DNA from: a virus
Length of the DNA stretch: 48,606 nt
Strand: one strand, 5' to 3'
IMG/VR virus record: IMGVR_UViG_3300036859_000526
Location: 1 to 48,606 of that record
Numbering within the stretch: the first letter of the stretch is position 1; each line of letters opens with the position of its first letter. Below are positions 1-48,606 of the stretch, one piece after another. The translations under genes were made by a program, and so were the position numbers. The notes beneath the pieces are model-generated. The model ran no database searches, was not told the origin of the DNA, and was given only the letters and a program-made list of their open reading frames with translations.

Positions 1-120
1 CGCCCCCCACAGGTTCGCCCCCGACAGGTTCGCCCCCCACAGGTCCGCCCCAGACAGGTTCGCCCCAGACAGGTCCGCCCGCGACAGGCTCGCCCCCGAC
101 AGGTTCGCTTGTGCCGCGAG
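1..120. repeat. Direct terminal repeat, left copy
   Basis: These 120 bases are identical to the last 120 bases of the window (48487-48606). The copy includes 13 bases outside the 15-bp tandem repeat (ending gtgccgcgag), so it is more than slippage between repeat units. A gene reads in frame across the join. This fits a circular or circularly permuted genome whose assembly overlaps itself; a true fixed terminal repeat is less likely because it would split a gene. Confidence 0.9.
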
Positions 121-219
121 CGCGGCATGAATGGCGTCCTTCATCGTGGCGGCGGGGCCTTCCCACAACACGGAGCCATTCAATCGATGGACGATGCGGA
201 TCGTGGGGGTGTCGCTCAT
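1..219 (-). CDS. Pentapeptide-repeat protein, N-terminal part (continues at the other end)
   Basis: The N-terminus starts at an ATG at 219 that overlaps the HNH gene stop. About 37 non-repeat residues come first, including a charged stretch around MKDAIHAAL. The first seven pentapeptides ([15 protein letters not shown] and so on) follow, and the frame runs off base 1. Joined to 47752-48486 through the terminal overlap, it gives a 317-residue protein with 31 consecutive pentapeptides and a distinct C-terminal domain. Pentapeptide-repeat proteins fold as a right-handed four-sided beta helix; some (MfpA, Qnr) mimic DNA and bind gyrase, but nothing here fixes that role. Confidence 0.85.
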
Positions 220-545
220 AGCTTCGGCTTCGGCAGTTCGATCTCATGCCGCGTCAATCGCAAATGGTCTAATAAACACACCAACACGCCGTTCCTGGGG
301 TTGCACCGCTCCTCAGGAGCGACATTCCGCCCTCGGAGATGGTGGACTTCCCCCCGCAAGGGATCGAGCCCTAGGGTCCGTTTGACGGCCCGGCCACAAA
401 CGACACATCTACCGCGGTCTCTCGCCCAGACAAGGCTTCTGAACACACGAGCCTTTTCCTCTAATTCCCGCTTGCGCGTGTGGCGCTCCGTCAGGCGAGT
501 CTTGGGCTTTGGTTGGGCGACGGGACGGCTCAGCATGCCACCCAT
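216..545 (-). CDS. HNH endonuclease
   Basis: 109 residues. After a basic, Arg/Lys-rich N-terminus comes [18 protein letters not shown], the usual opening of an HNH nuclease with the first CxxC. Next are GEVHHLRGR (catalytic His pair), [10 protein letters not shown] (second Cys pair and Asn) and [10 protein letters not shown] proteins of this kind cut or nick DNA using one metal ion. In phages they often help terminase, but this one sits with the recombination genes ERF and YqaJ, so a role in recombination or as a free-standing homing-type nuclease is equally possible. The start at 545 follows the upstream stop by one base; an internal Met three residues later is an alternative. Confidence 0.85.
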
Positions 546-546
546 G

Positions 547-792
547 TCACGCCGCCGGTTTCGTCTTCACAGGCACGCCCAATACATCCGCGAGCCGGAG
601 CACCCGCTGAATATCCAAGACGTGCATCGGCTCCTCACTCTCCACCAAGGCCGCCACTAAGGCTTTGCCCTGGCCGAGCGCGCACAGCGGGCCGTGAATC
701 TCCGCTTGCGGCCGCTCGCAAATCTTGCAGCGCCAGACCTGCACGCCGTCCACATACCAGAAGGATCCCAGGGGCTCCGGATCCCGCGTCAT
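547..792 (-). CDS. Small hypothetical protein with Cys motif
   Basis: 81 residues starting at an ATG that overlaps the upstream stop as ATGA. Residues VWRCKICERPQAEIHGPLC give a C-x2-C...H...C pattern that could hold one zinc ion. The C-terminal half (MHVLDIQRVLRLADVLGVP) looks helical. I do not recognise a family. It sits in the recombination block between the NinB-like gene and the HNH nuclease and is probably translated from the same message. Confidence 0.7.
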   Translation of the reverse strand: MTRDPEPLGSFWYVDGVQVWRCKICERPQAEIHGPLCALGQGKALVAALVESEEPMHVLDIQRVLRLADVLGVPVKTKPAA

Positions 793-1226
793 GCGGCCTC
801 TTCGTTCGGATCGGGAATTTGCACGTCTAAGGACGCGGCTGCCCACGACTGAATATTGAACAGGTATTCCCCGAACTGGATCTTGTTGAGGGCCGTCGTC
901 GTGCCACCGATCACGAACTCGCCCTGGACTTCGCCGTTTTTGTCCTGCACCGCGAGCTTCTTCGGGAGAAACTTCATCTTTAAGAACTCGTGCATTTCAT
1001 CCGGCGTATAGCCCGTGTGCTCCGAGAGCAGATGCACGGCGACTCCCCAGTAATAGGCGTTTTGCGCGAGGGACCGCGCCGCGTGCCGCCGCTCGATCCG
1101 CACGATCACTTCTCCGTCGCGCCACGTCTTGAATGCTGTCTCAAACGCCTGCCGGTTGCGGAGCTTGAGCTTCCCCCGCTCCACACGGCCGGTCGTTTCA
1201 AAGCTCTGCCCCATCGTCTCCGTCAT
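789..1226 (-). CDS. NinB-like recombination-associated protein
   Basis: 145 residues; the ATG at 1226 overlaps the exonuclease stop as ATGA. The core RSLAQNAYYWGVAVHLLSEH followed by TGYTPDEMHEFLKMKFLP, and the late segment WAAASLDVQIPDPNEE, match a common phage protein type resembling lambda NinB (RSLDQNRKLW in NinB). NinB/Orf is a recombination mediator that binds SSB and single-stranded DNA. Its place directly behind an ERF protein and a YqaJ exonuclease supports a recombination role. The NinB assignment rests on one short motif and general layout, so the family name is tentative. Confidence 0.65.
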   Translation of the reverse strand: MTETMGQSFETTGRVERGKLKLRNRQAFETAFKTWRDGEVIVRIERRHAARSLAQNAYYWGVAVHLLSEHTGYTPDEMHEFLKMKFLPKKLAVQDKNGEVQGEFVIGGTTTALNKIQFGEYLFNIQSWAAASLDVQIPDPNEEAA

Positions 1227-1867
1227 GCGGCCACGACACTGGTCGTCAGTTTGCCGATGTCCGCACACTCCCGATCCACTTCAGCCAGAAACGCTTTCAC
1301 CGCAGTCTCGTACGCCGCAATCGCCGCGTCATCCCGCGCAATCCGGACCAGCTTCACGGACAGTGCCTCGGGAAAATCCGGGTTGTAGGAGAGCCAGTCG
1401 CACCACTGGGCGCCGGTGATCCACAGCCCATGCAGGATTTGTTTCAGATAGTCCCCGGGCACGATTCCGGTTTTCAGATACTCCAGATGCGCGGGCGGTT
1501 GCGGTGATTTGATTTCGATGATGCCTTCAAAGTCACCCACGTGGCCGTCGAGCGAACACCCGGCCTGTAAGGTGTCATGCGCGAGGAAGCCTGATTGCGT
1601 GAGGATGCGTCCCGTCACCGCTTCATAAATCGCGGCGGCGTCCACTTCCCGTTCGATCCCGGTTTGCATGGCTTGGGAGACGAAGCCGTTCTCCTGCGAC
1701 TTCCCGGTAATCCGCTCGAGCACGAGCTGGATGCGGAGATTCCGTCGCGCCGCGGCTTCGCCGGTTTTGATCGTGGCCAGCATGTCGGCCGCCCGCGAGC
1801 CGGTGAGTTTCCCCAAGCGCGCGGCGAACCACGCGTCTGAACGTTGCGGCGCGTCGTGATGAATCAT
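1223..1867 (-). CDS. YqaJ / lambda-exonuclease family nuclease
   Basis: 214 residues. The N-terminal QRSDAWFAARLGKLTGS is the classic YqaJ opening (QRS..W...R.G..T.S). The active site of the PD-(D/E)XK fold is visible as SLDGHVGD (Asp107) and GIIEIKSP (Glu118, Lys120). Such enzymes degrade the 5' strand of duplex ends to leave 3' single strands for an annealing protein. The ERF gene lies immediately upstream with a four-base ATGA overlap, so the two form a standard two-component recombinase like lambda Exo/Beta or P22 Erf systems. Likely roles are end recombination, concatemer formation and recircularisation of the infecting genome. Confidence 0.92.
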   Translation of the reverse strand: MIHHDAPQRSDAWFAARLGKLTGSRAADMLATIKTGEAAARRNLRIQLVLERITGKSQENGFVSQAMQTGIEREVDAAAIYEAVTGRILTQSGFLAHDTLQAGCSLDGHVGDFEGIIEIKSPQPPAHLEYLKTGIVPGDYLKQILHGLWITGAQWCDWLSYNPDFPEALSVKLVRIARDDAAIAAYETAVKAFLAEVDRECADIGKLTTSVVAA

Positions 1868-2634
1868 TTCGATCCTTTCGCCGCGATCGTCGCCTGTAAG
1901 GCTTTAGCTTTGAGCCCGGCCCAGACCGCCGGGGCCCCTTTGGTGAGATACGCGCGATACGAGACTTTCGATGCCTCCCAGGTCGCCCGGAGTTTCGCGT
2001 CCCCTTCATCGGCACAGGACGTCAGATCGATCAGCCAGTCGTCATAGCCAGCTGGCGCCTCCGGCTTGCCACTGGGTTGCATGTGCCCATCGTCATCCGC
2101 CCCGCGCGTCGTGATGTTCAACAGATCGCGTGTGGTATACCGCCGGCCATACGTTACGGCGGAGCCTAAGCCTTGAATCGCGTTTTTATTCCCCGAGGTA
2201 TCCGCGCCCGAGAGGAATTCCGATTCGCGTTGATGCCCGTCCCGATGCGTGAGAATCCCGATCACCTTCACGGTTTTGGCGTCGGGCCATTCCGTGCGGA
2301 AGCTGAGCGAGAAACCGTGTTTCATCAGAATCGGCCGCAGCACTGCTTGAATATCTTCCAATGGGGCGTACGTGCCGTTGTTCGTTTTCTGCCGTTCAAT
2401 GATCGCGGGGATCTCGCCTTGCATCGCTGAGAACGCGCCGTTAAACGCTGCCCGCGCATGATGCGCGAGGATCCGCTCCTGCATTTCGATCAAGCGCTCA
2501 AGCTTCGCCACGTCCACATTCGGATTCGCCGCGAGCCGCTCGACCATCAACGCGAGGCCCTGCCGCGGATCCAACGGCGGATCTGATTCGACTGGGATCG
2601 TCTGCAGTTCTTTGACCACCTGGGGCGGCGTCAT
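1864..2634 (-). CDS. erf: ERF-family single-strand annealing recombinase
   Basis: 256 residues. The central segment has the ERF-superfamily signature: FNGAFSAMQGEIPAI, NNGTYAPLEDIQAVLRPIL, HGFSLSFRTE, then ALGSAVTYGRRY-like GSAVTYGRRYTTRDLLNI. ERF proteins anneal complementary single strands and recircularise phage DNA with redundant ends. The partner exonuclease overlaps its 3' end. A weaker C-terminal domain after residue 190 is rich in Ala and Lys and may bind DNA or SSB. The ATG at 2634 overlaps the upstream stop as ATGA, which decides the start. Confidence 0.92.
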   Translation of the reverse strand: MTPPQVVKELQTIPVESDPPLDPRQGLALMVERLAANPNVDVAKLERLIEMQERILAHHARAAFNGAFSAMQGEIPAIIERQKTNNGTYAPLEDIQAVLRPILMKHGFSLSFRTEWPDAKTVKVIGILTHRDGHQRESEFLSGADTSGNKNAIQGLGSAVTYGRRYTTRDLLNITTRGADDDGHMQPSGKPEAPAGYDDWLIDLTSCADEGDAKLRATWEASKVSYRAYLTKGAPAVWAGLKAKALQATIAAKGSK

Positions 2635-2864
2635 CGCGCACCCCCTTTCGGCCGGTAGCCCGCGAGCGGATCGAACGGGTGACTCTGCACCTGTGTGCCC
2701 GCGAGCCGTGGGCCGAACGTCTCATCCTCGGTGACCGCCAACCGGCGACGACATTCGGGACACGTCGGCTCATTACTGATGTCCCGTGCGGCCACGAGTT
2801 CCCCGCAGAGGGCAATCGATTTCCGGCGAGAGTTGATCCGGTCGTATTCGACAAAGCAGGTCAT
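2631..2864 (-). CDS. Small hypothetical protein with CxxC
   Basis: 77 residues, no family recognised. It contains CPECRRRL plus two further Cys near the N-terminus (TCFVEYD, ALCGE), which could form a zinc site. It overlaps both neighbours by four bases and so appears translationally coupled between the upstream 95-residue gene and ERF. Confidence 0.65.
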   Translation of the reverse strand: MTCFVEYDRINSRRKSIALCGELVAARDISNEPTCPECRRRLAVTEDETFGPRLAGTQVQSHPFDPLAGYRPKGGAR

Positions 2865-3148
2865 GGCGTCACCTTGGGATCAAAGGCCAGCACCCGTGCC
2901 GCTTCGGCCCGGACAATCAGCACGGCCTGCTGAAACACCGAGTCATCGTCGGGTTGCGGCATCAGCTTTTGAAGGAAGTCCGCCGAGCGTTCCCACCAGA
3001 GATGCTGATTCACGACGGTCAGTTCTGGCCACGGCGGGCCGTCGATCCCGTACACCTTGAGGAAGGCGTCGTAACTGTCTTGCGCGTGTTGGCCAATCGC
3101 CGCCGACCGCGGGAGACCGCAAAGGCGTGTATCGTTGTGGTCAGACAT
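2861..3148 (-). CDS. Hypothetical protein
   Basis: 95 residues, not recognised. It is a compact mix of helical stretches (AQDSYDAFLKVYG, SVFQQAVLIVRAEAARVLAF) with two Trp-containing segments (PPWPELTV, LWWERSADF). No membrane segment. It lies in the early leftward block just before the recombination genes, and its stop overlaps the next start. Confidence 0.65.
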   Translation of the reverse strand: MSDHNDTRLCGLPRSAAIGQHAQDSYDAFLKVYGIDGPPWPELTVVNQHLWWERSADFLQKLMPQPDDDSVFQQAVLIVRAEAARVLAFDPKVTP

Positions 3149-3187
3149 GATGGAGGGCGCGTCCCTTCAACGCGCAATTGGTCGTGT

Positions 3188-3526
3188 TCAGAGCCGGGCG
3201 CCGCTTACCACGGCGTCCGGTTCGGTTTCCTGTTCCAATCCTTCTGCCCGCGCAATCGACCGATCAAAGAGCGCCAACACCTCTTCTGGCTGGCGCCCTG
3301 GCGTGTCGTTCCACCCGACGAGTGGGTTATAGGACGAGGATGCCAGCTGCAGCTCCGCCTGCATCAGCTCCAACGCCGCGATCTGCGCGCGTTGATCCTT
3401 CGTCACGCACACAATCGCCCCCACCGTACAGACTTCCTCGGTGGTCTCATTGCGGTAGCAGCCTTGCGTCCAGCCATGCGTCAACAGATGCCGTTTCGCC
3501 GCCCGGAGCGTCTCACTCGTCGTCAT
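3188..3526 (-). CDS. DUF6197-like hypothetical protein
   Basis: 112 residues from the ATG at 3526, which follows a good ribosome-binding site (GGGAGATGAGG). The pattern of an N-terminal helix (ETLRAAKRHLLTHG), CTVGAI, a middle helix, then WNDTPGRQPEEVLALFDRSI recalls DUF6197, a small phage/actinobacterial family of unknown role. An upstream in-frame ATG at 3625 would add 33 Lys/Arg-rich residues; I prefer the shorter start because of its SD. A 13-codon ORF (3622-3663) bridges the gap to the previous gene through ATGA overlaps and may be only a coupling peptide. Confidence 0.7.
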   Translation of the reverse strand: MTTSETLRAAKRHLLTHGWTQGCYRNETTEEVCTVGAIVCVTKDQRAQIAALELMQAELQLASSSYNPLVGWNDTPGRQPEEVLALFDRSIARAEGLEQETEPDAVVSGARL

Positions 3527-3659
3527 CGCCTCATCTCCCTGGTTGGCCGCGGTAAGTGGTCTGGTGGATGCTCTGCCTTTGGCCTTCGCGTCTAAAACTC
3601 TTCCTTTTCTTCCTTTTGGGCTCATGGGCGCGCCGGCTCCGCGCGGACGGCCGGGCTGG

Positions 3660-3827
3660 TCATCGGAGTTCCTTCAACATCGCGTGCAGCCGGGTCCGTG
3701 TCAGGCGGACGACGTGGCCGGGTTCTCGCAGCACAAGATCCACGGACGCGCGATTCACGTAATACCACGCGCGGTCCGAGATGTGTCTCGGCACACTCCG
3801 GAGCAGCAGTTTCTTCTGGTTCTTCAT
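3660..3827 (-). CDS. Small basic hypothetical protein
   Basis: 55 residues beginning MKNQKKLLLRSVP, with strongly basic composition (RHISDRAW, RLTRTRLHAMLKELR). No family recognised; the charge suggests nucleic-acid binding. The ATG at 3827 overlaps the preceding stop as ATGA. A longer reading from 3905 in the same frame is possible but would overlap the preceding small gene completely. Confidence 0.55.
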   Translation of the reverse strand: MKNQKKLLLRSVPRHISDRAWYYVNRASVDLVLREPGHVVRLTRTRLHAMLKELR

Positions 3828-3994
3828 CGCGCCGGGGCTCCTCGGCTCCCCGCCCGCTTGGGTTTTGGCGCCACGCGCAAATAGGGACCGAGTTGCTTGA
3901 CCCACCCGACGGTATTTCCCAGACAGAGAACCTCCCCGTTCGGCAGGACAGCCACTTCAAGATGGCAGAGGGTAATCTCTTTCGGTGTTTTCAT
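3824..3994 (-). CDS. Small hypothetical protein
   Basis: 56 residues: begins MKTPKEITLCHLEVAVLP, then NGEVLCLGNTVGWVKQLG, and ends with a basic Arg/Lys/Gly tail. The alternating pattern suggests a small beta-sheet fold. It has an SD-like GGACGGAG directly before the ATG and ends in an ATGA overlap with the next gene, so I take it as real despite its size. No family recognised. Confidence 0.55.
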   Translation of the reverse strand: MKTPKEITLCHLEVAVLPNGEVLCLGNTVGWVKQLGPYLRVAPKPKRAGSRGAPAR

Positions 3995-4009
3995 GGCTCC
4001 GTCCTCGTC

Positions 4010-5524
4010 TCAGCCGGGCACGGTGGAGACGCCGGGGGGATCAGGGAGCGGCATCCAGTGCGTGGGCTCGACCGGCAGATAGTCCCCGCCGTGATCGTTG
4101 GTCCAGCCATTGCGATAGGGCTTACCGTCGAACGTCCCTTCGGGAATCTCACCGCCGAAATCCACATACGACGCGAACTCGTGATTACCGGACGGATAGT
4201 CGCCTATCGGCCACCACACCATCACTACGGTCCCGTCCTTCGGAGCGGTTTCGATGTCCTGCCAGCCTCGCGCCTCTGACGGGGGCGGGCTGGCGGCTCC
4301 GAGTTCATAACCAGCTTGCAACGCGTGGGCTTCACGCTCGCGCTGCGCTTCTTGCTGGCGACAGTCGGCGGAATGTCGGCGCTCGGTCTCCGCGACTCCC
4401 TCCTCCTGCGGGGGCGGGCACGCCGCCGCGAGGAGGGCCTTGGCGGCTACCTCACGATGATCTTCAGGCGGAGGCGGCCAACCGGGGGTGGGGCGGGCGG
4501 CCGGTAGTGGCATCCAATGTGTCATTTGCGGCAGCGTCCCGCCTGCAACGGTATAGAACGCGAGCCTGTTGTGCTTCATGTCGTGAATGCGCCACACCTT
4601 ACCGTCTCGGATGAGCGCTCCGATGATTACTGTGTCTCTTGGTGCCGTCTCAATTGGTTGCCAGCCGGGCGCCTCTGACGGGGGCAGGCTGGGGGCGGGG
4701 GTGGGGCGGGCGTGCCGTATGACGCATCCCGTGGTGCCTCGCTCACAGACCCGACTCATCCACGACTTCACACAGCACGGACCAACGAGCGCCTCCCCCG
4801 GGGGCGGGCCTGGGGTCATTGTCCGCGATTCCCGATCGCGTGCTCGTTCGCTGGCCGCTCGCGCTTCTGCTTGGGTAACTTGGTCTTGGGCCAGCCCGTC
4901 GTGCGGCCCGTCGCCGTGACCACCGCGTTGTGTCGGGTCTTGCTGCTCTTCAACGGATGCGGATGCCTCATATCGCTCCTCCGGCGGGGGCGGGCACGCC
5001 GCGAGGAGGGCCGGATCGTGGTCACTCCGACGCGCCCCACAGGTGAGACACTCGTAGTCCTCTATTGGTTGGGGCGGGCACGCCGCCACGCCGTCCACAA
5101 AATCTGCCACCTTTTCACGTGCCTGCCCAAGGAGAATCACGGCATCGGTGAGTCGCACGTCGGCGGGCATGTCGTCCACGGCGCGAGCCGCCTCGAAGAT
5201 CGCGCGCTCGGCTGTCACCATCCGACGAAGATCGCAACGGCGCGGAGGGTCGCGCACGGCCGTCGCGGTAAGTGGACTCTCCGGATTAACTTGCGTGTCC
5301 ATTCGCGTATGATCCTCTTTCTTTTCTGAAGAGTGGGGCGGGCACGCCGCCACGAGATCGGCATACTTGACCACGTCTTGGACGTGACATTCGCCCACGA
5401 CGGGGTTCCACACGGGCGCATAGAACCGTGGCAGCGTCGCGATCCACGCCGGGACGGTGGTCGGATCAGACACGAGAGCATCCTTTCCTGCGAATGGTCG
5501 ATCGGCCACGTAGAGGTACTTCAC
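4010..5524 (-). CDS. Mosaic protein with two DUF551-like modules and CPPP linkers
   Basis: 504 residues in one open frame. Two stretches resemble DUF551 domains: GWQPIETAPRDTVIIGALI to THWMPLP in the middle, and GWQDIETAPKDGTVVMVWW to THWMPLP at the C-terminus. Between and before them a short proline motif recurs (AACPPHSSEKK, AACPPQPIE, AACPPPPEE, AACPPPQEE, AASPPPSEA), encoded by a repeated GC-rich DNA element. A CLTCGARRSDHD segment could bind zinc. The protein looks like several small phage genes fused through the repeated linker; internal ATGs with nearby purine-rich sites might also start shorter products. Function unknown. Confidence 0.6.
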   Translation of the reverse strand: MKYLYVADRPFAGKDALVSDPTTVPAWIATLPRFYAPVWNPVVGECHVQDVVKYADLVAACPPHSSEKKEDHTRMDTQVNPESPLTATAVRDPPRRCDLRRMVTAERAIFEAARAVDDMPADVRLTDAVILLGQAREKVADFVDGVAACPPQPIEDYECLTCGARRSDHDPALLAACPPPPEERYEASASVEEQQDPTQRGGHGDGPHDGLAQDQVTQAEARAASERARDRESRTMTPGPPPGEALVGPCCVKSWMSRVCERGTTGCVIRHARPTPAPSLPPSEAPGWQPIETAPRDTVIIGALIRDGKVWRIHDMKHNRLAFYTVAGGTLPQMTHWMPLPAARPTPGWPPPPEDHREVAAKALLAAACPPPQEEGVAETERRHSADCRQQEAQREREAHALQAGYELGAASPPPSEARGWQDIETAPKDGTVVMVWWPIGDYPSGNHEFASYVDFGGEIPEGTFDGKPYRNGWTNDHGGDYLPVEPTHWMPLPDPPGVSTVPG

Positions 5525-5844
5525 GCCACACGCCTCCCGCGTTTCTTCGCCAACTGCCCTTCCACGCTCAGAAACTTATCGATGTCCTGCTCGATCATTT
5601 GCAGAATGAATTGGCCGCGCGCGGTGACGAAATAGCCCGTGCGGTCAAAATCCATATAGCCGCGTTCATCCTTCGCCTCGCGGTGTTCCAGAAGCCCTTC
5701 GCGGATCAGCGTTCTAGCGCCGGGAAGAAGATGCCGTGGGCTCTCGCCCCGCTCATACCCGAACGCCTTACCGTAGACGCGTGGCGCGTAGCATTTCATG
5801 ATGTTGATTTGATTTCCGCTGAGGGTGAGAGTCCAGGTGATCAT
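5521..5844 (-). CDS. Hypothetical protein, winged-helix-like
   Basis: 107 residues. The segment from ARTLIREGLLEHREAKDERG through TGYFVTARGQFILQMI resembles the recognition helix and wing of a small winged-helix domain that reports whether a gene product is 'high' or 'low' in other phages, but the match is only by eye. The C-terminus is basic (KKRGRR). ATG at 5844 overlaps the preceding stop as ATGA. A transcription regulator of the early operon is possible. Confidence 0.6.
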   Translation of the reverse strand: MITWTLTLSGNQINIMKCYAPRVYGKAFGYERGESPRHLLPGARTLIREGLLEHREAKDERGYMDFDRTGYFVTARGQFILQMIEQDIDKFLSVEGQLAKKRGRRVA

Positions 5845-6059
5845 CGGCCCGCCTCGATCTGGCGTCGCTCTTGCTCCACAGGAGGTGCGGCGTGTGTCAC
5901 GGTATGCAGGGGTGTAAACGAAGGCAGGCTGCCGCAGACTTTAGGTTCCCCAGACGGCGCAGCGGGCACTTCCCCACGATTGGCGCGTTGCCTATCGAGG
6001 GTAGGCCCGGAAGTATATCTTATGTTACCCTGCGTCACAGGGCCTTTATACGTTGTCAA
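5841..6059 (-). CDS. Small hypothetical protein, TTG start
   Basis: 72 residues. The frame opens at a TTG at 6059, just inside the end of the regulator gene, and closes in an ATGA overlap with the next gene, a layout that supports coding. The protein is Pro- and Thr-rich without clear secondary structure (TPLHTVTHAAPPVEQE). No family recognised. An inverted repeat CCCTG-cgtca-CAGGG lies within its first codons and could affect expression. Confidence 0.4.
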   Translation of the reverse strand: MTTYKGPVTQGNIRYTSGPTLDRQRANRGEVPAAPSGEPKVCGSLPSFTPLHTVTHAAPPVEQERRQIEAGR

Positions 6060-6315
6060 GGTGGGCTTTCCGGCTCATCGCCGCCGCGACGGGAGACGGT
6101 TCGTCATCCTCAATAGCCACCCAGGCTTCCACAACGATGCCAGTGGCGGCTTCGATCTTGACTGCGTTGTCTAGTCCGGGGCGGCGCTTGCCGTTGAGCA
6201 CCATGCTCAATTGCGTCGGGTCGATCCCGATGACCTTGGCCGCTTCGAGTTGATTTAGGCGACTCCGCTCAATCCACTGAGCCAGTCGCTCCCGCCCGAT
6301 GAGTGTCGTTACCAT
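6046..6315 (-). CDS. Helix-turn-helix regulator (Cro/CI type) of the leftward operon
   Basis: 89 residues, XRE-type HTH: LNQLEAAKVIGIDPTQLSMVLNGKR, residues 20-44, gives helices 2 and 3 of the fold. The tail is acidic (AIEDDEPS). It is the first gene of the leftward operon and is divergent from a second HTH gene at 6419, the standard layout of a lysis-lysogeny switch. A strong promoter at 6323-6352 places the transcript start at or within a base or two of its ATG, so the message is probably leaderless. I favour a Cro-like role because the promoter also feeds the lytic genes, but which of the two is the maintenance repressor cannot be told from sequence. Confidence 0.8.
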   Translation of the reverse strand: MVTTLIGRERLAQWIERSRLNQLEAAKVIGIDPTQLSMVLNGKRRPGLDNAVKIEAATGIVVEAWVAIEDDEPSPVAAAMSRKAHLDNV

Positions 6316-6322
6316 TGCGTTC

Positions 6323-6352
6323 AGGATAGCCGATATGCCAATCGTGTGTCAA
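6323..6352 (-). promoter_or_regulatory. Strong sigma70-type promoter for the leftward early operon
   Basis: On the minus strand TTGACA (6347-6352) is separated by 18 bases from TATCCT (6323-6328). The ATG of the regulator at 6315 lies eight bases beyond the -10, so transcription should begin at or next to the start codon. The perfect -35 box in an otherwise GC-rich context makes chance less likely. Confidence 0.75.
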
Positions 6353-6394
6353 GCACAATGCGTGCACCGATAGGCAGCACGGCAATCGCTTGCG

Positions 6395-6410
6395 TGGTAA
6401 AGGTTTACCA
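6395..6410. promoter_or_regulatory. Perfect palindrome, probable repressor operator
   Basis: TGGTAAA-GG-TTTACCA, seven-base arms with a two-base centre, in the 103-bp space between the two divergent regulators and nine bases before the plus-strand ATG. Size and symmetry fit an HTH dimer site. It would directly control, or autoregulate, the plus-strand regulator at 6419. Confidence 0.65.
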
Positions 6411-6418
6411 GAACGTCA

Positions 6419-6961
6419 ATGCCGCTGAAGGCCCTCGAGCAATTGCGCCAGAATATCGAAACCTTGCTCAGGGTCCGCAAGGAAGACCAGAAAACGCTCG
6501 CCGTGGCGATTGGCGTCCATCCCACCACGATCAACAAGTTTCTGAAGCGCACGCGCGAGTTGCAATTGGCAGACTTGGATAAGGTCGCCGACTTCTTCGG
6601 GATTGCGACGTATCAACTCTTCCAACCTGGGATCTCGAGTCTGTCGGAGCGCCGGCTCGTGGAACGCCGGGGCGGGCGGGAGCGGCGGATCGGCCACGCG
6701 CTCCGCGGCATGCACGTTGCTGCACAAGACATCCAAACCCACAGCCGTTCTGTAAAGGATGTCCCGCATGTCGTGGTCGCGCCCCCGCCGTCGCCGGCTG
6801 CCGCCGAGCTCAGACGCTACATTGCCGACTTTGAACGCCTCGCCAGCCGACTTCTTGCGCGGGCCGAGTCTGGGGGACAAGCTCCAAGTGCTCGCCTGGC
6901 ACTCCCCAGCCCACGTCCACGTCGTCGAGTTGCTGGTGGATCAGATCCTCAGAAACCTTAA
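6419..6961 (+). CDS. Helix-turn-helix repressor, long form
   Basis: 180 residues. The N-terminal domain has KTLAVAIGVHPTTINKFLKRTRELQ (residues 25-49), a clear HTH, followed by LDKVADFFGI as helix 5. The rest has no S24 protease (LexA/CI cleavage) motif that I can see. It contains a Pro-rich hinge (APPPSPAAAE), a helical segment (RRYIADFERLASRLLARAE) and a basic Pro-rich tail. A RecA-cleavable mechanism is therefore not supported. It heads the plus-strand cassette and faces the leftward operon across an operator, so it is the better candidate for the prophage repressor. No clear SD precedes the ATG. Confidence 0.8.
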   Translation: MPLKALEQLRQNIETLLRVRKEDQKTLAVAIGVHPTTINKFLKRTRELQLADLDKVADFFGIATYQLFQPGISSLSERRLVERRGGRERRIGHALRGMHVAAQDIQTHSRSVKDVPHVVVAPPPSPAAAELRRYIADFERLASRLLARAESGGQAPSARLALPSPRPRRRVAGGSDPQKP

Positions 6962-7064
6962 ACCGCCCCTCTTGCTCTGGGCGCTCGCCCTGTTCAACGG
7001 CCTCTGACAGTTTCCGTACTTTCGCGATCCCTTCAAGAATCTATCGAGCCATGGCCGATTGTGC

Positions 7065-7093
7065 TTGCACCATCCCAAGCGCTTCGCTATACT
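7065..7093 (+). promoter_or_regulatory. Strong sigma70-type promoter for the plus-strand cassette
   Basis: TTGCAC (7065-7070), 17-base spacer, TATACT (7088-7093). The next ATG is at 7103, ten bases past the -10, so the expected start point (about 7100) leaves a leader of at most a few bases. It sits in the 141-bp gap between the repressor and the small basic protein. It could let the lipoproteins, and perhaps the glycan genes downstream, be expressed independently of the repressor promoter. Confidence 0.75.
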
Positions 7094-7102
7094 CCCTGGC
7101 AC

Positions 7103-7246
7103 ATGCCACGGAAGAACCCGCACGCGGTCGCCCTCGGCCGCAGAGGCGGCAAGAAGAAGTCGCCTGCGAAAACGGCCGCGGCCCGCCGCAATGCGCGCAA
7201 GCCCCGGCCCCGGACACCCATCGGCCAGAAGAAAGCCCGACCATGA
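7103..7246 (+). CDS. Small highly basic protein
   Basis: 47 residues, begins MPRKNPHAVALGRRGGKKK and continues with alternating Lys/Arg/Ala/Pro to the end. It resembles the short 'GGK.......AAARRNARK' proteins found in many GC-rich bacteria and phages, probably nucleic-acid binding. Translation probably starts on a leaderless message from the promoter at 7065-7093. Its stop overlaps the next ATG as ATGA. Confidence 0.6.
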   Translation: MPRKNPHAVALGRRGGKKKSPAKTAAARRNARKPRPRTPIGQKKARP

Positions 7247-7584
7247 CCCGTCTGATCGCCATCATGCTCCTCAGTAGTCTCTGTGCGGCGTGCGGCGAGA
7301 AAGCCAGTCCGTCGACCCCGACGCCCGTCACCCCCGCGTGTCAAACGAACGCGACCGCGATCCTCCACTTCGAGAACCGCACCACGACGCGGACCCATGA
7401 CCTGTATCTCGACAACGCCAATGTCGCCCTGATCGGGCCGGGCCAGACCAGCCAAGCCTTTACCGTCGCGGCCGCCGTGCAGCACACCGTGCAATGGGTC
7501 TACACGAACACGCGGCTCGTCGCGTGTACCGCCACGCCCGTGCCGGCCATCTGTTCCACGACGACGTATTTTTGTGCGTTCTAG
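7243..7584 (+). CDS. Lipoprotein A
   Basis: 113 residues. A signal peptide MTRLIAIMLLSSLCAACGEK ends in a lipobox (LCAAC), so Cys17 is probably lipidated and the protein anchored in the inner or outer membrane. The mature part starts with a Ser/Thr/Pro linker and then a beta-rich domain (AILHFENRTTTRTHDLYLDN, VQHTVQWVY) with four more Cys that may form disulfides. The next gene has a near-identical signal, so the two probably arose by duplication. In prophages such lipoproteins often block superinfection or change the envelope; that role is inferred from position only. Confidence 0.8.
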   Translation: MTRLIAIMLLSSLCAACGEKASPSTPTPVTPACQTNATAILHFENRTTTRTHDLYLDNANVALIGPGQTSQAFTVAAAVQHTVQWVYTNTRLVACTATPVPAICSTTTYFCAF

Positions 7585-7618
7585 TTCACCCATCGGCCAG
7601 CACAGAAAGCCGCGCCCC

Positions 7619-7804
7619 ATGAAACGTCTAATCGTCCTCGTGCTCCTTGCGAGTCTCTGCGCCGCCTGCGGCGACGTCATGGCCCCCTCGACCAGCCGTC
7701 CCACGCTCACACCCACGGCCACGCCCGTCTCGATCTGCGCGCCGCCGCCGGGATTTGAACTCGCCCCCTTGACGGGGATGCCGCGCGTCCTCCTCTGCCC
7801 GTAA
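7619..7804 (+). CDS. Lipoprotein B (paralogous signal to lipoprotein A)
   Basis: 61 residues. MKRLIVLVLLASLCAACGDV has the same signal and lipobox as the gene before it, including the identical SLCAACG. The mature region is short and Pro/Thr-rich (APSTSRPTLTPTATP) and ends with ICAPPPGFELAPL and one last Cys, allowing one disulfide. Short DNA similarity before both ATGs (cccatcggccag) supports tandem duplication. Start chosen at 7619 because the signal peptide begins there. Confidence 0.75.
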   Translation: MKRLIVLVLLASLCAACGDVMAPSTSRPTLTPTATPVSICAPPPGFELAPLTGMPRVLLCP

Positions 7805-7814
7805 CGCTAAAGGG

Positions 7815-7844
7815 TTGGATTTCGCGCTACAACTTATATAGCGC
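7815..7844 (+). promoter_or_regulatory. AT-rich inverted repeat before the glycan genes
   Basis: GCGCTA-caacttata-TAGCGC at 7824-7844 is a six-base inverted repeat around an AT-rich core in a GC-rich region, beginning 48 bases before the cytidylyltransferase start. TTGGAT (7815-7820) and TATATA (7835-7840) look like promoter boxes but are only 14 bases apart, which is short. It may be an operator, a weak promoter or a small hairpin. Confidence 0.35.
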
Positions 7845-7871
7845 AGGGGGACGCCTTGCTACCCTGCAGGG

Positions 7872-8915
7872 GTGATCCTCTGCTCCGGGGCCTTTGACGG
7901 CCTCCACGCAGGGCATGTGCGGTATCTTGAAGCCGCCAAAGCGCTCTGTGAACCAGATGAGTTGCTCGTCTGTGCCGTCGCCCCGGACGCGTACATTCAG
8001 ACCGTGAAAGGCCGCGCACCCTCCTGGCCGCAAGCGCAGCGCCTGGCCACCGTCAAATGCTTGATGATGGTGGACGGCACGATCCGCCAAGAGAGTCTCA
8101 CCGTCGCACCGGTCATCCGAACGCACCTGCCCCGCCTGCTGGTCAAAGGCCCCGACTGGAAAGATCGCCTTCCCGACGAGGTGCATCGGGCCTGCGCCGA
8201 CGTGGGGACGACGATCGCCTTTGTGGACACACCGGGGACGCACGTGCGCGAGACGATCCGGAGTGATGAGGAGGCGCTCGCGCGATTCGAAGCGCTGGTC
8301 CTTTCCCAACAGCCCGCCGCGACGCCGTGGACGCCCGTCACGGATTATTCGTTCGAGAGCCGAAAGGCGATCGAGGGGATCCATCCCCAGTTGATCAAAG
8401 ACGTGTTCGCCCCGCGCATCGTCATGGACGCGGGCATGGGGCCGGGCCATCTCGTGCATCTGCTCCGCGATCTCGACGTGCGGGCCTTTGGCTTTGACAC
8501 CGGGCGCGGGGATACCTGCTACGGCAACCTCGCCTGTCCCTACCCCGAGACCATGCACCGGAATCCCGAGCAGCCGACGTGGCGGGGGTTCCCGAATCTC
8601 TGGCGCGGGTATGACCTCGTCATCTGCCGGGAAGTCCTGGAGCACTTGACCGTCCGCGACATCTGCCACGCCGTGCGGAATCTCTGCCACCTGAGTCGGC
8701 AGTACGTGTACGTCACGACGCGGTTTGCGGCCGCGCCGACGCATCTGCTCGACGTGGACACGGCCGACGATCTCGATCCGACACACATAAGTCTTCTGAA
8801 TATCACGTTGCTCCGAGCGCTCTTCGTACTGGAGGGCTTCAAGCGGCGCGCCGATCTCGAAGTGAAGATGGACTGGAAACAGGTGGGCCGGTGTCTGGTA
8901 TATGAGCGCGTTTGA
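7872..8915 (+). CDS. Cytidylyltransferase-methyltransferase fusion (RfaE/TagD-like N-domain)
   Basis: 347 residues, GTG start. Residues 1-140 form a nucleotidyltransferase domain: GAFDGLHAGHVRYLE carries the HxGH motif at 12-15, and LLVKGPDWKD matches the conserved V.G.DW region of RfaE2/HldE-C and TagD. Such enzymes activate a sugar-1-phosphate or polyol phosphate with a nucleotide. Residues about 160-347 look like a class I SAM methyltransferase: VMDAGMGPGHLV (184-195, motif I) and DLVICREVLEHL (249-259). The fusion could make and methylate one activated precursor. It starts the glycan set; the following gene overlaps its end by 14 bases. The substrate is not known. Confidence 0.8.
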   Translation: MILCSGAFDGLHAGHVRYLEAAKALCEPDELLVCAVAPDAYIQTVKGRAPSWPQAQRLATVKCLMMVDGTIRQESLTVAPVIRTHLPRLLVKGPDWKDRLPDEVHRACADVGTTIAFVDTPGTHVRETIRSDEEALARFEALVLSQQPAATPWTPVTDYSFESRKAIEGIHPQLIKDVFAPRIVMDAGMGPGHLVHLLRDLDVRAFGFDTGRGDTCYGNLACPYPETMHRNPEQPTWRGFPNLWRGYDLVICREVLEHLTVRDICHAVRNLCHLSRQYVYVTTRFAAAPTHLLDVDTADDLDPTHISLLNITLLRALFVLEGFKRRADLEVKMDWKQVGRCLVYERV

Positions 8916-9105
8916 TCTACATCTACGGACTCGGACGGAACTCAAACTCGTGGTTGAACTGTTGGCGTTCGGGGCAATGCACGGAGACGTCCCCTGTGTC
9001 GGCCCAGACCCCGAACAGCTGCGATTGCGGCGCATTTTGAACCGCGCCCAGCGGGGGCGGCCCATGGTGAGACGCTGGCGGCGGCGCGTCTGCGGGCATG
9101 ATTGA
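8902..9105 (+). CDS. Small hypothetical protein in glycan cassette
   Basis: 67 residues, unrecognised. It has a helical N-terminal half (TRTELKLVVELLAFGAM) and a very basic C-terminal half (RRILNRAQRGRPMVRRWRRR). It overlaps the fusion gene before it and the glycosyltransferase-like gene after it, so it seems part of the same translated unit. Confidence 0.6.
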   Translation: MSAFDLHLRTRTELKLVVELLAFGAMHGDVPCVGPDPEQLRLRRILNRAQRGRPMVRRWRRRVCGHD

Positions 9106-9931
9106 CGCGGTCCTGTCCTATCACCTCAACCCGCTCACGTGCGGCGTGGCGAAGTTCAATCAGCAACTCGCGCGCCGACTCGGCGTGCCGTGCTTGCCGC
9201 TGGACGCTGCGCCGTCGCATCCACTCGTGTCCATCAAGTTCTCCGAGATGGAGTTCCCGCTTGCCCTAGGCGAATGGCACAGAAACACCTTCGATCTACT
9301 CCTCCATGATCGGCAATGTCGACCAGACGCGGGCATCATCAGCCGCGCGCAACGCGTCTTCTACGCCGACGAGATCGGCTGCCCCTCCACGCTGGACGGG
9401 AACCCCAATCGCGGCCTGTTGAACGTGCTCCTCTTCGGCATGGCCCACAAACTCAACGGCCAGACAGTGTATCTCGATCGCGTGCGCGATCTGTTGGACC
9501 AATCCCGCGTCGACTACGCCGTGAGCGTCTCAACCGCGGTGCATGAAGGGACACCCTGGGACGGCGCGTTTACCACGACGGTGGAGACGTTGCGCCACGT
9601 GTTCGGGCCACGACTCCGCGTACTGGGGTATCTGGCCGATGATGCGCTCGCCCGCGAGCTCCAGACGTGCCAGGCCGTCGCGCTCTTCTTCGATCCGGCG
9701 GCGCGGGCGAACAACACCACGATCTGGGCGGCTCTCGAGGCCGGGTGTCCGTTGATCACGAACCTGGACTGCGACTCCCCCGCAGAGTTGATCCATAACG
9801 AGACCATGTTTGACCTCGCGCGGTTGACGGACTGGCCGCACTACCGGTTGCGTGATGACGTGGCGAAGCGCGGTAAGGTCCAGGCGAAGGGCCGGAGTTG
9901 GGATCAGCTCCTCGAGATCCTCCGTGCGTGA
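9098..9931 (+). CDS. Glycosyltransferase-like protein (GT-B C-domain)
   Basis: 277 residues. The N-terminal LSYHLNPLTCGVAKFNQQLARRLG is the start typical of GT4-type enzymes (G.a.f...LA..L), and the C-terminal NNTTIWAALEAGCPLITNLD matches the nucleotide-sugar site region of GT-B proteins (glycine/alanine-rich loop after a small-residue-Thr motif). At 277 residues it is shorter than usual GT4 enzymes (about 350-400), so the Rossmann domains must be reduced. It would transfer a sugar made by the neighbouring genes onto a lipid, polysaccharide or protein. Overlaps the genes on both sides. Confidence 0.6.
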   Translation: MIDAVLSYHLNPLTCGVAKFNQQLARRLGVPCLPLDAAPSHPLVSIKFSEMEFPLALGEWHRNTFDLLLHDRQCRPDAGIISRAQRVFYADEIGCPSTLDGNPNRGLLNVLLFGMAHKLNGQTVYLDRVRDLLDQSRVDYAVSVSTAVHEGTPWDGAFTTTVETLRHVFGPRLRVLGYLADDALARELQTCQAVALFFDPAARANNTTIWAALEAGCPLITNLDCDSPAELIHNETMFDLARLTDWPHYRLRDDVAKRGKVQAKGRSWDQLLEILRA

Positions 9932-10844
9932 GTTGACGATCGCCGGCCGGCGGATCGCTGATGACGCGCCGTGCTACGTGGTAGCGGAGATCGGCGGGAA
10001 CCACGGCGGAGATGTGTCCGTCGCGCGCCAGATGATCCGGGAAGCCGCGCAGTGCGGCGCGTCGGCGGTCAAGTTTCAGAAGCGAGAGAATGAGACGCTC
10101 TATGCCCACGAACTCCTCCAAAACCCGTATCAGAACGAAAACAGCTTTGGCGATACGTACGGCGCGCATCGAGCAGCGCTTGAACTTGCTCCGGGAAGCC
10201 TGCGGGCTCTTGGATCGACGGCTCGCGGCGTTGGAATCGCGTGCTTCGCCACCGCCTTCGACGAACGCTCCGCGGATTCTTGTGCCGAGTTAGGCTTTCC
10301 CGCGATCAAGATCGCGTCGGGCGGCTTGACGGATCTGCCCCTCCTCCGGCACGTGGCCGAGTTCGGCACCCCGGTGTTGCTCAGCACTGGCGGCGGGACG
10401 CTGGCCGACATCAACCGCGCTGTAAACGTGTTAGGCGCCTGTCCCCATGCGATCCTGCACTGCGTGGCAAGTTATCCGTTGCAGCCAGAGGAAGCGAACC
10501 TCCGCGTGATTGGCACCTTGCGCCAGCGCTATCCCTCCACCGTGATCGGGTTCTCGTCGCACTCGCCGGGGATCGCGTTCTCGTTGATTGCCTATGCGTT
10601 CGGAGCGCGCATCATCGAACATCACTTCACGTTGAACCGCGCGAGCAAGGGCACCGATCATGCCTTTAGCCTGGAGCCGAAAGGGCTGAGCACGCTGGTC
10701 GAGGACCTCGAGAAAATCCGCCGCGCGATGGGCGACGGGATCAAGCGCTACTATCCGAGCGAACTGGGGCCCATCAGCAAGATGCGGCGACGCCCCACGG
10801 CCCACGGGATGCAGATTACGGGAGCCCGCGATGCCCTTGATTGA
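9924..10844 (+). CDS. neuB: NeuB/SpsE-family nonulosonate (sialic-acid type) synthase, short form
   Basis: 306 residues from GTG at 9924. NeuB condenses phosphoenolpyruvate with an N-acetyl-mannosamine-type sugar to give a nine-carbon acid. Conserved signatures are complete: YVVAEIGGNHGGD (18-30), GASAVKFQKRE, TAFDERSAD, AIKIASGGLTDLPLLRHVA, VLLSTGG, HCVASYP, GFSSHSPGI, IIEHHFTLNRASKGTDHAFS and GDGIKRYYPSE. The usual family member has about 340-350 residues with a C-terminal SAF (antifreeze-like) domain that caps the partner subunit's active site; here the protein ends near the start of that domain. The cupin gene overlaps its end and NeuA follows, which supports a CMP-nonulosonate pathway. 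The exact sugar (sialic, legionaminic, pseudaminic or another) is unknown. Confidence 0.9.
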   Translation: MRELTIAGRRIADDAPCYVVAEIGGNHGGDVSVARQMIREAAQCGASAVKFQKRENETLYAHELLQNPYQNENSFGDTYGAHRAALELAPGSLRALGSTARGVGIACFATAFDERSADSCAELGFPAIKIASGGLTDLPLLRHVAEFGTPVLLSTGGGTLADINRAVNVLGACPHAILHCVASYPLQPEEANLRVIGTLRQRYPSTVIGFSSHSPGIAFSLIAYAFGARIIEHHFTLNRASKGTDHAFSLEPKGLSTLVEDLEKIRRAMGDGIKRYYPSELGPISKMRRRPTAHGMQITGARDALD

Positions 10845-11223
10845 ACGGTTTGAACCCCGTGAGCTCGGCCCGAAGCCCTGGGGCTCTGAACTCCTCATCG
10901 CGCAGACTGAGACGTACATCGGCAAAGTCCTCGTCATGCACGCCGGCCACCGCGGCGGGTTGCAATACCACCGCGTGAAGGATGAGACGTTCTACCTCGT
11001 GTCGGGGCATGCCGTTGTGACCTCCGACGACGGCGCCGGGTTGGTGATGCGGACGATGCACGAAGGCCAGAGTTATCACATTCCCCCCGGTGCCGTGCAT
11101 CAGGTGGAAGCCGTGACCGAATGTGTGTTTTTCGAAGTGTCGACGCCGGTGTTTGAGGACCGGGTACGGGTCGAGCATTTGTATGGCTTGCCGGAAACGG
11201 GCGGCTTGCCGACGAGCCGCTAG
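10831..11223 (+). CDS. Cupin, mannose-6-phosphate isomerase type II-like
   Basis: 130 residues, a single-cupin protein. KPWGSELLIA and the metal-site region GGLQYHRVKDETFYLVSGHAVV (His, Glu) with IPPGAVHQVEAV (second His) match the C-terminal cupin of type II phosphomannose isomerases and related sugar-processing cupins. It could isomerise or epimerise a sugar phosphate, or bind a sugar without catalysis. Overlaps NeuB by 14 bases and so is probably coupled to it. Similar small cupins are frequent next to NeuB/SpsE and cytidylyltransferase genes. Confidence 0.8.
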   Translation: MPLIERFEPRELGPKPWGSELLIAQTETYIGKVLVMHAGHRGGLQYHRVKDETFYLVSGHAVVTSDDGAGLVMRTMHEGQSYHIPPGAVHQVEAVTECVFFEVSTPVFEDRVRVEHLYGLPETGGLPTSR

Positions 11224-11426
11224 TCCCATGTGTCAGTGTCGAAAATCTTCGAGAAATAGAGGCGCTTGGGTGGTGGCGGAATGGTCTCGTTATATCGGCA
11301 GCGCCACTGGCCGCCCTCGAATCGGCAAGTGACATATGTCGCGCCGTGGTCGTCGACCGTCACGAGCATGTGTGAGCCGTTTGATGCTGGGGTTCCGCAC
11401 ATCTGGCAGATTGCCTTATAAGCCAT
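11220..11426 (-). CDS. Small zinc-ribbon-like protein, opposite strand
   Basis: 68 residues: MAYKAICQMCGTPASNG, then VTCRFEGGQWRCRYNE, giving C-x2-C...C-x8-C, likely one zinc site. It is the only minus-strand gene inside the plus-strand glycan block. It converges on the cupin with a four-base overlap and starts seven bases from NeuA on the opposite strand. There is no obvious SD before the ATG. Coding is supported by the Cys pattern and sensible composition, but it could be chance. Confidence 0.5.
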   Translation of the reverse strand: MAYKAICQMCGTPASNGSHMLVTVDDHGATYVTCRFEGGQWRCRYNETIPPPPKRLYFSKIFDTDTWD

Positions 11427-11432
11427 GACACT

Positions 11433-12176
11433 ATGGTAGCACTCATTCCCGCCCGCGCCGGGAGCCAGCGCGTCACCGGCAAGAATACGAAGCCGTTGGG
11501 CGGAGTGCCGTTGATCGCCTGGACGATTGCGGCGGCGCAGGAGAGCGGCGTCTTCGATCGCGTCTGTATCGCCACGGATGATCCGGCCGTTCGTGCGCTG
11601 ACCCCGTGGGATGGCCGGACGTTCTTTCATGATCGCGCGCCGGTCGCCGATCATCAGGCGGACATTGACTGGATCCGCGAATACCTCTCGGCTCATCCAC
11701 GCCCATATACATTCGCCGTTCTCCGCCCCACGTCGCCCTTCCGCACGGCCGCGACAATTCAGCGCGCGTATAAAGCGTTCACCGTGTGCGATGGGACGCA
11801 CGACTCGCTGCGCGCCGTCGAGCCCGCCAAGCAACATCCCGGCAAAATGTGGGAATGGGCGGGGCGCGGCTATCCCATCACGCCGCTCTTGCGAGGCACG
11901 CGATCGGATGGCGTCCCCTGGCATTCCTGTCCGACACAGACCTTGCCAATCTTCTACGTCCAGAACTCCTCGCTGGAAATGGCGTATACCGCAAACGTCG
12001 AGGCGCACGGCACAATCCACGGGCGGAAGGTGATGCCGTTCTTCACGGAGGGCCTGGAAGGCTTTGCGATCGATTACCCGGAGGACTGGGACCGGGCGGA
12101 GCGGCTCGTCTCGTCGGGCGCGGTGGCAATCCCGCGGGCCTTCAGAAACTTGCGGTCATTGACGGAGAGCGCGTAA
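11433..12176 (+). CDS. neuA: NeuA/PseF/SpsF-type CMP-nonulosonate cytidylyltransferase
   Basis: 247 residues. N-terminal ALIPARAGSQRVTGKNTKPLGG is the CTP-binding signature of acylneuraminate cytidylyltransferases (ARxGSkxxxxKN). Further matches are PLIAWTIAAA, VCIATDDPAVR, FAVLRPTSPFRT (the LRPTSPFR motif near the sugar site) and GLEGFAIDYPEDWDRAE at the end. The enzyme loads the NeuB product with CMP for transfer. The N-terminus is intact and the length is normal for the bacterial family. The minus-strand gene 12074-12304 overlaps its last 103 bases tail to tail. Confidence 0.88.
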   Translation: MVALIPARAGSQRVTGKNTKPLGGVPLIAWTIAAAQESGVFDRVCIATDDPAVRALTPWDGRTFFHDRAPVADHQADIDWIREYLSAHPRPYTFAVLRPTSPFRTAATIQRAYKAFTVCDGTHDSLRAVEPAKQHPGKMWEWAGRGYPITPLLRGTRSDGVPWHSCPTQTLPIFYVQNSSLEMAYTANVEAHGTIHGRKVMPFFTEGLEGFAIDYPEDWDRAERLVSSGAVAIPRAFRNLRSLTESA

Positions 12177-12304
12177 GTCGTCGTGGGGTCGGTCGGGGCC
12201 ACCTCGGTCCATTTCGTGAAGCAGCCACATGCTGAGCACGTGGTGGGCAGCGTCGCGCCCAGAGGCAACGCCCAGCCGCATTTCGTGCAGTAGAACGCCT
12301 CCAT
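12074..12304 (-). CDS. Small zinc-ribbon protein
   Basis: 76 residues: FYCTKCGWALPLGATLPTTCSACG gives two CxxC knuckles of a zinc ribbon. The C-terminal part contains LSVNDRKFLKARGIA, seen in small phage zinc proteins that I cannot name. It overlaps NeuA antisense at its 3' end; if NeuA is full length, both frames are used over 103 bases. Last gene of the 12074-15731 operon. Confidence 0.55.
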   Translation of the reverse strand: MEAFYCTKCGWALPLGATLPTTCSACGCFTKWTEVAPTDPTTTYALSVNDRKFLKARGIATAPDETSRSARSQSSG

Positions 12305-12307
12305 ACG

Positions 12308-12514
12308 TCACCACGCGGGCCGCTGAAACCGGGCGCGGAGTTCCCCCACGGTCATCTTGCGCGCCGCCTGCAGGGTAAACTCGTCGCACGTGTCGATCAG
12401 GAGCTGCAGTTCCGCGTCGTCCGCTTCCCAGATCAACATCGTGGTCCGCTTCTCATTGAGCGTCGCCCGGTCCCAGTTCGTCGCACGCGGCGTGTCTTTG
12501 TCTTCGGGGAACAT
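12308..12514 (-). CDS. Small hypothetical protein
   Basis: 68 residues from an ATG inside a TGATG overlap with the lipoprotein stop. It has an acidic N-terminal half (IWEADDAELQLLIDTCDEF) and a basic C-terminal end (MTVGELRARFQRPAW). Unrecognised. It sits between a lipoprotein and a zinc-ribbon gene at the end of the likely lysis/envelope operon. Confidence 0.6.
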   Translation of the reverse strand: MFPEDKDTPRATNWDRATLNEKRTTMLIWEADDAELQLLIDTCDEFTLQAARKMTVGELRARFQRPAW

Positions 12515-12885
12515 CAGCTCTCCGCTATCGTCCGCGGCACGACCCACTGCGCTTTCTCGAGCACGACCGCTGGCGCGTGCACGTTCCCACTCGGCAACGT
12601 GAACCAGGCGCTATACCCTTGATAGCCTTCCGAGTCGATCTGCAGCATCGCTGTCCCCGTTTCCTGGCCGAGCACGCAGTACAAGATCCCCTCCGAGTTC
12701 AGGCACACAACGGCGGGAAAATCCTCGGTTGTGATCAAGCCCACGGCATGGAGCAACAATTTCCCGGCCCCATAGACGGGCACCATCAGGACGTGCGGAT
12801 CGCTGACCGGCAGCACCGGGACGAGCGTCGGGGCTTTAGCGCAACTCGTCACAAGGACCAACGCCGCGAGGGCTTCACTCCGCAT
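12514..12885 (-). CDS. Lipoprotein of the lysis/envelope operon
   Basis: 123 residues. MRSEALAALVLVTSCAKAP is a short signal with a lipobox (VTSC, Cys15). The mature domain is beta-rich with one Cys pair (VVCLNSEGILYCVL). The preceding genes encode one- and two-span membrane proteins, the kind of neighbourhood expected for holin and spanin genes, so an outer-membrane lysis subunit is one option. It is larger and less proline-rich than usual o-spanins, so the role remains open. The start overlaps the gene before it by 11 bases. Confidence 0.65.
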   Translation of the reverse strand: MRSEALAALVLVTSCAKAPTLVPVLPVSDPHVLMVPVYGAGKLLLHAVGLITTEDFPAVVCLNSEGILYCVLGQETGTAMLQIDSEGYQGYSAWFTLPSGNVHAPAVVLEKAQWVVPRTIAES

Positions 12886-12988
12886 CGGTGCAACACCAGC
12901 GGATGAAACGAAACATCATCGCCATCCCGAGCAGAAGGCCCAGGCACACGCCCCAGGTGAAGACGTAGATCAAGAGCACCCACGTCAC
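12875..12988 (-). CDS. Small membrane protein, single span
   Basis: 37 residues, GTG start overlapping the previous stop as GTGA. TWVLLIYVFTWGVCLGLLLG is a hydrophobic helix, followed by a positively charged FRFIRW end, suggesting the C-terminus stays inside. Size and context fit a pinholin-like or accessory lysis peptide, but nothing proves it. Confidence 0.6.
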   Translation of the reverse strand: MTWVLLIYVFTWGVCLGLLLGMAMMFRFIRWCCTDAE

Positions 12989-13278
12989 AGCGGGCCCCCC
13001 TCGAAGAGGTGCCACAAGAGCAAGCCAATTGAGACGACGCCAAATGCTTTCCACCACGGCCGGCCGCGGGTCATGCGCTGCACCCACTGCGAGATCGTCG
13101 GCCGTCCGGTCCCGATCGCCCAGAGTTCAAAGATCACCAACCCGACCATGACGGCCAAGAGTGCCCAGCCGCCCGCGTTCGAGTCGTGGCGGTCCGGGAT
13201 CGGTTCGATGGGCAGCTCCGTCAGCACGCCGTCCAGCGGCGCCGCGGCGACGCAATCAGGGGGCAATGTCTGGGTCAT
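12985..13278 (-). CDS. Two-span membrane protein, holin candidate
   Basis: 97 residues. The soluble acidic N-terminus of about 35 residues is followed by a hydrophobic helix at about 37-55 (WALLAVMVGLVIFELWAI), a basic loop (RMTRGRPWW) and a second helix at about 78-91 (FGVVSIGLLLWHLF). Class II holins have two spans and this size. It follows the glycoside-hydrolase-like gene and precedes a single-span peptide and a lipoprotein, which together form the best candidate lysis cassette. No endolysin of a familiar family is adjacent. Confidence 0.55.
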   Translation of the reverse strand: MTQTLPPDCVAAAPLDGVLTELPIEPIPDRHDSNAGGWALLAVMVGLVIFELWAIGTGRPTISQWVQRMTRGRPWWKAFGVVSIGLLLWHLFEGGPL

Positions 13279-14354
13279 GCCATCATCAACGCGGCGTAAA
13301 AGCTGATCGCGCACGCGCGCTCGCCGTCCGTAAACAGCCTCGGTTCATTCCACCAATCGCCATGAAATGTTCCGCCCGCGCCGCAGCGCGCGTGTTCGCC
13401 CATGCACTCTGCCACCCGCGTATCGTGGCCGTACTGCTGCGGCTTGATGCTCTCTTCAGGCACGTAGGGGCACGGCGTCGGAAACGTGTCCTGAAAGACG
13501 TATGGCGAATAATTGCTCAGCATCTTCCCAATCGAGCCCGAGCGCCGTGCGTGATATGTCGCGTAATCCCACAGCGGCTTCACGGGCTGCACGTCCGATA
13601 AGCCGCTGCCGTGACTCGCGAGCACGCCGCTCGGCCTGGAGAACCGCTGCGGATCGATCTTCTGGGTCGCGTGGCCGGCTTCATTCACGAGTTCTAGTAG
13701 GACATGCGGATAGGCGCGGGCGACCTCGCAGGTCTGGGCATAGTGATCTTGCTGTTCGCCCGGGTCGGGCATCATCGCGAGCGTGTCCGCGAAGACGACC
13801 CATTCGACCGCGAAGCCCGCCGCGGCGGTTTGGGCGAAGGTGTCCCGGACCGCTTGCCAGTACCCCGGCGTCCGATGCGACAGGGACCAGCCGGTGTTGT
13901 TCTTTTTTAAGCCGAGGATCCGCAGCCAGTTACACCCAGCGTCGCGACGGTCCTGGAGGATCGGCTGAATGTCTCCGCCCGTCAGCAGGACTTCTGTCAG
14001 CCGGAACTCCGTCGCGCCACGCACAAGGAACCGCACGCCGGCTTGCGTGAAGTGATCGCCATCGATTGCGAGCGGGCCGCCTGGCTGGTGCATGGGCTGC
14101 AGCAGCAGATCCGGCCACTCGACATCGACGAACGGCGGGGTCAAGGTCGGATCAATATTGACGCTCTCGGACGAGGTCACGTACCCGTCAGCGTCGGCCC
14201 GCAGTTCCACTTGATGCCAGTCGGTCGAGATCCCGTCAATCCGCACGCGCCCGCTCGCATCGGTATGGCCACAGCGGTCATTGACGCAGACCACCGCGTC
14301 CACGAGCGGCGCGCCGTCGGGCGATCGCACGGTCACACTAAACGCGCGGGTCAT
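13275..14354 (-). CDS. Glycoside-hydrolase-like TIM-barrel enzyme with N-terminal carboxypeptidase-regulatory-like domain
   Basis: 359 residues. Residues 1-80 look like a carboxypeptidase-regulatory-like beta sandwich (VTVRSPDGAPLVDAVVCVND, TDASGRVRI). From about 100 the pattern is that of a clan GH-A (GH5-like) barrel: GVRFLVRGATEFRL, AGCNWLRILGL, the acid/base candidate LLELVNEAGH (Asn224-Glu225) and a nucleophile candidate in AECMGEH (Glu317 or Glu320). No signal peptide is seen. It could cut a host surface polysaccharide, act as an endolysin-like enzyme, or be a virion depolymerase; the position with membrane proteins argues for the envelope. Family membership is by eye only. Confidence 0.6.
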   Translation of the reverse strand: MTRAFSVTVRSPDGAPLVDAVVCVNDRCGHTDASGRVRIDGISTDWHQVELRADADGYVTSSESVNIDPTLTPPFVDVEWPDLLLQPMHQPGGPLAIDGDHFTQAGVRFLVRGATEFRLTEVLLTGGDIQPILQDRRDAGCNWLRILGLKKNNTGWSLSHRTPGYWQAVRDTFAQTAAAGFAVEWVVFADTLAMMPDPGEQQDHYAQTCEVARAYPHVLLELVNEAGHATQKIDPQRFSRPSGVLASHGSGLSDVQPVKPLWDYATYHARRSGSIGKMLSNYSPYVFQDTFPTPCPYVPEESIKPQQYGHDTRVAECMGEHARCGAGGTFHGDWWNEPRLFTDGERACAISFYAALMMA

Positions 14355-14617
14355 GTGTCTCCTTTCGCCAGCATCCACGCTGCCCGCGCCCGCGCGATCC
14401 GAGCGGGACTCTCGAGCCACGCCTCGATCCGCCGTTCCATCTCGGCATGCTCGGCCGCATCATTCCCGGTGAGCCGCCCCAGACAATACGGGCAGATCAC
14501 CTTGACGACCTTCGATCGCGGACCAGTGGGCTGCTGCTGTCCTTGGCTCCACCTGCCGAGTAAGGCCGGGACCGCGTGCGGTTCGGGCGTGGTGTATCTC
14601 ATAACCGATAGACGCAT
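14351..14617 (-). CDS. Small protein with CxxC and helical tail
   Basis: 88 residues. VICPYCLGRLTGNDAAEHAE provides C-x2-C and a His that may bind zinc, followed by ERRIEAWLESPARIARARAAWML, an amphipathic helix. A second in-frame Met five codons later is an alternative start. ATGA overlap with the hydrolase gene. No family recognised. Confidence 0.6.
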   Translation of the reverse strand: MRLSVMRYTTPEPHAVPALLGRWSQGQQQPTGPRSKVVKVICPYCLGRLTGNDAAEHAEMERRIEAWLESPARIARARAAWMLAKGDT

Positions 14618-14654
14618 TGCCGCTCGACGATGACAACGAGCGTCGCGCCGACGC

Positions 14655-15026
14655 TCACTGTATACGGACTGACGACGGCACAGAGGGGCGCGTTAGCACG
14701 AAAGGGACCGACCGCGCGCTTTCGAGAATGCCGTCGGCCAAGGTCACTTCAAAGGTCTGCTGGCCGCTCGCCGTGAGCGCGGCCGTAATGGCTGACATCG
14801 ACACCGTCGCCGTACAGGTGTTGACGTTCGGCGTCACGGTCGTCGTGAGCACGCAGGTATCCGTCAACGAAATCGCGACGTTGTTGACGTAGAGCACCGC
14901 CGTGTAGCCTTGCACGGTCGCCGCGGGCGTGGTCGCGGGGTACGTGTAGATCGCGGTGGCCGCTTGGGCGAACACGGGCGAGGCGAGCGCGAGGACGACA
15001 ACGACGCTGAGGATCAGGACTTTCAA
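14655..15026 (-). CDS. Secreted beta-rich protein
   Basis: 123 residues. A clear signal peptide, KVLILSVVVVLALASPVFAQ, has a likely cleavage at FAQ-A; with no Cys there it is not a lipoprotein. The mature part is Thr/Ser/Val-rich and beta-like (ATAIYTYPATTPAATVQGYT, VLYVNNVAISL) with two Cys that may pair. It may be exported to the periplasm. The preceding gene encodes a membrane-anchored coiled coil, so an envelope function is likely. Not recognised. Confidence 0.65.
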   Translation of the reverse strand: MKVLILSVVVVLALASPVFAQAATAIYTYPATTPAATVQGYTAVLYVNNVAISLTDTCVLTTTVTPNVNTCTATVSMSAITAALTASGQQTFEVTLADGILESARSVPFVLTRPSVPSSVRIQ

Positions 15027-15027
15027 T

Positions 15028-15411
15028 TCAGGCTCCTTTGGTGACTTTGACCACTTCCGATTTCAAGCTGGTAATTTCCCGGCGCATGTCTGTGATGAGG
15101 CCTTCGGCGTCGGACAATTTCTCCCGCAGATGCGTAAATCCGCCGTTGGTTTGCTCTTCGATCTTCGCCGTGGCCACGGTGAGTTGATCGGCTTTGTCGT
15201 GCCCGATCTGGATCGCGTCGGCCAGCTTGGCGTTCTCGGTTTCGACTTTATCGGAGACGGCTTTGGCGACGGTGACGACCTTCAGCGCCAGTGCCGCCCG
15301 ATCTTCTTGATCCCATTTCCGCTGCCGCCCCTCGCGAAAGTACTGGAACAGCGACGTGCCGATACCCGTGCCGATGACCGTCGCCAGGAGCGCGGCGGTG
15401 CCGGTGTCCAT
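15028..15411 (-). CDS. Membrane-anchored coiled-coil protein, i-spanin or holin-like
   Basis: 127 residues starting at the ATG of a TAATG overlap (15411). TAALLATVIGTGIGTSLFQYF (5-25) is one hydrophobic helix, then a basic stretch (REGRQRKW) and about 85 residues of heptad-like helix (KAVSDKVETENAKLADAIQI, LREKLSDAEGLITDMRREIT). One N-terminal span plus a long coiled coil is the architecture of inner-membrane spanins, and also of some phage structural helpers. It precedes a secreted protein. The spanin role is a proposal from architecture. Confidence 0.55.
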   Translation of the reverse strand: MDTGTAALLATVIGTGIGTSLFQYFREGRQRKWDQEDRAALALKVVTVAKAVSDKVETENAKLADAIQIGHDKADQLTVATAKIEEQTNGGFTHLREKLSDAEGLITDMRREITSLKSEVVKVTKGA

Positions 15412-15731
15412 TAGCCGGTGACCTCCACGACACGTTTGACCTCCACGAGCCACACGGTGCCTTCGCCGCGCCGATCCAAGGCCGCCGTCACTTGGTCCGC
15501 CAAGCCGGCCAACGTGGCATCCCGGGCCACTATCTCCATGGTTTCCCGGTGCTTCACCAGGGCCACAAAGGGTTCGGGAGGTAAGGGCTGGGTCGTTTTG
15601 ACCACGGTCCGCGCGATCTCATTCGCCGCAAATGCCGCCACGGCGGGCCAGAACCCCTCCCCTTTGGGGGTGGATTCGCTCACCACTTCCAAGAGGTGGG
15701 CGAGGCGTTGGACGAGGACCGGATCAGCCAT
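15411..15731 (-). CDS. Hypothetical protein, first gene of the 12-15.7 kb operon
   Basis: 106 residues, helical (VLVQRLAHLLEVVSE, PAVAAFAANEIARTVVK, AGLADQVTAALDRRG) with a C-terminal beta strand (WLVEVKRVVEV). Not recognised. An AGAGAAGA site precedes the ATG. It is divergent from the plus-strand lipoprotein at 15793 across 61 bases that must hold promoters for one or both, though no clear box stands out. Confidence 0.6.
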   Translation of the reverse strand: MADPVLVQRLAHLLEVVSESTPKGEGFWPAVAAFAANEIARTVVKTTQPLPPEPFVALVKHRETMEIVARDATLAGLADQVTAALDRRGEGTVWLVEVKRVVEVTG

Positions 15732-15792
15732 ACGGGGCTTCGTCTTCTCTTTCGCTAGACGACTGTGCTACACCTACTAGCTGAGGTAACCC

Positions 15793-15945
15793 ATGCGCGT
15801 CCTTCTGATCACGATTGTGCTGGCCACGTGCGGGTATCCACTCAAGCCCCTCACGCCGTACGGGTGTAAAGACATTCGCGGGGTGTGCATCTGCGACAGC
15901 AACGGCGAGCATTGCGAGTGGCAATGGGTCTGTGTGCCCTACTGA
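15793..15945 (+). CDS. Small Cys-rich lipoprotein-like protein
   Basis: 50 residues, SD gaggt eight bases before the ATG. MRVLLITIVLATCGYP is a short hydrophobic signal with a lipobox-like LATC (Thr at -1 is unusual). The remainder has six more Cys in short spacing (YGCKDIRGVCICDS, EHCEWQWVC), suggesting a small disulfide-bonded or metal-binding domain. It lies on the plus strand between two minus-strand operons, like the other two lipoproteins of the plus cassette, and looks like an independently acquired small gene. Confidence 0.6.
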   Translation: MRVLLITIVLATCGYPLKPLTPYGCKDIRGVCICDSNGEHCEWQWVCVPY

Positions 15946-15949
15946 CATC

Positions 15950-16051
15950 GTGATCCGACGCTTCGCCGCGTGGATTGAGTATTGGTGGCCCACCCTCTGT
16001 TGGCCACTCGCGCTCATCGTCTTATTGCTCATCTTTGGCTGGCCCTTTTAG
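15950..16051 (+). CDS. Tiny membrane peptide
   Basis: 33 residues from a GTG four bases after the lipoprotein stop. It has a basic start (IRRFAAW) and a strongly hydrophobic helix (LCWPLALIVLLLIFGW). Its last 30 bases overlap the end of the virion gene 16022-17320 tail to tail. The hydrophobic helix supports a real peptide, but the antisense overlap and GTG start keep confidence low. Confidence 0.4.
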   Translation: MIRRFAAWIEYWWPTLCWPLALIVLLLIFGWPF

Positions 16052-17320
16052 TTCACGCATAAACTGCAGCGCCCTGAGAATCTGAGCACGCGTTGCCACC
16101 GGCGCGACCACACGCTTGGAGGCAATCCCAGCCCCAGCCAAGACCGGCTTAGACGTGAGTGCGCGGTAGGCGGCATACGCCGTTCCCGCCCCAATCGGTC
16201 CGCCAGTGATCGCGCCTCCACCGGCCGTCGCGGCTCCGATCAAATTTGTGAGCCGAGTTGGCTGATGCGTCGCTTCTTCCAACGCCTGCGTTAACCCAAT
16301 CAGCGCTTGCGTCTGGCGATTCGACGCGCCGATCTCGCTGACGCCGACGCGTTCAGCGTTCGCTTCGATGGCTTTCCGGTACGCCTGGGCGACTTTTAAA
16401 TCACTCATCGCGTCGATGTCTTTGATGATTGCGCCGCGCTCCTGCGCACGAAACGCGGTATCAGCCTTAGCCTGCGCAGCTTGCTTGAGTTCGTTCGCCG
16501 TCGTGAGCGGAACCCCAGTTGGATTACGGGCAGCCAGTTGTCTGGCGCGGTTCGATACATCGATCCGCTCGTCTGGGCCGCCGAGCCGATAGCGCAGGCC
16601 AGCTTCTCTGGCCGGGTCGCGTAACGCGGGAATCACTTGCGCACGCACGTCCACAGGAGCCGCTCCGGCCGTCTCCGCCCGTTGCAATAATCCCCTGGTG
16701 TTCGCAGCCGATCCCTCTAAGGCGGACTCCGCTCGAGCCATCCCGCCTTCCGTCGGGAGCACCGCGCGGGCCATGCCCTCTTCCATCGCCCCAGGAAATG
16801 CGCGATTGATGCGTCGACTCGGATTCACGGCCGCGGTGTAGAGTGCTTGGCCGCCAGACCCAGCCACCTTCGCTGGTAGCGCGAGCGGGTTCAACGCTTC
16901 AGAGATCTGGCCGATGGTTGTGGCTGATTTGAGAAAGCCACCAGCCTTCGCGGCCGTCGCCGCAGGGCCTAGCACGAGCGACAAATCAGAGGCCATCCCA
17001 ACTGGGTCGTTGTACGCAGTGGCGAGCCACGCATCGTACGAGCCGTAGCGCTTTTTAATAGCGTCAACGATCATGCTGCCTGTCTGCGTCGGTTCCTTGG
17101 CGAGCTTGGCGATCGTTTCAATGGTCTGCAGAGGATGCATAACGGCGTTCCCAAAACCTGACGCCATATTCATCCCGCTCGTGACGACGTTCCGCGCGAA
17201 GCCCATCGCACTTGGCTGCTCGATCGGCGCACCACTCGGCGCTGGTTGCCCAGCGTTTGGATCGGTGGAGAGATAGCCCTCTTGGCCAGCGTTTGGATCC
17301 ATCGAACGATATTGCGGCAT
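16022..17320 (-). CDS. Internal virion / injection protein C
   Basis: 432 residues and the last gene of the structural operon. The N-terminus repeats DPNAGQ twice; then come hydrophobic/Ala-rich helices (AATAAKAGGFLKSATTIGQI) and long helices with heptad features, and a Gly/Ala-rich segment (GAATAGGGAITGGPIGAGTAY) near residue 370 that could insert in a membrane. Large Ala/Gly/Gln-rich proteins after the tail genes are typical of podovirus ejection proteins (T7 gp14-16, P22 gp7/16/20 in role). No lytic transglycosylase motif is visible. Confidence 0.6.
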   Translation of the reverse strand: MPQYRSMDPNAGQEGYLSTDPNAGQPAPSGAPIEQPSAMGFARNVVTSGMNMASGFGNAVMHPLQTIETIAKLAKEPTQTGSMIVDAIKKRYGSYDAWLATAYNDPVGMASDLSLVLGPAATAAKAGGFLKSATTIGQISEALNPLALPAKVAGSGGQALYTAAVNPSRRINRAFPGAMEEGMARAVLPTEGGMARAESALEGSAANTRGLLQRAETAGAAPVDVRAQVIPALRDPAREAGLRYRLGGPDERIDVSNRARQLAARNPTGVPLTTANELKQAAQAKADTAFRAQERGAIIKDIDAMSDLKVAQAYRKAIEANAERVGVSEIGASNRQTQALIGLTQALEEATHQPTRLTNLIGAATAGGGAITGGPIGAGTAYAAYRALTSKPVLAGAGIASKRVVAPVATRAQILRALQFMRELKGPAKDEQ

Positions 17321-18687
17321 CAGGGCACCCCCGCCGCTTTCCAGCCCTTGCCATCCCAGACGGCAGGTTGTCCGTTGACCGTGCGTCGCTCACCAACCGC
17401 CGGTCCGCTGGTCGTCCCACCATCGCCGCTCCGGATGTTGCCCGCCGTCGTGCGGAAGCCTTCAATCACCCGCCGCCTTGCGCTTTGCTTCTGGCGAATC
17501 ACGGCCGCGGAATCACCAGGCTGCACAAAGTAGATCTTGTCAAAGCGGGTGTATTCAGAGGGCTGAATCGCCGCGCCAGACTCACGCCGCAGGGCCGCGT
17601 TGATGAACTCATCCCGCCCTTGGGCGTAGAGCTGGCCTTGTGGCGACTTCAAGAGGTTCGGCAGTTGAACATTCGCCTGCGCGCCGAGCGAGGCCATCGT
17701 GGCTTCGAACGGTGTCACGTTCGTATGCGCCGACTCACTCCGTGAGAGGTAGGCGGCCGAGAGCTTGCTCGTATCTGAGGCCCGGCCCGCCCCGGCACCC
17801 TGCGGTAATGACACCAGCGTCGTCTCGCCGGTATCCATGTTGATCCGTACAAGGCCTGTCGTGCCGTCCGGGTTGGTAATCGGTTGCACGTTGAAACGGT
17901 TGCGCGGTTGCCCCGCGGTCCGGTCATCGGCCTGGCCGTACTTCTTCCGGGCGCCTTCGATCTGCGCCTGCCGCTCCGGCGGCGCGTCAATGTATTCCTC
18001 GAAACTCCCGGGTTGCGCAGACGGTCGTGTTTTCACATACGGCTTCGCCGGTTGCCCGCTCGCATCCATCGCCGGCGCACTGAACAACGCCCGGAGCGCG
18101 GAGGGTTTGATGTCCCCGAACTGCTCACCGGTTTTCAGCGTGATCGAATCGCCAGCCATCGCTTCGGGGCCGTACTGTTTCTCCGCCCGCTCGTACAACG
18201 CTTTCGCGCGCCGCTTCTTCCCTTCCGACACCAGCTGCGTCATGTTCGGGAGCGGGCCTTGCGGGGTCCCCGGCGGTACGCCGTAGTCCTGTTGCGCGCC
18301 GAGTCTGGCGACTGTGAGTTGGTTCTGTGCCTGCAACGGATCGGCGTCCGGCGGCAGAATCTCTTCGGGCGCCTTTTGCAGCGCGCCGAGCATGCCCTGA
18401 TTTTCGTTGCGGTACGCACTCACCCGCGCCAAGGCTTGCTGCGCCGCCTGATGCGCGGACGTCTGCTGCTGTTGCTGATTCGCGCGCTCGTTATCCGCCT
18501 GCAGGTTCTGGATCTGGGCGTCCGCGAGCGCATCCTGTCGGCCCATCGTGTGGGCTTGCAGCTGCTGTTGGCGGATCCGATCTTGGGATTGCAGATACCC
18601 TTGCATCATCGCGGCGGAACGTGGATTCCCCGGCTTGCCGAGCGCCAAGGGCGCCAGCGCGAGCAACTGATCCCAATCGATGCCCAT
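17320..18687 (-). CDS. Internal virion / injection protein B
   Basis: 455 residues. Gln-rich helical N-terminus (QSQDRIRQQQLQAHTMGRQD, NERANQQQQQTSAHQAAQQA), a basic middle region and a beta-like segment (NPDGTTGLVRINMDTGETTLV), with GRRTVNGQPAVWDGKGW at the C-terminus resembling short repeats near the end of phage pilot proteins. The start lies in a TAATG overlap with the gene before it. Placed as an ejection protein by composition and position only. Confidence 0.55.
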   Translation of the reverse strand: MGIDWDQLLALAPLALGKPGNPRSAAMMQGYLQSQDRIRQQQLQAHTMGRQDALADAQIQNLQADNERANQQQQQTSAHQAAQQALARVSAYRNENQGMLGALQKAPEEILPPDADPLQAQNQLTVARLGAQQDYGVPPGTPQGPLPNMTQLVSEGKKRRAKALYERAEKQYGPEAMAGDSITLKTGEQFGDIKPSALRALFSAPAMDASGQPAKPYVKTRPSAQPGSFEEYIDAPPERQAQIEGARKKYGQADDRTAGQPRNRFNVQPITNPDGTTGLVRINMDTGETTLVSLPQGAGAGRASDTSKLSAAYLSRSESAHTNVTPFEATMASLGAQANVQLPNLLKSPQGQLYAQGRDEFINAALRRESGAAIQPSEYTRFDKIYFVQPGDSAAVIRQKQSARRRVIEGFRTTAGNIRSGDGGTTSGPAVGERRTVNGQPAVWDGKGWKAAGVP

Positions 18688-20099
18688 TACCGCGTCCCTC
18701 CCTGCCCCGTCAGATACGGCAGCATATTGCCGAGCATCTGCCAGTACTGGGCGTTCTGCTGATCCTGATACTGGCCCTGTTGGTTCTGGGCGTTGTAGAG
18801 CTGCATCGCGTTATTGAACAGCGCATCGGGTGACCCGCCCATGCCCATCGCCTGCAAGGCGTCGGCTTGCGCTTGCGCCGGCAACCGATAGAGCTGTTGC
18901 GAGAGATTGATCCCCTGCTCGCGCGGCTTGTTCATCGCCGCGTCCAGCATCTGCAAGTACTGCAGATCCGCCCCGCCCGCGCCGCGTTGAATCCCCGGAA
19001 TCGCGCCGAGCAAGGCTTGCGCTTCCTGCTCCCGGGAGCGCTTCTCATTGATCTGGCGGTACGCGAGATCGCCTTGGGCAGCCGCGCGGCGTTCGTCAAA
19101 CCCGCGATTGACCTGGCCGAATAGCTCTTGGGCCACACCCGAGGTCGGATCGAACCCGCGCGAACCGACGTTCTCCAGGGCCCGTTTGTTCGCCGCCGTC
19201 CGGTCGCGTTCGATCGGGTCGAGCATCTGGGTCCGCAGGATTTCCTGTTCCGCCCCGGTGTAGGCCGGTTGCTGGAGTTGGCTCGCCCGCTGGCCCAGGA
19301 AATCCGTCAAGCGTTTGGTCGCGCCTTGCGCGTCGGTCATCTGCCCGCGCAGCCCGACATTTGCCTGCCCTTGGGCCGTGCGTTGCGCCTCGAGCGCCTG
19401 CATCTGCTGCATCAGGTACGCTTCAAACTGCCGCGTCGAGGGATCCCCAAATTGGGCGGTATACCCGCCGGGCATCGCCCCATTGGCCCCGTTGAACGCG
19501 GCCATGTACGAACTGGCGCTGTTCCCTTGCACGCCCGGGGTGTTCGGGTAGCCGGCGAGCTTGCCCCCCGGGGCCCGCATCGCATTCCCCGCTGCCGTGC
19601 CGATCCCGGTGACCCCACCAACATTGCCTTGGTAGCCGTTGTTCTGCTCCGCCTCCCAGCGTGGCCCGCCGACCAGCGTGTGTTGCACGCGCTGATGTGG
19701 CCCGCCGTAATCGTAGTACTCATCGTAGATGTTGCCCTCGGGGCTCCTGATTTTGTCCCCGCTGACTTGTGTCCAGCCCTGGAATTCTGGTCGCCTGAGC
19801 ACGTCGCCGATACTCCCGCTCGCGGCCAGCGTCGTACCCGCGAGGTACTTGTGCGAGGTGCCCTGCGTGGGATCCCCCCATTTCCTGGCATCAAAGCCGA
19901 GCGGGGCTGCCGCCGCGCGCGCGTCCGTGATCTGGCGCTGCTGCTGCACGGGATCACCGCCGCCGAAATCCGTCGCACTGTACGGATTCGCGGGCGCGTC
20001 CGCGGCTGGCGCTGGTGGCGGCGCATACGGATCCGTCCGCGCCACGGGCTGCGTCGTATTCACGGGCCGACGCTGGCGCGTATAGTCAATCAGGGCCAT
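18687..20099 (-). CDS. Internal virion / injection protein A
   Basis: 470 residues. Pro/Ala-rich N-terminus, a Gly/Asn-rich middle (NGYQGNVGGVTGIGTAAGNA) and long Gln/Ala/Arg helices (YLMQQMQALEAQRTAQGQAN, NEKRSREQEAQALLGAI). Ends Gln/Tyr/Asn-rich (NAQNQQGQYQDQQNAQYWQ), an unusual composition seen in virion-internal proteins. No enzyme motif visible. The TAATG overlap at both ends places it in a coupled run with its neighbours. Confidence 0.55.
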   Translation of the reverse strand: MALIDYTRQRRPVNTTQPVARTDPYAPPPAPAADAPANPYSATDFGGGDPVQQQRQITDARAAAAPLGFDARKWGDPTQGTSHKYLAGTTLAASGSIGDVLRRPEFQGWTQVSGDKIRSPEGNIYDEYYDYGGPHQRVQHTLVGGPRWEAEQNNGYQGNVGGVTGIGTAAGNAMRAPGGKLAGYPNTPGVQGNSASSYMAAFNGANGAMPGGYTAQFGDPSTRQFEAYLMQQMQALEAQRTAQGQANVGLRGQMTDAQGATKRLTDFLGQRASQLQQPAYTGAEQEILRTQMLDPIERDRTAANKRALENVGSRGFDPTSGVAQELFGQVNRGFDERRAAAQGDLAYRQINEKRSREQEAQALLGAIPGIQRGAGGADLQYLQMLDAAMNKPREQGINLSQQLYRLPAQAQADALQAMGMGGSPDALFNNAMQLYNAQNQQGQYQDQQNAQYWQMLGNMLPYLTGQGGTR

Positions 20100-20890
20100 T
20101 AGCGGGGCCTCCGAGTGGTGGCGAGGCGTTGGACGGCTTGCTGCATCGGATCCGAGGCCATTGACGGGGACGCACTCGCGGGCGCGGTCAACGTCGGCAG
20201 CATGTACGGGCCTTGCTGCGCACTGGTCGGCAAGCGCGACTGGGCGAGTTTCAAGATCGATTCATAGAGCGGGTTCTGCATCAGCATCCGCTGCTTTTGC
20301 AGATTCAGGATCTCTTGCAGTTCCGGAGGCGTGCCACCGCTCGCGCCGCCGCGACTCGTCAACGCGCTCCCAACCGCAGGCACGAGCGCAGGCGCCGCCT
20401 TTGCGAGCGTCCGCCCCACACGGGACAACGCGCCGCCCGCGCCGACTTCGGTCGCACCCGTCACCGCGGCGGGCAACGACGCCGCGCCGCCCCCGACCCC
20501 GGTCAAGCCGATCCCGCCCCCGGTGCCAAAGCCCGATCCAGCCAGACCCGTGACCGCGCCGGTTTCGCCGATGCCGACCCCGCCCGCGCCGGTAGCCCCC
20601 GCGGCGCCCGCACCGCCGCCCCCTAAGGCACCGAGCGCGGCCCCACCGCCGACAATCGCCCCGAACCCCAGCGCCGACTTGCCAATGTCGGCCGCAATAT
20701 TCCGGTCCACATACAACCCGTTGTCGTTGATGTGATACCCATGCGGGATGGGGATGCCCCATTCCTTGGCGTAGCGTGTGATGGTGTCGGTGCCGAGCGC
20801 CTGCCGGATGTCGATCCCACGCCGCGCCGCTTCCGCGCGGTAGCGGTCGTTGAACGCCTTGATCGCCGGGTCTCGCTCACGTTTCCCCAT
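20099..20890 (-). CDS. Gly/Ala-rich virion protein
   Basis: 263 residues. The basic N-terminal domain (KAFNDRYRAEAARRGIDIRQ) contains a motif HINDNGLYVDRN. A central 120 residues are almost entirely Gly/Ala with scattered hydrophobics (GAIVGGGAALGALGGGGAGA), followed by a helical C-terminal part. Such glycine-rich stretches may cross a membrane during DNA ejection. Role inferred from position before the other internal proteins. Confidence 0.55.
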   Translation of the reverse strand: MGKRERDPAIKAFNDRYRAEAARRGIDIRQALGTDTITRYAKEWGIPIPHGYHINDNGLYVDRNIAADIGKSALGFGAIVGGGAALGALGGGGAGAAGATGAGGVGIGETGAVTGLAGSGFGTGGGIGLTGVGGGAASLPAAVTGATEVGAGGALSRVGRTLAKAAPALVPAVGSALTSRGGASGGTPPELQEILNLQKQRMLMQNPLYESILKLAQSRLPTSAQQGPYMLPTLTAPASASPSMASDPMQQAVQRLATTRRPR

Positions 20891-20894
20891 TGCC

Positions 20895-21764
20895 TTAACC
20901 CATCGCCTGCAGGGACGTCCGCGTCAGGACCTGTTTCGCGTCCAACAAGGCGACGTCCAGCGTCTCGAGCCGCGCCGTCAGATCCGCTTTCTGGTGCCGC
21001 GCATACCACGGCAGTTTCGCCAGCGCCTGATGGATCTGGGCCCCGTCCTGCTTGATCCGATCAATCGTCAACTGCGCCTGCTGCACCGGGAGATCGGCTT
21101 TCGGTTCAAAGGCGTACTGATAGCTCGCCTTGCAGATCGGGGCACTCTCGGGGAGCACGATCTTGATCCCGCGCCCCGTGGCCAAGCCGATCAGAAATTC
21201 AAAGTTCGGCCGTTGCTGCACGTATTCCCACTGCGTGGCGAGGTGAATCCCGTAGATGTGAATCTCCTGGTAGCCTTCCGCGATGGCGAGCATCAGCATC
21301 CACGCGGGCGTCGACACTTCGTAATCGGGCCCGGGCCCGACGGTGCCTTTGCGCGAATACCGCAACGGCCAGAACGGTTTGAACCACTCAAGGAGTTGCG
21401 CTTTGGGAAACGTGACGCTCGTCGGGAAATCCTTCCGGGCTTCGGCGAGAATCACCGGCATGGCGCGGGTTTTTAACCACTCCAAATGTCCTTCGGGGCG
21501 GAGATAGACGCCCAACGGGACCGTCTGCGGGTCGACCACGCGTTGATCGCGCGGGCGAAAGGACATTTGATGGAACGGATGCAGATCGAACCACTTGTCC
21601 GCCCGTGGGACACCGATCAGATACGCATCGTTGAGGCCCCAGACTTCGATCGTCTTGTCCTGCCAGGGACACTGACTCCACGAGGGCGCTGTGCCGATGA
21701 TGGCGCAGCGTTTGAGAGGGGCCGGCGTCGTCATCGCCGTATTCGTGACCGTCGTCTCGCTCAT
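20895..21764 (-). CDS. DUF115 / GT42-sialyltransferase-like protein in the tail operon
   Basis: 289 residues from the ATG at 21764. KRCAIIGTAPSWSQCP (18-33), VWGLNDAYL and ADKWFDLHP (55-62) resemble the donor-site opening of DUF115 and GT42 proteins (GxGPS...CN). STPAWMLMLAIAEGYQEIHI followed by YGIH (151-174) matches the second conserved block (T.G..M...A...GYk.IyL.GID). GT42 enzymes use CMP-sialic acid. It lies two bases after a tail-fibre-like gene and before internal virion genes. It may be a glycosyltransferase for the virion or host glycans, or an inactive relative; the catalytic residues of GT42 cannot be placed with confidence. Confidence 0.55.
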   Translation of the reverse strand: MSETTVTNTAMTTPAPLKRCAIIGTAPSWSQCPWQDKTIEVWGLNDAYLIGVPRADKWFDLHPFHQMSFRPRDQRVVDPQTVPLGVYLRPEGHLEWLKTRAMPVILAEARKDFPTSVTFPKAQLLEWFKPFWPLRYSRKGTVGPGPDYEVSTPAWMLMLAIAEGYQEIHIYGIHLATQWEYVQQRPNFEFLIGLATGRGIKIVLPESAPICKASYQYAFEPKADLPVQQAQLTIDRIKQDGAQIHQALAKLPWYARHQKADLTARLETLDVALLDAKQVLTRTSLQAMG

Positions 21765-21766
21765 GC

Positions 21767-22132
21767 TCACTCCAGGTACAGAAAACACGCCGCGCTCGTC
21801 GAGCCCGCTTCCGTCTTGAGATAGATCCGCTGCCCATCCGCCGCCCGCGTGACCGTTAACGGGATACTCCGGGCCCCCACGACGTCCAACGGCACAATGG
21901 GAATACAGAGATAGGGGGTCCGGCCCATGCCGTGCACGATCGAAAACTCGCCCGTCGAACTCGCCGTCGTGCTGCTGACGTAATACCCCTGAAACGATTC
22001 GCTCTTGGTCTGATGATCCACTGGGCCCCATTTCCCGTTCGGGAGCACATAGCGAAACACCTCGGTCAAGGCGCGTTTCGTGTTCGCCTCGAGCCCGCCC
22101 AAGAGCGCTTCCACGTACCCAGGAATCGCCAT
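21767..22132 (-). CDS. Tail-fibre-like small structural protein
   Basis: 121 residues. The N-terminus (AIPGYVEALLGGLEANTKRAL) looks like a helix for attachment; the rest is beta-rich with a motif TGEFSIVHGMGRTPYLCIPIV, typical of head-binding or tip domains of fibres. It follows the fibre candidate directly (TAA then ATG), so the two may form one fibre complex. Confidence 0.55.
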   Translation of the reverse strand: MAIPGYVEALLGGLEANTKRALTEVFRYVLPNGKWGPVDHQTKSESFQGYYVSSTTASSTGEFSIVHGMGRTPYLCIPIVPLDVVGARSIPLTVTRAADGQRIYLKTEAGSTSAACFLYLE

Positions 22133-22795
22133 TTAGAGTTTCACCAGGGAGAACCACGTGCCCCCCACGCCACTCGACAGACTCATCGTGGAATGCCCCA
22201 GGTTATTGAGGGCCGCCACCGCATACCCGCCCACCACATCGAAGCGCTTGTACGCCTCACACAACACGACGTTGCCGCGGCTGCTAGCCGCCACCGTCTG
22301 GTTCCCGATCGACGTGCCACTCGAATCCGTGATCCCCGCGATCCGCACGCCAGCCTCGGTCGAGGAGAGACTGACCTGGAACACATAGCGATAGAGCCCC
22401 GTCGATTGCGGAATCAGGCGCTCCGGATTCGTCCCCGTGGAGTGCATGGACGAATTCGTGAGGATGCTCTGTGCGAGCCAGGCCACCGTGCTCAGCGCCG
22501 AGGAGCCAATCGTCACCGTCGAATCCAAGTACACCAGCGCCGCATCGGGCGGGGGCGTGACGGGCCGGACACTGAAGGTGGACCCCGCCGCCTGCAGGGT
22601 CGTGATCGTGGACGCCCCCGAGACTTGCAGGCTCGTGACCGTCGCCCGTGAGGAATTCAGGTTCGCCGTGCCGTTCAAATAGCCGGCTTCGATCGCGTTG
22701 ACTTCATCCTGCAGATCATTGACGTGCGCCGCTTGGATGACGTCGCCGGTATTCTTGGACGTGAAACTCTTGACGCTTGTGGGGAAACTGGCCAT
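22133..22795 (-). CDS. Tail fibre / receptor-binding protein candidate
   Basis: 220 residues. FPTSVKSFTSKNTGDVIQAA followed by HVNDLQDEVNAIEAGYLNG is the N-terminal adapter often found in phage fibres. A short coiled-coil-like stretch follows, then beta-strand repeats with a C1q/TNF-like tip (GLYRYVFQVSLSSTEAGVRI, GNVVLCEAYKRFDVVGGYAV). Such tips trimerise and may bind receptors. Its place after the tail hub gene supports this. Short for a full-length fibre, which suggests a stubby appendage. Confidence 0.7.
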   Translation of the reverse strand: MASFPTSVKSFTSKNTGDVIQAAHVNDLQDEVNAIEAGYLNGTANLNSSRATVTSLQVSGASTITTLQAAGSTFSVRPVTPPPDAALVYLDSTVTIGSSALSTVAWLAQSILTNSSMHSTGTNPERLIPQSTGLYRYVFQVSLSSTEAGVRIAGITDSSGTSIGNQTVAASSRGNVVLCEAYKRFDVVGGYAVAALNNLGHSTMSLSSGVGGTWFSLVKL

Positions 22796-22798
22796 CGG

Positions 22799-24697
22799 TT
22801 ACTCGCTGAACGCTCGGGGCGCCGGCTCCGGCACGATCCCGATCGCGTAGGTGAACATCCGGAACGACTCCTGCCCCGAGTACGACGTTTTGATCCACAC
22901 CGTCCGGCCTTCGGCGCCCAGCGGCAGCATCGTGTGAAACTTCCGCCGTCCGGCCCCGGCATAGAGGCCCCCGCCATAGGTCGTGCTGCCGTAGGACGCG
23001 AGGCCCGCGCCGATGCCGATCGAGATCTGGCCCTGGCTCACGTTATCCACGACCGCTTCGACGGTGAAGGCGCCCGCGTGCGGCTCGTATTCGCCGTGCA
23101 CGTCAATGAACCGCGCCCGGTTCAACCCGGTGGCCAAGTGCGAGCCTTCGTATTCGGCGACCATATTGGAACTGTTGGCCGTCGTCCCGACACTCTCTTC
23201 GAATAGTTGCCCATTGGTCGACGCCCACGACAGCAACCGGCCGCGGTTGCCTTGCGTCGGTTCGTTGCCATCCCACAGGATGTAGCCCCCAATCGCCCGA
23301 TCGGTGTCGGCCCACGCGGGGGTTTGCGCTTCGCGGGTGCGATTCAGATCCAGGACCCATTCCCCCGGTTCCGCCCGCGGATAGAGCCGGGAGACACTCA
23401 CGCGCAGTTCCTTATACGGGAAGTGATACGCGCAATCGATCAAGGCCAACGCCGAGGCGGCCGTGTTTTTTACCAAGTCGCGCCAGCCCGGCTCAATGTC
23501 ATGCGAGAGGTATTTATCCGTCGCGCCATCGAACAGAAACACCCCATCGGCCGCGGCGTGCACGATCCCGTTTTCGATCACCGTGGCCGCGCGCGGGCCC
23601 AAGGCCCCGGTTTGCGCCCCCGCACTCGGCTTGACTTCGAAGTCGAGCGACGTCTGCCCGAAGATGAGAAACGGTTTGTTCTGCCCGAAAACGACGAGCG
23701 TGTCCCCCTGCCCGATGACGGTCGTGATCTCGTCACCGCGTTCAAAGGGCAGATCGATATAAAAGAGCGTCGGCCAGGACTGCGGCTGGAAGATCTCCGT
23801 GAAGTGCAGCCGGTTCCCGATCGTCCCGTCCGGCGCCCACCAGCGGTTCTTCCAGATGACCGCGAATTTGTACGCGTCCGGGGGATTGTGATTGGTCGGC
23901 GCTTCATCATTCGCCGACCACGCCGACGACGTGATGGTGAAGGTTGAGCTCACCCCGGCCGACATCGCCCCGCTCGTGGCTTTCCGGAGCACCGTTTCCC
24001 CGGCCGTTTTGTTCCTGGCGTAGACGACAATGGCGTCCACTTGGGCGTCGGAGGAGTTCGGGATCTGCAATTGGATCGCGCCCGTCGCGCCCAGTGACCG
24101 GGTCGACAGTTGCGTGGACACGTTCGATTCGTGCCCGGTCCCGCGGTCCTTGTAGCTGTGCCCGAATTCAAAATCAGAGGCCGAGAGCGATCCACTCGCC
24201 ACACTCGACGCCGACGAGATGCCCGTGGAGCCATCAATGCCCATCCGCGTCCAGGTCGTGCTGCCCGTGCTTTTCCACGGCCGGTTCGCCCCGTCAAACA
24301 CGGCTACCAGCGTGCGGTCATACGGGAAGAACACCTGATTCGTTTCGCTGACGGTCGAGTAGTCAATCACCGAGGACTGCACGCCGTTATCCGGCGGCCG
24401 GTAGACATTCCCGCCCCAGGCGAGCAGCATGAACTGCGTCGAGGCGAGATAGATCCGCCGCGCCCCTTGCGCCCGTGAACTGCCGAGCGTCGTAGTCGAA
24501 AACGCCGTATGGCCCGGCCGGACGACGATTTCTCCGGGCGAGGCCAGTGAGTAGTTTTTGAGCACACGGGCGCGATCCCCGGCCACCAGGGTCGGACTCC
24601 GCCGCAAGTCCAAGCCGCCGGACAGATCCTGGACGTCGAGGACCTGATAGGTCGGGCTCGCGGTCGGCGGCCGGGTTTTGATCGCGCTCTTCGCCAT
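22799..24697 (-). CDS. Tail hub / stabilisation-type virion protein
   Basis: 632 residues. The opening LSGGLDLRRSPTLVAGDRARVLKNY and EIVVRPGHTAF is the signature start of tail-tube-nozzle/stabilisation proteins of podoviruses (P22 gp10 type and T7 nozzle type), which form beta-propeller rings closing the tail. Repeated FGQNKPFLIFG-like, FDGATDKYLS and GGYILWDGNE segments look like propeller blades. The C-terminal part has a Gly/Tyr-rich region (SYGSTTYGGGLYAGAGRRKF). Length fits the family. It precedes the fibre genes and follows two small virion genes. Confidence 0.75.
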   Translation of the reverse strand: MAKSAIKTRPPTASPTYQVLDVQDLSGGLDLRRSPTLVAGDRARVLKNYSLASPGEIVVRPGHTAFSTTTLGSSRAQGARRIYLASTQFMLLAWGGNVYRPPDNGVQSSVIDYSTVSETNQVFFPYDRTLVAVFDGANRPWKSTGSTTWTRMGIDGSTGISSASSVASGSLSASDFEFGHSYKDRGTGHESNVSTQLSTRSLGATGAIQLQIPNSSDAQVDAIVVYARNKTAGETVLRKATSGAMSAGVSSTFTITSSAWSANDEAPTNHNPPDAYKFAVIWKNRWWAPDGTIGNRLHFTEIFQPQSWPTLFYIDLPFERGDEITTVIGQGDTLVVFGQNKPFLIFGQTSLDFEVKPSAGAQTGALGPRAATVIENGIVHAAADGVFLFDGATDKYLSHDIEPGWRDLVKNTAASALALIDCAYHFPYKELRVSVSRLYPRAEPGEWVLDLNRTREAQTPAWADTDRAIGGYILWDGNEPTQGNRGRLLSWASTNGQLFEESVGTTANSSNMVAEYEGSHLATGLNRARFIDVHGEYEPHAGAFTVEAVVDNVSQGQISIGIGAGLASYGSTTYGGGLYAGAGRRKFHTMLPLGAEGRTVWIKTSYSGQESFRMFTYAIGIVPEPAPRAFSE

Positions 24698-25261
24698 CTA
24701 GTACGGACTCCACTGCCCCGGGAAGCCGCGGCGCGGCATGCCAGGCTCAGGCGGATGAATCGTCTGATCAGGGGGGCCGCCTGGACCGAGATCGATCGGC
24801 GGCGGGGTCCCGAGTTGAATCTCCGGCGGCGCGGTGCCTGAGCCCGGTTCCGGCGTGAACTGCCCTGGCCCGTTCGGATCGGTCGGTGTGAAGCGCGGAC
24901 CAGGCGCGGGCCCCATCGGTGGCGGTCCGCCCATGCCGCCCTGGCGCATCCGCGCCAGGCGCATCAGGGCTTCGAGCAGCGGGTTACTGGCGCCGCTCAT
25001 CGGATCGAACCCGCCCGGCTGCATCCCGGGAATGCCGGGCATCGGGCCGACACTCCCCGACGGCATCCCACCACTCCCTGGTCCACCCAGAAGACTCGGC
25101 GGCGCGAGGCCCCCCGGCCCGGAGAACTTCGGCAGGCGCAGCGACAAGAATTTGACCGCTTGCTGTTGCGGCGTGATCCCGCCGGTCTGTCCGATCCCGC
25201 CTTGCTCCGGTCCCTGTTGCTGATCGCCCCCAGGCACGAAGTTGACGCCAAACCCAGCCAT
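24698..25261 (-). CDS. Pro/Gly-rich virion-associated protein
   Basis: 187 residues. Nearly the whole protein is Pro/Gly/Met-rich and apparently disordered (GGMPSGSVGPMPGIPGMQPG, GGMGGPPPMGPAPGPRFTPT), with one short helix (NPLLEALMRLARMRQ). Similar Pro/Gly stretches end the portal protein. It may be a flexible virion linker or capsid-internal protein. Unrecognised; position within the tail operon is the only clue. Confidence 0.55.
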   Translation of the reverse strand: MAGFGVNFVPGGDQQQGPEQGGIGQTGGITPQQQAVKFLSLRLPKFSGPGGLAPPSLLGGPGSGGMPSGSVGPMPGIPGMQPGGFDPMSGASNPLLEALMRLARMRQGGMGGPPPMGPAPGPRFTPTDPNGPGQFTPEPGSGTAPPEIQLGTPPPIDLGPGGPPDQTIHPPEPGMPRRGFPGQWSPY

Positions 25262-25262
25262 G

Positions 25263-25493
25263 TCAGTGCTCCTCTTTCAGCTTCAAACTGCCCGCCTGCG
25301 TGAGATCCACAATCGCCGGCTCAACGGCTTTGCTCTCGCAATACGGCCCGCTACAGGCGCCGGTAAACCGGGGCGGGCGCGCGAGCGTGCGCGCGATCCG
25401 CGTCTCCCCGCACGTGGGACATGTCGGCGCCGTCGTCACCTGTTCACCGACGGTCGTCCCGTGCCCGCATGTAAACCTGACGGTGATACTCAT
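25263..25493 (-). CDS. Zinc-ribbon protein (CGHGT type), copy 2
   Basis: 76 residues. It begins ITVRFTCGHGTTVGE, has TCPTCGETRIAR as a knuckle and GPYCESK later, giving a two-knuckle zinc site. The first residues match the next gene upstream (IRVRFACGHGTPW), so the two are tandem relatives. ATGA overlap. Role in the tail operon unknown. Confidence 0.6.
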   Translation of the reverse strand: MSITVRFTCGHGTTVGEQVTTAPTCPTCGETRIARTLARPPRFTGACSGPYCESKAVEPAIVDLTQAGSLKLKEEH

Positions 25494-25717
25494 TGGCGGA
25501 GACAGTTCTGTAAGCCTTCCATCGTGTACCGCGCGTAGTCTTTCGCTAACGAGAAGGTTCGATACCCTGCCAAAGACCGCGCCACGAGCCGCTCACGTCG
25601 ATCGCGCAGTTGCCAGTGCCACTGTCCGCGACGCTGAAAGACACGAAAGTGCATCGTCCACGTCCTTTCTCGGACCCACGGCGTGCCATGGCCGCACGCA
25701 AACCGGACCCGGATCAT
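25490..25717 (-). CDS. Small protein with CGHGT motif, copy 1
   Basis: 75 residues. MIRVRFACGHGTPWVRER shares its start with the following gene, but the rest diverges into a basic Trp-rich segment (FQRRGQWHWQLRDRRERLVA) resembling a short DNA- or sugar-binding motif. It lost the CxxC knuckle. ATGA overlaps on both sides. Confidence 0.55.
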   Translation of the reverse strand: MIRVRFACGHGTPWVRERTWTMHFRVFQRRGQWHWQLRDRRERLVARSLAGYRTFSLAKDYARYTMEGLQNCLRQ

Positions 25718-26379
25718 TGGGGGCCTCCCACGTAGCCGGCCCGCACGGCCCGGCGCAGACTTCTGGAGCGGTTCGGGGCCGATCCGTGGACCGTCCAGAG
25801 GTCAAACCACACAACGTCTCCTGCCGCCGCCTGGGGCTCCACCAGCGTCGGCGGGACGTCCGCCTCGGCCAGCGCTTTCTTGCCAAAGGCGCAGGTGTGG
25901 GGGAGTAACCCGCGCGTGTGCGACCCAGGCGCCAGCCGCAGTGACCCGTTGTCTGGGGTCACATCATCCAGATAGACGTTCGCAATCACGAGACGCCCGT
26001 TCTCCGGCGCGTAGTAGATGCCGTCCTGGTGGAGCGGGAACGTCTGCCCGATCTTCGCCGGCTTGATAATCCCAACCGCCTCATCCAGAAACGCGGGCGT
26101 CCCGAGCAGTTCGCCGGCCGTGCTCCGCAAGACGCCGTGACAGACGTCGTGCCATGCCGGCGAGCGGTTCACGAGATCACGAATCGGCAGATACCCCAAG
26201 CCCGCTTCGGCCGTCAGCCACGGGCCGGTCCAGGGCAGCCGACCACCCACCACGAGCAGGCGGTCGAGCTCGTCGCGGAGTCCTCGGACGGCGTCGGGCG
26301 CGAGCACGGCGCGCTGATGCCAGTAGCCGTCGGCGTGAAACGCCGCGACGTCGGCGAGCAGGCTGATCACTGCCGCCAT
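25714..26379 (-). CDS. Phytanoyl-CoA-hydroxylase (PhyH) family Fe(II)/2-oxoglutarate dioxygenase
   Basis: 221 residues from an ATG at 26379 that overlaps the adaptor gene by 13 bases. The iron triad is visible: FPLHQDGIYY (His117, Asp119) and VHGSAPNRS (His198), with the 2-oxoglutarate-binding Arg near residue 206-209. NGSLRLAPGSHTRGLLPH is also conserved in the family. PhyH enzymes hydroxylate small molecules, lipids, sugars or amino-acid side chains. Its location inside the structural operon suggests that it modifies a virion component or a glycan, though the substrate is unknown. Normal size, apparently intact. Confidence 0.85.
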   Translation of the reverse strand: MAAVISLLADVAAFHADGYWHQRAVLAPDAVRGLRDELDRLLVVGGRLPWTGPWLTAEAGLGYLPIRDLVNRSPAWHDVCHGVLRSTAGELLGTPAFLDEAVGIIKPAKIGQTFPLHQDGIYYAPENGRLVIANVYLDDVTPDNGSLRLAPGSHTRGLLPHTCAFGKKALAEADVPPTLVEPQAAAGDVVWFDLWTVHGSAPNRSRSLRRAVRAGYVGGPQ

Positions 26380-27173
26380 GGATACGGCACCGGCTGTTCG
26401 ATGTCCGCGCCTCGTCGACCGCGCACTTCGGAGAAATAGTTCCGGCCGAGTTTCACTTGCTGCCCGCCTTTCGGTTGCTGCGCTTTCAGGTACCGTTCGA
26501 CGTAGCCCAGAAACTGCTGCATCTGGGACTGGCTCGCCTGCTCGTTCAAGCGGAGTTTTTCCAGTTCGTGGGCCGCGTAATGCACCGCCGCCGGGTGATA
26601 CGGCTCGAGATCCGTGCGCGTCGTGCTCCCGAACGTGAACGGCACATCCGTGTCTGAGGTCATCTCCGCCGGCTTGGCCAGGTACGGCAGGACGATCTGC
26701 CCCGTCTGGCTCGACGTGATGGACGGCGGTGGCACGAGCCCGAAGAAGCGCCGCCCACCGTCGACGCGCTCGTAGTACGCCTGCGGCGTCCCGCTCGTCG
26801 TGGCGCGCCAGCCTGGCTCGTACTGATTCAGCCACGGAATCTCGCGGCGCGGAAACTGATCCGGCCCCGCAATAAACGTCGTGCTGTTGCTGCTCGTGCC
26901 GCCACTCGTCACGTGGTGATATTCCGGGCCTTGCTTCGCGAGCCGCAGATAGTCCCCACTCGGCACGGAGACGGTCGAGAGCAGGTTGTATTCCGCCACC
27001 CCATTGGAACAGGTCACCGTGCTCTGCCGCACGGCACATTCCGTCAGATCGGTAAATGCGAGGACGCCGTTATTGATCGCGGTCTTGCGCCGCGCATCCG
27101 TAAAGAGGCGCGTCGAGTCATCGGTCCCGAGTTCCTGTGTGAGCGCCGACGAGTAGAGATGCGAGAACACCAT
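26367..27173 (-). CDS. Head-tail adaptor-like structural protein
   Basis: 268 residues. The first part (SHLYSSALTQELGTDDSTRL with FTDARRKTAINNGVLAFTDL) is a helical domain; the end (EPYHPAAVHYAAHELEKLRL, QQFLGYVERYLKAQQPKGG) has helices of the sort found in adaptor or connector proteins that bind the portal. The pattern 'P.....Y...V..A...L..L....' is common to head-to-tail connectors of podoviruses. TAATG overlap with the gene before it. Confidence 0.6.
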   Translation of the reverse strand: MVFSHLYSSALTQELGTDDSTRLFTDARRKTAINNGVLAFTDLTECAVRQSTVTCSNGVAEYNLLSTVSVPSGDYLRLAKQGPEYHHVTSGGTSSNSTTFIAGPDQFPRREIPWLNQYEPGWRATTSGTPQAYYERVDGGRRFFGLVPPPSITSSQTGQIVLPYLAKPAEMTSDTDVPFTFGSTTRTDLEPYHPAAVHYAAHELEKLRLNEQASQSQMQQFLGYVERYLKAQQPKGGQQVKLGRNYFSEVRGRRGADIEQPVPYPWRQ

Positions 27174-28474
27174 TAGCGTTGCAGCCCCAGCAGGGCGAAT
27201 CCGCCCGGGCTGTAGTAATCCCCGCCGCCCGCGGCAATCGTCACCGTGTCATAGAACACCGCCTGCACCCCGGAAAAGAGACAGCCGGAGGACGTCTGCC
27301 AGGGCGAGGTGGCCGTGGAGGCGGCGCTTTGAATCCAATATTCCCCAAAGCACCGCACGACGGTCCCCGTACTGATCCACATCGTGTAGTCGGCGCCTTT
27401 CGTGATCGGCGAGATCGTCGAGACGTTGACCCGGTTGAAACTGATCACGAGCGCACCAGTCGACGTCGAGGTGACTTCCGTGATGCTGTGGACCGTGCTG
27501 TTGGTGGAATTCCCACTCGACCCCGTGGGCCCTAAGGCGTTCAGCGTTGACAGCCCCGTCAGGTCGGCATAGGCAATCCCGCCGCTCGCCGAGCCGCTCA
27601 AGGTCACCGACACGCGCGTCGACGCCGTGCTGTAGCCCAGCGCGTACCACAGCTCCGCCCCGGCCGCGGGCTTGGGACTGCCCCGCGCGATCGCTTTCAG
27701 GTACAGGTTCGTGGTGTTGTCCGTCATCGTGCTCACCGTGACGACGGACGAGCCCACCCCGACCCCGACGATGATCGCGGAGCCCGCGACCATGCTGCTA
27801 CCACCCGGCACAAACGACCACGTCGACGCGGCCGTGGCCACCGTGGCCCCGCCGGAGGTGACGAAGCTGATCCCGCCCACCGAAGCTTTCACCTCGAACG
27901 CGACGACGGTGTATTGGCCCCCGCCGCCCGAGGTCCCGTAGGACACCGCCCCGCCACTGGTCTGATTCACCAGATCCGCGACGTGCGTCGTATACGTGGT
28001 CCCGTGGTCGGTAATCTCGCGCGTGTTCGACGGCGTCGGGACAATTGTCGCCGTGGCCGCCGCGACAAAATCGAACGAGCCCCAGACGATTCCGGCGTTG
28101 ACGGCCGAGGCGGTCAGCGATACGGTTTCCGCCCCGTTCACAATCGCGCTGTTCCCGATGCCGGCGGAGTTGCGCCACACCCAGACCCCGAAGCCCCACA
28201 CGTCCCCGCCGGTGACCGAGGACGAGACGACGCTCGACCCTGACCCACCGGCCACCACGGCGGCACACCGCGTCCCACAGCCGACCCCGTTTGTTTGCTG
28301 CGAGACAAACGTCAACCCCGTGGCCGTCGGGAGCGCGGGAATGTCCGTGCTGGCACACCCCAGAATGACCACGATCACGTCCCCGGCCTGCCACGAGATC
28401 GAGGGCGAGTCCTTCGGCGTCGTGGTGGTACTCCACGCCGCTTCCTGATAGTCGATGAGGGTCGGGGCGGCCAT
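27173..28474 (-). CDS. Large beta-rich tail protein, receptor-binding candidate
   Basis: 433 residues, Ser/Thr/Gly/Val-rich. It contains two similar halves: each has a strand pattern with ISWQAGDVIVVILG or SSMVAGSAIIVGVG and later GIVWGSFDFVAAATAT or GGIAYADLTGLST, suggesting a duplicated jelly-roll-type domain. No enzyme motif. The location with the repeat-containing fibre-like gene (28481-29440) makes a tail spike or decoration component likely. Confidence 0.55.
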   Translation of the reverse strand: MAAPTLIDYQEAAWSTTTTPKDSPSISWQAGDVIVVILGCASTDIPALPTATGLTFVSQQTNGVGCGTRCAAVVAGGSGSSVVSSSVTGGDVWGFGVWVWRNSAGIGNSAIVNGAETVSLTASAVNAGIVWGSFDFVAAATATIVPTPSNTREITDHGTTYTTHVADLVNQTSGGAVSYGTSGGGGQYTVVAFEVKASVGGISFVTSGGATVATAASTWSFVPGGSSMVAGSAIIVGVGVGSSVVTVSTMTDNTTNLYLKAIARGSPKPAAGAELWYALGYSTASTRVSVTLSGSASGGIAYADLTGLSTLNALGPTGSSGNSTNSTVHSITEVTSTSTGALVISFNRVNVSTISPITKGADYTMWISTGTVVRCFGEYWIQSAASTATSPWQTSSGCLFSGVQAVFYDTVTIAAGGGDYYSPGGFALLGLQR

Positions 28475-28480
28475 GACCGC

Positions 28481-29440
28481 TTACGCCTCGATGAAATACG
28501 AAAAGGACAAGTGATAACTCCCCGTCGTGCCCGTGATTTTGAAGACCAACGGCTCGCTCGCCGCCGTCGCAAAAAGCCAAGCGGGCGGACTCACCGCCAG
28601 GTTCGCGCCGCTGATGCCGCTCGAGATCGACTGCATCTGGATATGCCAGATCGGATTCGCCAGCGAGGACGCGAAGGTGAGCGTATTCACCGCCTGGGCC
28701 GTGCTCGTTATCGAATAGGCGTAGACCTTGACGCTCTGCGCCGCGACCGAGCTGACAATCGTGGAACTGGTGGAGCCGTTGCCCATCGTGCTGAAACAGG
28801 TCGATTGCAGCCCGTTGAGCACTTGCCGCACCGCAAAGCCCTGCGCGCCGGAGGTGGGCCGCGTGCCCACAATATTCGGCCCCACGCCGGAGGAATCCTG
28901 AATCTTGGCCTGCACCTGCCAGACCGTGGAGTTCTGCTGCACGCTGGCGAGCAAGTCCCCAATCGTCGAATTCTTGACTTGAAACGACTGCGACGTGGGC
29001 AACTGCACCGACCACACCGTGCTCGTCTGGGCCACAGAGGCGAGGAGATCGGCGGCGGTGGAGTTCTGGGCCCGCACACGGCCATCCACTTGCACGGCCC
29101 ACACGGTCGAGTTCTGCGCGACGGTGGCCTTGAGGTCCCCGATCGTGCTCTGGTAGACCGTCCCGAGGGCATCGGCGGCACTGGACCGCATGATCACGGG
29201 GCCCGCGAGGGACGAGATCTGCATCGTCGTCGACAGGCCGACCACTCGGGTCACCAGGCCCCAGGCCGTCGAGCCCGGCGCCGTCGCGACGACCGCGGCA
29301 ATTGCATTCGACGTATCCGGATCGCCCAGACACAAAATCTCCTGCTCTTGCAACGTGCTGTTGCGGTCGATCGTGATCGTGGCGACCTGAAAGGTCACCG
29401 TCGCGGATTCTTCGCCGTCGATCGAGCCGAAGGTGGCCAT
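28481..29440 (-). CDS. Fibre-like protein with internal repeats
   Basis: 319 residues. Three tandem repeats of about 30 residues occupy the middle: STIGDLKATVAQNSTVWAVQ, STAADLLASVAQTSTVWSVQ and STIGDLLASVQQNSTVWQVQ. This short beta-strand/coiled repeat suggests a shaft that trimerises. A beta-rich head follows (VKVYAYSITSTAQAVNTLTF), ending in GSYHLSFSYF. Likely a tail fibre or collar fibre protein. TAATG overlap with the preceding gene. Confidence 0.65.
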   Translation of the reverse strand: MATFGSIDGEESATVTFQVATITIDRNSTLQEQEILCLGDPDTSNAIAAVVATAPGSTAWGLVTRVVGLSTTMQISSLAGPVIMRSSAADALGTVYQSTIGDLKATVAQNSTVWAVQVDGRVRAQNSTAADLLASVAQTSTVWSVQLPTSQSFQVKNSTIGDLLASVQQNSTVWQVQAKIQDSSGVGPNIVGTRPTSGAQGFAVRQVLNGLQSTCFSTMGNGSTSSTIVSSVAAQSVKVYAYSITSTAQAVNTLTFASSLANPIWHIQMQSISSGISGANLAVSPPAWLFATAASEPLVFKITGTTGSYHLSFSYFIEA

Positions 29441-30048
29441 TAGGTCCGCAGCCCCGCCCGGCCCTGCGCCGCGAATCCCTGATAGCCGAGTTCGGCGAGC
29501 AGATGCGCGTCGGGATTCGTCAACGTCGAGTCCGCCTGCGTGAGCTCATGGACCACTTTCAGATGCCGGAAGACGTTCTGCGCCTGTCCTGGATTCGTTT
29601 TGATGAGCCGTGAGTACTGGATCCAGGCTTGCGGATCATGAAAGCCGAGCGTCGTCGCACAGGTACGTACGCGTGACCGCGCCATCCCCCAGTCGGGGCT
29701 CTGCATCACCCGGATCACCCGTTCGAGCACCGCGAGTTGTTCCAAATCCAGCGCGTCCAGCCGCGTGCTCCAGGGCGTAGGGGCGATCTGTTCGGCCCAG
29801 ACGCGCCACGTCCACACCCGGCGCGCAATCCACCAGCTCCACTGGATCCGCCGGCCGGTGCGCTGCAGCCAGTTCCGCGTAACGTGGTGCCAGTGCCGGA
29901 TCCGGTCGAGCGGGGGCCCGAAGATGACCAGCGTGAGCACGGAGGCTTGCCACAACGGATAGCCCCCAATCGGCGCGGCCGACACGACCGGCGGCGCATT
30001 CGCTTTCGCGCGCCAGAACTTGTGATGAAATTCCCCGGCGACCGGCAT
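29440..30048 (-). CDS. Hypothetical protein, Trp-rich
   Basis: 202 residues from a TGATG overlap at 30048. The middle is Trp- and Arg-rich (HWHHVTRNWLQRTGRRIQWS, WWIARRVWTWRVWAEQ) with helices (LDLEQLAVLERVIRVMQ). One hydrophobic stretch (ASVLTLVIFGPPL) could span a membrane. No family recognised. It lies between a methyltransferase and the fibre-like gene in the structural operon. Confidence 0.55.
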   Translation of the reverse strand: MPVAGEFHHKFWRAKANAPPVVSAAPIGGYPLWQASVLTLVIFGPPLDRIRHWHHVTRNWLQRTGRRIQWSWWIARRVWTWRVWAEQIAPTPWSTRLDALDLEQLAVLERVIRVMQSPDWGMARSRVRTCATTLGFHDPQAWIQYSRLIKTNPGQAQNVFRHLKVVHELTQADSTLTNPDAHLLAELGYQGFAAQGRAGLRT

Positions 30049-30608
30049 CAGGGGCCATCCTTCGTCGCCACCACACTCACACACGACACCTCGGTCGTGG
30101 AGAGCCAGCGCTGCCGGATCGTGAGCCCCGGGAGCAACCGCGCCTGCAGCGCCGCGTCGTCATAGACCCGGTGTGAGGTGCCTTCCACGCGGTAGCCCGC
30201 CGGCTCATACGGCACATCGAGATAGACCCACCCGCCCAGCTTCAGCCACCGCACGACGCGCGCCATGGCGTGCACATCGCCGTCCACGTCGAGCGGGTCC
30301 TGGTCGTAGTGCCCCAACCCGATATGCTCCATGGAGGACACCCCGACCATGACGTCGAAACTCGCGTCTGGAAACTCCTGCGTCAACACGTCACCCTGAA
30401 TCACCGTGCCCGGTCGGGTACACTTGCGCCAATCGATCCCCGTGATGACCAGATCCGGCCGCAGCGCGAGCATCGGCGTGATCCAATCCGCTTCCGCACA
30501 GCCCACCTCGAGCACGCGGGCCTGCGGCGGAAAGTCATACGTGCCCGTCGCATACGCGTCCGCCCAGAGGGACAAACAGATGTCTCCGCGGTGGGCAAAG
30601 GTCCTCAC
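30048..30608 (-). CDS. SAM-dependent methyltransferase, DUF268-like
   Basis: 186 residues, GTG start in a GTGA overlap. VLEVGCAEADWI is motif I of class I methyltransferases; VIQGDVL and DVMVGVSSMEHIGLGHYDQD resemble DUF268 proteins (SSMEHIGLGRYGD), a family associated with polysaccharide clusters; LKLGGWVYLDVPY is motif VI-like. It would transfer a methyl group to a sugar, lipid or protein. Inside the virion operon it may modify a structural glycan. The substrate is unknown. Confidence 0.75.
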   Translation of the reverse strand: MRTFAHRGDICLSLWADAYATGTYDFPPQARVLEVGCAEADWITPMLALRPDLVITGIDWRKCTRPGTVIQGDVLTQEFPDASFDVMVGVSSMEHIGLGHYDQDPLDVDGDVHAMARVVRWLKLGGWVYLDVPYEPAGYRVEGTSHRVYDDAALQARLLPGLTIRQRWLSTTEVSCVSVVATKDGP

Positions 30609-30961
30609 GTCAAGCGCTCCACCGACAGATGCGCCGCCGCCGAGCCCGTAAAGCTCGAATTCAACCGGGCGCGTAAGCGGTCCCCAGCCTCGAGCACATA
30701 GGTCTGGACATACATCGCCGATTGGTTCGTCGGGGTCAGCGCAAACAGCACATCCCGAAACGACGTGGACGTGACGCCAGAGGACAAGGCGAGCTCAAGC
30801 GACCAGCTGGCATTGGTCGTTGCGCCGATAATCCAGCGCGCTTCGTAGATGCCCGCGCTGAGCGTGGACAGCTCCGCGAGGAGCGTGGTCGTGGTCGGGT
30901 TGGCCGAGAGCCCGGCCGTCGAATCGTGATGCGGAGGATTGCCCCAGTCTCGCCACGCCAT
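30605..30961 (-). CDS. Small virion protein, tandem paralogue B
   Basis: 118 residues. Begins MAWRDWGNPPH, identical to the next upstream gene's start, and has a similar beta-rich body (LSTLSAGIYEARWIIGATTN, AMYVQTYVLEAGDRLRARLN) ending in HLSVERLT. The upstream copy ends HISAERLT. About 40% identity by eye implies a tandem duplication. Beta-sandwich domains of this size often decorate capsids or tails. Not otherwise recognised. Confidence 0.65.
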   Translation of the reverse strand: MAWRDWGNPPHHDSTAGLSANPTTTTLLAELSTLSAGIYEARWIIGATTNASWSLELALSSGVTSTSFRDVLFALTPTNQSAMYVQTYVLEAGDRLRARLNSSFTGSAAAHLSVERLT

Positions 30962-30968
30962 AAGGTCC

Positions 30969-31319
30969 TTACGTCAGCCGCTCGGCTGAAATATGCGCAC
31001 AGTACTGGCCGGTGTCGGTCCCGCTAATGCGCGCCCGCAACTGGTCGCCCGTAGTGATCGCGTAGGTCTGGAGAAACTCCGCGGACTGCCGGATCCCGGT
31101 CAAGGCAATGATCGTGTCCGTCGCGGCGACCGCGGAACTAGCCGCGGTGGAATGCTCCAGGCGCCAGATGGCATTCGACGTCCCGCCCACGACCCAGCGC
31201 ACCTCATAGAGCCCGGTGACGAGCGTCGAGAGTGCGGCAATGAGGGCCGATGTGGACGCGCCGGCCGCGAAACTCGCCGACGAGTTATGCGGGGGATTAC
31301 CCCAATCACGCCACGCCAT
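30969..31319 (-). CDS. Small virion protein, tandem paralogue A
   Basis: 116 residues from the ATG at 31319 (SD aaaggac). MAWRDWGNPPHNSSASFAAG is followed by LSTLVTGLYEVRWVVGGTSN and FLQTYAITTGDQLRARISGT. The same fold as the next gene is evident. Overlaps the end of the FkbM methyltransferase by 14 bases in another frame. Probable decoration or tail component. Confidence 0.65.
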   Translation of the reverse strand: MAWRDWGNPPHNSSASFAAGASTSALIAALSTLVTGLYEVRWVVGGTSNAIWRLEHSTAASSAVAATDTIIALTGIRQSAEFLQTYAITTGDQLRARISGTDTGQYCAHISAERLT

Positions 31320-31926
31320 GCGGTCCTTTCTGCAGCAGAATATCGACCGACCCGTGGGCCTGATGGTGCGCGGCGGCGGCAATCAGGCCCGCCCACGTGC
31401 CCTCGGGGGTATAGCCGGCGGCCTCGCCCAGCGCACACAGCCCCGCGACGCTGTCGCCGGCGTTGGCGAGGCCCTGCGCCCAGAGCTCGAGATACCAGAT
31501 GGGTGCCTGCGTTCGCATCAGCCACACAGCCCCGCGCAGCACCGCCGCTTCAGCCCCTTGCGTGTCCACCTTGAGAAACGCCACCCCCATCGGCAGTTCC
31601 CCGGACCGCTGCAAGCCGTCGAGCGTGACGCCGCGCACGGCCTCCGAGGTCCCCGTGGGCTCGAGCACATTCGCGAGCGTCAGACTGGCGTGCGGCGTGT
31701 GCCGGCTGTGGTGCAGGATGACCGTTCCCTCCTGGTCGGTGACCGCGGCGTGAATCACGGTCGCGCCGAGCGCCCGCAGCCCCGGAATCAGCGCCGCCTG
31801 CGGTTCAATCGCCACCACGGTCCCCGTTGGCCCGACGCGCGCGAGGAGCTCCTGCGTATAGGTGCCGACATTCGCGCCGATGTCCACCACGGTCATCCCC
31901 GGGCGCACGCACTCGCGCCAGTCCAC
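31306..31926 (-). CDS. FkbM-family methyltransferase
   Basis: 206 residues, GTG start three bases after the upstream stop. VVDIGANVGTYT (13-24) is the SAM-binding motif and FLKVDTQGAEAAVLRGA the second FkbM block. FkbM enzymes O-methylate sugars or polyketides, often on surface glycans. It is the size of a bare FkbM domain. Lying between virion paralogue pairs, it may methylate a structural protein's glycan, or be a passenger gene; the sequence does not decide. Confidence 0.8.
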   Translation of the reverse strand: MDWRECVRPGMTVVDIGANVGTYTQELLARVGPTGTVVAIEPQAALIPGLRALGATVIHAAVTDQEGTVILHHSRHTPHASLTLANVLEPTGTSEAVRGVTLDGLQRSGELPMGVAFLKVDTQGAEAAVLRGAVWLMRTQAPIWYLELWAQGLANAGDSVAGLCALGEAAGYTPEGTWAGLIAAAAHHQAHGSVDILLQKGPHGVA

Positions 31927-31929
31927 GGC

Positions 31930-32490
31930 CTAGAACCGCGTGATCAGGTACCGGATCGTCGCCGACGCCGACGCGACCGTGAGGGTCGAGACCTTCACGA
32001 AGCGACAATGGAATTCGCCCACCGTGCTCCCCGGGTAGGAATTCGCCAGGCAGCAATCCGTACTCAGGTTCACGCCGTTCACGAGCACGAAATGACTCGA
32101 ATTGAGCCCAGTGACGGCATGGGTCGTTTCCATGACCATCGCGTTCGTCGTGGCAAAGTTGGGTGTGGCAAACGACGAGGCGCCGCGAATAAACCCCCCG
32201 AAGGGCGCGGTGCTGCCGACTTGGAGGATCCCGCCCGAACTGATCGTGATGCCCGTGCTCGCAGGAAACACGATCGGGCTCGAGGAATTCCCGATCCGGG
32301 TGGGCCCCGTCCCTTTGCCCCCGACGTTCAAGGCGATATTGGCTTCGTCCCCAGCCGCCGTGACAATGCCGCCGGTGGATCCCCCCGTCAGATGCACCCC
32401 GTGCGAGCTGCCCCCATTGCTCGAGACGTTCGTCACCACGTCGCCCTGGTAGTGGACGAAGCCGTTCAGATTCGTACTGCGGAATTCCAT
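31930..32490 (-). CDS. Structural protein, tandem paralogue B (MEFRSTN type)
   Basis: 186 residues. MEFRSTNLNGFVHYQGDVVT and GGSTGGIVTAAGDEANIALN, with GKGTGPTRIGNSSSPIVFP, closely follow the upstream gene. The C-terminal region (CCLANSYPGSTVGEFHCRF) is almost identical to it, whereas the N-terminus is less so. Beta-rich with GG- and ST-rich strands, resembling the shaft/tip region of phage fibres. Copies differ in a conserved Cys pair (DCCLANS is shared). Confidence 0.65.
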   Translation of the reverse strand: MEFRSTNLNGFVHYQGDVVTNVSSNGGSSHGVHLTGGSTGGIVTAAGDEANIALNVGGKGTGPTRIGNSSSPIVFPASTGITISSGGILQVGSTAPFGGFIRGASSFATPNFATTNAMVMETTHAVTGLNSSHFVLVNGVNLSTDCCLANSYPGSTVGEFHCRFVKVSTLTVASASATIRYLITRF

Positions 32491-32502
32491 ACCGGCGACT
32501 CC

Positions 32503-33066
32503 TTAGAACCGCGTGATGACAAATTGAATCGTGGCCGTCGTCACAGTGACCGCCAGCGTCGAGACCTTGATGAAGCGACAATGGACCTCGCCCACGGTGC
32601 TCCCCGGGTAGGAATTCGCCAGGCAGCAATCCGTACTCAGGTTCACCCCTTGCGCGTCCACGAAATGGCTTGAATTCACCCCCGTGATCGCATGGGTCGT
32701 TTCGATCACCATTTTGTTGGTACTGGTGAAGTCTGGCGTGGACACGGCCGTATCCGTAAACCGGATCCAGCCGGCGAATGGGGCCGTGCTGCCGATCTGG
32801 AACGTCCCGCCGGTGCTGAGGGTAATCCCGCCCCCGCCATAGACGAGGGGACTGGAGGAGTTTGAGACGATGACCGCGCCAGTGCCCTTGCCGGTCAGAT
32901 TCAGCGTGACGTTGGCCTCATCCCCCGCGGCCGTGACAATCCCGCCGGTGCTGCCGCCACTGAGCTGGACGCCGTGCGAACTGACCGCCGCGGCATTGCC
33001 GACGTTGCTGACCACGTCCCCATGGAAATGGACGCGCCCGAAGACGTTCGTACTGCGAAATTCCAC
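32503..33066 (-). CDS. Structural protein, tandem paralogue A (MEFRSTN type)
   Basis: 187 residues from a GTG at 33066 that follows an SD (GGAGGT). VEFRSTNVFGRVHFHGDVVS with GGSTGGIVTAAGDEANVTLN and GKGTGAVIVSNSSSPLVYGG matches the next gene, and DCCLANSYPGSTVGEVHCRF matches it almost exactly. First structural gene after the major capsid gene. Its leader can form a branched hairpin (33087-33144). Confidence 0.65.
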   Translation of the reverse strand: MEFRSTNVFGRVHFHGDVVSNVGNAAAVSSHGVQLSGGSTGGIVTAAGDEANVTLNLTGKGTGAVIVSNSSSPLVYGGGGITLSTGGTFQIGSTAPFAGWIRFTDTAVSTPDFTSTNKMVIETTHAITGVNSSHFVDAQGVNLSTDCCLANSYPGSTVGEVHCRFIKVSTLAVTVTTATIQFVITRF

Positions 33067-33086
33067 CGCACACCTCCAGGGGACGA

Positions 33087-33144
33087 CGCGGACAGGGGCT
33101 GTCCCTGGATGCAGGACCCCGGCGGCTCGGGGCACCTGTCCGCG
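33087..33144 (-). promoter_or_regulatory. Branched hairpin between capsid and tail genes
   Basis: A 10-bp outer stem (33087-33096 with 33135-33144) encloses two smaller hairpins, CCTG/CAGG (33104-33107 and 33112-33115) and CCCCG/CGGGG (33117-33121 and 33128-33132), a three-way junction. It lies 24 bases past the major capsid stop and before the SD of the next gene. With no U-tract it is unlikely to be a simple terminator; it may limit read-through or protect message ends. Confidence 0.5.
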
Positions 33145-33168
33145 CACGCGCCGCGCTCGTGACCTACC

Positions 33169-34089
33169 TCACGCGCCCGCCGTCCCGAACGAGTTCTGCC
33201 ACCACTTGTTCCCCCAGGATCGGCGGAACCGAATCGGGTAGAGCCGGTTGCGCGTCCGCGGATCGGTCATCGCCGGTTCCATGGACATCGCCACGCGGGT
33301 GTAGGAGCAGAACCCATGCTGGCTCTTGGTGCTCGAGAGCAGGAACCAGGCATCGGTGTCCGTCAGATACACGTTCTTGACCACCGAGATGTTCCGGAGC
33401 GTCTTGATCGTGTTGAGGTCGTTGTCCGCCACGCCCGGCTGCAGGGTCGAGTTCACGATTTTCGCGGCCGTGAATTCGAGTTCGGGCGGGACAAACAGGA
33501 TCAAGTCCTCAACGGGCATCATGTTCTGCCCGGCTTCGAACTTGGTTTCCCGCTGCCAATCCACCAAGGCTTGCTGGAGCGAGGTCCAGGAGAGATCCGC
33601 CGCGCTCGCCAGGATGTTCCGCGCGGTCCCGCCGCCTTTCAGCACGTGGGTCGCGTTGAAGATCGAGACGCCGTCCGGACTTTGCTCCGATCCGAACCCG
33701 TTGTTGAACAAGAGCGCCGCGCGCTTCTCTTCCACGACTCGGGCCGAGAACATGAACCACTTCGCGTGATCGGACAGCACGTCGTAGCGGTCATCCTCCA
33801 GCGCCGTTTGGCTGACTTCGAACATCAGCCCGAATTCGGTATGGAGGAACTCTTTCGTGTACCCGACCTTGATGACGTCGGTTGCGTACGGCATCCCTTC
33901 GCCTTTTTCAGGGACATCGCCGACGCCCGTGACGGTCGTGATCAACTCCGAGCGTTTGCCCGAGTCTTTGACGTTATAGACCCGGCGCCAGATCGGCTTC
34001 TGTTCTTTCCATTCCTTGCCCAGGAGCGTGAAGACGGTCCGGTCCAGATTGTCGTGAAGCTCTGTGAAAGTGCCGCGTGTTTGGGCCAT
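33169..34089 (-). CDS. Major capsid protein (Mu gpT-like HK97 fold)
   Basis: 306 residues, strong SD (GGAGG) before the ATG. The N-terminus (TELHDNLDRTVFTLLGKEWK), the SELITTVTGVGDVPEKGEGM and YTKEFLHTEFGLMFEVSQTA segments, and the C-terminal YPIRFRRSWGNKWWQNSF fit the Mu-like capsid family (gpT). The scaffold and decoration-like genes lie just upstream and the tail genes downstream, as expected for the capsid. No cleavage signal is visible. High expression is suggested by the strong SD. Confidence 0.8.
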   Translation of the reverse strand: MAQTRGTFTELHDNLDRTVFTLLGKEWKEQKPIWRRVYNVKDSGKRSELITTVTGVGDVPEKGEGMPYATDVIKVGYTKEFLHTEFGLMFEVSQTALEDDRYDVLSDHAKWFMFSARVVEEKRAALLFNNGFGSEQSPDGVSIFNATHVLKGGGTARNILASAADLSWTSLQQALVDWQRETKFEAGQNMMPVEDLILFVPPELEFTAAKIVNSTLQPGVADNDLNTIKTLRNISVVKNVYLTDTDAWFLLSSTKSQHGFCSYTRVAMSMEPAMTDPRTRNRLYPIRFRRSWGNKWWQNSFGTAGA

Positions 34090-34102
34090 AGTTCATGTCC
34101 TC

Positions 34103-34735
34103 CTAGACCGTGATCGTCCCAGTGCGCACACTGAGATGGACGTTGGATGACAGGAACTTGAACACCACGGGTACGCCCCCGCTGTCGCCGAGGGCATCCG
34201 AGGGGAAGTCCGTGATGATCACCATCGCGTCCGCGACGGTGGAGTTGGTCGAATCGATGAAGTACCGGTTGAGCGTGGAGTCGAAGACGATCCCGCGCGT
34301 CAGCCCGATCAGGGAACTGGCCGCGACCGGGGTCGTGCCCGCGCCGCCCGATTTGAAGTAGCCGAGGAATTCCGTGACGCCGTCGGCAATCGCCACGCCG
34401 ATTTTTCGGGTGACGGGCAGGCCCGACTGCGAGCTGTCATCGACGAACCCGGCGGTGCCGGCCGCGGATCCGCCCGTGGTGCCTTCGACGGCCCAGCCGA
34501 GAATCTGCGCGCCCCCGATGTGCGCGAGGTTGGCCCCGCCCCCAGCGGTGGATTCATCACGCCGGACGCGGAAGCCGCCCGTCGTGACAATCGTGTTGTT
34601 GCGCACGAGGTCGCCCACGTTGATCTGGGCCGAACTCGCCGCGGTGCTTTCCTGGTAGTAGCGGATCTGCGGGGAGCCCCACGGCGACCGATACGGCCGC
34701 GGCCAACTCCCCGAACTGTTCGTCCATTGCGCCAT
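34103..34735 (-). CDS. Head decoration-like protein
   Basis: 210 residues from the ATG at 34735, which has a strong SD (TTAGGAGG). Beta-rich with Gly and Ser (TAASSAQINVGDLVRNNTIV, GGFRVRRDESTAGGGANLAH); a GVTEFLGYFKSGG motif follows. Immediately upstream of the major capsid gene, it fits a capsid decoration protein, though no clear family match. An extended, structured leader lies before it (34758-34917). Confidence 0.65.
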   Translation of the reverse strand: MAQWTNSSGSWPRPYRSPWGSPQIRYYQESTAASSAQINVGDLVRNNTIVTTGGFRVRRDESTAGGGANLAHIGGAQILGWAVEGTTGGSAAGTAGFVDDSSQSGLPVTRKIGVAIADGVTEFLGYFKSGGAGTTPVAASSLIGLTRGIVFDSTLNRYFIDSTNSTVADAMVIITDFPSDALGDSGGVPVVFKFLSSNVHLSVRTGTITV

Positions 34736-34757
34736 GCCACAGCCTCCTAAGAGGTGT

Positions 34758-34917
34758 GGTTCGGTGGGTGAAGTGCCGACGCGTCGCGGCCGAACCGATT
34801 CGCAACCCGTCCGACACGCCCGATCCGGTGCGGCGGCGACCCGCACGCGCTCAACAGCAGCGCGGTCTGATGACGCCCGAGGACTCGCGGCGACCGAGCC
34901 GGCCGATCAGCGGCCGG
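34758..34917 (-). promoter_or_regulatory. Hairpin-rich leader upstream of the decoration and capsid genes
   Basis: Three inverted repeats lie in and around the 171-bp gap: GGTTCGG/CCGAACC (34758-34764 with 34790-34796) around the palindrome CGACGCGTCG; GTGCGG/CCGCAC (34828-34833 with 34841-34846); and CCGGCC/GGCCGG (34899-34904 with 34912-34917), the last spanning the RHH stop codon. No U-tract. They could regulate the abundant capsid genes or be the result of high GC. Confidence 0.35.
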
Positions 34918-35173
34918 ACTGACACGCCCTTGACGATGGCGACTCGCTCAGCATCCCGCTGAGGGTGGAACTCTGCGGCGAAGCGTAGCACGCCGTGGAC
35001 CCGTGCCGCGTAAGATGTAGCGTAATAACCCGTTCGATAAGGGATCCGAGAAACGCATATTGCGACTCGTGCCGCGCCGTCGAGAGCCGATACACCTCAT
35101 CGGAGATGGCCGGCGAGAGGCGCACGTTGTGGCGCACCGGACGATCGACGCTGGCGAGTCGCGGCCGGCCCAT
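34907..35173 (-). CDS. Ribbon-helix-helix-like protein
   Basis: 88 residues. VRHNVRLSPAISDEVYRLST and SQYAFLGSLIERVITLHL suit a ribbon-helix-helix DNA-binding fold: one strand then two helices. The tail is Ser-rich and low in structure. Located between head genes, it could regulate the late operon or bind DNA in the head. The final 35 residues may be poorly conserved. Confidence 0.55.
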   Translation of the reverse strand: MGRPRLASVDRPVRHNVRLSPAISDEVYRLSTARHESQYAFLGSLIERVITLHLTRHGSTACYASPQSSTLSGMLSESPSSRACQSGR

Positions 35174-35665
35174 TTACTCCTCGAGGGAAACCCGCTCCAC
35201 GGAATCCTTAATCTCCATCGTCTGCACAGCCCGGTTGAGGAGGTCCGCCGCCTGGTCCCCATGCTGCGCGCTCGCGGCATTCACGATCGCGGCTTTGTTG
35301 GCTTGCGGGCTGAACGTGTTCTTGCGGTTCGTGGCCTCTTTCAGGATTTGCACTTGCCGGTAGTCGGCGTGCTTCATCTTCATGAGCACTTCCTGACCCC
35401 GCGTGCCCCGCACGATCCGTCCGTCCAGTTCCCGGAACCCGATCTCGTGCGGCTCGACGGCCAGATCCCCGCGCTCCAGATACACCCAGCCTTTGTCGGA
35501 TTGCATGTCCCAGGAGCGGGCGTCGCTGATCTCGGTATTCACGATCCGGATCGTCCAGGTCTTGGGATCGACCAGCGGAATCGGCTTGCTGCCGGCCGAG
35601 AAGATGCTGCCGGACTTCAGCCGGCGTTCGATGATCGAGATCTCCCGCTTCGCGGCTTTCGGCAT
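35174..35665 (-). CDS. Hypothetical head-region protein
   Basis: 163 residues. Basic N-terminus (KAAKREISIIERRLK), a beta-rich middle (KPIPLVDPKTWTIRIVNTEI, KGWVYLERGDLAVEPHEIGF) and a helical C-terminal part (NKAAIVNAASAQHGDQAADL, LNRAVQTMEIKDSVERV). It lies between scaffold and the RHH gene, so a head or accessory protein is likely. Family not recognised. Confidence 0.6.
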   Translation of the reverse strand: MPKAAKREISIIERRLKSGSIFSAGSKPIPLVDPKTWTIRIVNTEISDARSWDMQSDKGWVYLERGDLAVEPHEIGFRELDGRIVRGTRGQEVLMKMKHADYRQVQILKEATNRKNTFSPQANKAAIVNAASAQHGDQAADLLNRAVQTMEIKDSVERVSLEE

Positions 35666-35667
35666 GC

Positions 35668-36498
35668 TCAGTCTCCCAGGATATTGATCGCGTCAGGTTT
35701 GTACGTCTTGGCCGTCTCGCTCCACTTCTTCTCGTCCATGCCCGTCGTCCGCGCCATCTTGCGTTCCATGTCGGTGATCCGATAGTCACCGGCGCGCTGA
35801 CCACCCGGCGCTTCCGTGAACACCGGTTCAGACTCCGACCGACTCACGCGTTTGCCGCTGCGCACGGCCCGGCCCACGGCGGCTTCCAGAATCACGCGCG
35901 CCACCTCTGGATTTGCGGCCAGTTCAGGAGGAAACTCCGCCCACATGCGCGCGAGCTCTTGCGGGTCCACCAGCGGTTGCCCGTCCGGGGTTTGCTGCTG
36001 CGCCGCCCAGAGGTAGTTGCTCCGCGCCGCTTGCGTCGCCGTCGTCTGCGCATACGGTTGGATGGCTTCATGCGCCGCTTGCCGGGCGACCTTGGACATC
36101 TCCGCCCGGTTGTCCGCGATGATCCGCTTTGCCCGCGTCGTATCCAGGCCAGTCGGGGTATACAGCTCGTATTGCCGCGCGTAGCGTTCGGCGTCATCGT
36201 CAGAGACGTCCGGGACATCTTCCTTCGGCGCCGCCTTCAGCATGTCGGGATGCTTGTTCAGGTAATCGATGTGCGGCTGCAAGGCCGCGAGATCCGCCGC
36301 GAGCTGATCGCGCTCGGCCGCTTTCTGTTTGATCGGCTCGTATTCGGCGCGGATCTTCTCTTCGGTTTTCGTGCGGGCGCGTTCCCGTTCGGCCGTCAAG
36401 GCGGTCACGGGCACCATCTTCTGGCCCTGGACTTCGACGACGCCTTCGGGTTCGGGCTCTGTCGTGGCGGGAGTCTCAACAACAGGTTCGTCAGCCAT
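35668..36498 (-). CDS. Scaffolding protein
   Basis: 276 residues, highly charged and helical with an acidic N-terminus (EPVVETPATTEPEPEGVVEV), a coiled-coil (RARTKTEEKIRAEYEPIKQK), Ala/Gln-rich helices and a basic C-terminal end (MERKMARTTGMDEKKW). Such charge distribution and position before the capsid gene fit phage scaffolding proteins. Overlaps the co-chaperonin by eight bases. Confidence 0.7.
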   Translation of the reverse strand: MADEPVVETPATTEPEPEGVVEVQGQKMVPVTALTAERERARTKTEEKIRAEYEPIKQKAAERDQLAADLAALQPHIDYLNKHPDMLKAAPKEDVPDVSDDDAERYARQYELYTPTGLDTTRAKRIIADNRAEMSKVARQAAHEAIQPYAQTTATQAARSNYLWAAQQQTPDGQPLVDPQELARMWAEFPPELAANPEVARVILEAAVGRAVRSGKRVSRSESEPVFTEAPGGQRAGDYRITDMERKMARTTGMDEKKWSETAKTYKPDAINILGD

Positions 36499-37009
36499 TC
36501 TCAGTACCCTCAGTCATTCGACGAGCGTTCGCCACGGTCGTGGCGCTCCAGTCGCCTGGAAAGACGTAGTCGTTCGATTCAGGTTCCACAACCGCCAATA
36601 AATCAGACTCATGCAAGATGATCAGCACGTCGCCGTCAATGATCATTTCCTGCCCCGCGTCCGGCGAAAAGAGCACGTCATCGCCGACCGCGACGCAGGG
36701 ATGGCGCCGCACCAGATCCCGGAGCAGATGCGCCGCGTCCTCAATCACCCCGTCATCGTCGAGGGTGGAGCGGATCACGGCGTGCACTTTGGCCGCGAGT
36801 GTGTCCGCTTCGTGCGAGAGCGGATGCCGCGGATTGCCCACGGCGACCACGGTCCCGCGATGCACCGAGGTGCTGGCATCTTCACCCGTCACGGCCGCAG
36901 CGAGGGACTTCGCGACCACGACGCCGGACGCAAGGGTTTCGGGCGCGTTGGCCGACACGTCTGGCCGCACCAGGACGCGGTCACCAAGCACACGCAGTGG
37001 CAGACTCAT
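36491..37009 (-). CDS. groES: GroES-like co-chaperonin with large insert
   Basis: 172 residues. LRVLGDRVLVRPD, GTVVAVGNP, VAVGDDVLFSPDAG and GDVLIILHESDLLAVVE align with GroES. Between residues 60 and 105, where GroES has its roof loop, there is an insert of about 45 residues with helical character (LAAKVHAVIRSTLDDDGVIE, DAAHLLRDLVRRH). The mobile-loop region (16-50) is also longer, and about 30 residues follow the fold. Phage co-chaperonins (T4 gp31, RB49 CocO) let the host GroEL fold the capsid protein. Its place among head genes fits that. The ATG at 37009 overlaps the previous stop as ATGA. Confidence 0.85.
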   Translation of the reverse strand: MSLPLRVLGDRVLVRPDVSANAPETLASGVVVAKSLAAAVTGEDASTSVHRGTVVAVGNPRHPLSHEADTLAAKVHAVIRSTLDDDGVIEDAAHLLRDLVRRHPCVAVGDDVLFSPDAGQEMIIDGDVLIILHESDLLAVVEPESNDYVFPGDWSATTVANARRMTEGTENG

Positions 37010-37110
37010 CGCGGTCCCCCAGCGAATACGCCGAACAACGCAAAGAGCGTCATACAGAGCGCGAACGCGCACCAGTAGACGGCCCATTGGGTCGCGGTCC
37101 AGCGCTTCAC
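37006..37110 (-). CDS. Tiny membrane protein
   Basis: 34 residues, GTG start overlapping the previous stop. WAVYWCAFALCMTLFALFGV is a single hydrophobic helix. No family recognised. Overlaps at both ends suggest it is translated with the head genes. Confidence 0.55.
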   Translation of the reverse strand: MKRWTATQWAVYWCAFALCMTLFALFGVFAGGPR

Positions 37111-37364
37111 AGCCCGCCTCGTCGGCTCATCGTCGGTTCCGCCACAGCGTCCTGCCGCTTGAGCCGCGCAATTTCCTGCGCCGGCCACGTCATCAGCAAC
37201 CCGACCTGCCCGTTCGTGTAATCCACCTGTTCCAAGTTCGCCCCCGCTTCCTTCACCTTGCGCCAACACGCGGCGGGACTCCACTCGGCCTTCACGTGCT
37301 CCGCGTAGAGGCGCCAGCCTTCACTCGCCAACAGGGCTTCGAGGGCGTCCGCTGTCTCGCTCAT
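37107..37364 (-). CDS. Hypothetical protein
   Basis: 85 residues from an ATG in an ATGA overlap. Helical N-terminus (ETADALEALLASEGWRLYAE) followed by AACWRKVKEAGANLEQV and a final basic part. Composition suggests a small soluble protein. Not recognised. Confidence 0.6.
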   Translation of the reverse strand: MSETADALEALLASEGWRLYAEHVKAEWSPAACWRKVKEAGANLEQVDYTNGQVGLLMTWPAQEIARLKRQDAVAEPTMSRRGGL

Positions 37365-37696
37365 TGCGGAAACCACTGGAATATACGCTTCCGGTGACGT
37401 GGTATCGCGGGCACGTGTTGGTCACTCTGAGACTTCGCCCTCCAGGAAAAGGCTATCCCGAATTCCCGCGCTGCTTGTTTGGCTCGCCGTCGGAGCCGCA
37501 TTTGACCGTCTGGCCCATAGGCGAAATTGACGCTCCGACCGTGTCGGACGAGGCGCGCCGCATCCCGTGCCGGCACGTTCGATTCTTGCTGGACAATCTC
37601 GGTCATCTGGCGGAGGCGCGGGCGATATTTCCAGAGTACAAACGAATCCAAACCCGTGCGACGACCCCACGCCGCGAAGTCACGGAGCATACTCAT
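37361..37696 (-). CDS. Hypothetical basic protein
   Basis: 111 residues, rich in Arg and Gln (PRLRQMTEIVQQESNVPARD, MRLRRRAKQAAREFG). Not recognised. The first Met overlaps the portal stop as ATGA, so expression is coupled to portal. Confidence 0.6.
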   Translation of the reverse strand: MSMLRDFAAWGRRTGLDSFVLWKYRPRLRQMTEIVQQESNVPARDAARLVRHGRSVNFAYGPDGQMRLRRRAKQAAREFGIAFSWRAKSQSDQHVPAIPRHRKRIFQWFPQ

Positions 37697-39693
37697 GACG
37701 GCGGGCCCATGGGCGGCGGCGGTCCGCTTGGATGGGCACCGGGCGGCCCACCGGGAGGCCCGCCCATGGCCGCCATCTGCTGCTGCATCTGGATCTGCTG
37801 CATGGCCTGCTGCATCGCGGCCTGCGCTTCACTGCCCAAAAACGCCTGCTTGTCCTGCACGTTGAACAACCGGCACCACTGCTCGATCAAGGCTTTCGCC
37901 GCGCCAGGCGTCTGGAGAATCGCGGCGATCATGGGGTTAGCCTGGCTGAGCTGCGCCATCGCCTGCATGGACTGCGCGAACTCCTGCCGCTGTTGACCGG
38001 GATCGGCGTTCTCGACACTGCCCCGCGGCTTGAACCGGAACGCGCCATCGAACATCGTCGCCGTGAATTTCGCATTCGGCAGATAGTACGAGACGTCTGC
38101 GCCGCGCAGTTCAAGTCCTTGCAGGACCGAGGGCGGGGCTTCGAGGCCATCCATTTCTGCCAGCCGGCGCTTGTGCATCAGGTGCCGCACCTGGCAGAGT
38201 TCTTCGAGCGTCTCCTGGATGTTCTTCACCGCCTCGGTGATCCGCCCCATGCTCTGCTGCGTGATCAGTTGGACTTCGCCCAAGGTACGCGACTCCTGCG
38301 ACGTCACCCCCGCGGAGGCATCGTTCACGCCCGAGAGCCGTTCCCCAGAGCGTTCCGCGTCCCGGATGCGCTCAATCGCTGGCCCCGTCGCGTCGGGAAT
38401 CTGCATCGGTTCGACTTCGCCCCGCTGCCGGAACGGAATGATCGCTTTCGGGCCAATCGGTTCACTGTCAGGGTCCCACAAGGCGCCCTGCTGGCGCATC
38501 ATCGGCGCTTGGAGTTGCATGGACGCACGGTCCGCGAGCATGTTGCGCCACGCCGTGTGCTCTTCAATGACCGTGATCAGCTTGTGCCCCACGTAAGAGT
38601 AGCCTTCGGTCGAATGCGGGCGGGGAAAAGGCACCAGCGGGAAGTAGCGCGGCCGTCCGATATCGTCATACTGCAGCCGCAAAAGACGTTGTTTGTCTTT
38701 ATGGAGTGTTGCGACGAACCAGCGGAGCCCTTTTCCGTCGAGCTCACGCAGAAACAGCAGTTCCCAGAGTTCCTTTTCAACACGGTCAGTCCCATCTTTA
38801 GAGGCCACGGGGATCGCGTCCCCGGCCAGCGTCGTTTCACTCACCCGCTCATCATCGGTGCCCAGATCCTCGACCGCCTCTTTGTCGTAATGCCCAGCCT
38901 TCACCCGTTCCTTGAGCTCTTCCACGCGGCGATAGAACCGCTTGGCATGCCCCCAGACTTCAGCCTTGTCTCTGGCATGCCCCGGTAACTGGACGTAATC
39001 CCGGCCTGGCACCACGCGTTCCCGGGGGCCATCTGCGACCGTTTCGAACGAATCCACCTCGACCTCGGCACTCGGCACGGGCGGCACGGGTTGCCCATCT
39101 GGCCCAGGCTGCAGATCGGTGGTCGCTTCGGCGTATTGCCCATCCGGGCCCATCTCAAGCTCAGGCTTCAGGTCCGGCCCGACCAATGCCGTCCCATCAG
39201 GCGCCAGCGCCAGTTTGGCTTGGATCGTCTTGCGCACGGGCCGGCGAATGGTGTCTTCGTAGACTTCGATCACGCCGCGGGGCTCAATCAGCGCCAGATG
39301 CACGGCCCGAGAAAACACCTGCTGAAAGCCTTCCGTCTCAATCTGCCACTGGTGGAACTCTTCCACAAAGGGCGCTTTCGCCGCCGCCTGGCCATACCCT
39401 TCCACCGTAAACACCGGCTCGGTCATCACGGTGCGGACAATCTGCGACCGCATCACGTCCACGTACTGGGTCCCGAGATAACTCGTCAGATCTGCCGCAT
39501 CGGCCCACGGGGCGTTGTTGCCCGACCTGGTCCGGCCTTGCTCGTAGAGGGTGTGCCAGTATTGGATCTCCGACTCACTGGCTGACCGTGCAGACAGGGC
39601 GTCGTCGAGGGCGCGGCTCAGATCGAGCGCGAGATCGTCGCGTTCATCCTTGGACAGCTTGACTTCGAAGGGCTTGCGGGGTTTCTTGGGCAT
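37693..39693 (-). CDS. Portal protein
   Basis: 666 residues from the ATG in a TGATG overlap at 39693 (another ATG 15 bases upstream is less likely). GNNAPWADAADLTSYLGTQY with EPVFTVEGYG and WQIETEGFQQVFSRAVHLAL fit the P22-like/large podovirus portal type; ITEAVKNIQETLEELCQVRH is a helix of the stem region. The tail is Met/Gln/Pro-rich (QQAMQQIQMQQQMAAMGGPP). Forms the dodecameric ring through which DNA enters and leaves the head. The length is close to P22 gp1 (725). Confidence 0.85.
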   Translation of the reverse strand: MPKKPRKPFEVKLSKDERDDLALDLSRALDDALSARSASESEIQYWHTLYEQGRTRSGNNAPWADAADLTSYLGTQYVDVMRSQIVRTVMTEPVFTVEGYGQAAAKAPFVEEFHQWQIETEGFQQVFSRAVHLALIEPRGVIEVYEDTIRRPVRKTIQAKLALAPDGTALVGPDLKPELEMGPDGQYAEATTDLQPGPDGQPVPPVPSAEVEVDSFETVADGPRERVVPGRDYVQLPGHARDKAEVWGHAKRFYRRVEELKERVKAGHYDKEAVEDLGTDDERVSETTLAGDAIPVASKDGTDRVEKELWELLFLRELDGKGLRWFVATLHKDKQRLLRLQYDDIGRPRYFPLVPFPRPHSTEGYSYVGHKLITVIEEHTAWRNMLADRASMQLQAPMMRQQGALWDPDSEPIGPKAIIPFRQRGEVEPMQIPDATGPAIERIRDAERSGERLSGVNDASAGVTSQESRTLGEVQLITQQSMGRITEAVKNIQETLEELCQVRHLMHKRRLAEMDGLEAPPSVLQGLELRGADVSYYLPNAKFTATMFDGAFRFKPRGSVENADPGQQRQEFAQSMQAMAQLSQANPMIAAILQTPGAAKALIEQWCRLFNVQDKQAFLGSEAQAAMQQAMQQIQMQQQMAAMGGPPGGPPGAHPSGPPPPMGPPS

Positions 39694-39839
39694 CAGCGAA
39701 TCCAACAAATCGCGGCCACGGTGAGCGCCCCGACCAGATACCAGAACAGGGCATCGGTCCAGGACGCCTGCTCATTCACCACTTCTTGGTAGAGCGTCGT
39801 CACCGGATTGCGTAACCCGCTCGTGCTCGTCGAGCCCAT
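39693..39839 (-). CDS. Small single-span membrane protein
   Basis: 48 residues. Polar N-terminus then ALFWYLVGALTVAAICWI, one hydrophobic helix at the C-terminus. It sits between terminase and portal and overlaps both small neighbours. A small membrane protein near the packaging genes may have a host-takeover or holin-like role; unknown. Confidence 0.6.
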   Translation of the reverse strand: MGSTSTSGLRNPVTTLYQEVVNEQASWTDALFWYLVGALTVAAICWIR

Positions 39840-39916
39840 CAGCGCTTCTTGCCCTTCCCTTTCGGGGTCCGTTTCGTGAGTTCGGGAAACGTGCCGCTCG
39901 TCTGCACGTGGCGCAT
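39839..39916 (-). CDS. Very small basic peptide
   Basis: 25 residues: MRHVQTSGTFPELTKRTPKG then a short Lys/Arg end. TGATG overlaps link it to terminase before and to the membrane protein after it. The tight coupling argues that it is translated, but its small size keeps confidence limited. Confidence 0.45.
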   Translation of the reverse strand: MRHVQTSGTFPELTKRTPKGKGKKR

Positions 39917-41439
39917 CAATACCCTCCCCGACGCCCCGTCGCCGCCCGCCGCACCGGATTGGCACGCCGGAGTTCGTCGTAATAGTCCTGGTGCCGCAGC
40001 ACCTTCAGGTCCTCCCGCCGCTTCACCGCCGTGGCATGCCTGGCCGTTTGCTCCAGGGTGGGTTGCACCCCGCCAAAGTTGTGCTCGAGATACTCCAGGC
40101 AGTTCTGGCCGTGCTCGTACCAGCCGTCTTTCTTCGGCTTTCGCATCGGCTTGTTGGCGACCGACACGAGATGCTCATCCCACACGTACCCCGCCTGAAA
40201 CCCGTCCGCGAGAAACGTATGTTTCACCAACCCCTGCGACCCGAGCCGGATGAACCGCGTCGGGTCCACGCCGAAGGCTTCCCCCATCGGCGAGCGCCGG
40301 CGCATCGCCCCCGCAATGCGTTCGATCATCCCCAAGCGGACCGCCGGCATGTTGCTGTCCGCCTTAAACATCGGGATGAACCCGCAGTCCTGCAGCACCT
40401 TCACCCCGTTTTGCGTCAACCCTTGCGAGTTGTTGTGACTCCCGGCCGGGTCGCAGCACGTGAGCACCTCGAGCGCGTCGGGAAACCAACGCTGCCGGTA
40501 CTGCTGAATGATGGGTGCGAAGTCCTCAAGGAACAGGTTTTGGCCAAGCACCCCGCCCAGAATCTTGAGTTCGGCAAACGGCGTGTACTGCGCCCAGAGG
40601 ACACACGGATGGTGTTTGCCGAAGTCGATCGCTTCATATAGGGGCAAGGTGGGATCGAGTGCCAGCGGCCGTTCATGCCGAGCCCGTTGAAACGCGGCCG
40701 TCTCCGGTAGATGCGGTTTGAGCGGGCCATAGACCGGCTGGCCCATGACGTTCAGGCCCCGCTGCCCCAACAACATCGGCCCGTGCTTCGAATGCCCGAC
40801 TGGATAGACAATTTCGAGGTTCGTGATCGTCTCCGGTGGCAGGTTATGCGCATTGTCGTAAATGCTGACCTGATAGTACCGGTGGTGGGCGCGGTGGTTC
40901 GTCTCGGGGAATTCCTGGGTCAGCCAGTGGTCCTCACTCGGCGGATTCGGCGTCAACAGGATCTGGTTCGGGTGCCCCGATTGACTCAAGCGCCCGGAGA
41001 GCTCCTCGTACACGTCAAACGGCAACTCTTCGGTCTGATCGTTATAGATCCCCGCCAAGGTCAGACCACGGAACTTCGCGTAGCGCATCGTCAAGTCTTG
41101 GGCCTTGAGCCCGAAGCTGTAGACCCAGGAGCCGTTTGAGAGTTCGTCGTATTTCCCGTCCGGGTGCCACAAGACACTCACTCCCGCATCCAGACAGATC
41201 TTTCGCCACACCGGCTTGAGTTTGGTCTGCGTGTCTTCATCGGAAAACCGACACAGAAGCCAGTGAATCCCAGGATTCGCTAAACAGGAATTCAACACCT
41301 TCCAGAGCGCCGCCGTGGTTTTCCCCGACCGAATTGCGCCTTCCAGATCCAGGAACCGCGTCGTGTCCAACAGGAAGTCGGACACCGGGCCCTTCCAGAC
41401 CATCCGATGCTCGCGGTTAGGCGCGAGGGTGGTGTTCAT
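39916..41439 (-). CDS. terL: Terminase large subunit
   Basis: 507 residues. ATPase: Walker A GAIRSGKTT (34-42) and a Walker B-like LAGIYNDQTEEL. Nuclease domain: YEAIDFGKHHP (Asp near residue 275) and LTCCDPAGSHN. The enzyme packages and cuts concatemeric DNA. Overlaps the small subunit by 23 bases, the usual layout. Length is normal. The absence of a fixed terminal cohesive sequence fits headful packaging, but that is inferred. Confidence 0.9.
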   Translation of the reverse strand: MNTTLAPNREHRMVWKGPVSDFLLDTTRFLDLEGAIRSGKTTAALWKVLNSCLANPGIHWLLCRFSDEDTQTKLKPVWRKICLDAGVSVLWHPDGKYDELSNGSWVYSFGLKAQDLTMRYAKFRGLTLAGIYNDQTEELPFDVYEELSGRLSQSGHPNQILLTPNPPSEDHWLTQEFPETNHRAHHRYYQVSIYDNAHNLPPETITNLEIVYPVGHSKHGPMLLGQRGLNVMGQPVYGPLKPHLPETAAFQRARHERPLALDPTLPLYEAIDFGKHHPCVLWAQYTPFAELKILGGVLGQNLFLEDFAPIIQQYRQRWFPDALEVLTCCDPAGSHNNSQGLTQNGVKVLQDCGFIPMFKADSNMPAVRLGMIERIAGAMRRRSPMGEAFGVDPTRFIRLGSQGLVKHTFLADGFQAGYVWDEHLVSVANKPMRKPKKDGWYEHGQNCLEYLEHNFGGVQPTLEQTARHATAVKRREDLKVLRHQDYYDELRRANPVRRAATGRRGGY

Positions 41440-41695
41440 GCACGACGGTGGTCAGCACCGCCAGACTCCCGCTGTGTTCAAACGATTGTTTGGGTTCCCC
41501 GAAGGCGTAGGCGAGTAACTTACATTCAACGGCGGGCGCAATCTTGCCGGCCAGCAACCGTGTCTTGAGCTTCTCGAAGTAGTTCTGATTCAGCAGCGAT
41601 TGGGCCAGACCCCGAATTTCGCGCGTGGCGAGATTCACGGCCCCCTTCGGCCGGCCCTTGCCCGCGTTCGGAGGGGTGTGCTTCGTCCTATTCAT
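41417..41695 (-). CDS. Terminase small subunit-like protein
   Basis: 92 residues. GKGRPKGAVNLATREIRGLAQSLL with a later CKLLAYAFGEPKQ resembles the small DNA-binding proteins preceding terL in many phages (GRPKG.xN..T.E...L...). Likely recognises the packaging site. The ATG lies after an AGGA that partly overlaps it. Upstream 48 bases are empty. Confidence 0.7.
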   Translation of the reverse strand: MNRTKHTPPNAGKGRPKGAVNLATREIRGLAQSLLNQNYFEKLKTRLLAGKIAPAVECKLLAYAFGEPKQSFEHSGSLAVLTTVVHEHHPRA

Positions 41696-41743
41696 CCTGT
41701 AAGTTGCTGATACAGGAGTCTACGACGAATGTCCAGTCACGCC

Positions 41744-41950
41744 TTACAAGATATTGGGAATAATCGGCTTCTGCCGGCGATAGCGGCGGGTAATCACTTC
41801 TTTCGTCAGATACAAATGCTGCCCGTCTAGACATTCACGCAGCCGTTCAATGCCTTTGCCTTTGGGCCGCGAGTCCTTCACGATGGAGTGCGAGCAGCCG
41901 CACATCGGGCACCGGAACGTGTCCGGGCGCTGACAGCCGCTGACGTTCAT
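41744..41950 (-). CDS. NrdR-like zinc-ribbon protein
   Basis: 68 residues. FRCPMCGCSHSIVKDSRPKG with IERLREC and a later TKEVITRR resembles the N-terminal zinc ribbon of NrdR (RCPYC..-VVDSRP...RRRREC). Only one knuckle is complete: the second CxxC of NrdR is reduced to one Cys. No ATP-cone. Could bind DNA as a regulator. ATGA overlap with the glycosyltransferase-like gene. Confidence 0.6.
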   Translation of the reverse strand: MNVSGCQRPDTFRCPMCGCSHSIVKDSRPKGKGIERLRECLDGQHLYLTKEVITRRYRRQKPIIPNIL

Positions 41951-42897
41951 CCGCCCAGCACCTCCTTGACGATCCGCGCATCATCGGGCCGTCCGATGAA
42001 CACCGGCGTGCCCTGCTGCACCGCGAGCCATTCCGTCAGATGCTTGTGGGCTTCCGCGGTCCCTTCAAACTTCGCGTAGAACCCCACGGCTGGCTTCTTC
42101 AACCGCACGGCAAGCTGCATCACCCCGCCATAGGTCCCCACGAAGGCATGCGCTTTCGCCAAGACCGCACTCTGCACGGCTAAATTGTTCTGCAGCGTCA
42201 CGTGCGGGGCGAGACTCACGATGTTCGGGCCACTGATGGGGAAGTCGAGATGGTCATCAGCATGCAACCCCGACTCAAGCACGACCACGGGAAGATGCTT
42301 GGCGAGGCCGTCCACGACGTTCGAGACCCACGTTCGCAATTCTTCGGTCAAGGGCCAGGTATGCCGCGCATAGAACCGCACGGCCACGAATTTCTCGGGG
42401 AGCGCGAGACTGAGGGGCGGCACGGGGACGGGGATCGGCGCAAACGCCAGGGAGGGGAGCATGGCGGCCAAGCCCATTCGCCCATGCCACCAGGGGGTGA
42501 GTTGCCGATACATCACAGAGGGGTGCAGGACGTGCGCGCGCCGCACGCCCAGATCCTCGGCGATCAAGGGCAGGAGTTTGCGTTCCCACGACGTCACCGT
42601 GAGCTGCTTCACGCTGCCGACAGCTTTCGCATCCCGCAACATGGCCTGCCGCACCTTTTCGACCGGCACGTAGTCATACAGATCCACGGTCTTGGCCGCG
42701 TCGTACCAGATCCCGGCCCCGCCGCGCGAGATGGCGATCAGCCGCTCTTTCTTGATGCCGTATTTCTGACGCCAGGCCGTTAACCAGGGCAACCAGTAGA
42801 GACTTTCAAAGCCGAGCTCGGAGCGCCACGGGCCAATCAGAATCGGGCGGCGGGTCCGGGCCCAGAGACGCCAGCGGAGCTCCTGGAGGGGAGACAT
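41947..42897 (-). CDS. Glycosyltransferase-like protein (GT-B)
   Basis: 316 residues from the ATG in a TAATG overlap (42897). RPILIGPWRSELGFESLYWL begins a Rossmann-like domain; the C-terminal part (VVLESGLHADDHLDFPI, VTLQNNLAVQSAVLAKAHAF, VGTYGGVMQLAVRLKKPAV) resembles GT9/GT61-type nucleotide-sugar domains (LESGL..., G.S.L..lA..l..P.v). No clear family can be fixed. A sugar-transferring gene between early/mid genes and terminase is unusual. Confidence 0.55.
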   Translation of the reverse strand: MSPLQELRWRLWARTRRPILIGPWRSELGFESLYWLPWLTAWRQKYGIKKERLIAISRGGAGIWYDAAKTVDLYDYVPVEKVRQAMLRDAKAVGSVKQLTVTSWERKLLPLIAEDLGVRRAHVLHPSVMYRQLTPWWHGRMGLAAMLPSLAFAPIPVPVPPLSLALPEKFVAVRFYARHTWPLTEELRTWVSNVVDGLAKHLPVVVLESGLHADDHLDFPISGPNIVSLAPHVTLQNNLAVQSAVLAKAHAFVGTYGGVMQLAVRLKKPAVGFYAKFEGTAEAHKHLTEWLAVQQGTPVFIGRPDDARIVKEVLGG

Positions 42898-43205
42898 TAG
42901 GGCTCGGCGGAGATCCCGGCGATCACGGCCTCGAGAGCGTCGGCACAGTGATACAACGCGCTGCGTCGACTGCTCTCGCCCAGATGGTGCTTTAGCGCCT
43001 CCCCTTCGTTCTTCCATGCCTCAATGAGCTGCTGCAGCGCCTCAACCGTGCGGGTCAGGGCCGCGTCTCGAGCGGCGAGGGTGGCCCGCAAGTGTTCGAT
43101 CTCGCTGTGGAGGGGGCACATGGCCCCGCGCATCGGTGGGTCGGTGAACACCCAGCAGCCGTCGATGCAGCAATACCAGCGCGGGGACGGGGGATCGGGC
43201 GTCAT
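42897..43205 (-). CDS. Hypothetical protein with Cys pairs and coiled coil
   Basis: 102 residues from an ATG in an ATGA overlap at 43205. WYCCIDGCWVFTD and MCPLHSEIEHL suggest a small zinc-binding head, and EHLRATLAARDAALTRTVEA continuing through LQQLIEAWKNEGEAL is a helix with heptad repeats. No family recognised. Confidence 0.6.
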   Translation of the reverse strand: MTPDPPSPRWYCCIDGCWVFTDPPMRGAMCPLHSEIEHLRATLAARDAALTRTVEALQQLIEAWKNEGEALKHHLGESSRRSALYHCADALEAVIAGISAEP

Positions 43206-43465
43206 CGGCTCGCCCACGTTCCCTTTGCCACCTTTCCAAACGACCCGATGTTCTCGTAGGCGTCCCGCATCGCCGGTAAGCAGTTCCGCCGATTGTGTTC
43301 GATGTCGCAGATATAGGCGGCCGAGACCTCACAGCGCCGCGCCATCTCCAGCAAGGTAAGGCCCGCGTCCTTGCGCCGCTCACGCAACCACGCACCGTTC
43401 ACCACGCTGCGCGGCGTTCCACAGTGCGGACACGGCTCGCTCTTAAACTTGGGCTGTTGGCTCAT
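43202..43465 (-). CDS. XRE-family HTH protein with N-terminal zinc knuckle
   Basis: 87 residues. CPHCGTPRSVVNGAW is a zinc knuckle; GAWLRERRKDAGLTLLEMAR with EVSAAYICDIEHNRRN is a HTH of XRE type. Such hybrid proteins are common in phages that infect GC-rich bacteria. Probably a transcriptional regulator for a middle or late operon. It overlaps the next gene and may be coupled to it. Confidence 0.75.
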   Translation of the reverse strand: MSQQPKFKSEPCPHCGTPRSVVNGAWLRERRKDAGLTLLEMARRCEVSAAYICDIEHNRRNCLPAMRDAYENIGSFGKVAKGTWASR

Positions 43466-43522
43466 GCCGGGGCTCCGGGGCTCCCCAACTCCAAATCCAC
43501 GAAGATGCTTTGACGCGAATGG

Positions 43523-43969
43523 TCATTGATCGACCTTCTCACCGCTCGGACTTACCGCGTCCGCCGGGACCGGTAATTTCAACCTACCGACGAAGGCACA
43601 GAGGCGACGAAAACAGGCACGCTCTTGCCTGCGGAGTTCCAGCATCGCGTGGAAATGCGGATCGCGCGTTCGGCACGAGTCGCACCATTCCTCATTCACG
43701 GTCGACCACAGCCGATAACAGGCCGCCCGACCATCGCCATCTTCGTCGGCCCGTTCTTTGTGTGTGCACCACAGCCGATTCATCGCCCGCGTTTCCACGA
43801 GCCGCGCCGCTCGCGCCTCCGACCAGTCGACCGTCAGTTGGAGAAACAGCGTGAATTTCTCAGGCGCTATGTGCGTCCGCACGTCGGCCGCAACACGAAC
43901 GTCACACCCTTCGGCTTCTTCTTCGCCATCGAATACCTCGCAGGCAGGCACGGTTTTCGGATCCGGCAT
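43523..43969 (-). CDS. Cys-rich hypothetical protein
   Basis: 148 residues from the ATG at 43969 (TGATG overlap). The part after residue 30 is convincing: FTLFLQLTVDWSEARAARLV, NRLWCTHKERAD, EEWCDSCRTRDPHFHAML and ELRRQERACFRRLCAF, with five Cys. The first 30 residues overlap a 20-codon ORF in another frame (43867-43929) that is repeated elsewhere; a GTG at 43882 may be the true start, giving 119 residues. Function unknown. Confidence 0.6.
   Translation of the reverse strand: MPDPKTVPACEVFDGEEEAEGCDVRVAADVRTHIAPEKFTLFLQLTVDWSEARAARLVETRAMNRLWCTHKERADEDGDGRAACYRLWSTVNEEWCDSCRTRDPHFHAMLELRRQERACFRRLCAFVGRLKLPVPADAVSPSGEKVDQ
43867..43929 (-). CDS. Micro-ORF MAKKKPKGVTFVL, copy 1
   Basis: 20 residues: MAKKKPKGVTFVLRPTCGRT. 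A GAGGT SD lies five bases before the ATG. A second copy at 47484-47549 differs mostly at third codon positions, so the peptide has been maintained by selection. It is contained within the 43523-43969 gene in a different frame. Confidence 0.55.
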   Translation of the reverse strand: MAKKKPKGVTFVLRPTCGRT

Positions 43970-44217
43970 CAGCGCCCCTCCTCGATCCAGAGATACACCA
44001 CGTCGCCCCGGCCTGCCCGACAGAGGCGGATCCCATGGCGGTAATACCACATATACAGGCTCTTATAGATCCGCCGCGTCTGATCCGCCGTCCCGTGCAG
44101 CCGCACTGCCTGCGCTTCACTGCTCACCTCGAGCATGGCTTTGAGGCGATCATACGTGGACCGCGTCGTCCCGGGGACGGAGCCCACACTAAGATCCATC
44201 CGCCACCGGCTTCTCAC
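43969..44217 (-). CDS. Hypothetical protein
   Basis: 82 residues, GTG start in a GTGA overlap with the methyltransferase stop (an ATG six codons later is an alternative). TRSTYDRLKAMLEVSSEAQA and TADQTRRIYKSLYMWYYRHG suggest a helical, possibly DNA-binding protein, ending in DVVYLWIEE. Not recognised. Confidence 0.6.
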   Translation of the reverse strand: MRSRWRMDLSVGSVPGTTRSTYDRLKAMLEVSSEAQAVRLHGTADQTRRIYKSLYMWYYRHGIRLCRAGRGDVVYLWIEEGR

Positions 44218-45122
44218 TCATTTACGGCGTTCTCAAAGCGCAGCCCGCGCTGCGCCGTGCGTTGTTTCGCTAATCGGTGATACGCCGGGTTCAAGTCCAC
44301 GCCCACCCACCGACGACCTAGCCGCTCGGCGACTTTTCCAACCGTGCCACTCCCCATGAACGGATCAAATACGATGTCCCCGCGACGAGAGCCGGCGAGC
44401 AGACACGGCGTGACGAGCGCCTCTGGCATGGTGGCCGAATGGCCGTCAACGAATGGGCGCGCTTGAATCCACCAGACCGAGCGCAAGTTCCGCATGCCGT
44501 CGTAAACCTTGTATTCCGGTGGGCGAGCATTCACGCCGGAGGCTTTCCGCGCCGCTGAGCCCTTCGCGCCACGTGTGCCGGCAGGAATCACGCCCTGTTC
44601 CTTCACAGCCTCGGCATCCCAAAAATACTGCCGCGCCTTCGAGAGGAGAAACACGTACTCGTGCGCGTGCGTCGGCCGATCCTCCACCGGCTCACACATA
44701 GGGTTTGGCTTCGCCCACACAATATCTGAGCGCAGATACCAACCCCGCCGGCGGGCCTCAAACGCGAACATCCAAGGAATCCCAACCAGATCCTTTGGCT
44801 TGAGGCCAGGGACCCCGACATCCTGCGGCCGAAGCCCGTGTCTGCGGTGGCGCTGTTTTGGATCGACGCCGCCCGCCTGCCTTTTCGCGTTCTGGTAGGT
44901 ATCTCCGAGGTTCACGAAGCAGACGCCGTCCGCCCGCAACACACGCCGCACCTCATCAAACACGTCGGCAAGATCTGACACATACGCCTCAGGTGTTTGC
45001 TGCACCCCGAGCTGGCCGACGATGCCATAATCACGAAGGCCCCAGTACGGCGGGCTCGTCACCACGCACTGCACGCACCCGTCGCGGAGCGGGAGCGTCC
45101 GCGCATCCGCCTGAATCAGCAT
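44214..45122 (-). CDS. DNA (cytosine-N4/adenine-N6) methyltransferase
   Basis: 302 residues. Catalytic motif TSPPYWGLRDYG (SPPY at 23-26) comes first and SAM motif FDPFMGSGTVG (253-260) last, the order of beta-class amino-methyltransferases. SPPY is more frequent in N4-cytosine enzymes than DPPY. It probably protects phage DNA from host restriction. No restriction partner is adjacent. TGATG overlap with the DUF1064 gene. Target site unknown. Confidence 0.88.
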   Translation of the reverse strand: MLIQADARTLPLRDGCVQCVVTSPPYWGLRDYGIVGQLGVQQTPEAYVSDLADVFDEVRRVLRADGVCFVNLGDTYQNAKRQAGGVDPKQRHRRHGLRPQDVGVPGLKPKDLVGIPWMFAFEARRRGWYLRSDIVWAKPNPMCEPVEDRPTHAHEYVFLLSKARQYFWDAEAVKEQGVIPAGTRGAKGSAARKASGVNARPPEYKVYDGMRNLRSVWWIQARPFVDGHSATMPEALVTPCLLAGSRRGDIVFDPFMGSGTVGKVAERLGRRWVGVDLNPAYHRLAKQRTAQRGLRFENAVNE

Positions 45123-45487
45123 CAGGTTTCCCGAATAACGAACCCGTACAACGCTTCCATAATGCGCTTTTTCAGCCGATAGACCGGCGTCTTCATCCCC
45201 TTCACGTCCTCCACCACCTTCTCGCCCGCCTTCGTCACATACTGAAAATCCCCGACATACTGCCCGGCTAACAGCAATTCACCGGGCACGACGTCCTCCC
45301 GCACGAACGGCTTAATCCACAACCCGTAGCGCGGCTGGAGCAGGAGTTGAGAAATCTCGCCAGCCTTCACGAGTAACGCGAGTTCCCGGTAGCGCGCAGC
45401 CTCACGCTTGCTGTGGAACGTGATCCCGTCCACCGTCGTCTTAACGGCGCCATACTTTGAGCGCTTGCGCGCTTGCCCGGTCCTCAC
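45122..45487 (-). CDS. DUF1064 putative nuclease
   Basis: 121 residues, GTG start in a GTGA overlap. SKYGAVKTTVDGITFHSKRE with AARYRELALLVKAGEISQLL and LLQPRY, then YVGDFQYVTKAGEKVVEDVK and KGMKTPVYRLK match DUF1064, a phage family of PD-(D/E)XK-like fold (catalytic Asp in GDF, Glu-x-Lys in VEDVKG) linked to Holliday-junction or DNA processing. Compatible with the recombination genes nearby. Confidence 0.8.
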   Translation of the reverse strand: MRTGQARKRSKYGAVKTTVDGITFHSKREAARYRELALLVKAGEISQLLLQPRYGLWIKPFVREDVVPGELLLAGQYVGDFQYVTKAGEKVVEDVKGMKTPVYRLKKRIMEALYGFVIRET

Positions 45488-45633
45488 CAGTCGTACTCCT
45501 GCAGGTTCTGCCCCGTCCTCTCCAGCACGCGACCTAACGCGTTGATGCTCACCAACCCCATCACGAGCCAGACTACACAGAGCGTCAACAAGACCGGCGC
45601 GAGCAACACGCGCACGATCACCTTTTCGAGCAT
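45484..45633 (-). CDS. Small membrane protein
   Basis: 49 residues. MLEKVIVRVLLAPVLLTLCV followed by VWLVMGLVSINALGRVLERT gives one or two hydrophobic helices. GGTGGAGCAG lies about 10 bases upstream. GTGA overlap with DUF1064. A role in the early operon is unknown; small membrane proteins here often block superinfection. Confidence 0.6.
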   Translation of the reverse strand: MLEKVIVRVLLAPVLLTLCVVWLVMGLVSINALGRVLERTGQNLQEYDW

Positions 45634-45661
45634 CTACGCTGCTCCACCACCAGGGAATCAG

Positions 45662-46123
45662 TCACCGTCCAAGCCTCGTCGGTTTGCTGCGCGTCGATGG
45701 CACTTCTACCGGCCGGGGTTTCTCTCGAAAGCGAATCCCCGCTTTACACCAGCACGGCCGCCCGAATTCATGCGACAGGTGCGGTTTACCACGTCCACAC
45801 GTGGTATCACCAGGGCAGTCAATAATCTCGAGGCCACTATCTCGGCATGTCTCACAGAGGTATTTCCACGCGCGGACTTGCGGCCATGCCGCCCGGAGCG
45901 TCTTCTCAAGGTCCGCTTCCCGTGTTGATTTCAGCACCCCGTCAACCTTCTGGCCGTCCCAAATTCGCATCGCCTCGACGAAGGTTTGCGCGAGCACACC
46001 CCATGTTCTTGACGCGGCCTTTCGTGACAGTCGAATCGATCCTTGAAGCCTCCCAAACGCTCGTGACAGCGCCTTCGGCCCATGCGCATCCGATAACGAT
46101 TTCAGATCACATTCAAGGCTCAT
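45662..46123 (-). CDS. Replication-associated zinc protein
   Basis: 153 residues from an ATG that overlaps the replication gene stop as ATGA (46123). The N-terminal half is helical (GPKALSRAFGRLQGSIRLSR, RTWGVLAQTFVEAMRIWDGQ). The C-terminal half has CETCRDSGLEIIDCPGDTTC, then CWCKAGIRFRE: a zinc-ribbon with C-x2-C, C-x4-6-C and CxC. The arrangement resembles the zinc module seen in phage helicase loaders. Likely partner of the DnaD-like protein. Confidence 0.65.
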   Translation of the reverse strand: MSLECDLKSLSDAHGPKALSRAFGRLQGSIRLSRKAASRTWGVLAQTFVEAMRIWDGQKVDGVLKSTREADLEKTLRAAWPQVRAWKYLCETCRDSGLEIIDCPGDTTCGRGKPHLSHEFGRPCWCKAGIRFREKPRPVEVPSTRSKPTRLGR

Positions 46124-46839
46124 GTCGTGTGCTTTTTGTAGTCTTCTTGATGCAATTCCGCGTACGTTTTGACGTCGGCTGTGCGTCGAGAATTCGCCGC
46201 CGCAACATTCGCCATAGGCAAGCCGCGCCGCTGCGCTTCGGTAATCACCTGAGCTTGGAGCCACAACCAGACGTCCGCCTTGGGAATCACAAGGCCGTCC
46301 GAACGGGACTGTTGCGTGAGAATGTCGAAAAACCCATGTAAATCGAAGTTTTCGAAATGGTTCCCAAGGACTTTCGAAAGCTCGTCCAATTGCCATTCGA
46401 AGACGGCAAATCGATCGCTCGTGTAGACGGGCCGCTTGCTACGCGCTGTGGGTTTTTCCCCAGACCCCTTTTCCCTTAAATGCTCCAAACCACTACTACC
46501 CACTCCACGTAGAAGTTCGCGCGAACCTCTCTGACGAACGTTCGCCATCCGTTCTTTCGCTTCTCTGCGTTTCGTTGTCACCGTCGCTTTACTATCGTTC
46601 CAGTCCAGGTAGTCATGGACGACATACCCGCCGGCCTCTCGGGCGTCCCATAAATGCGCGAGTGTGAGCAGTGTCGCCGTCCGCGGTGGGGGTGGAATCG
46701 CGGCAGCTGGGATCGCGCCATCAGTCAAGTGCATTTGGCAATACGACAACCCCCACACCCAGAGGCGAAAAGCCTTATCGGAGAGAGTGATCACTTTTGG
46801 GTGACTCATCGCGCCATCATGAATTCGCGCCCATGCCAC
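46120..46839 (-). CDS. DnaD-like replication initiation protein
   Basis: 239 residues from a GTG at 46839, chosen because GGAGG lies eight bases upstream (another GTG at 46848 overlaps the SD). WARIHDGAMSHPKVITLSDK with FRLWVWGLSYCQMHLTDGAI, then LLTLAHLWDAREAGGYVVHDY and LDWNDSK is the N-terminal winged-helix region of phage replisome organisers. The linker is Arg/Ser-rich and the C-terminal helices may bind DNA or helicase. With no phage helicase or polymerase, it should recruit host replication proteins. Confidence 0.75.
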   Translation of the reverse strand: MAWARIHDGAMSHPKVITLSDKAFRLWVWGLSYCQMHLTDGAIPAAAIPPPPRTATLLTLAHLWDAREAGGYVVHDYLDWNDSKATVTTKRREAKERMANVRQRGSRELLRGVGSSGLEHLREKGSGEKPTARSKRPVYTSDRFAVFEWQLDELSKVLGNHFENFDLHGFFDILTQQSRSDGLVIPKADVWLWLQAQVITEAQRRGLPMANVAAANSRRTADVKTYAELHQEDYKKHTT

Positions 46840-46840
46840 G

Positions 46841-46906
46841 TCAGCCACCTCCGCTCGTCATTGCGGCTTCGTTATCACCGCACCTGTCGATCTTGTCCGC
46901 GCACAT
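46841..46906 (-). CDS. Possible leader peptide
   Basis: 21 residues: MCADKIDRCGDNEAAMTSGGG. It ends just before the replication gene's GTG, and its last codons contain that gene's SD, so its translation could set the level of replication protein. Coding is uncertain. Confidence 0.3.
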   Translation of the reverse strand: MCADKIDRCGDNEAAMTSGGG

Positions 46907-47008
46907 GAGCCCCTAGTCCAAGATCGAGACGAATGAGTTGTCGGAATCCTCCACGCGATCTCTCCGATCCGTCGCGCCTCTGTGTTTACGCCCGCTCTAC
47001 GTGATCGC

Positions 47009-47143
47009 TTACAGCGTCCGCGTTGACCAGTGATACCAACGCGACGGCCTTTGCGTGTCCGATTGCCGCTTCGTCCCATGTAGCATTACGTTTCGGCGTA
47101 GAGCGTCTTGGGGCGTTGTCTCGGCCGCGTCTTCATTCGCCAT
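47009..47143 (-). CDS. Possible small protein
   Basis: 44 residues, beginning MANEDAAETTPQDALRRN, overlapping the end of the RMF-like gene by 11 bases. The first half looks coding, the second (SRWYHWSTRTL) less so. Another frame in the same region (NATWDEAAIGHAKAVALVSL) also looks protein-like, so a sequencing error or frameshift could join the two. Confidence 0.35.
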   Translation of the reverse strand: MANEDAAETTPQDALRRNVMLHGTKRQSDTQRPSRWYHWSTRTL

Positions 47144-47468
47144 CCACCGTGTCATGGTCTTCACCTAGAAAGGGTTCAACCGGCCATTCTTCAGCCGGAT
47201 AGTCGTATGATTGATAGAGGTCTGTCGCTTCAAGTTCGGCGCGGTGCATCTCCGCACGGTGCCGTGCGGCCTCTTCTTCGCGTTGTTCTTCCTCGCGCAT
47301 CTCCGCGCGGCGATATCCTGAACGCCACGCCTCGGCCGCTTCCGGACAGCCTTCGTCTGGCCAGAGGCTTTCATGGGGATTACTGGATCGACTCCGCCCC
47401 CATTCCTGCGCCCGCTCGCCTTGGCGTTCAGCTTCCCAACGAGAGGGGCAATCATCACGATGGCTCAT
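47133..47468 (-). CDS. RMF/CrpP-like small protein
   Basis: 111 residues. WEAERQGERAQEWGRSRSSN with NPHESLWPDEGCPEAAEAWR and SGYRRAE matches a phage/plasmid pattern resembling ribosome modulation factor (W..G..A...G....NP......AW..GY..A). The C-terminal region is a charged helix (AEMREEEQREEEAARHRAEM). RMF-type proteins bind ribosomes; function here is unproven. Confidence 0.55.
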   Translation of the reverse strand: MSHRDDCPSRWEAERQGERAQEWGRSRSSNPHESLWPDEGCPEAAEAWRSGYRRAEMREEEQREEEAARHRAEMHRAELEATDLYQSYDYPAEEWPVEPFLGEDHDTVDGE

Positions 47469-47483
47469 AGCAATCCGCCGGCT

Positions 47484-47549
47484 TCATGACCGTCCACACG
47501 TCGGCCTGAGCACAAACGTCACGCCCTTCGGCTTCTTCTTCTTGCTCAT
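47484..47549 (-). CDS. Micro-ORF MSKKKKPKGVTFVL, copy 2
   Basis: 21 residues, ATGA overlap with the previous gene. The stretch KKPKGVTFVLRPTCGR is identical to that in the copy at 43867-43929. Several codons differ only by synonymous changes (GGC/GGT, TTT/TTC, CTC/TTG, AGG/CGG, TGT/TGC). This indicates that the peptide is real. Confidence 0.6.
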   Translation of the reverse strand: MSKKKKPKGVTFVLRPTCGRS

Positions 47550-47740
47550 GGGGTCACCATCTCCGTCGAGGACGTGATCCGTTTGCGAAATCTCAGCAGC
47601 CGTCCCGTCGCTGGCGGGGGAGCCGGCACCCAACTCCACCCCGGCGAGACTTTTGCGCATGTCACACACCGCAAGCGCAGACTGGCCATCGTGATCAGCA
47701 ATTCCCAATCGTGGCGACCCAACCAGCACCAGACCCTCAC
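47546..47740 (-). CDS. Small zinc-finger-like protein
   Basis: 64 residues from a GTG with AAGAGG seven bases upstream. VWCWLGRHDWELLITMASLR with LRCVTCAKVSPGW is a small phage protein pattern (C..GRH.W......L.C..C), one likely zinc site. It follows the pentapeptide-repeat gene with a gap of 11 bases. No family name known to me. Confidence 0.6.
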   Translation of the reverse strand: MRVWCWLGRHDWELLITMASLRLRCVTCAKVSPGWSWVPAPPPATGRLLRFRKRITSSTEMVTP

Positions 47741-47751
47741 GCGACAGCCTC

Positions 47752-48606
47752 TTACTTCGCCGGCACGAGCGCCGCAATATCCTTCTCGCCCACAACGGCG
47801 CAGCGATGGAGTCTGAACTTGCCATTCGTGTTCGTCGGAATCGCCGCAATATCCGACGCGAGGAACTCCACGATCAACACGCGACACTCATCGGTCCAGT
47901 TCGCCAAGCACCAATCCAGCGTCGCCACGTTGATCCCGGCCGCGCACTGTTTAGACGAATCGGTGTTTGCATCGTCCACCGTGACGCATTGGCCAATGGC
48001 GTAGGAGAGCTCTTTGTGATGGATCGGCGAGCGGCCGTCCTTCGTGACCAGTTTGTAGGCACGGATCGGCCCCGGTTGATCCAGCAGCATCAGGAGCGGC
48101 GTCGAGCGCTCCGGCGAGACGCCGGTCGCCCCCGACAGGTCCGCCCCCGACAGGTTCGTCCACGACAGGTTCGCCCCCGACAGGTCCGCCCCCGACAGGT
48201 TCGCCCCAGACAGGTCCGCCCGCGACAGGTTCGCCCGCGACAGGTTCGCCCCCGACAGGTCCGCCCCCGACAGGTTCGCCCACGACAGGGTCGCCCCCGA
48301 CAGGTCCGCCCCCGACAGGTTCGTCCACGACAGGTTCGCCCGCGACAGGTTCGCCCCCGACAGGTCCGTCCACGACAGGTCCGCCATAGACAGGTCCGCC
48401 CCCGACAGGGTCGCCCCCGACAGGTTCGTCCACGACAGGTTCGTCCACGACAGGTTCGCCCCCGACAGGTTCGCCCCCGACAGGTCCGCCCCCCACAGGT
48501 TCGCCCCCGACAGGTTCGCCCCCCACAGGTCCGCCCCAGACAGGTTCGCCCCAGACAGGTCCGCCCGCGACAGGCTCGCCCCCGACAGGTTCGCTTGTGC
48601 CGCGAG
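47752..48606 (-). CDS. Pentapeptide-repeat protein, repeat and C-terminal part (continues from base 219)
   Basis: This is the remainder of the gene that begins at 219. Twenty-four pentapeptides ([20 protein letters not shown] variants) follow the seven encoded at the left end, counted without the duplicated 120 bases. The repeat ends near 48125 and leads into about 125 non-repeat residues with motifs such as [24 protein letters not shown] and GKFRLHRC. This tail resembles small phage domains of the DUF7666 type found next to pentapeptide repeats (recalled, not searched). No signal peptide or membrane segment is visible. The gene lies between recombination genes and small early genes. Early regulation and a DNA-mimic or host-takeover role are guesses. 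Confidence 0.85.
48125..48606 (-). repeat. 15-bp tandem repeat array (coding)
   Basis: Degenerate 15-bp unit, approximately cgccccc-gacaggtt on the plus strand, repeated head to tail. It continues at 1-108 across the contig join. Each unit encodes one pentapeptide of the A(D/N)LSG type on the minus strand, so the DNA repeat is a by-product of the protein repeat. Unit number may be wrong if short reads collapsed the array. Confidence 0.9.
48487..48606. repeat. Direct terminal repeat, right copy
   Basis: Exact copy of bases 1-120. Removing one copy leaves about 48,486 unique bases. The copy lies inside the coding region of the pentapeptide-repeat gene. Confidence 0.9.

Follow-up and report, generated by a model that had tools for sequence, protein, structure and literature searches.

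A NeuB-containing glycan cassette in an uncultured phage family and its possible role in decorating the virion

A cassette of six glycan genes is carried by a phage genome of 48,606 nucleotides (IMG/VR record IMGVR_UViG_3300036859_000526; this whole stretch of DNA is referred to as the window). With a probability of about 0.5, these genes form a pathway for protein glycosylation which belongs to the phage and modifies its own particles late in infection. Because the genes are wedged among head-building genes in most members of the same uncultured phage family, the comparison suggests that a home-made acidic sugar coats the virus particle rather than altering the bacterium. A decorated virion was among the outcomes offered by the initial annotation, and the head-operon position in relatives makes it the favoured one. 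Sequence, predicted fold or synteny show which enzyme families are present, that six genes make up the set, that NeuB had a single origin in the family and that the cassette usually resides in the head operon.

Five of the genes are found on the plus strand. The first (CTMT, 7872–8915) encodes a fusion of an HldE domain-II-like nucleotidyltransferase (Pfam CTP_transf_like, residues 4–109) and a SAM methyltransferase (Methyltransf_23, residues 176–324). It matches the rfaE_dom_II profile below the cut-off (E 3e-16) and has homologues in relatives, many of which carry the two parts as separate genes. A small plus-strand ORF from the ORF list (8902–9105), with no assigned function and no match in a Pfam search, overlaps both CTMT and the next gene, GT1 (9098–9931), which encodes a GT-B glycosyltransferase conserved in relatives. 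These are followed by a NeuB-family PEP-dependent synthase with a GTG start (9924–10844) and by a cupin (10831–11223; Cupin_2, E 3.4e-10, and MannoseP_isomer), possibly a sugar isomerase or epimerase, which is also present in relatives. The fifth gene (11433–12176) encodes a NeuA/PseF-type cytidylyltransferase. It exceeds the curated cut-off of the CMP-sugar synthetase family CTP_transf_3 (PF02348; E 3.6e-17, 63 bits versus 23) and scores 72 bits against the PseF profile, under its cut-off of 206. The genes had been described as packed with overlaps, which holds from CTMT through the small ORF, GT1 and NeuB to the cupin (successive overlaps of 14, 8, 8, and 14 bases); the cupin and NeuA genes, however, are 209 bases apart, and a small Cys-containing ORF on the minus strand (11220–11426), read from the sequence and without a match in a Pfam search, interrupts the cassette between them. 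The earlier gene list was also incomplete. A sixth gene, GT2 (41947–42897, minus strand), adjoins the terminase gene and is counted as part of the cassette because it follows NeuA in relatives. Its longest ORF extends to 43017, and the start at 42897 was taken from the sequence.

An exact direct repeat of 120 bases is present at the contig ends, and the window is therefore a complete phage genome. Together with the cassette genes found beside head genes in 38 further contig groups of the family, this repeat confirms that the cassette is phage-borne. Host DNA joined during assembly is an unlikely source and was rejected based on the terminal repeat, the cassette-bearing relatives and the GC content of the cassette region, which resembles that of the rest of the genome. 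The enzyme assignments in the initial annotation were likewise borne out by the Pfam matches to NeuB, Cupin_2, CTP_transf_3, and CTP_transf_like/Methyltransf_23 and by the GT-B fold of the GT1 model.

The synthase is far above the curated cut-off of its Pfam family (PF03102; E 2.6e-71, 240 bits versus 22) and matches PDB entry 6ncs with an E-value of 3e-45. The profiles which it matches best are NeuB, NnaB, and PseI; it does not group with DAHP or KDO synthases, and a housekeeping identity of that kind is not supported. The equivalog cut-offs were not reached for either N-acetylneuraminate synthase (TIGR03569, 235 bits versus 400) or pseudaminic acid synthase (TIGR03586, 189 bits versus 340). 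In an analysis which included alignment with 1xuu, the PEP and metal ligands (K50, K129, H213, H234, and E22 in window numbering) were invariant in 26 NeuBs of the family and 84 cellular NeuBs. The family NeuBs form one clade and lack the SAF domain which their cellular relatives possess; a search for this domain gave no match in the window NeuB or in that of contig group L006. Moreover, position 134 is Gly in the window NeuB, and an acidic residue is usually absent here in the phage enzymes. The earlier naming of a nonulosonic acid as the product is justified only in part, because the phage NeuB is missing the SAF domain and usually an acidic residue 134; the product may be such an acid or a different sugar.

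Pfam searches with GT1 gave no family match, and profile searches of PDB sequences with GT1 and GT2 returned nothing useful. Both are predicted from their models to be glycosyltransferases with GT-B folds. The AlphaFold2 model of GT1 (pLDDT 91.8) aligns with GT4-type GT-B enzymes with VIA Z-scores up to 15.3 (about 15 over residues 100–277), which points to a GT4-like C-terminal domain. The GT2 model (pLDDT 89) resembles WaaC/WaaF and aligns with GT9 heptosyltransferases at Z 15.1 (3tov) and 15.0 (1psw). GT2 co-varies with the capsid (r 0.82) and the portal (r 0.85), and linkage by itself would also produce such co-variation with the capsid. Enzymes of the GT9-like, HldE-like, and CMP-ulosonate types are characteristic of LPS core synthesis as well, which counts against the virion reading.

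Position across the family carries most of the argument. In 27 contig groups the cassette genes lie within the head operon. They precede the genes for the putative decoration protein and the capsid, share their strand and often have a 4-base overlap with the upstream gene; where the spacing was measured (15 contigs), the start of the first cassette gene falls −8 to +49 bases from the upstream head gene. A further 11 contig groups have cassette genes directly upstream of terminase or portal. Of the contig groups found through the terminase, 13 are 9.9 kb or longer and have a portal gene, and all 13 carry cassette genes. NeuB and terminase distances showed no significant correlation (r 0.13, 12 contigs); NeuB may have been exchanged between family members, or the 12-contig sample may be too small. 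This value, and the orientation of five of the six cassette genes opposite to the late genes in the window, also speak against the virion reading. In the window, the major capsid protein (33169–34089, minus strand; Phage_capsid_4 and PHROG head proteins) is preceded directly upstream by a Ser/Thr-rich gene (34103–34735, minus strand; 20% Ser/Thr) whose position and family alignment suggest a decoration protein, and both products are candidate acceptors. The head-operon gene which stands immediately before the cassette in most relatives was placed by gene order at 35174–35665 (g35174, minus strand).

The plus-strand arm behind the repressor had previously been taken as a site of prophage expression, and lysogenic conversion, where expression beside the repressor alters the host surface, was given the emphasis. 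The site itself stands, as the five genes follow an HTH_3 regulator (6419–6961, plus strand) with a divergent second HTH gene (6046–6315, minus strand), and an integrase was found in 4 of 16 family records. As a general rule the claim fails, since most relatives have the cassette in the head operon, including three (L013, L018, and L021) with a tyrosine integrase, and one relative with a head-operon cassette also has the divergent HTH pair. With 27 groups of this kind, a family-wide moron-type placement, outside the late operons and near the repressor or integrase, was not found. No tyrosine integrase or serine resolvase was found in this complete genome, and a capsid-profile search of sampled genomes found no prophage of the family, with one distant match (E 2.3e-34) among 396 genomes; a second phylum search gave the same genome set. 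Lysogenic conversion is therefore rather improbable. Because relatives, including those with an integrase, keep the cassette among late genes, the location beside the repressor is, judged by synteny, a derived rearrangement, in which the five-gene block was probably transferred to a plus-strand site next to the HTH gene and GT2 kept its place among the late genes. A promoter and terminator scan of the window gave a result not above chance.

The main rival to virion glycosylation is late modification of the host, in which LPS core or another surface glycan would be remodelled during lytic growth so that progeny are not caught on debris and competing phages do not adsorb. The likeness of GT2 to WaaC/WaaF and of the nucleotidyltransferase to HldE, the parallel of NeuB/NeuA with KdsA/KdsB, and the glycan loci in which cellular relatives of these enzymes sit all fit such a role. 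However, the scanned genes included none recognisable as encoding a lipid carrier, flippase or export function, and there is no special reason why genes in a head operon should act on the host; we consider this rival unlikely, with some weight left to it. A route to ordinary sialic acid would have GT2 as a NeuC-like UDP-GlcNAc 2-epimerase feeding ManNAc to NeuB, with GT1 attaching the ordinary sugar. The top Foldseek match of GT2 is indeed such an epimerase (1v4v, E 6.7e-6), and a GT-B-type fold is common to both. VIA alignment nevertheless favours GT9 enzymes (Z 15 versus 12), the only Pfam match of GT2 is a weak one to Glyco_transf_9 (13.9 bits, under the cut-off of 22), two or three GT2 paralogues adjoin in cellular loci, and the form of the phage NeuB also speaks against a sialic acid, making this very unlikely. 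Finally, phage glycosyltransferases which act on DNA are known (Pyle 2024, as cited in PMC12619734) and this phage encodes a DNA methyltransferase, so its transferases could modify phage DNA; as no thymidylate-synthase-type (hydroxymethylating) enzyme was found in the genome and the cassette keeps company with head rather than replication genes, we give this little credence.

Under virion glycosylation, the cassette genes would be expressed together with the head genes. NeuB would condense PEP with a host aldose to a 3-deoxy-2-ulosonic acid, from which the NeuA-type enzyme would make the CMP-sugar. CTMT and the cupin, with MT2, a SAM methyltransferase (30048–30608, minus strand; Pfam DUF268/Methyltransf) whose gene lies near portal or within the cassette in relatives, could supply a second nucleotide sugar, methylated in part and perhaps heptose-like. 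GT2, as a soluble GT9-like enzyme comparable to TibC, would, in the cytoplasm, place the first sugar on a head protein, and GT1, likewise taken as soluble, would add the second, so that the capsid or decoration protein becomes covered by glycan. A more specific version is offered tentatively: that a tailed-phage family acquired, once and ancestrally, a nearly self-contained head-operon sugar pathway for a new acidic capsid glycan, its synthase reshaped, through loss of SAF and a usually non-acidic position 134, for a sugar unlike sialic or pseudaminic acid.

Few phages are known to have glycosylated particles, and work on these has centred on phage glycosyltransferases. If the virion reading is true, there are phages which produce the sugar of their own surface while building the particle, using a conserved head-operon set for synthesis and transfer in a widespread uncultured family. 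The cassette would also offer new enzymes for protein glycosylation in the cytoplasm which are open to testing. Furthermore, glycan genes beside a repressor need not mean lysogenic conversion, and such an interpretation may be overturned once relatives are compared.

Searches of open-access literature text found no previous account of a cassette like this one. Among cultured phages, NeuB has matches of 28–35% only, the capsid is about 30–33% identical, and GT1, GT2, and portal have no match. Roseobacter phage CRP-902 (OQ401624; capsid 30% identical) has a similar order of head genes, in which the capsid gene follows GroES and two small genes. It is without the cassette, and its two small genes are 22 bases apart; this empty site is read from gene order only, because homology of gp58 and gp59 to the putative decoration protein and g35174 was not detected. 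Homologous NeuB, NeuA, CTMT, GT1, and GT2 are found in bacterial NeuB-SDR-ALDH-NeuA-transketolase glycan loci (L149 and L138). There the cellular NeuB retains SAF and Asp/Glu134, unlike the phage NeuB, and the SDR, ALDH, and transketolase genes are absent from the phage cassette; conversely, loci of this type yielded no homologue of the phage cupin. The protein heptosyltransferases TibC and BAHT (PMC4358343; PDB 4rap and 4rb4) share a GT9-like GT-B fold with GT2 (Z 12). TibC acts with ADP-heptose on autotransporters, a protein acceptor in the cytoplasm (PMC4358343); GT2, by its predicted fold, aligns better with LPS heptosyltransferases (Z 13–15). In Caulobacter flagellin O-glycosylation, FlmG is a soluble cytoplasmic enzyme which transfers a NeuB-made ulosonic acid to a self-assembling protein without a lipid carrier (PMC7591256). 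That system is cellular and uses pseudaminic acid, a NeuB with an antifreeze-like (SAF) domain and a different transferase. Virion glycosylation is described for mycobacteriophages Che8, Corndog, and Myrna (Freeman 2023, via PMC12363180 and PMC12619734), where cytoplasmic modification of capsid or tail proteins by phage-encoded glycosyltransferases has been proposed. These sources describe glycosyltransferases, whereas the present phage family also carries genes for sugar synthesis and activation, placed in the head operon.

The window spans an entire IMG/VR virus record (48,606 bases) and very probably represents a complete phage genome with a circular map, because an exact 120-base direct repeat within a pentapeptide-repeat gene is common to both ends (1-120 and 48487-48606). 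Profile scans of the plus-strand block at 7872-12176 bore out the enzymes proposed in the initial annotation, giving CTP_transf_like with Methyltransf_23 (the nucleotidyltransferase-methyltransferase fusion CTMT, 7872-8915), NeuB, Cupin_2, and CTP_transf_3. The protein described as GT-B-like (GT1, 9098-9931, plus strand) had no family match, but the fold was recovered from its AlphaFold2 model (pLDDT 91.8), whose C-terminal domain aligns with GT4-type GT-B enzymes (Z up to 15.3). The cassette had also been described as packed; its genes are present, but a small minus-strand ORF (11220-11426) parts the cupin and NeuA genes, and the set was incomplete, a sixth gene (GT2) being placed elsewhere in the window. 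None of the six enzymes shows a clear membrane segment (their 19-residue hydropathy means peak at 1.6), and nothing recognisable as lipid-carrier machinery is among the genes scanned. Between the HTH gene (6419-6961, plus) and the cassette lie two small plus-strand lipoprotein-like ORFs with similar signal sequences (7243-7584 and 7619-7804), which are candidates for host-surface action.

GT2 emerged from ten viral contigs whose NeuB is 57-62% identical to that of the window. Their gene order is mostly CTMT-GT1-NeuB-cupin-NeuA, and in many of them this is followed by a homologue of the window's ORF at 41947-43017, in which GT2 (41947-42897, minus) probably starts at the ATG at 42897. The AlphaFold2 model of GT2 (pLDDT 89) has a GT-B fold nearest to GT9 heptosyltransferases (Z 15.1 against 3tov and 15.0 against 1psw; 12.0 against the protein heptosyltransferase TibC), and the Pfam Glyco_transf_9 match is weak.

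When NeuB, GT2, capsid, and terminase alignments were used as queries and the matches placed on a gene-order map, 47 contig groups proved to hold two or more head genes of this uncultured phage family. Of the 47, a set biased towards cassette presence where contigs were retrieved through NeuB or GT2, 27 carry cassette genes within the head operon; a homologue of the gene at 35174-35665 (minus) flanks these cassette genes on one side and the putative decoration (34103-34735, minus) and capsid (33169-34089, minus) genes on the other. In 11 more, GT2 or the whole set is directly upstream of terminase or portal, and seven are short fragments. The remaining two (L152 and L156), divergent members with 40-44% terminase identity, have a head junction without cassette genes; neither NeuB nor GT2 was found in the 43-kb record of L156. 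Of the contig groups reached through terminase, 13 measure at least 9.9 kb and carry a portal gene, and all 13 contain cassette genes. In the 15 head-operon contigs measured, all marker genes share a strand; the start of the first cassette gene falls -8 to +49 bases from where the preceding head gene ends, and the two often overlap by 4 bases, which is typical of translational coupling. The window's head operon also encodes a Cpn10/GroES-like co-chaperonin domain (36491-37087, minus), for which Roseobacter phage CRP-902 has an annotation at a comparable position. Directly downstream of the capsid gene are tandem duplicated Ser/Thr-rich proteins (31930-32490 and 32503-33147, minus) sharing a 238-base repeat, 80% identical, and a phytanoyl-CoA dioxygenase (PhyH) domain protein, possibly another modification enzyme, lies among the tail genes (25714-27039, minus).

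GT2 distances correlate with capsid (r 0.82, 28 contigs) and portal distances (r 0.85, 22 contigs) as tightly as portal and capsid distances do with each other (0.82), and NeuB distances correlate with capsid (r 0.54) and not with terminase (r 0.13); these values show long residence in the family and are no demonstration that GT2 acts on the capsid.

The 26 family NeuBs form one clade in a 71-sequence tree (support 99/91), and a branch sets them apart in 99% of 200 bootstrap trees. A SAF domain was found in both cellular NeuB proteins tested and no SAF match in the phage NeuBs tested (window and L006), a loss that matters because Caulobacter NeuB function needs a SAF-domain arginine as well as an N-terminal glutamate (PMC7591256). 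Where N. meningitidis has E134, 84 of 84 cellular NeuBs have Asp or Glu, and 22 of the 26 family NeuBs carry Gly, Ala, or Ser. The residues that bind PEP and metal do not vary across the NeuBs compared. All this is most simply read as a single acquisition with a later change of substrate; the names sialic acid and pseudaminic acid should be avoided for the product. NeuB genes in other viral contigs (L026, L027, L029, L031-L033) are mostly outside the family clade, so phages acquired such genes more than once. Among 80 bacterial loci with NeuB relatives, 60 have a NeuA homologue nearby and none has phage head genes around it. NeuB, ALDH, NeuA, and transketolase genes occur together in L149 (9051-16204), L138 (4514-12745), and L073 (10001-15408), and in several phyla seem to make up an uncharacterised pathway of ulosonic-acid type; L149 and L138 read NeuB-SDR-ALDH-NeuA-transketolase, where Pfam bears out the SDR and transketolase assignments. 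Homologues of CTMT, GT1, and GT2 were also found in several bacterial loci (L116, L138, L146, and L149).

The initial annotation had taken the position behind the repressor as the usual site of genes expressed in the prophage. At family level this position is no evidence of a prophage function; it reflects a local rearrangement, because the divergent HTH pair (6046-6315, minus, and 6419-6961, plus) recurs in a relative with a head-operon cassette (L153/L248) and the integrase-bearing relatives L013, L018, and L021 keep the cassette in the head operon. L008/L150, L002/L151, and L034/L039 carry the five-gene block past the tail genes on the late-gene strand, with GT2 near terminase; the window is alike except that the block is inverted, and in a further member, L030 (record G435), the block likewise runs against the capsid gene. 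In the window's own genome the five genes may be timed differently. An exonuclease and an Erf-type annealing protein (1223-2634, minus) form a recombination pair that could have aided cassette movement. No tyrosine integrase or serine resolvase was found in the window, and a tyrosine integrase is present in 4 of 16 family records (L013, L018, L021, and L002); temperate members seem to coexist in the family with possibly lytic ones. Lysogenic conversion is rather unlikely as the role of the cassette.

The presence of two activating enzymes (one of NeuA type, the other the nucleotidyltransferase) and of two GT-B transferases points to a product that would be a short glycan with two or more sugars, among them a CMP-activated ulosonic acid. 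Decoration of the virion, with glycan and acceptor both putative, is the best explanation, at a probability of about one half. It is favoured by the head-operon position and by three precedents: soluble enzymes glycosylate the self-assembling Caulobacter flagellin in the cytoplasm with a NeuB-made sugar (PMC7591256), TibC is a GT9-like protein heptosyltransferase (PMC4358343), and mycobacteriophages glycosylate capsid and tail tube (PMC12363180). The main rival is late modification of host LPS, since GT9, HldE-like, and CMP-ulosonate enzymes belong to LPS-core synthesis as well; it is clearly less probable than virion decoration, and the head-operon position does not point to a host target in particular. 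That GT2 is NeuC-like is improbable, as up to three adjacent paralogues in cellular loci fit a transferase better than an epimerase and its Z against the best UDP-GlcNAc 2-epimerase (12.1) is below those against GT9 enzymes. DNA modification is very doubtful, no thymidylate-synthase-type enzyme having been found.

No cultured phage in the collection searched encodes GT1 or GT2, and no description of such a cassette was found in the open-access literature. Virion glycosylation itself is already known; if decoration of the virion is correct, a pathway whose synthesis and transfer genes reside together in the head operon would be a new form of it.
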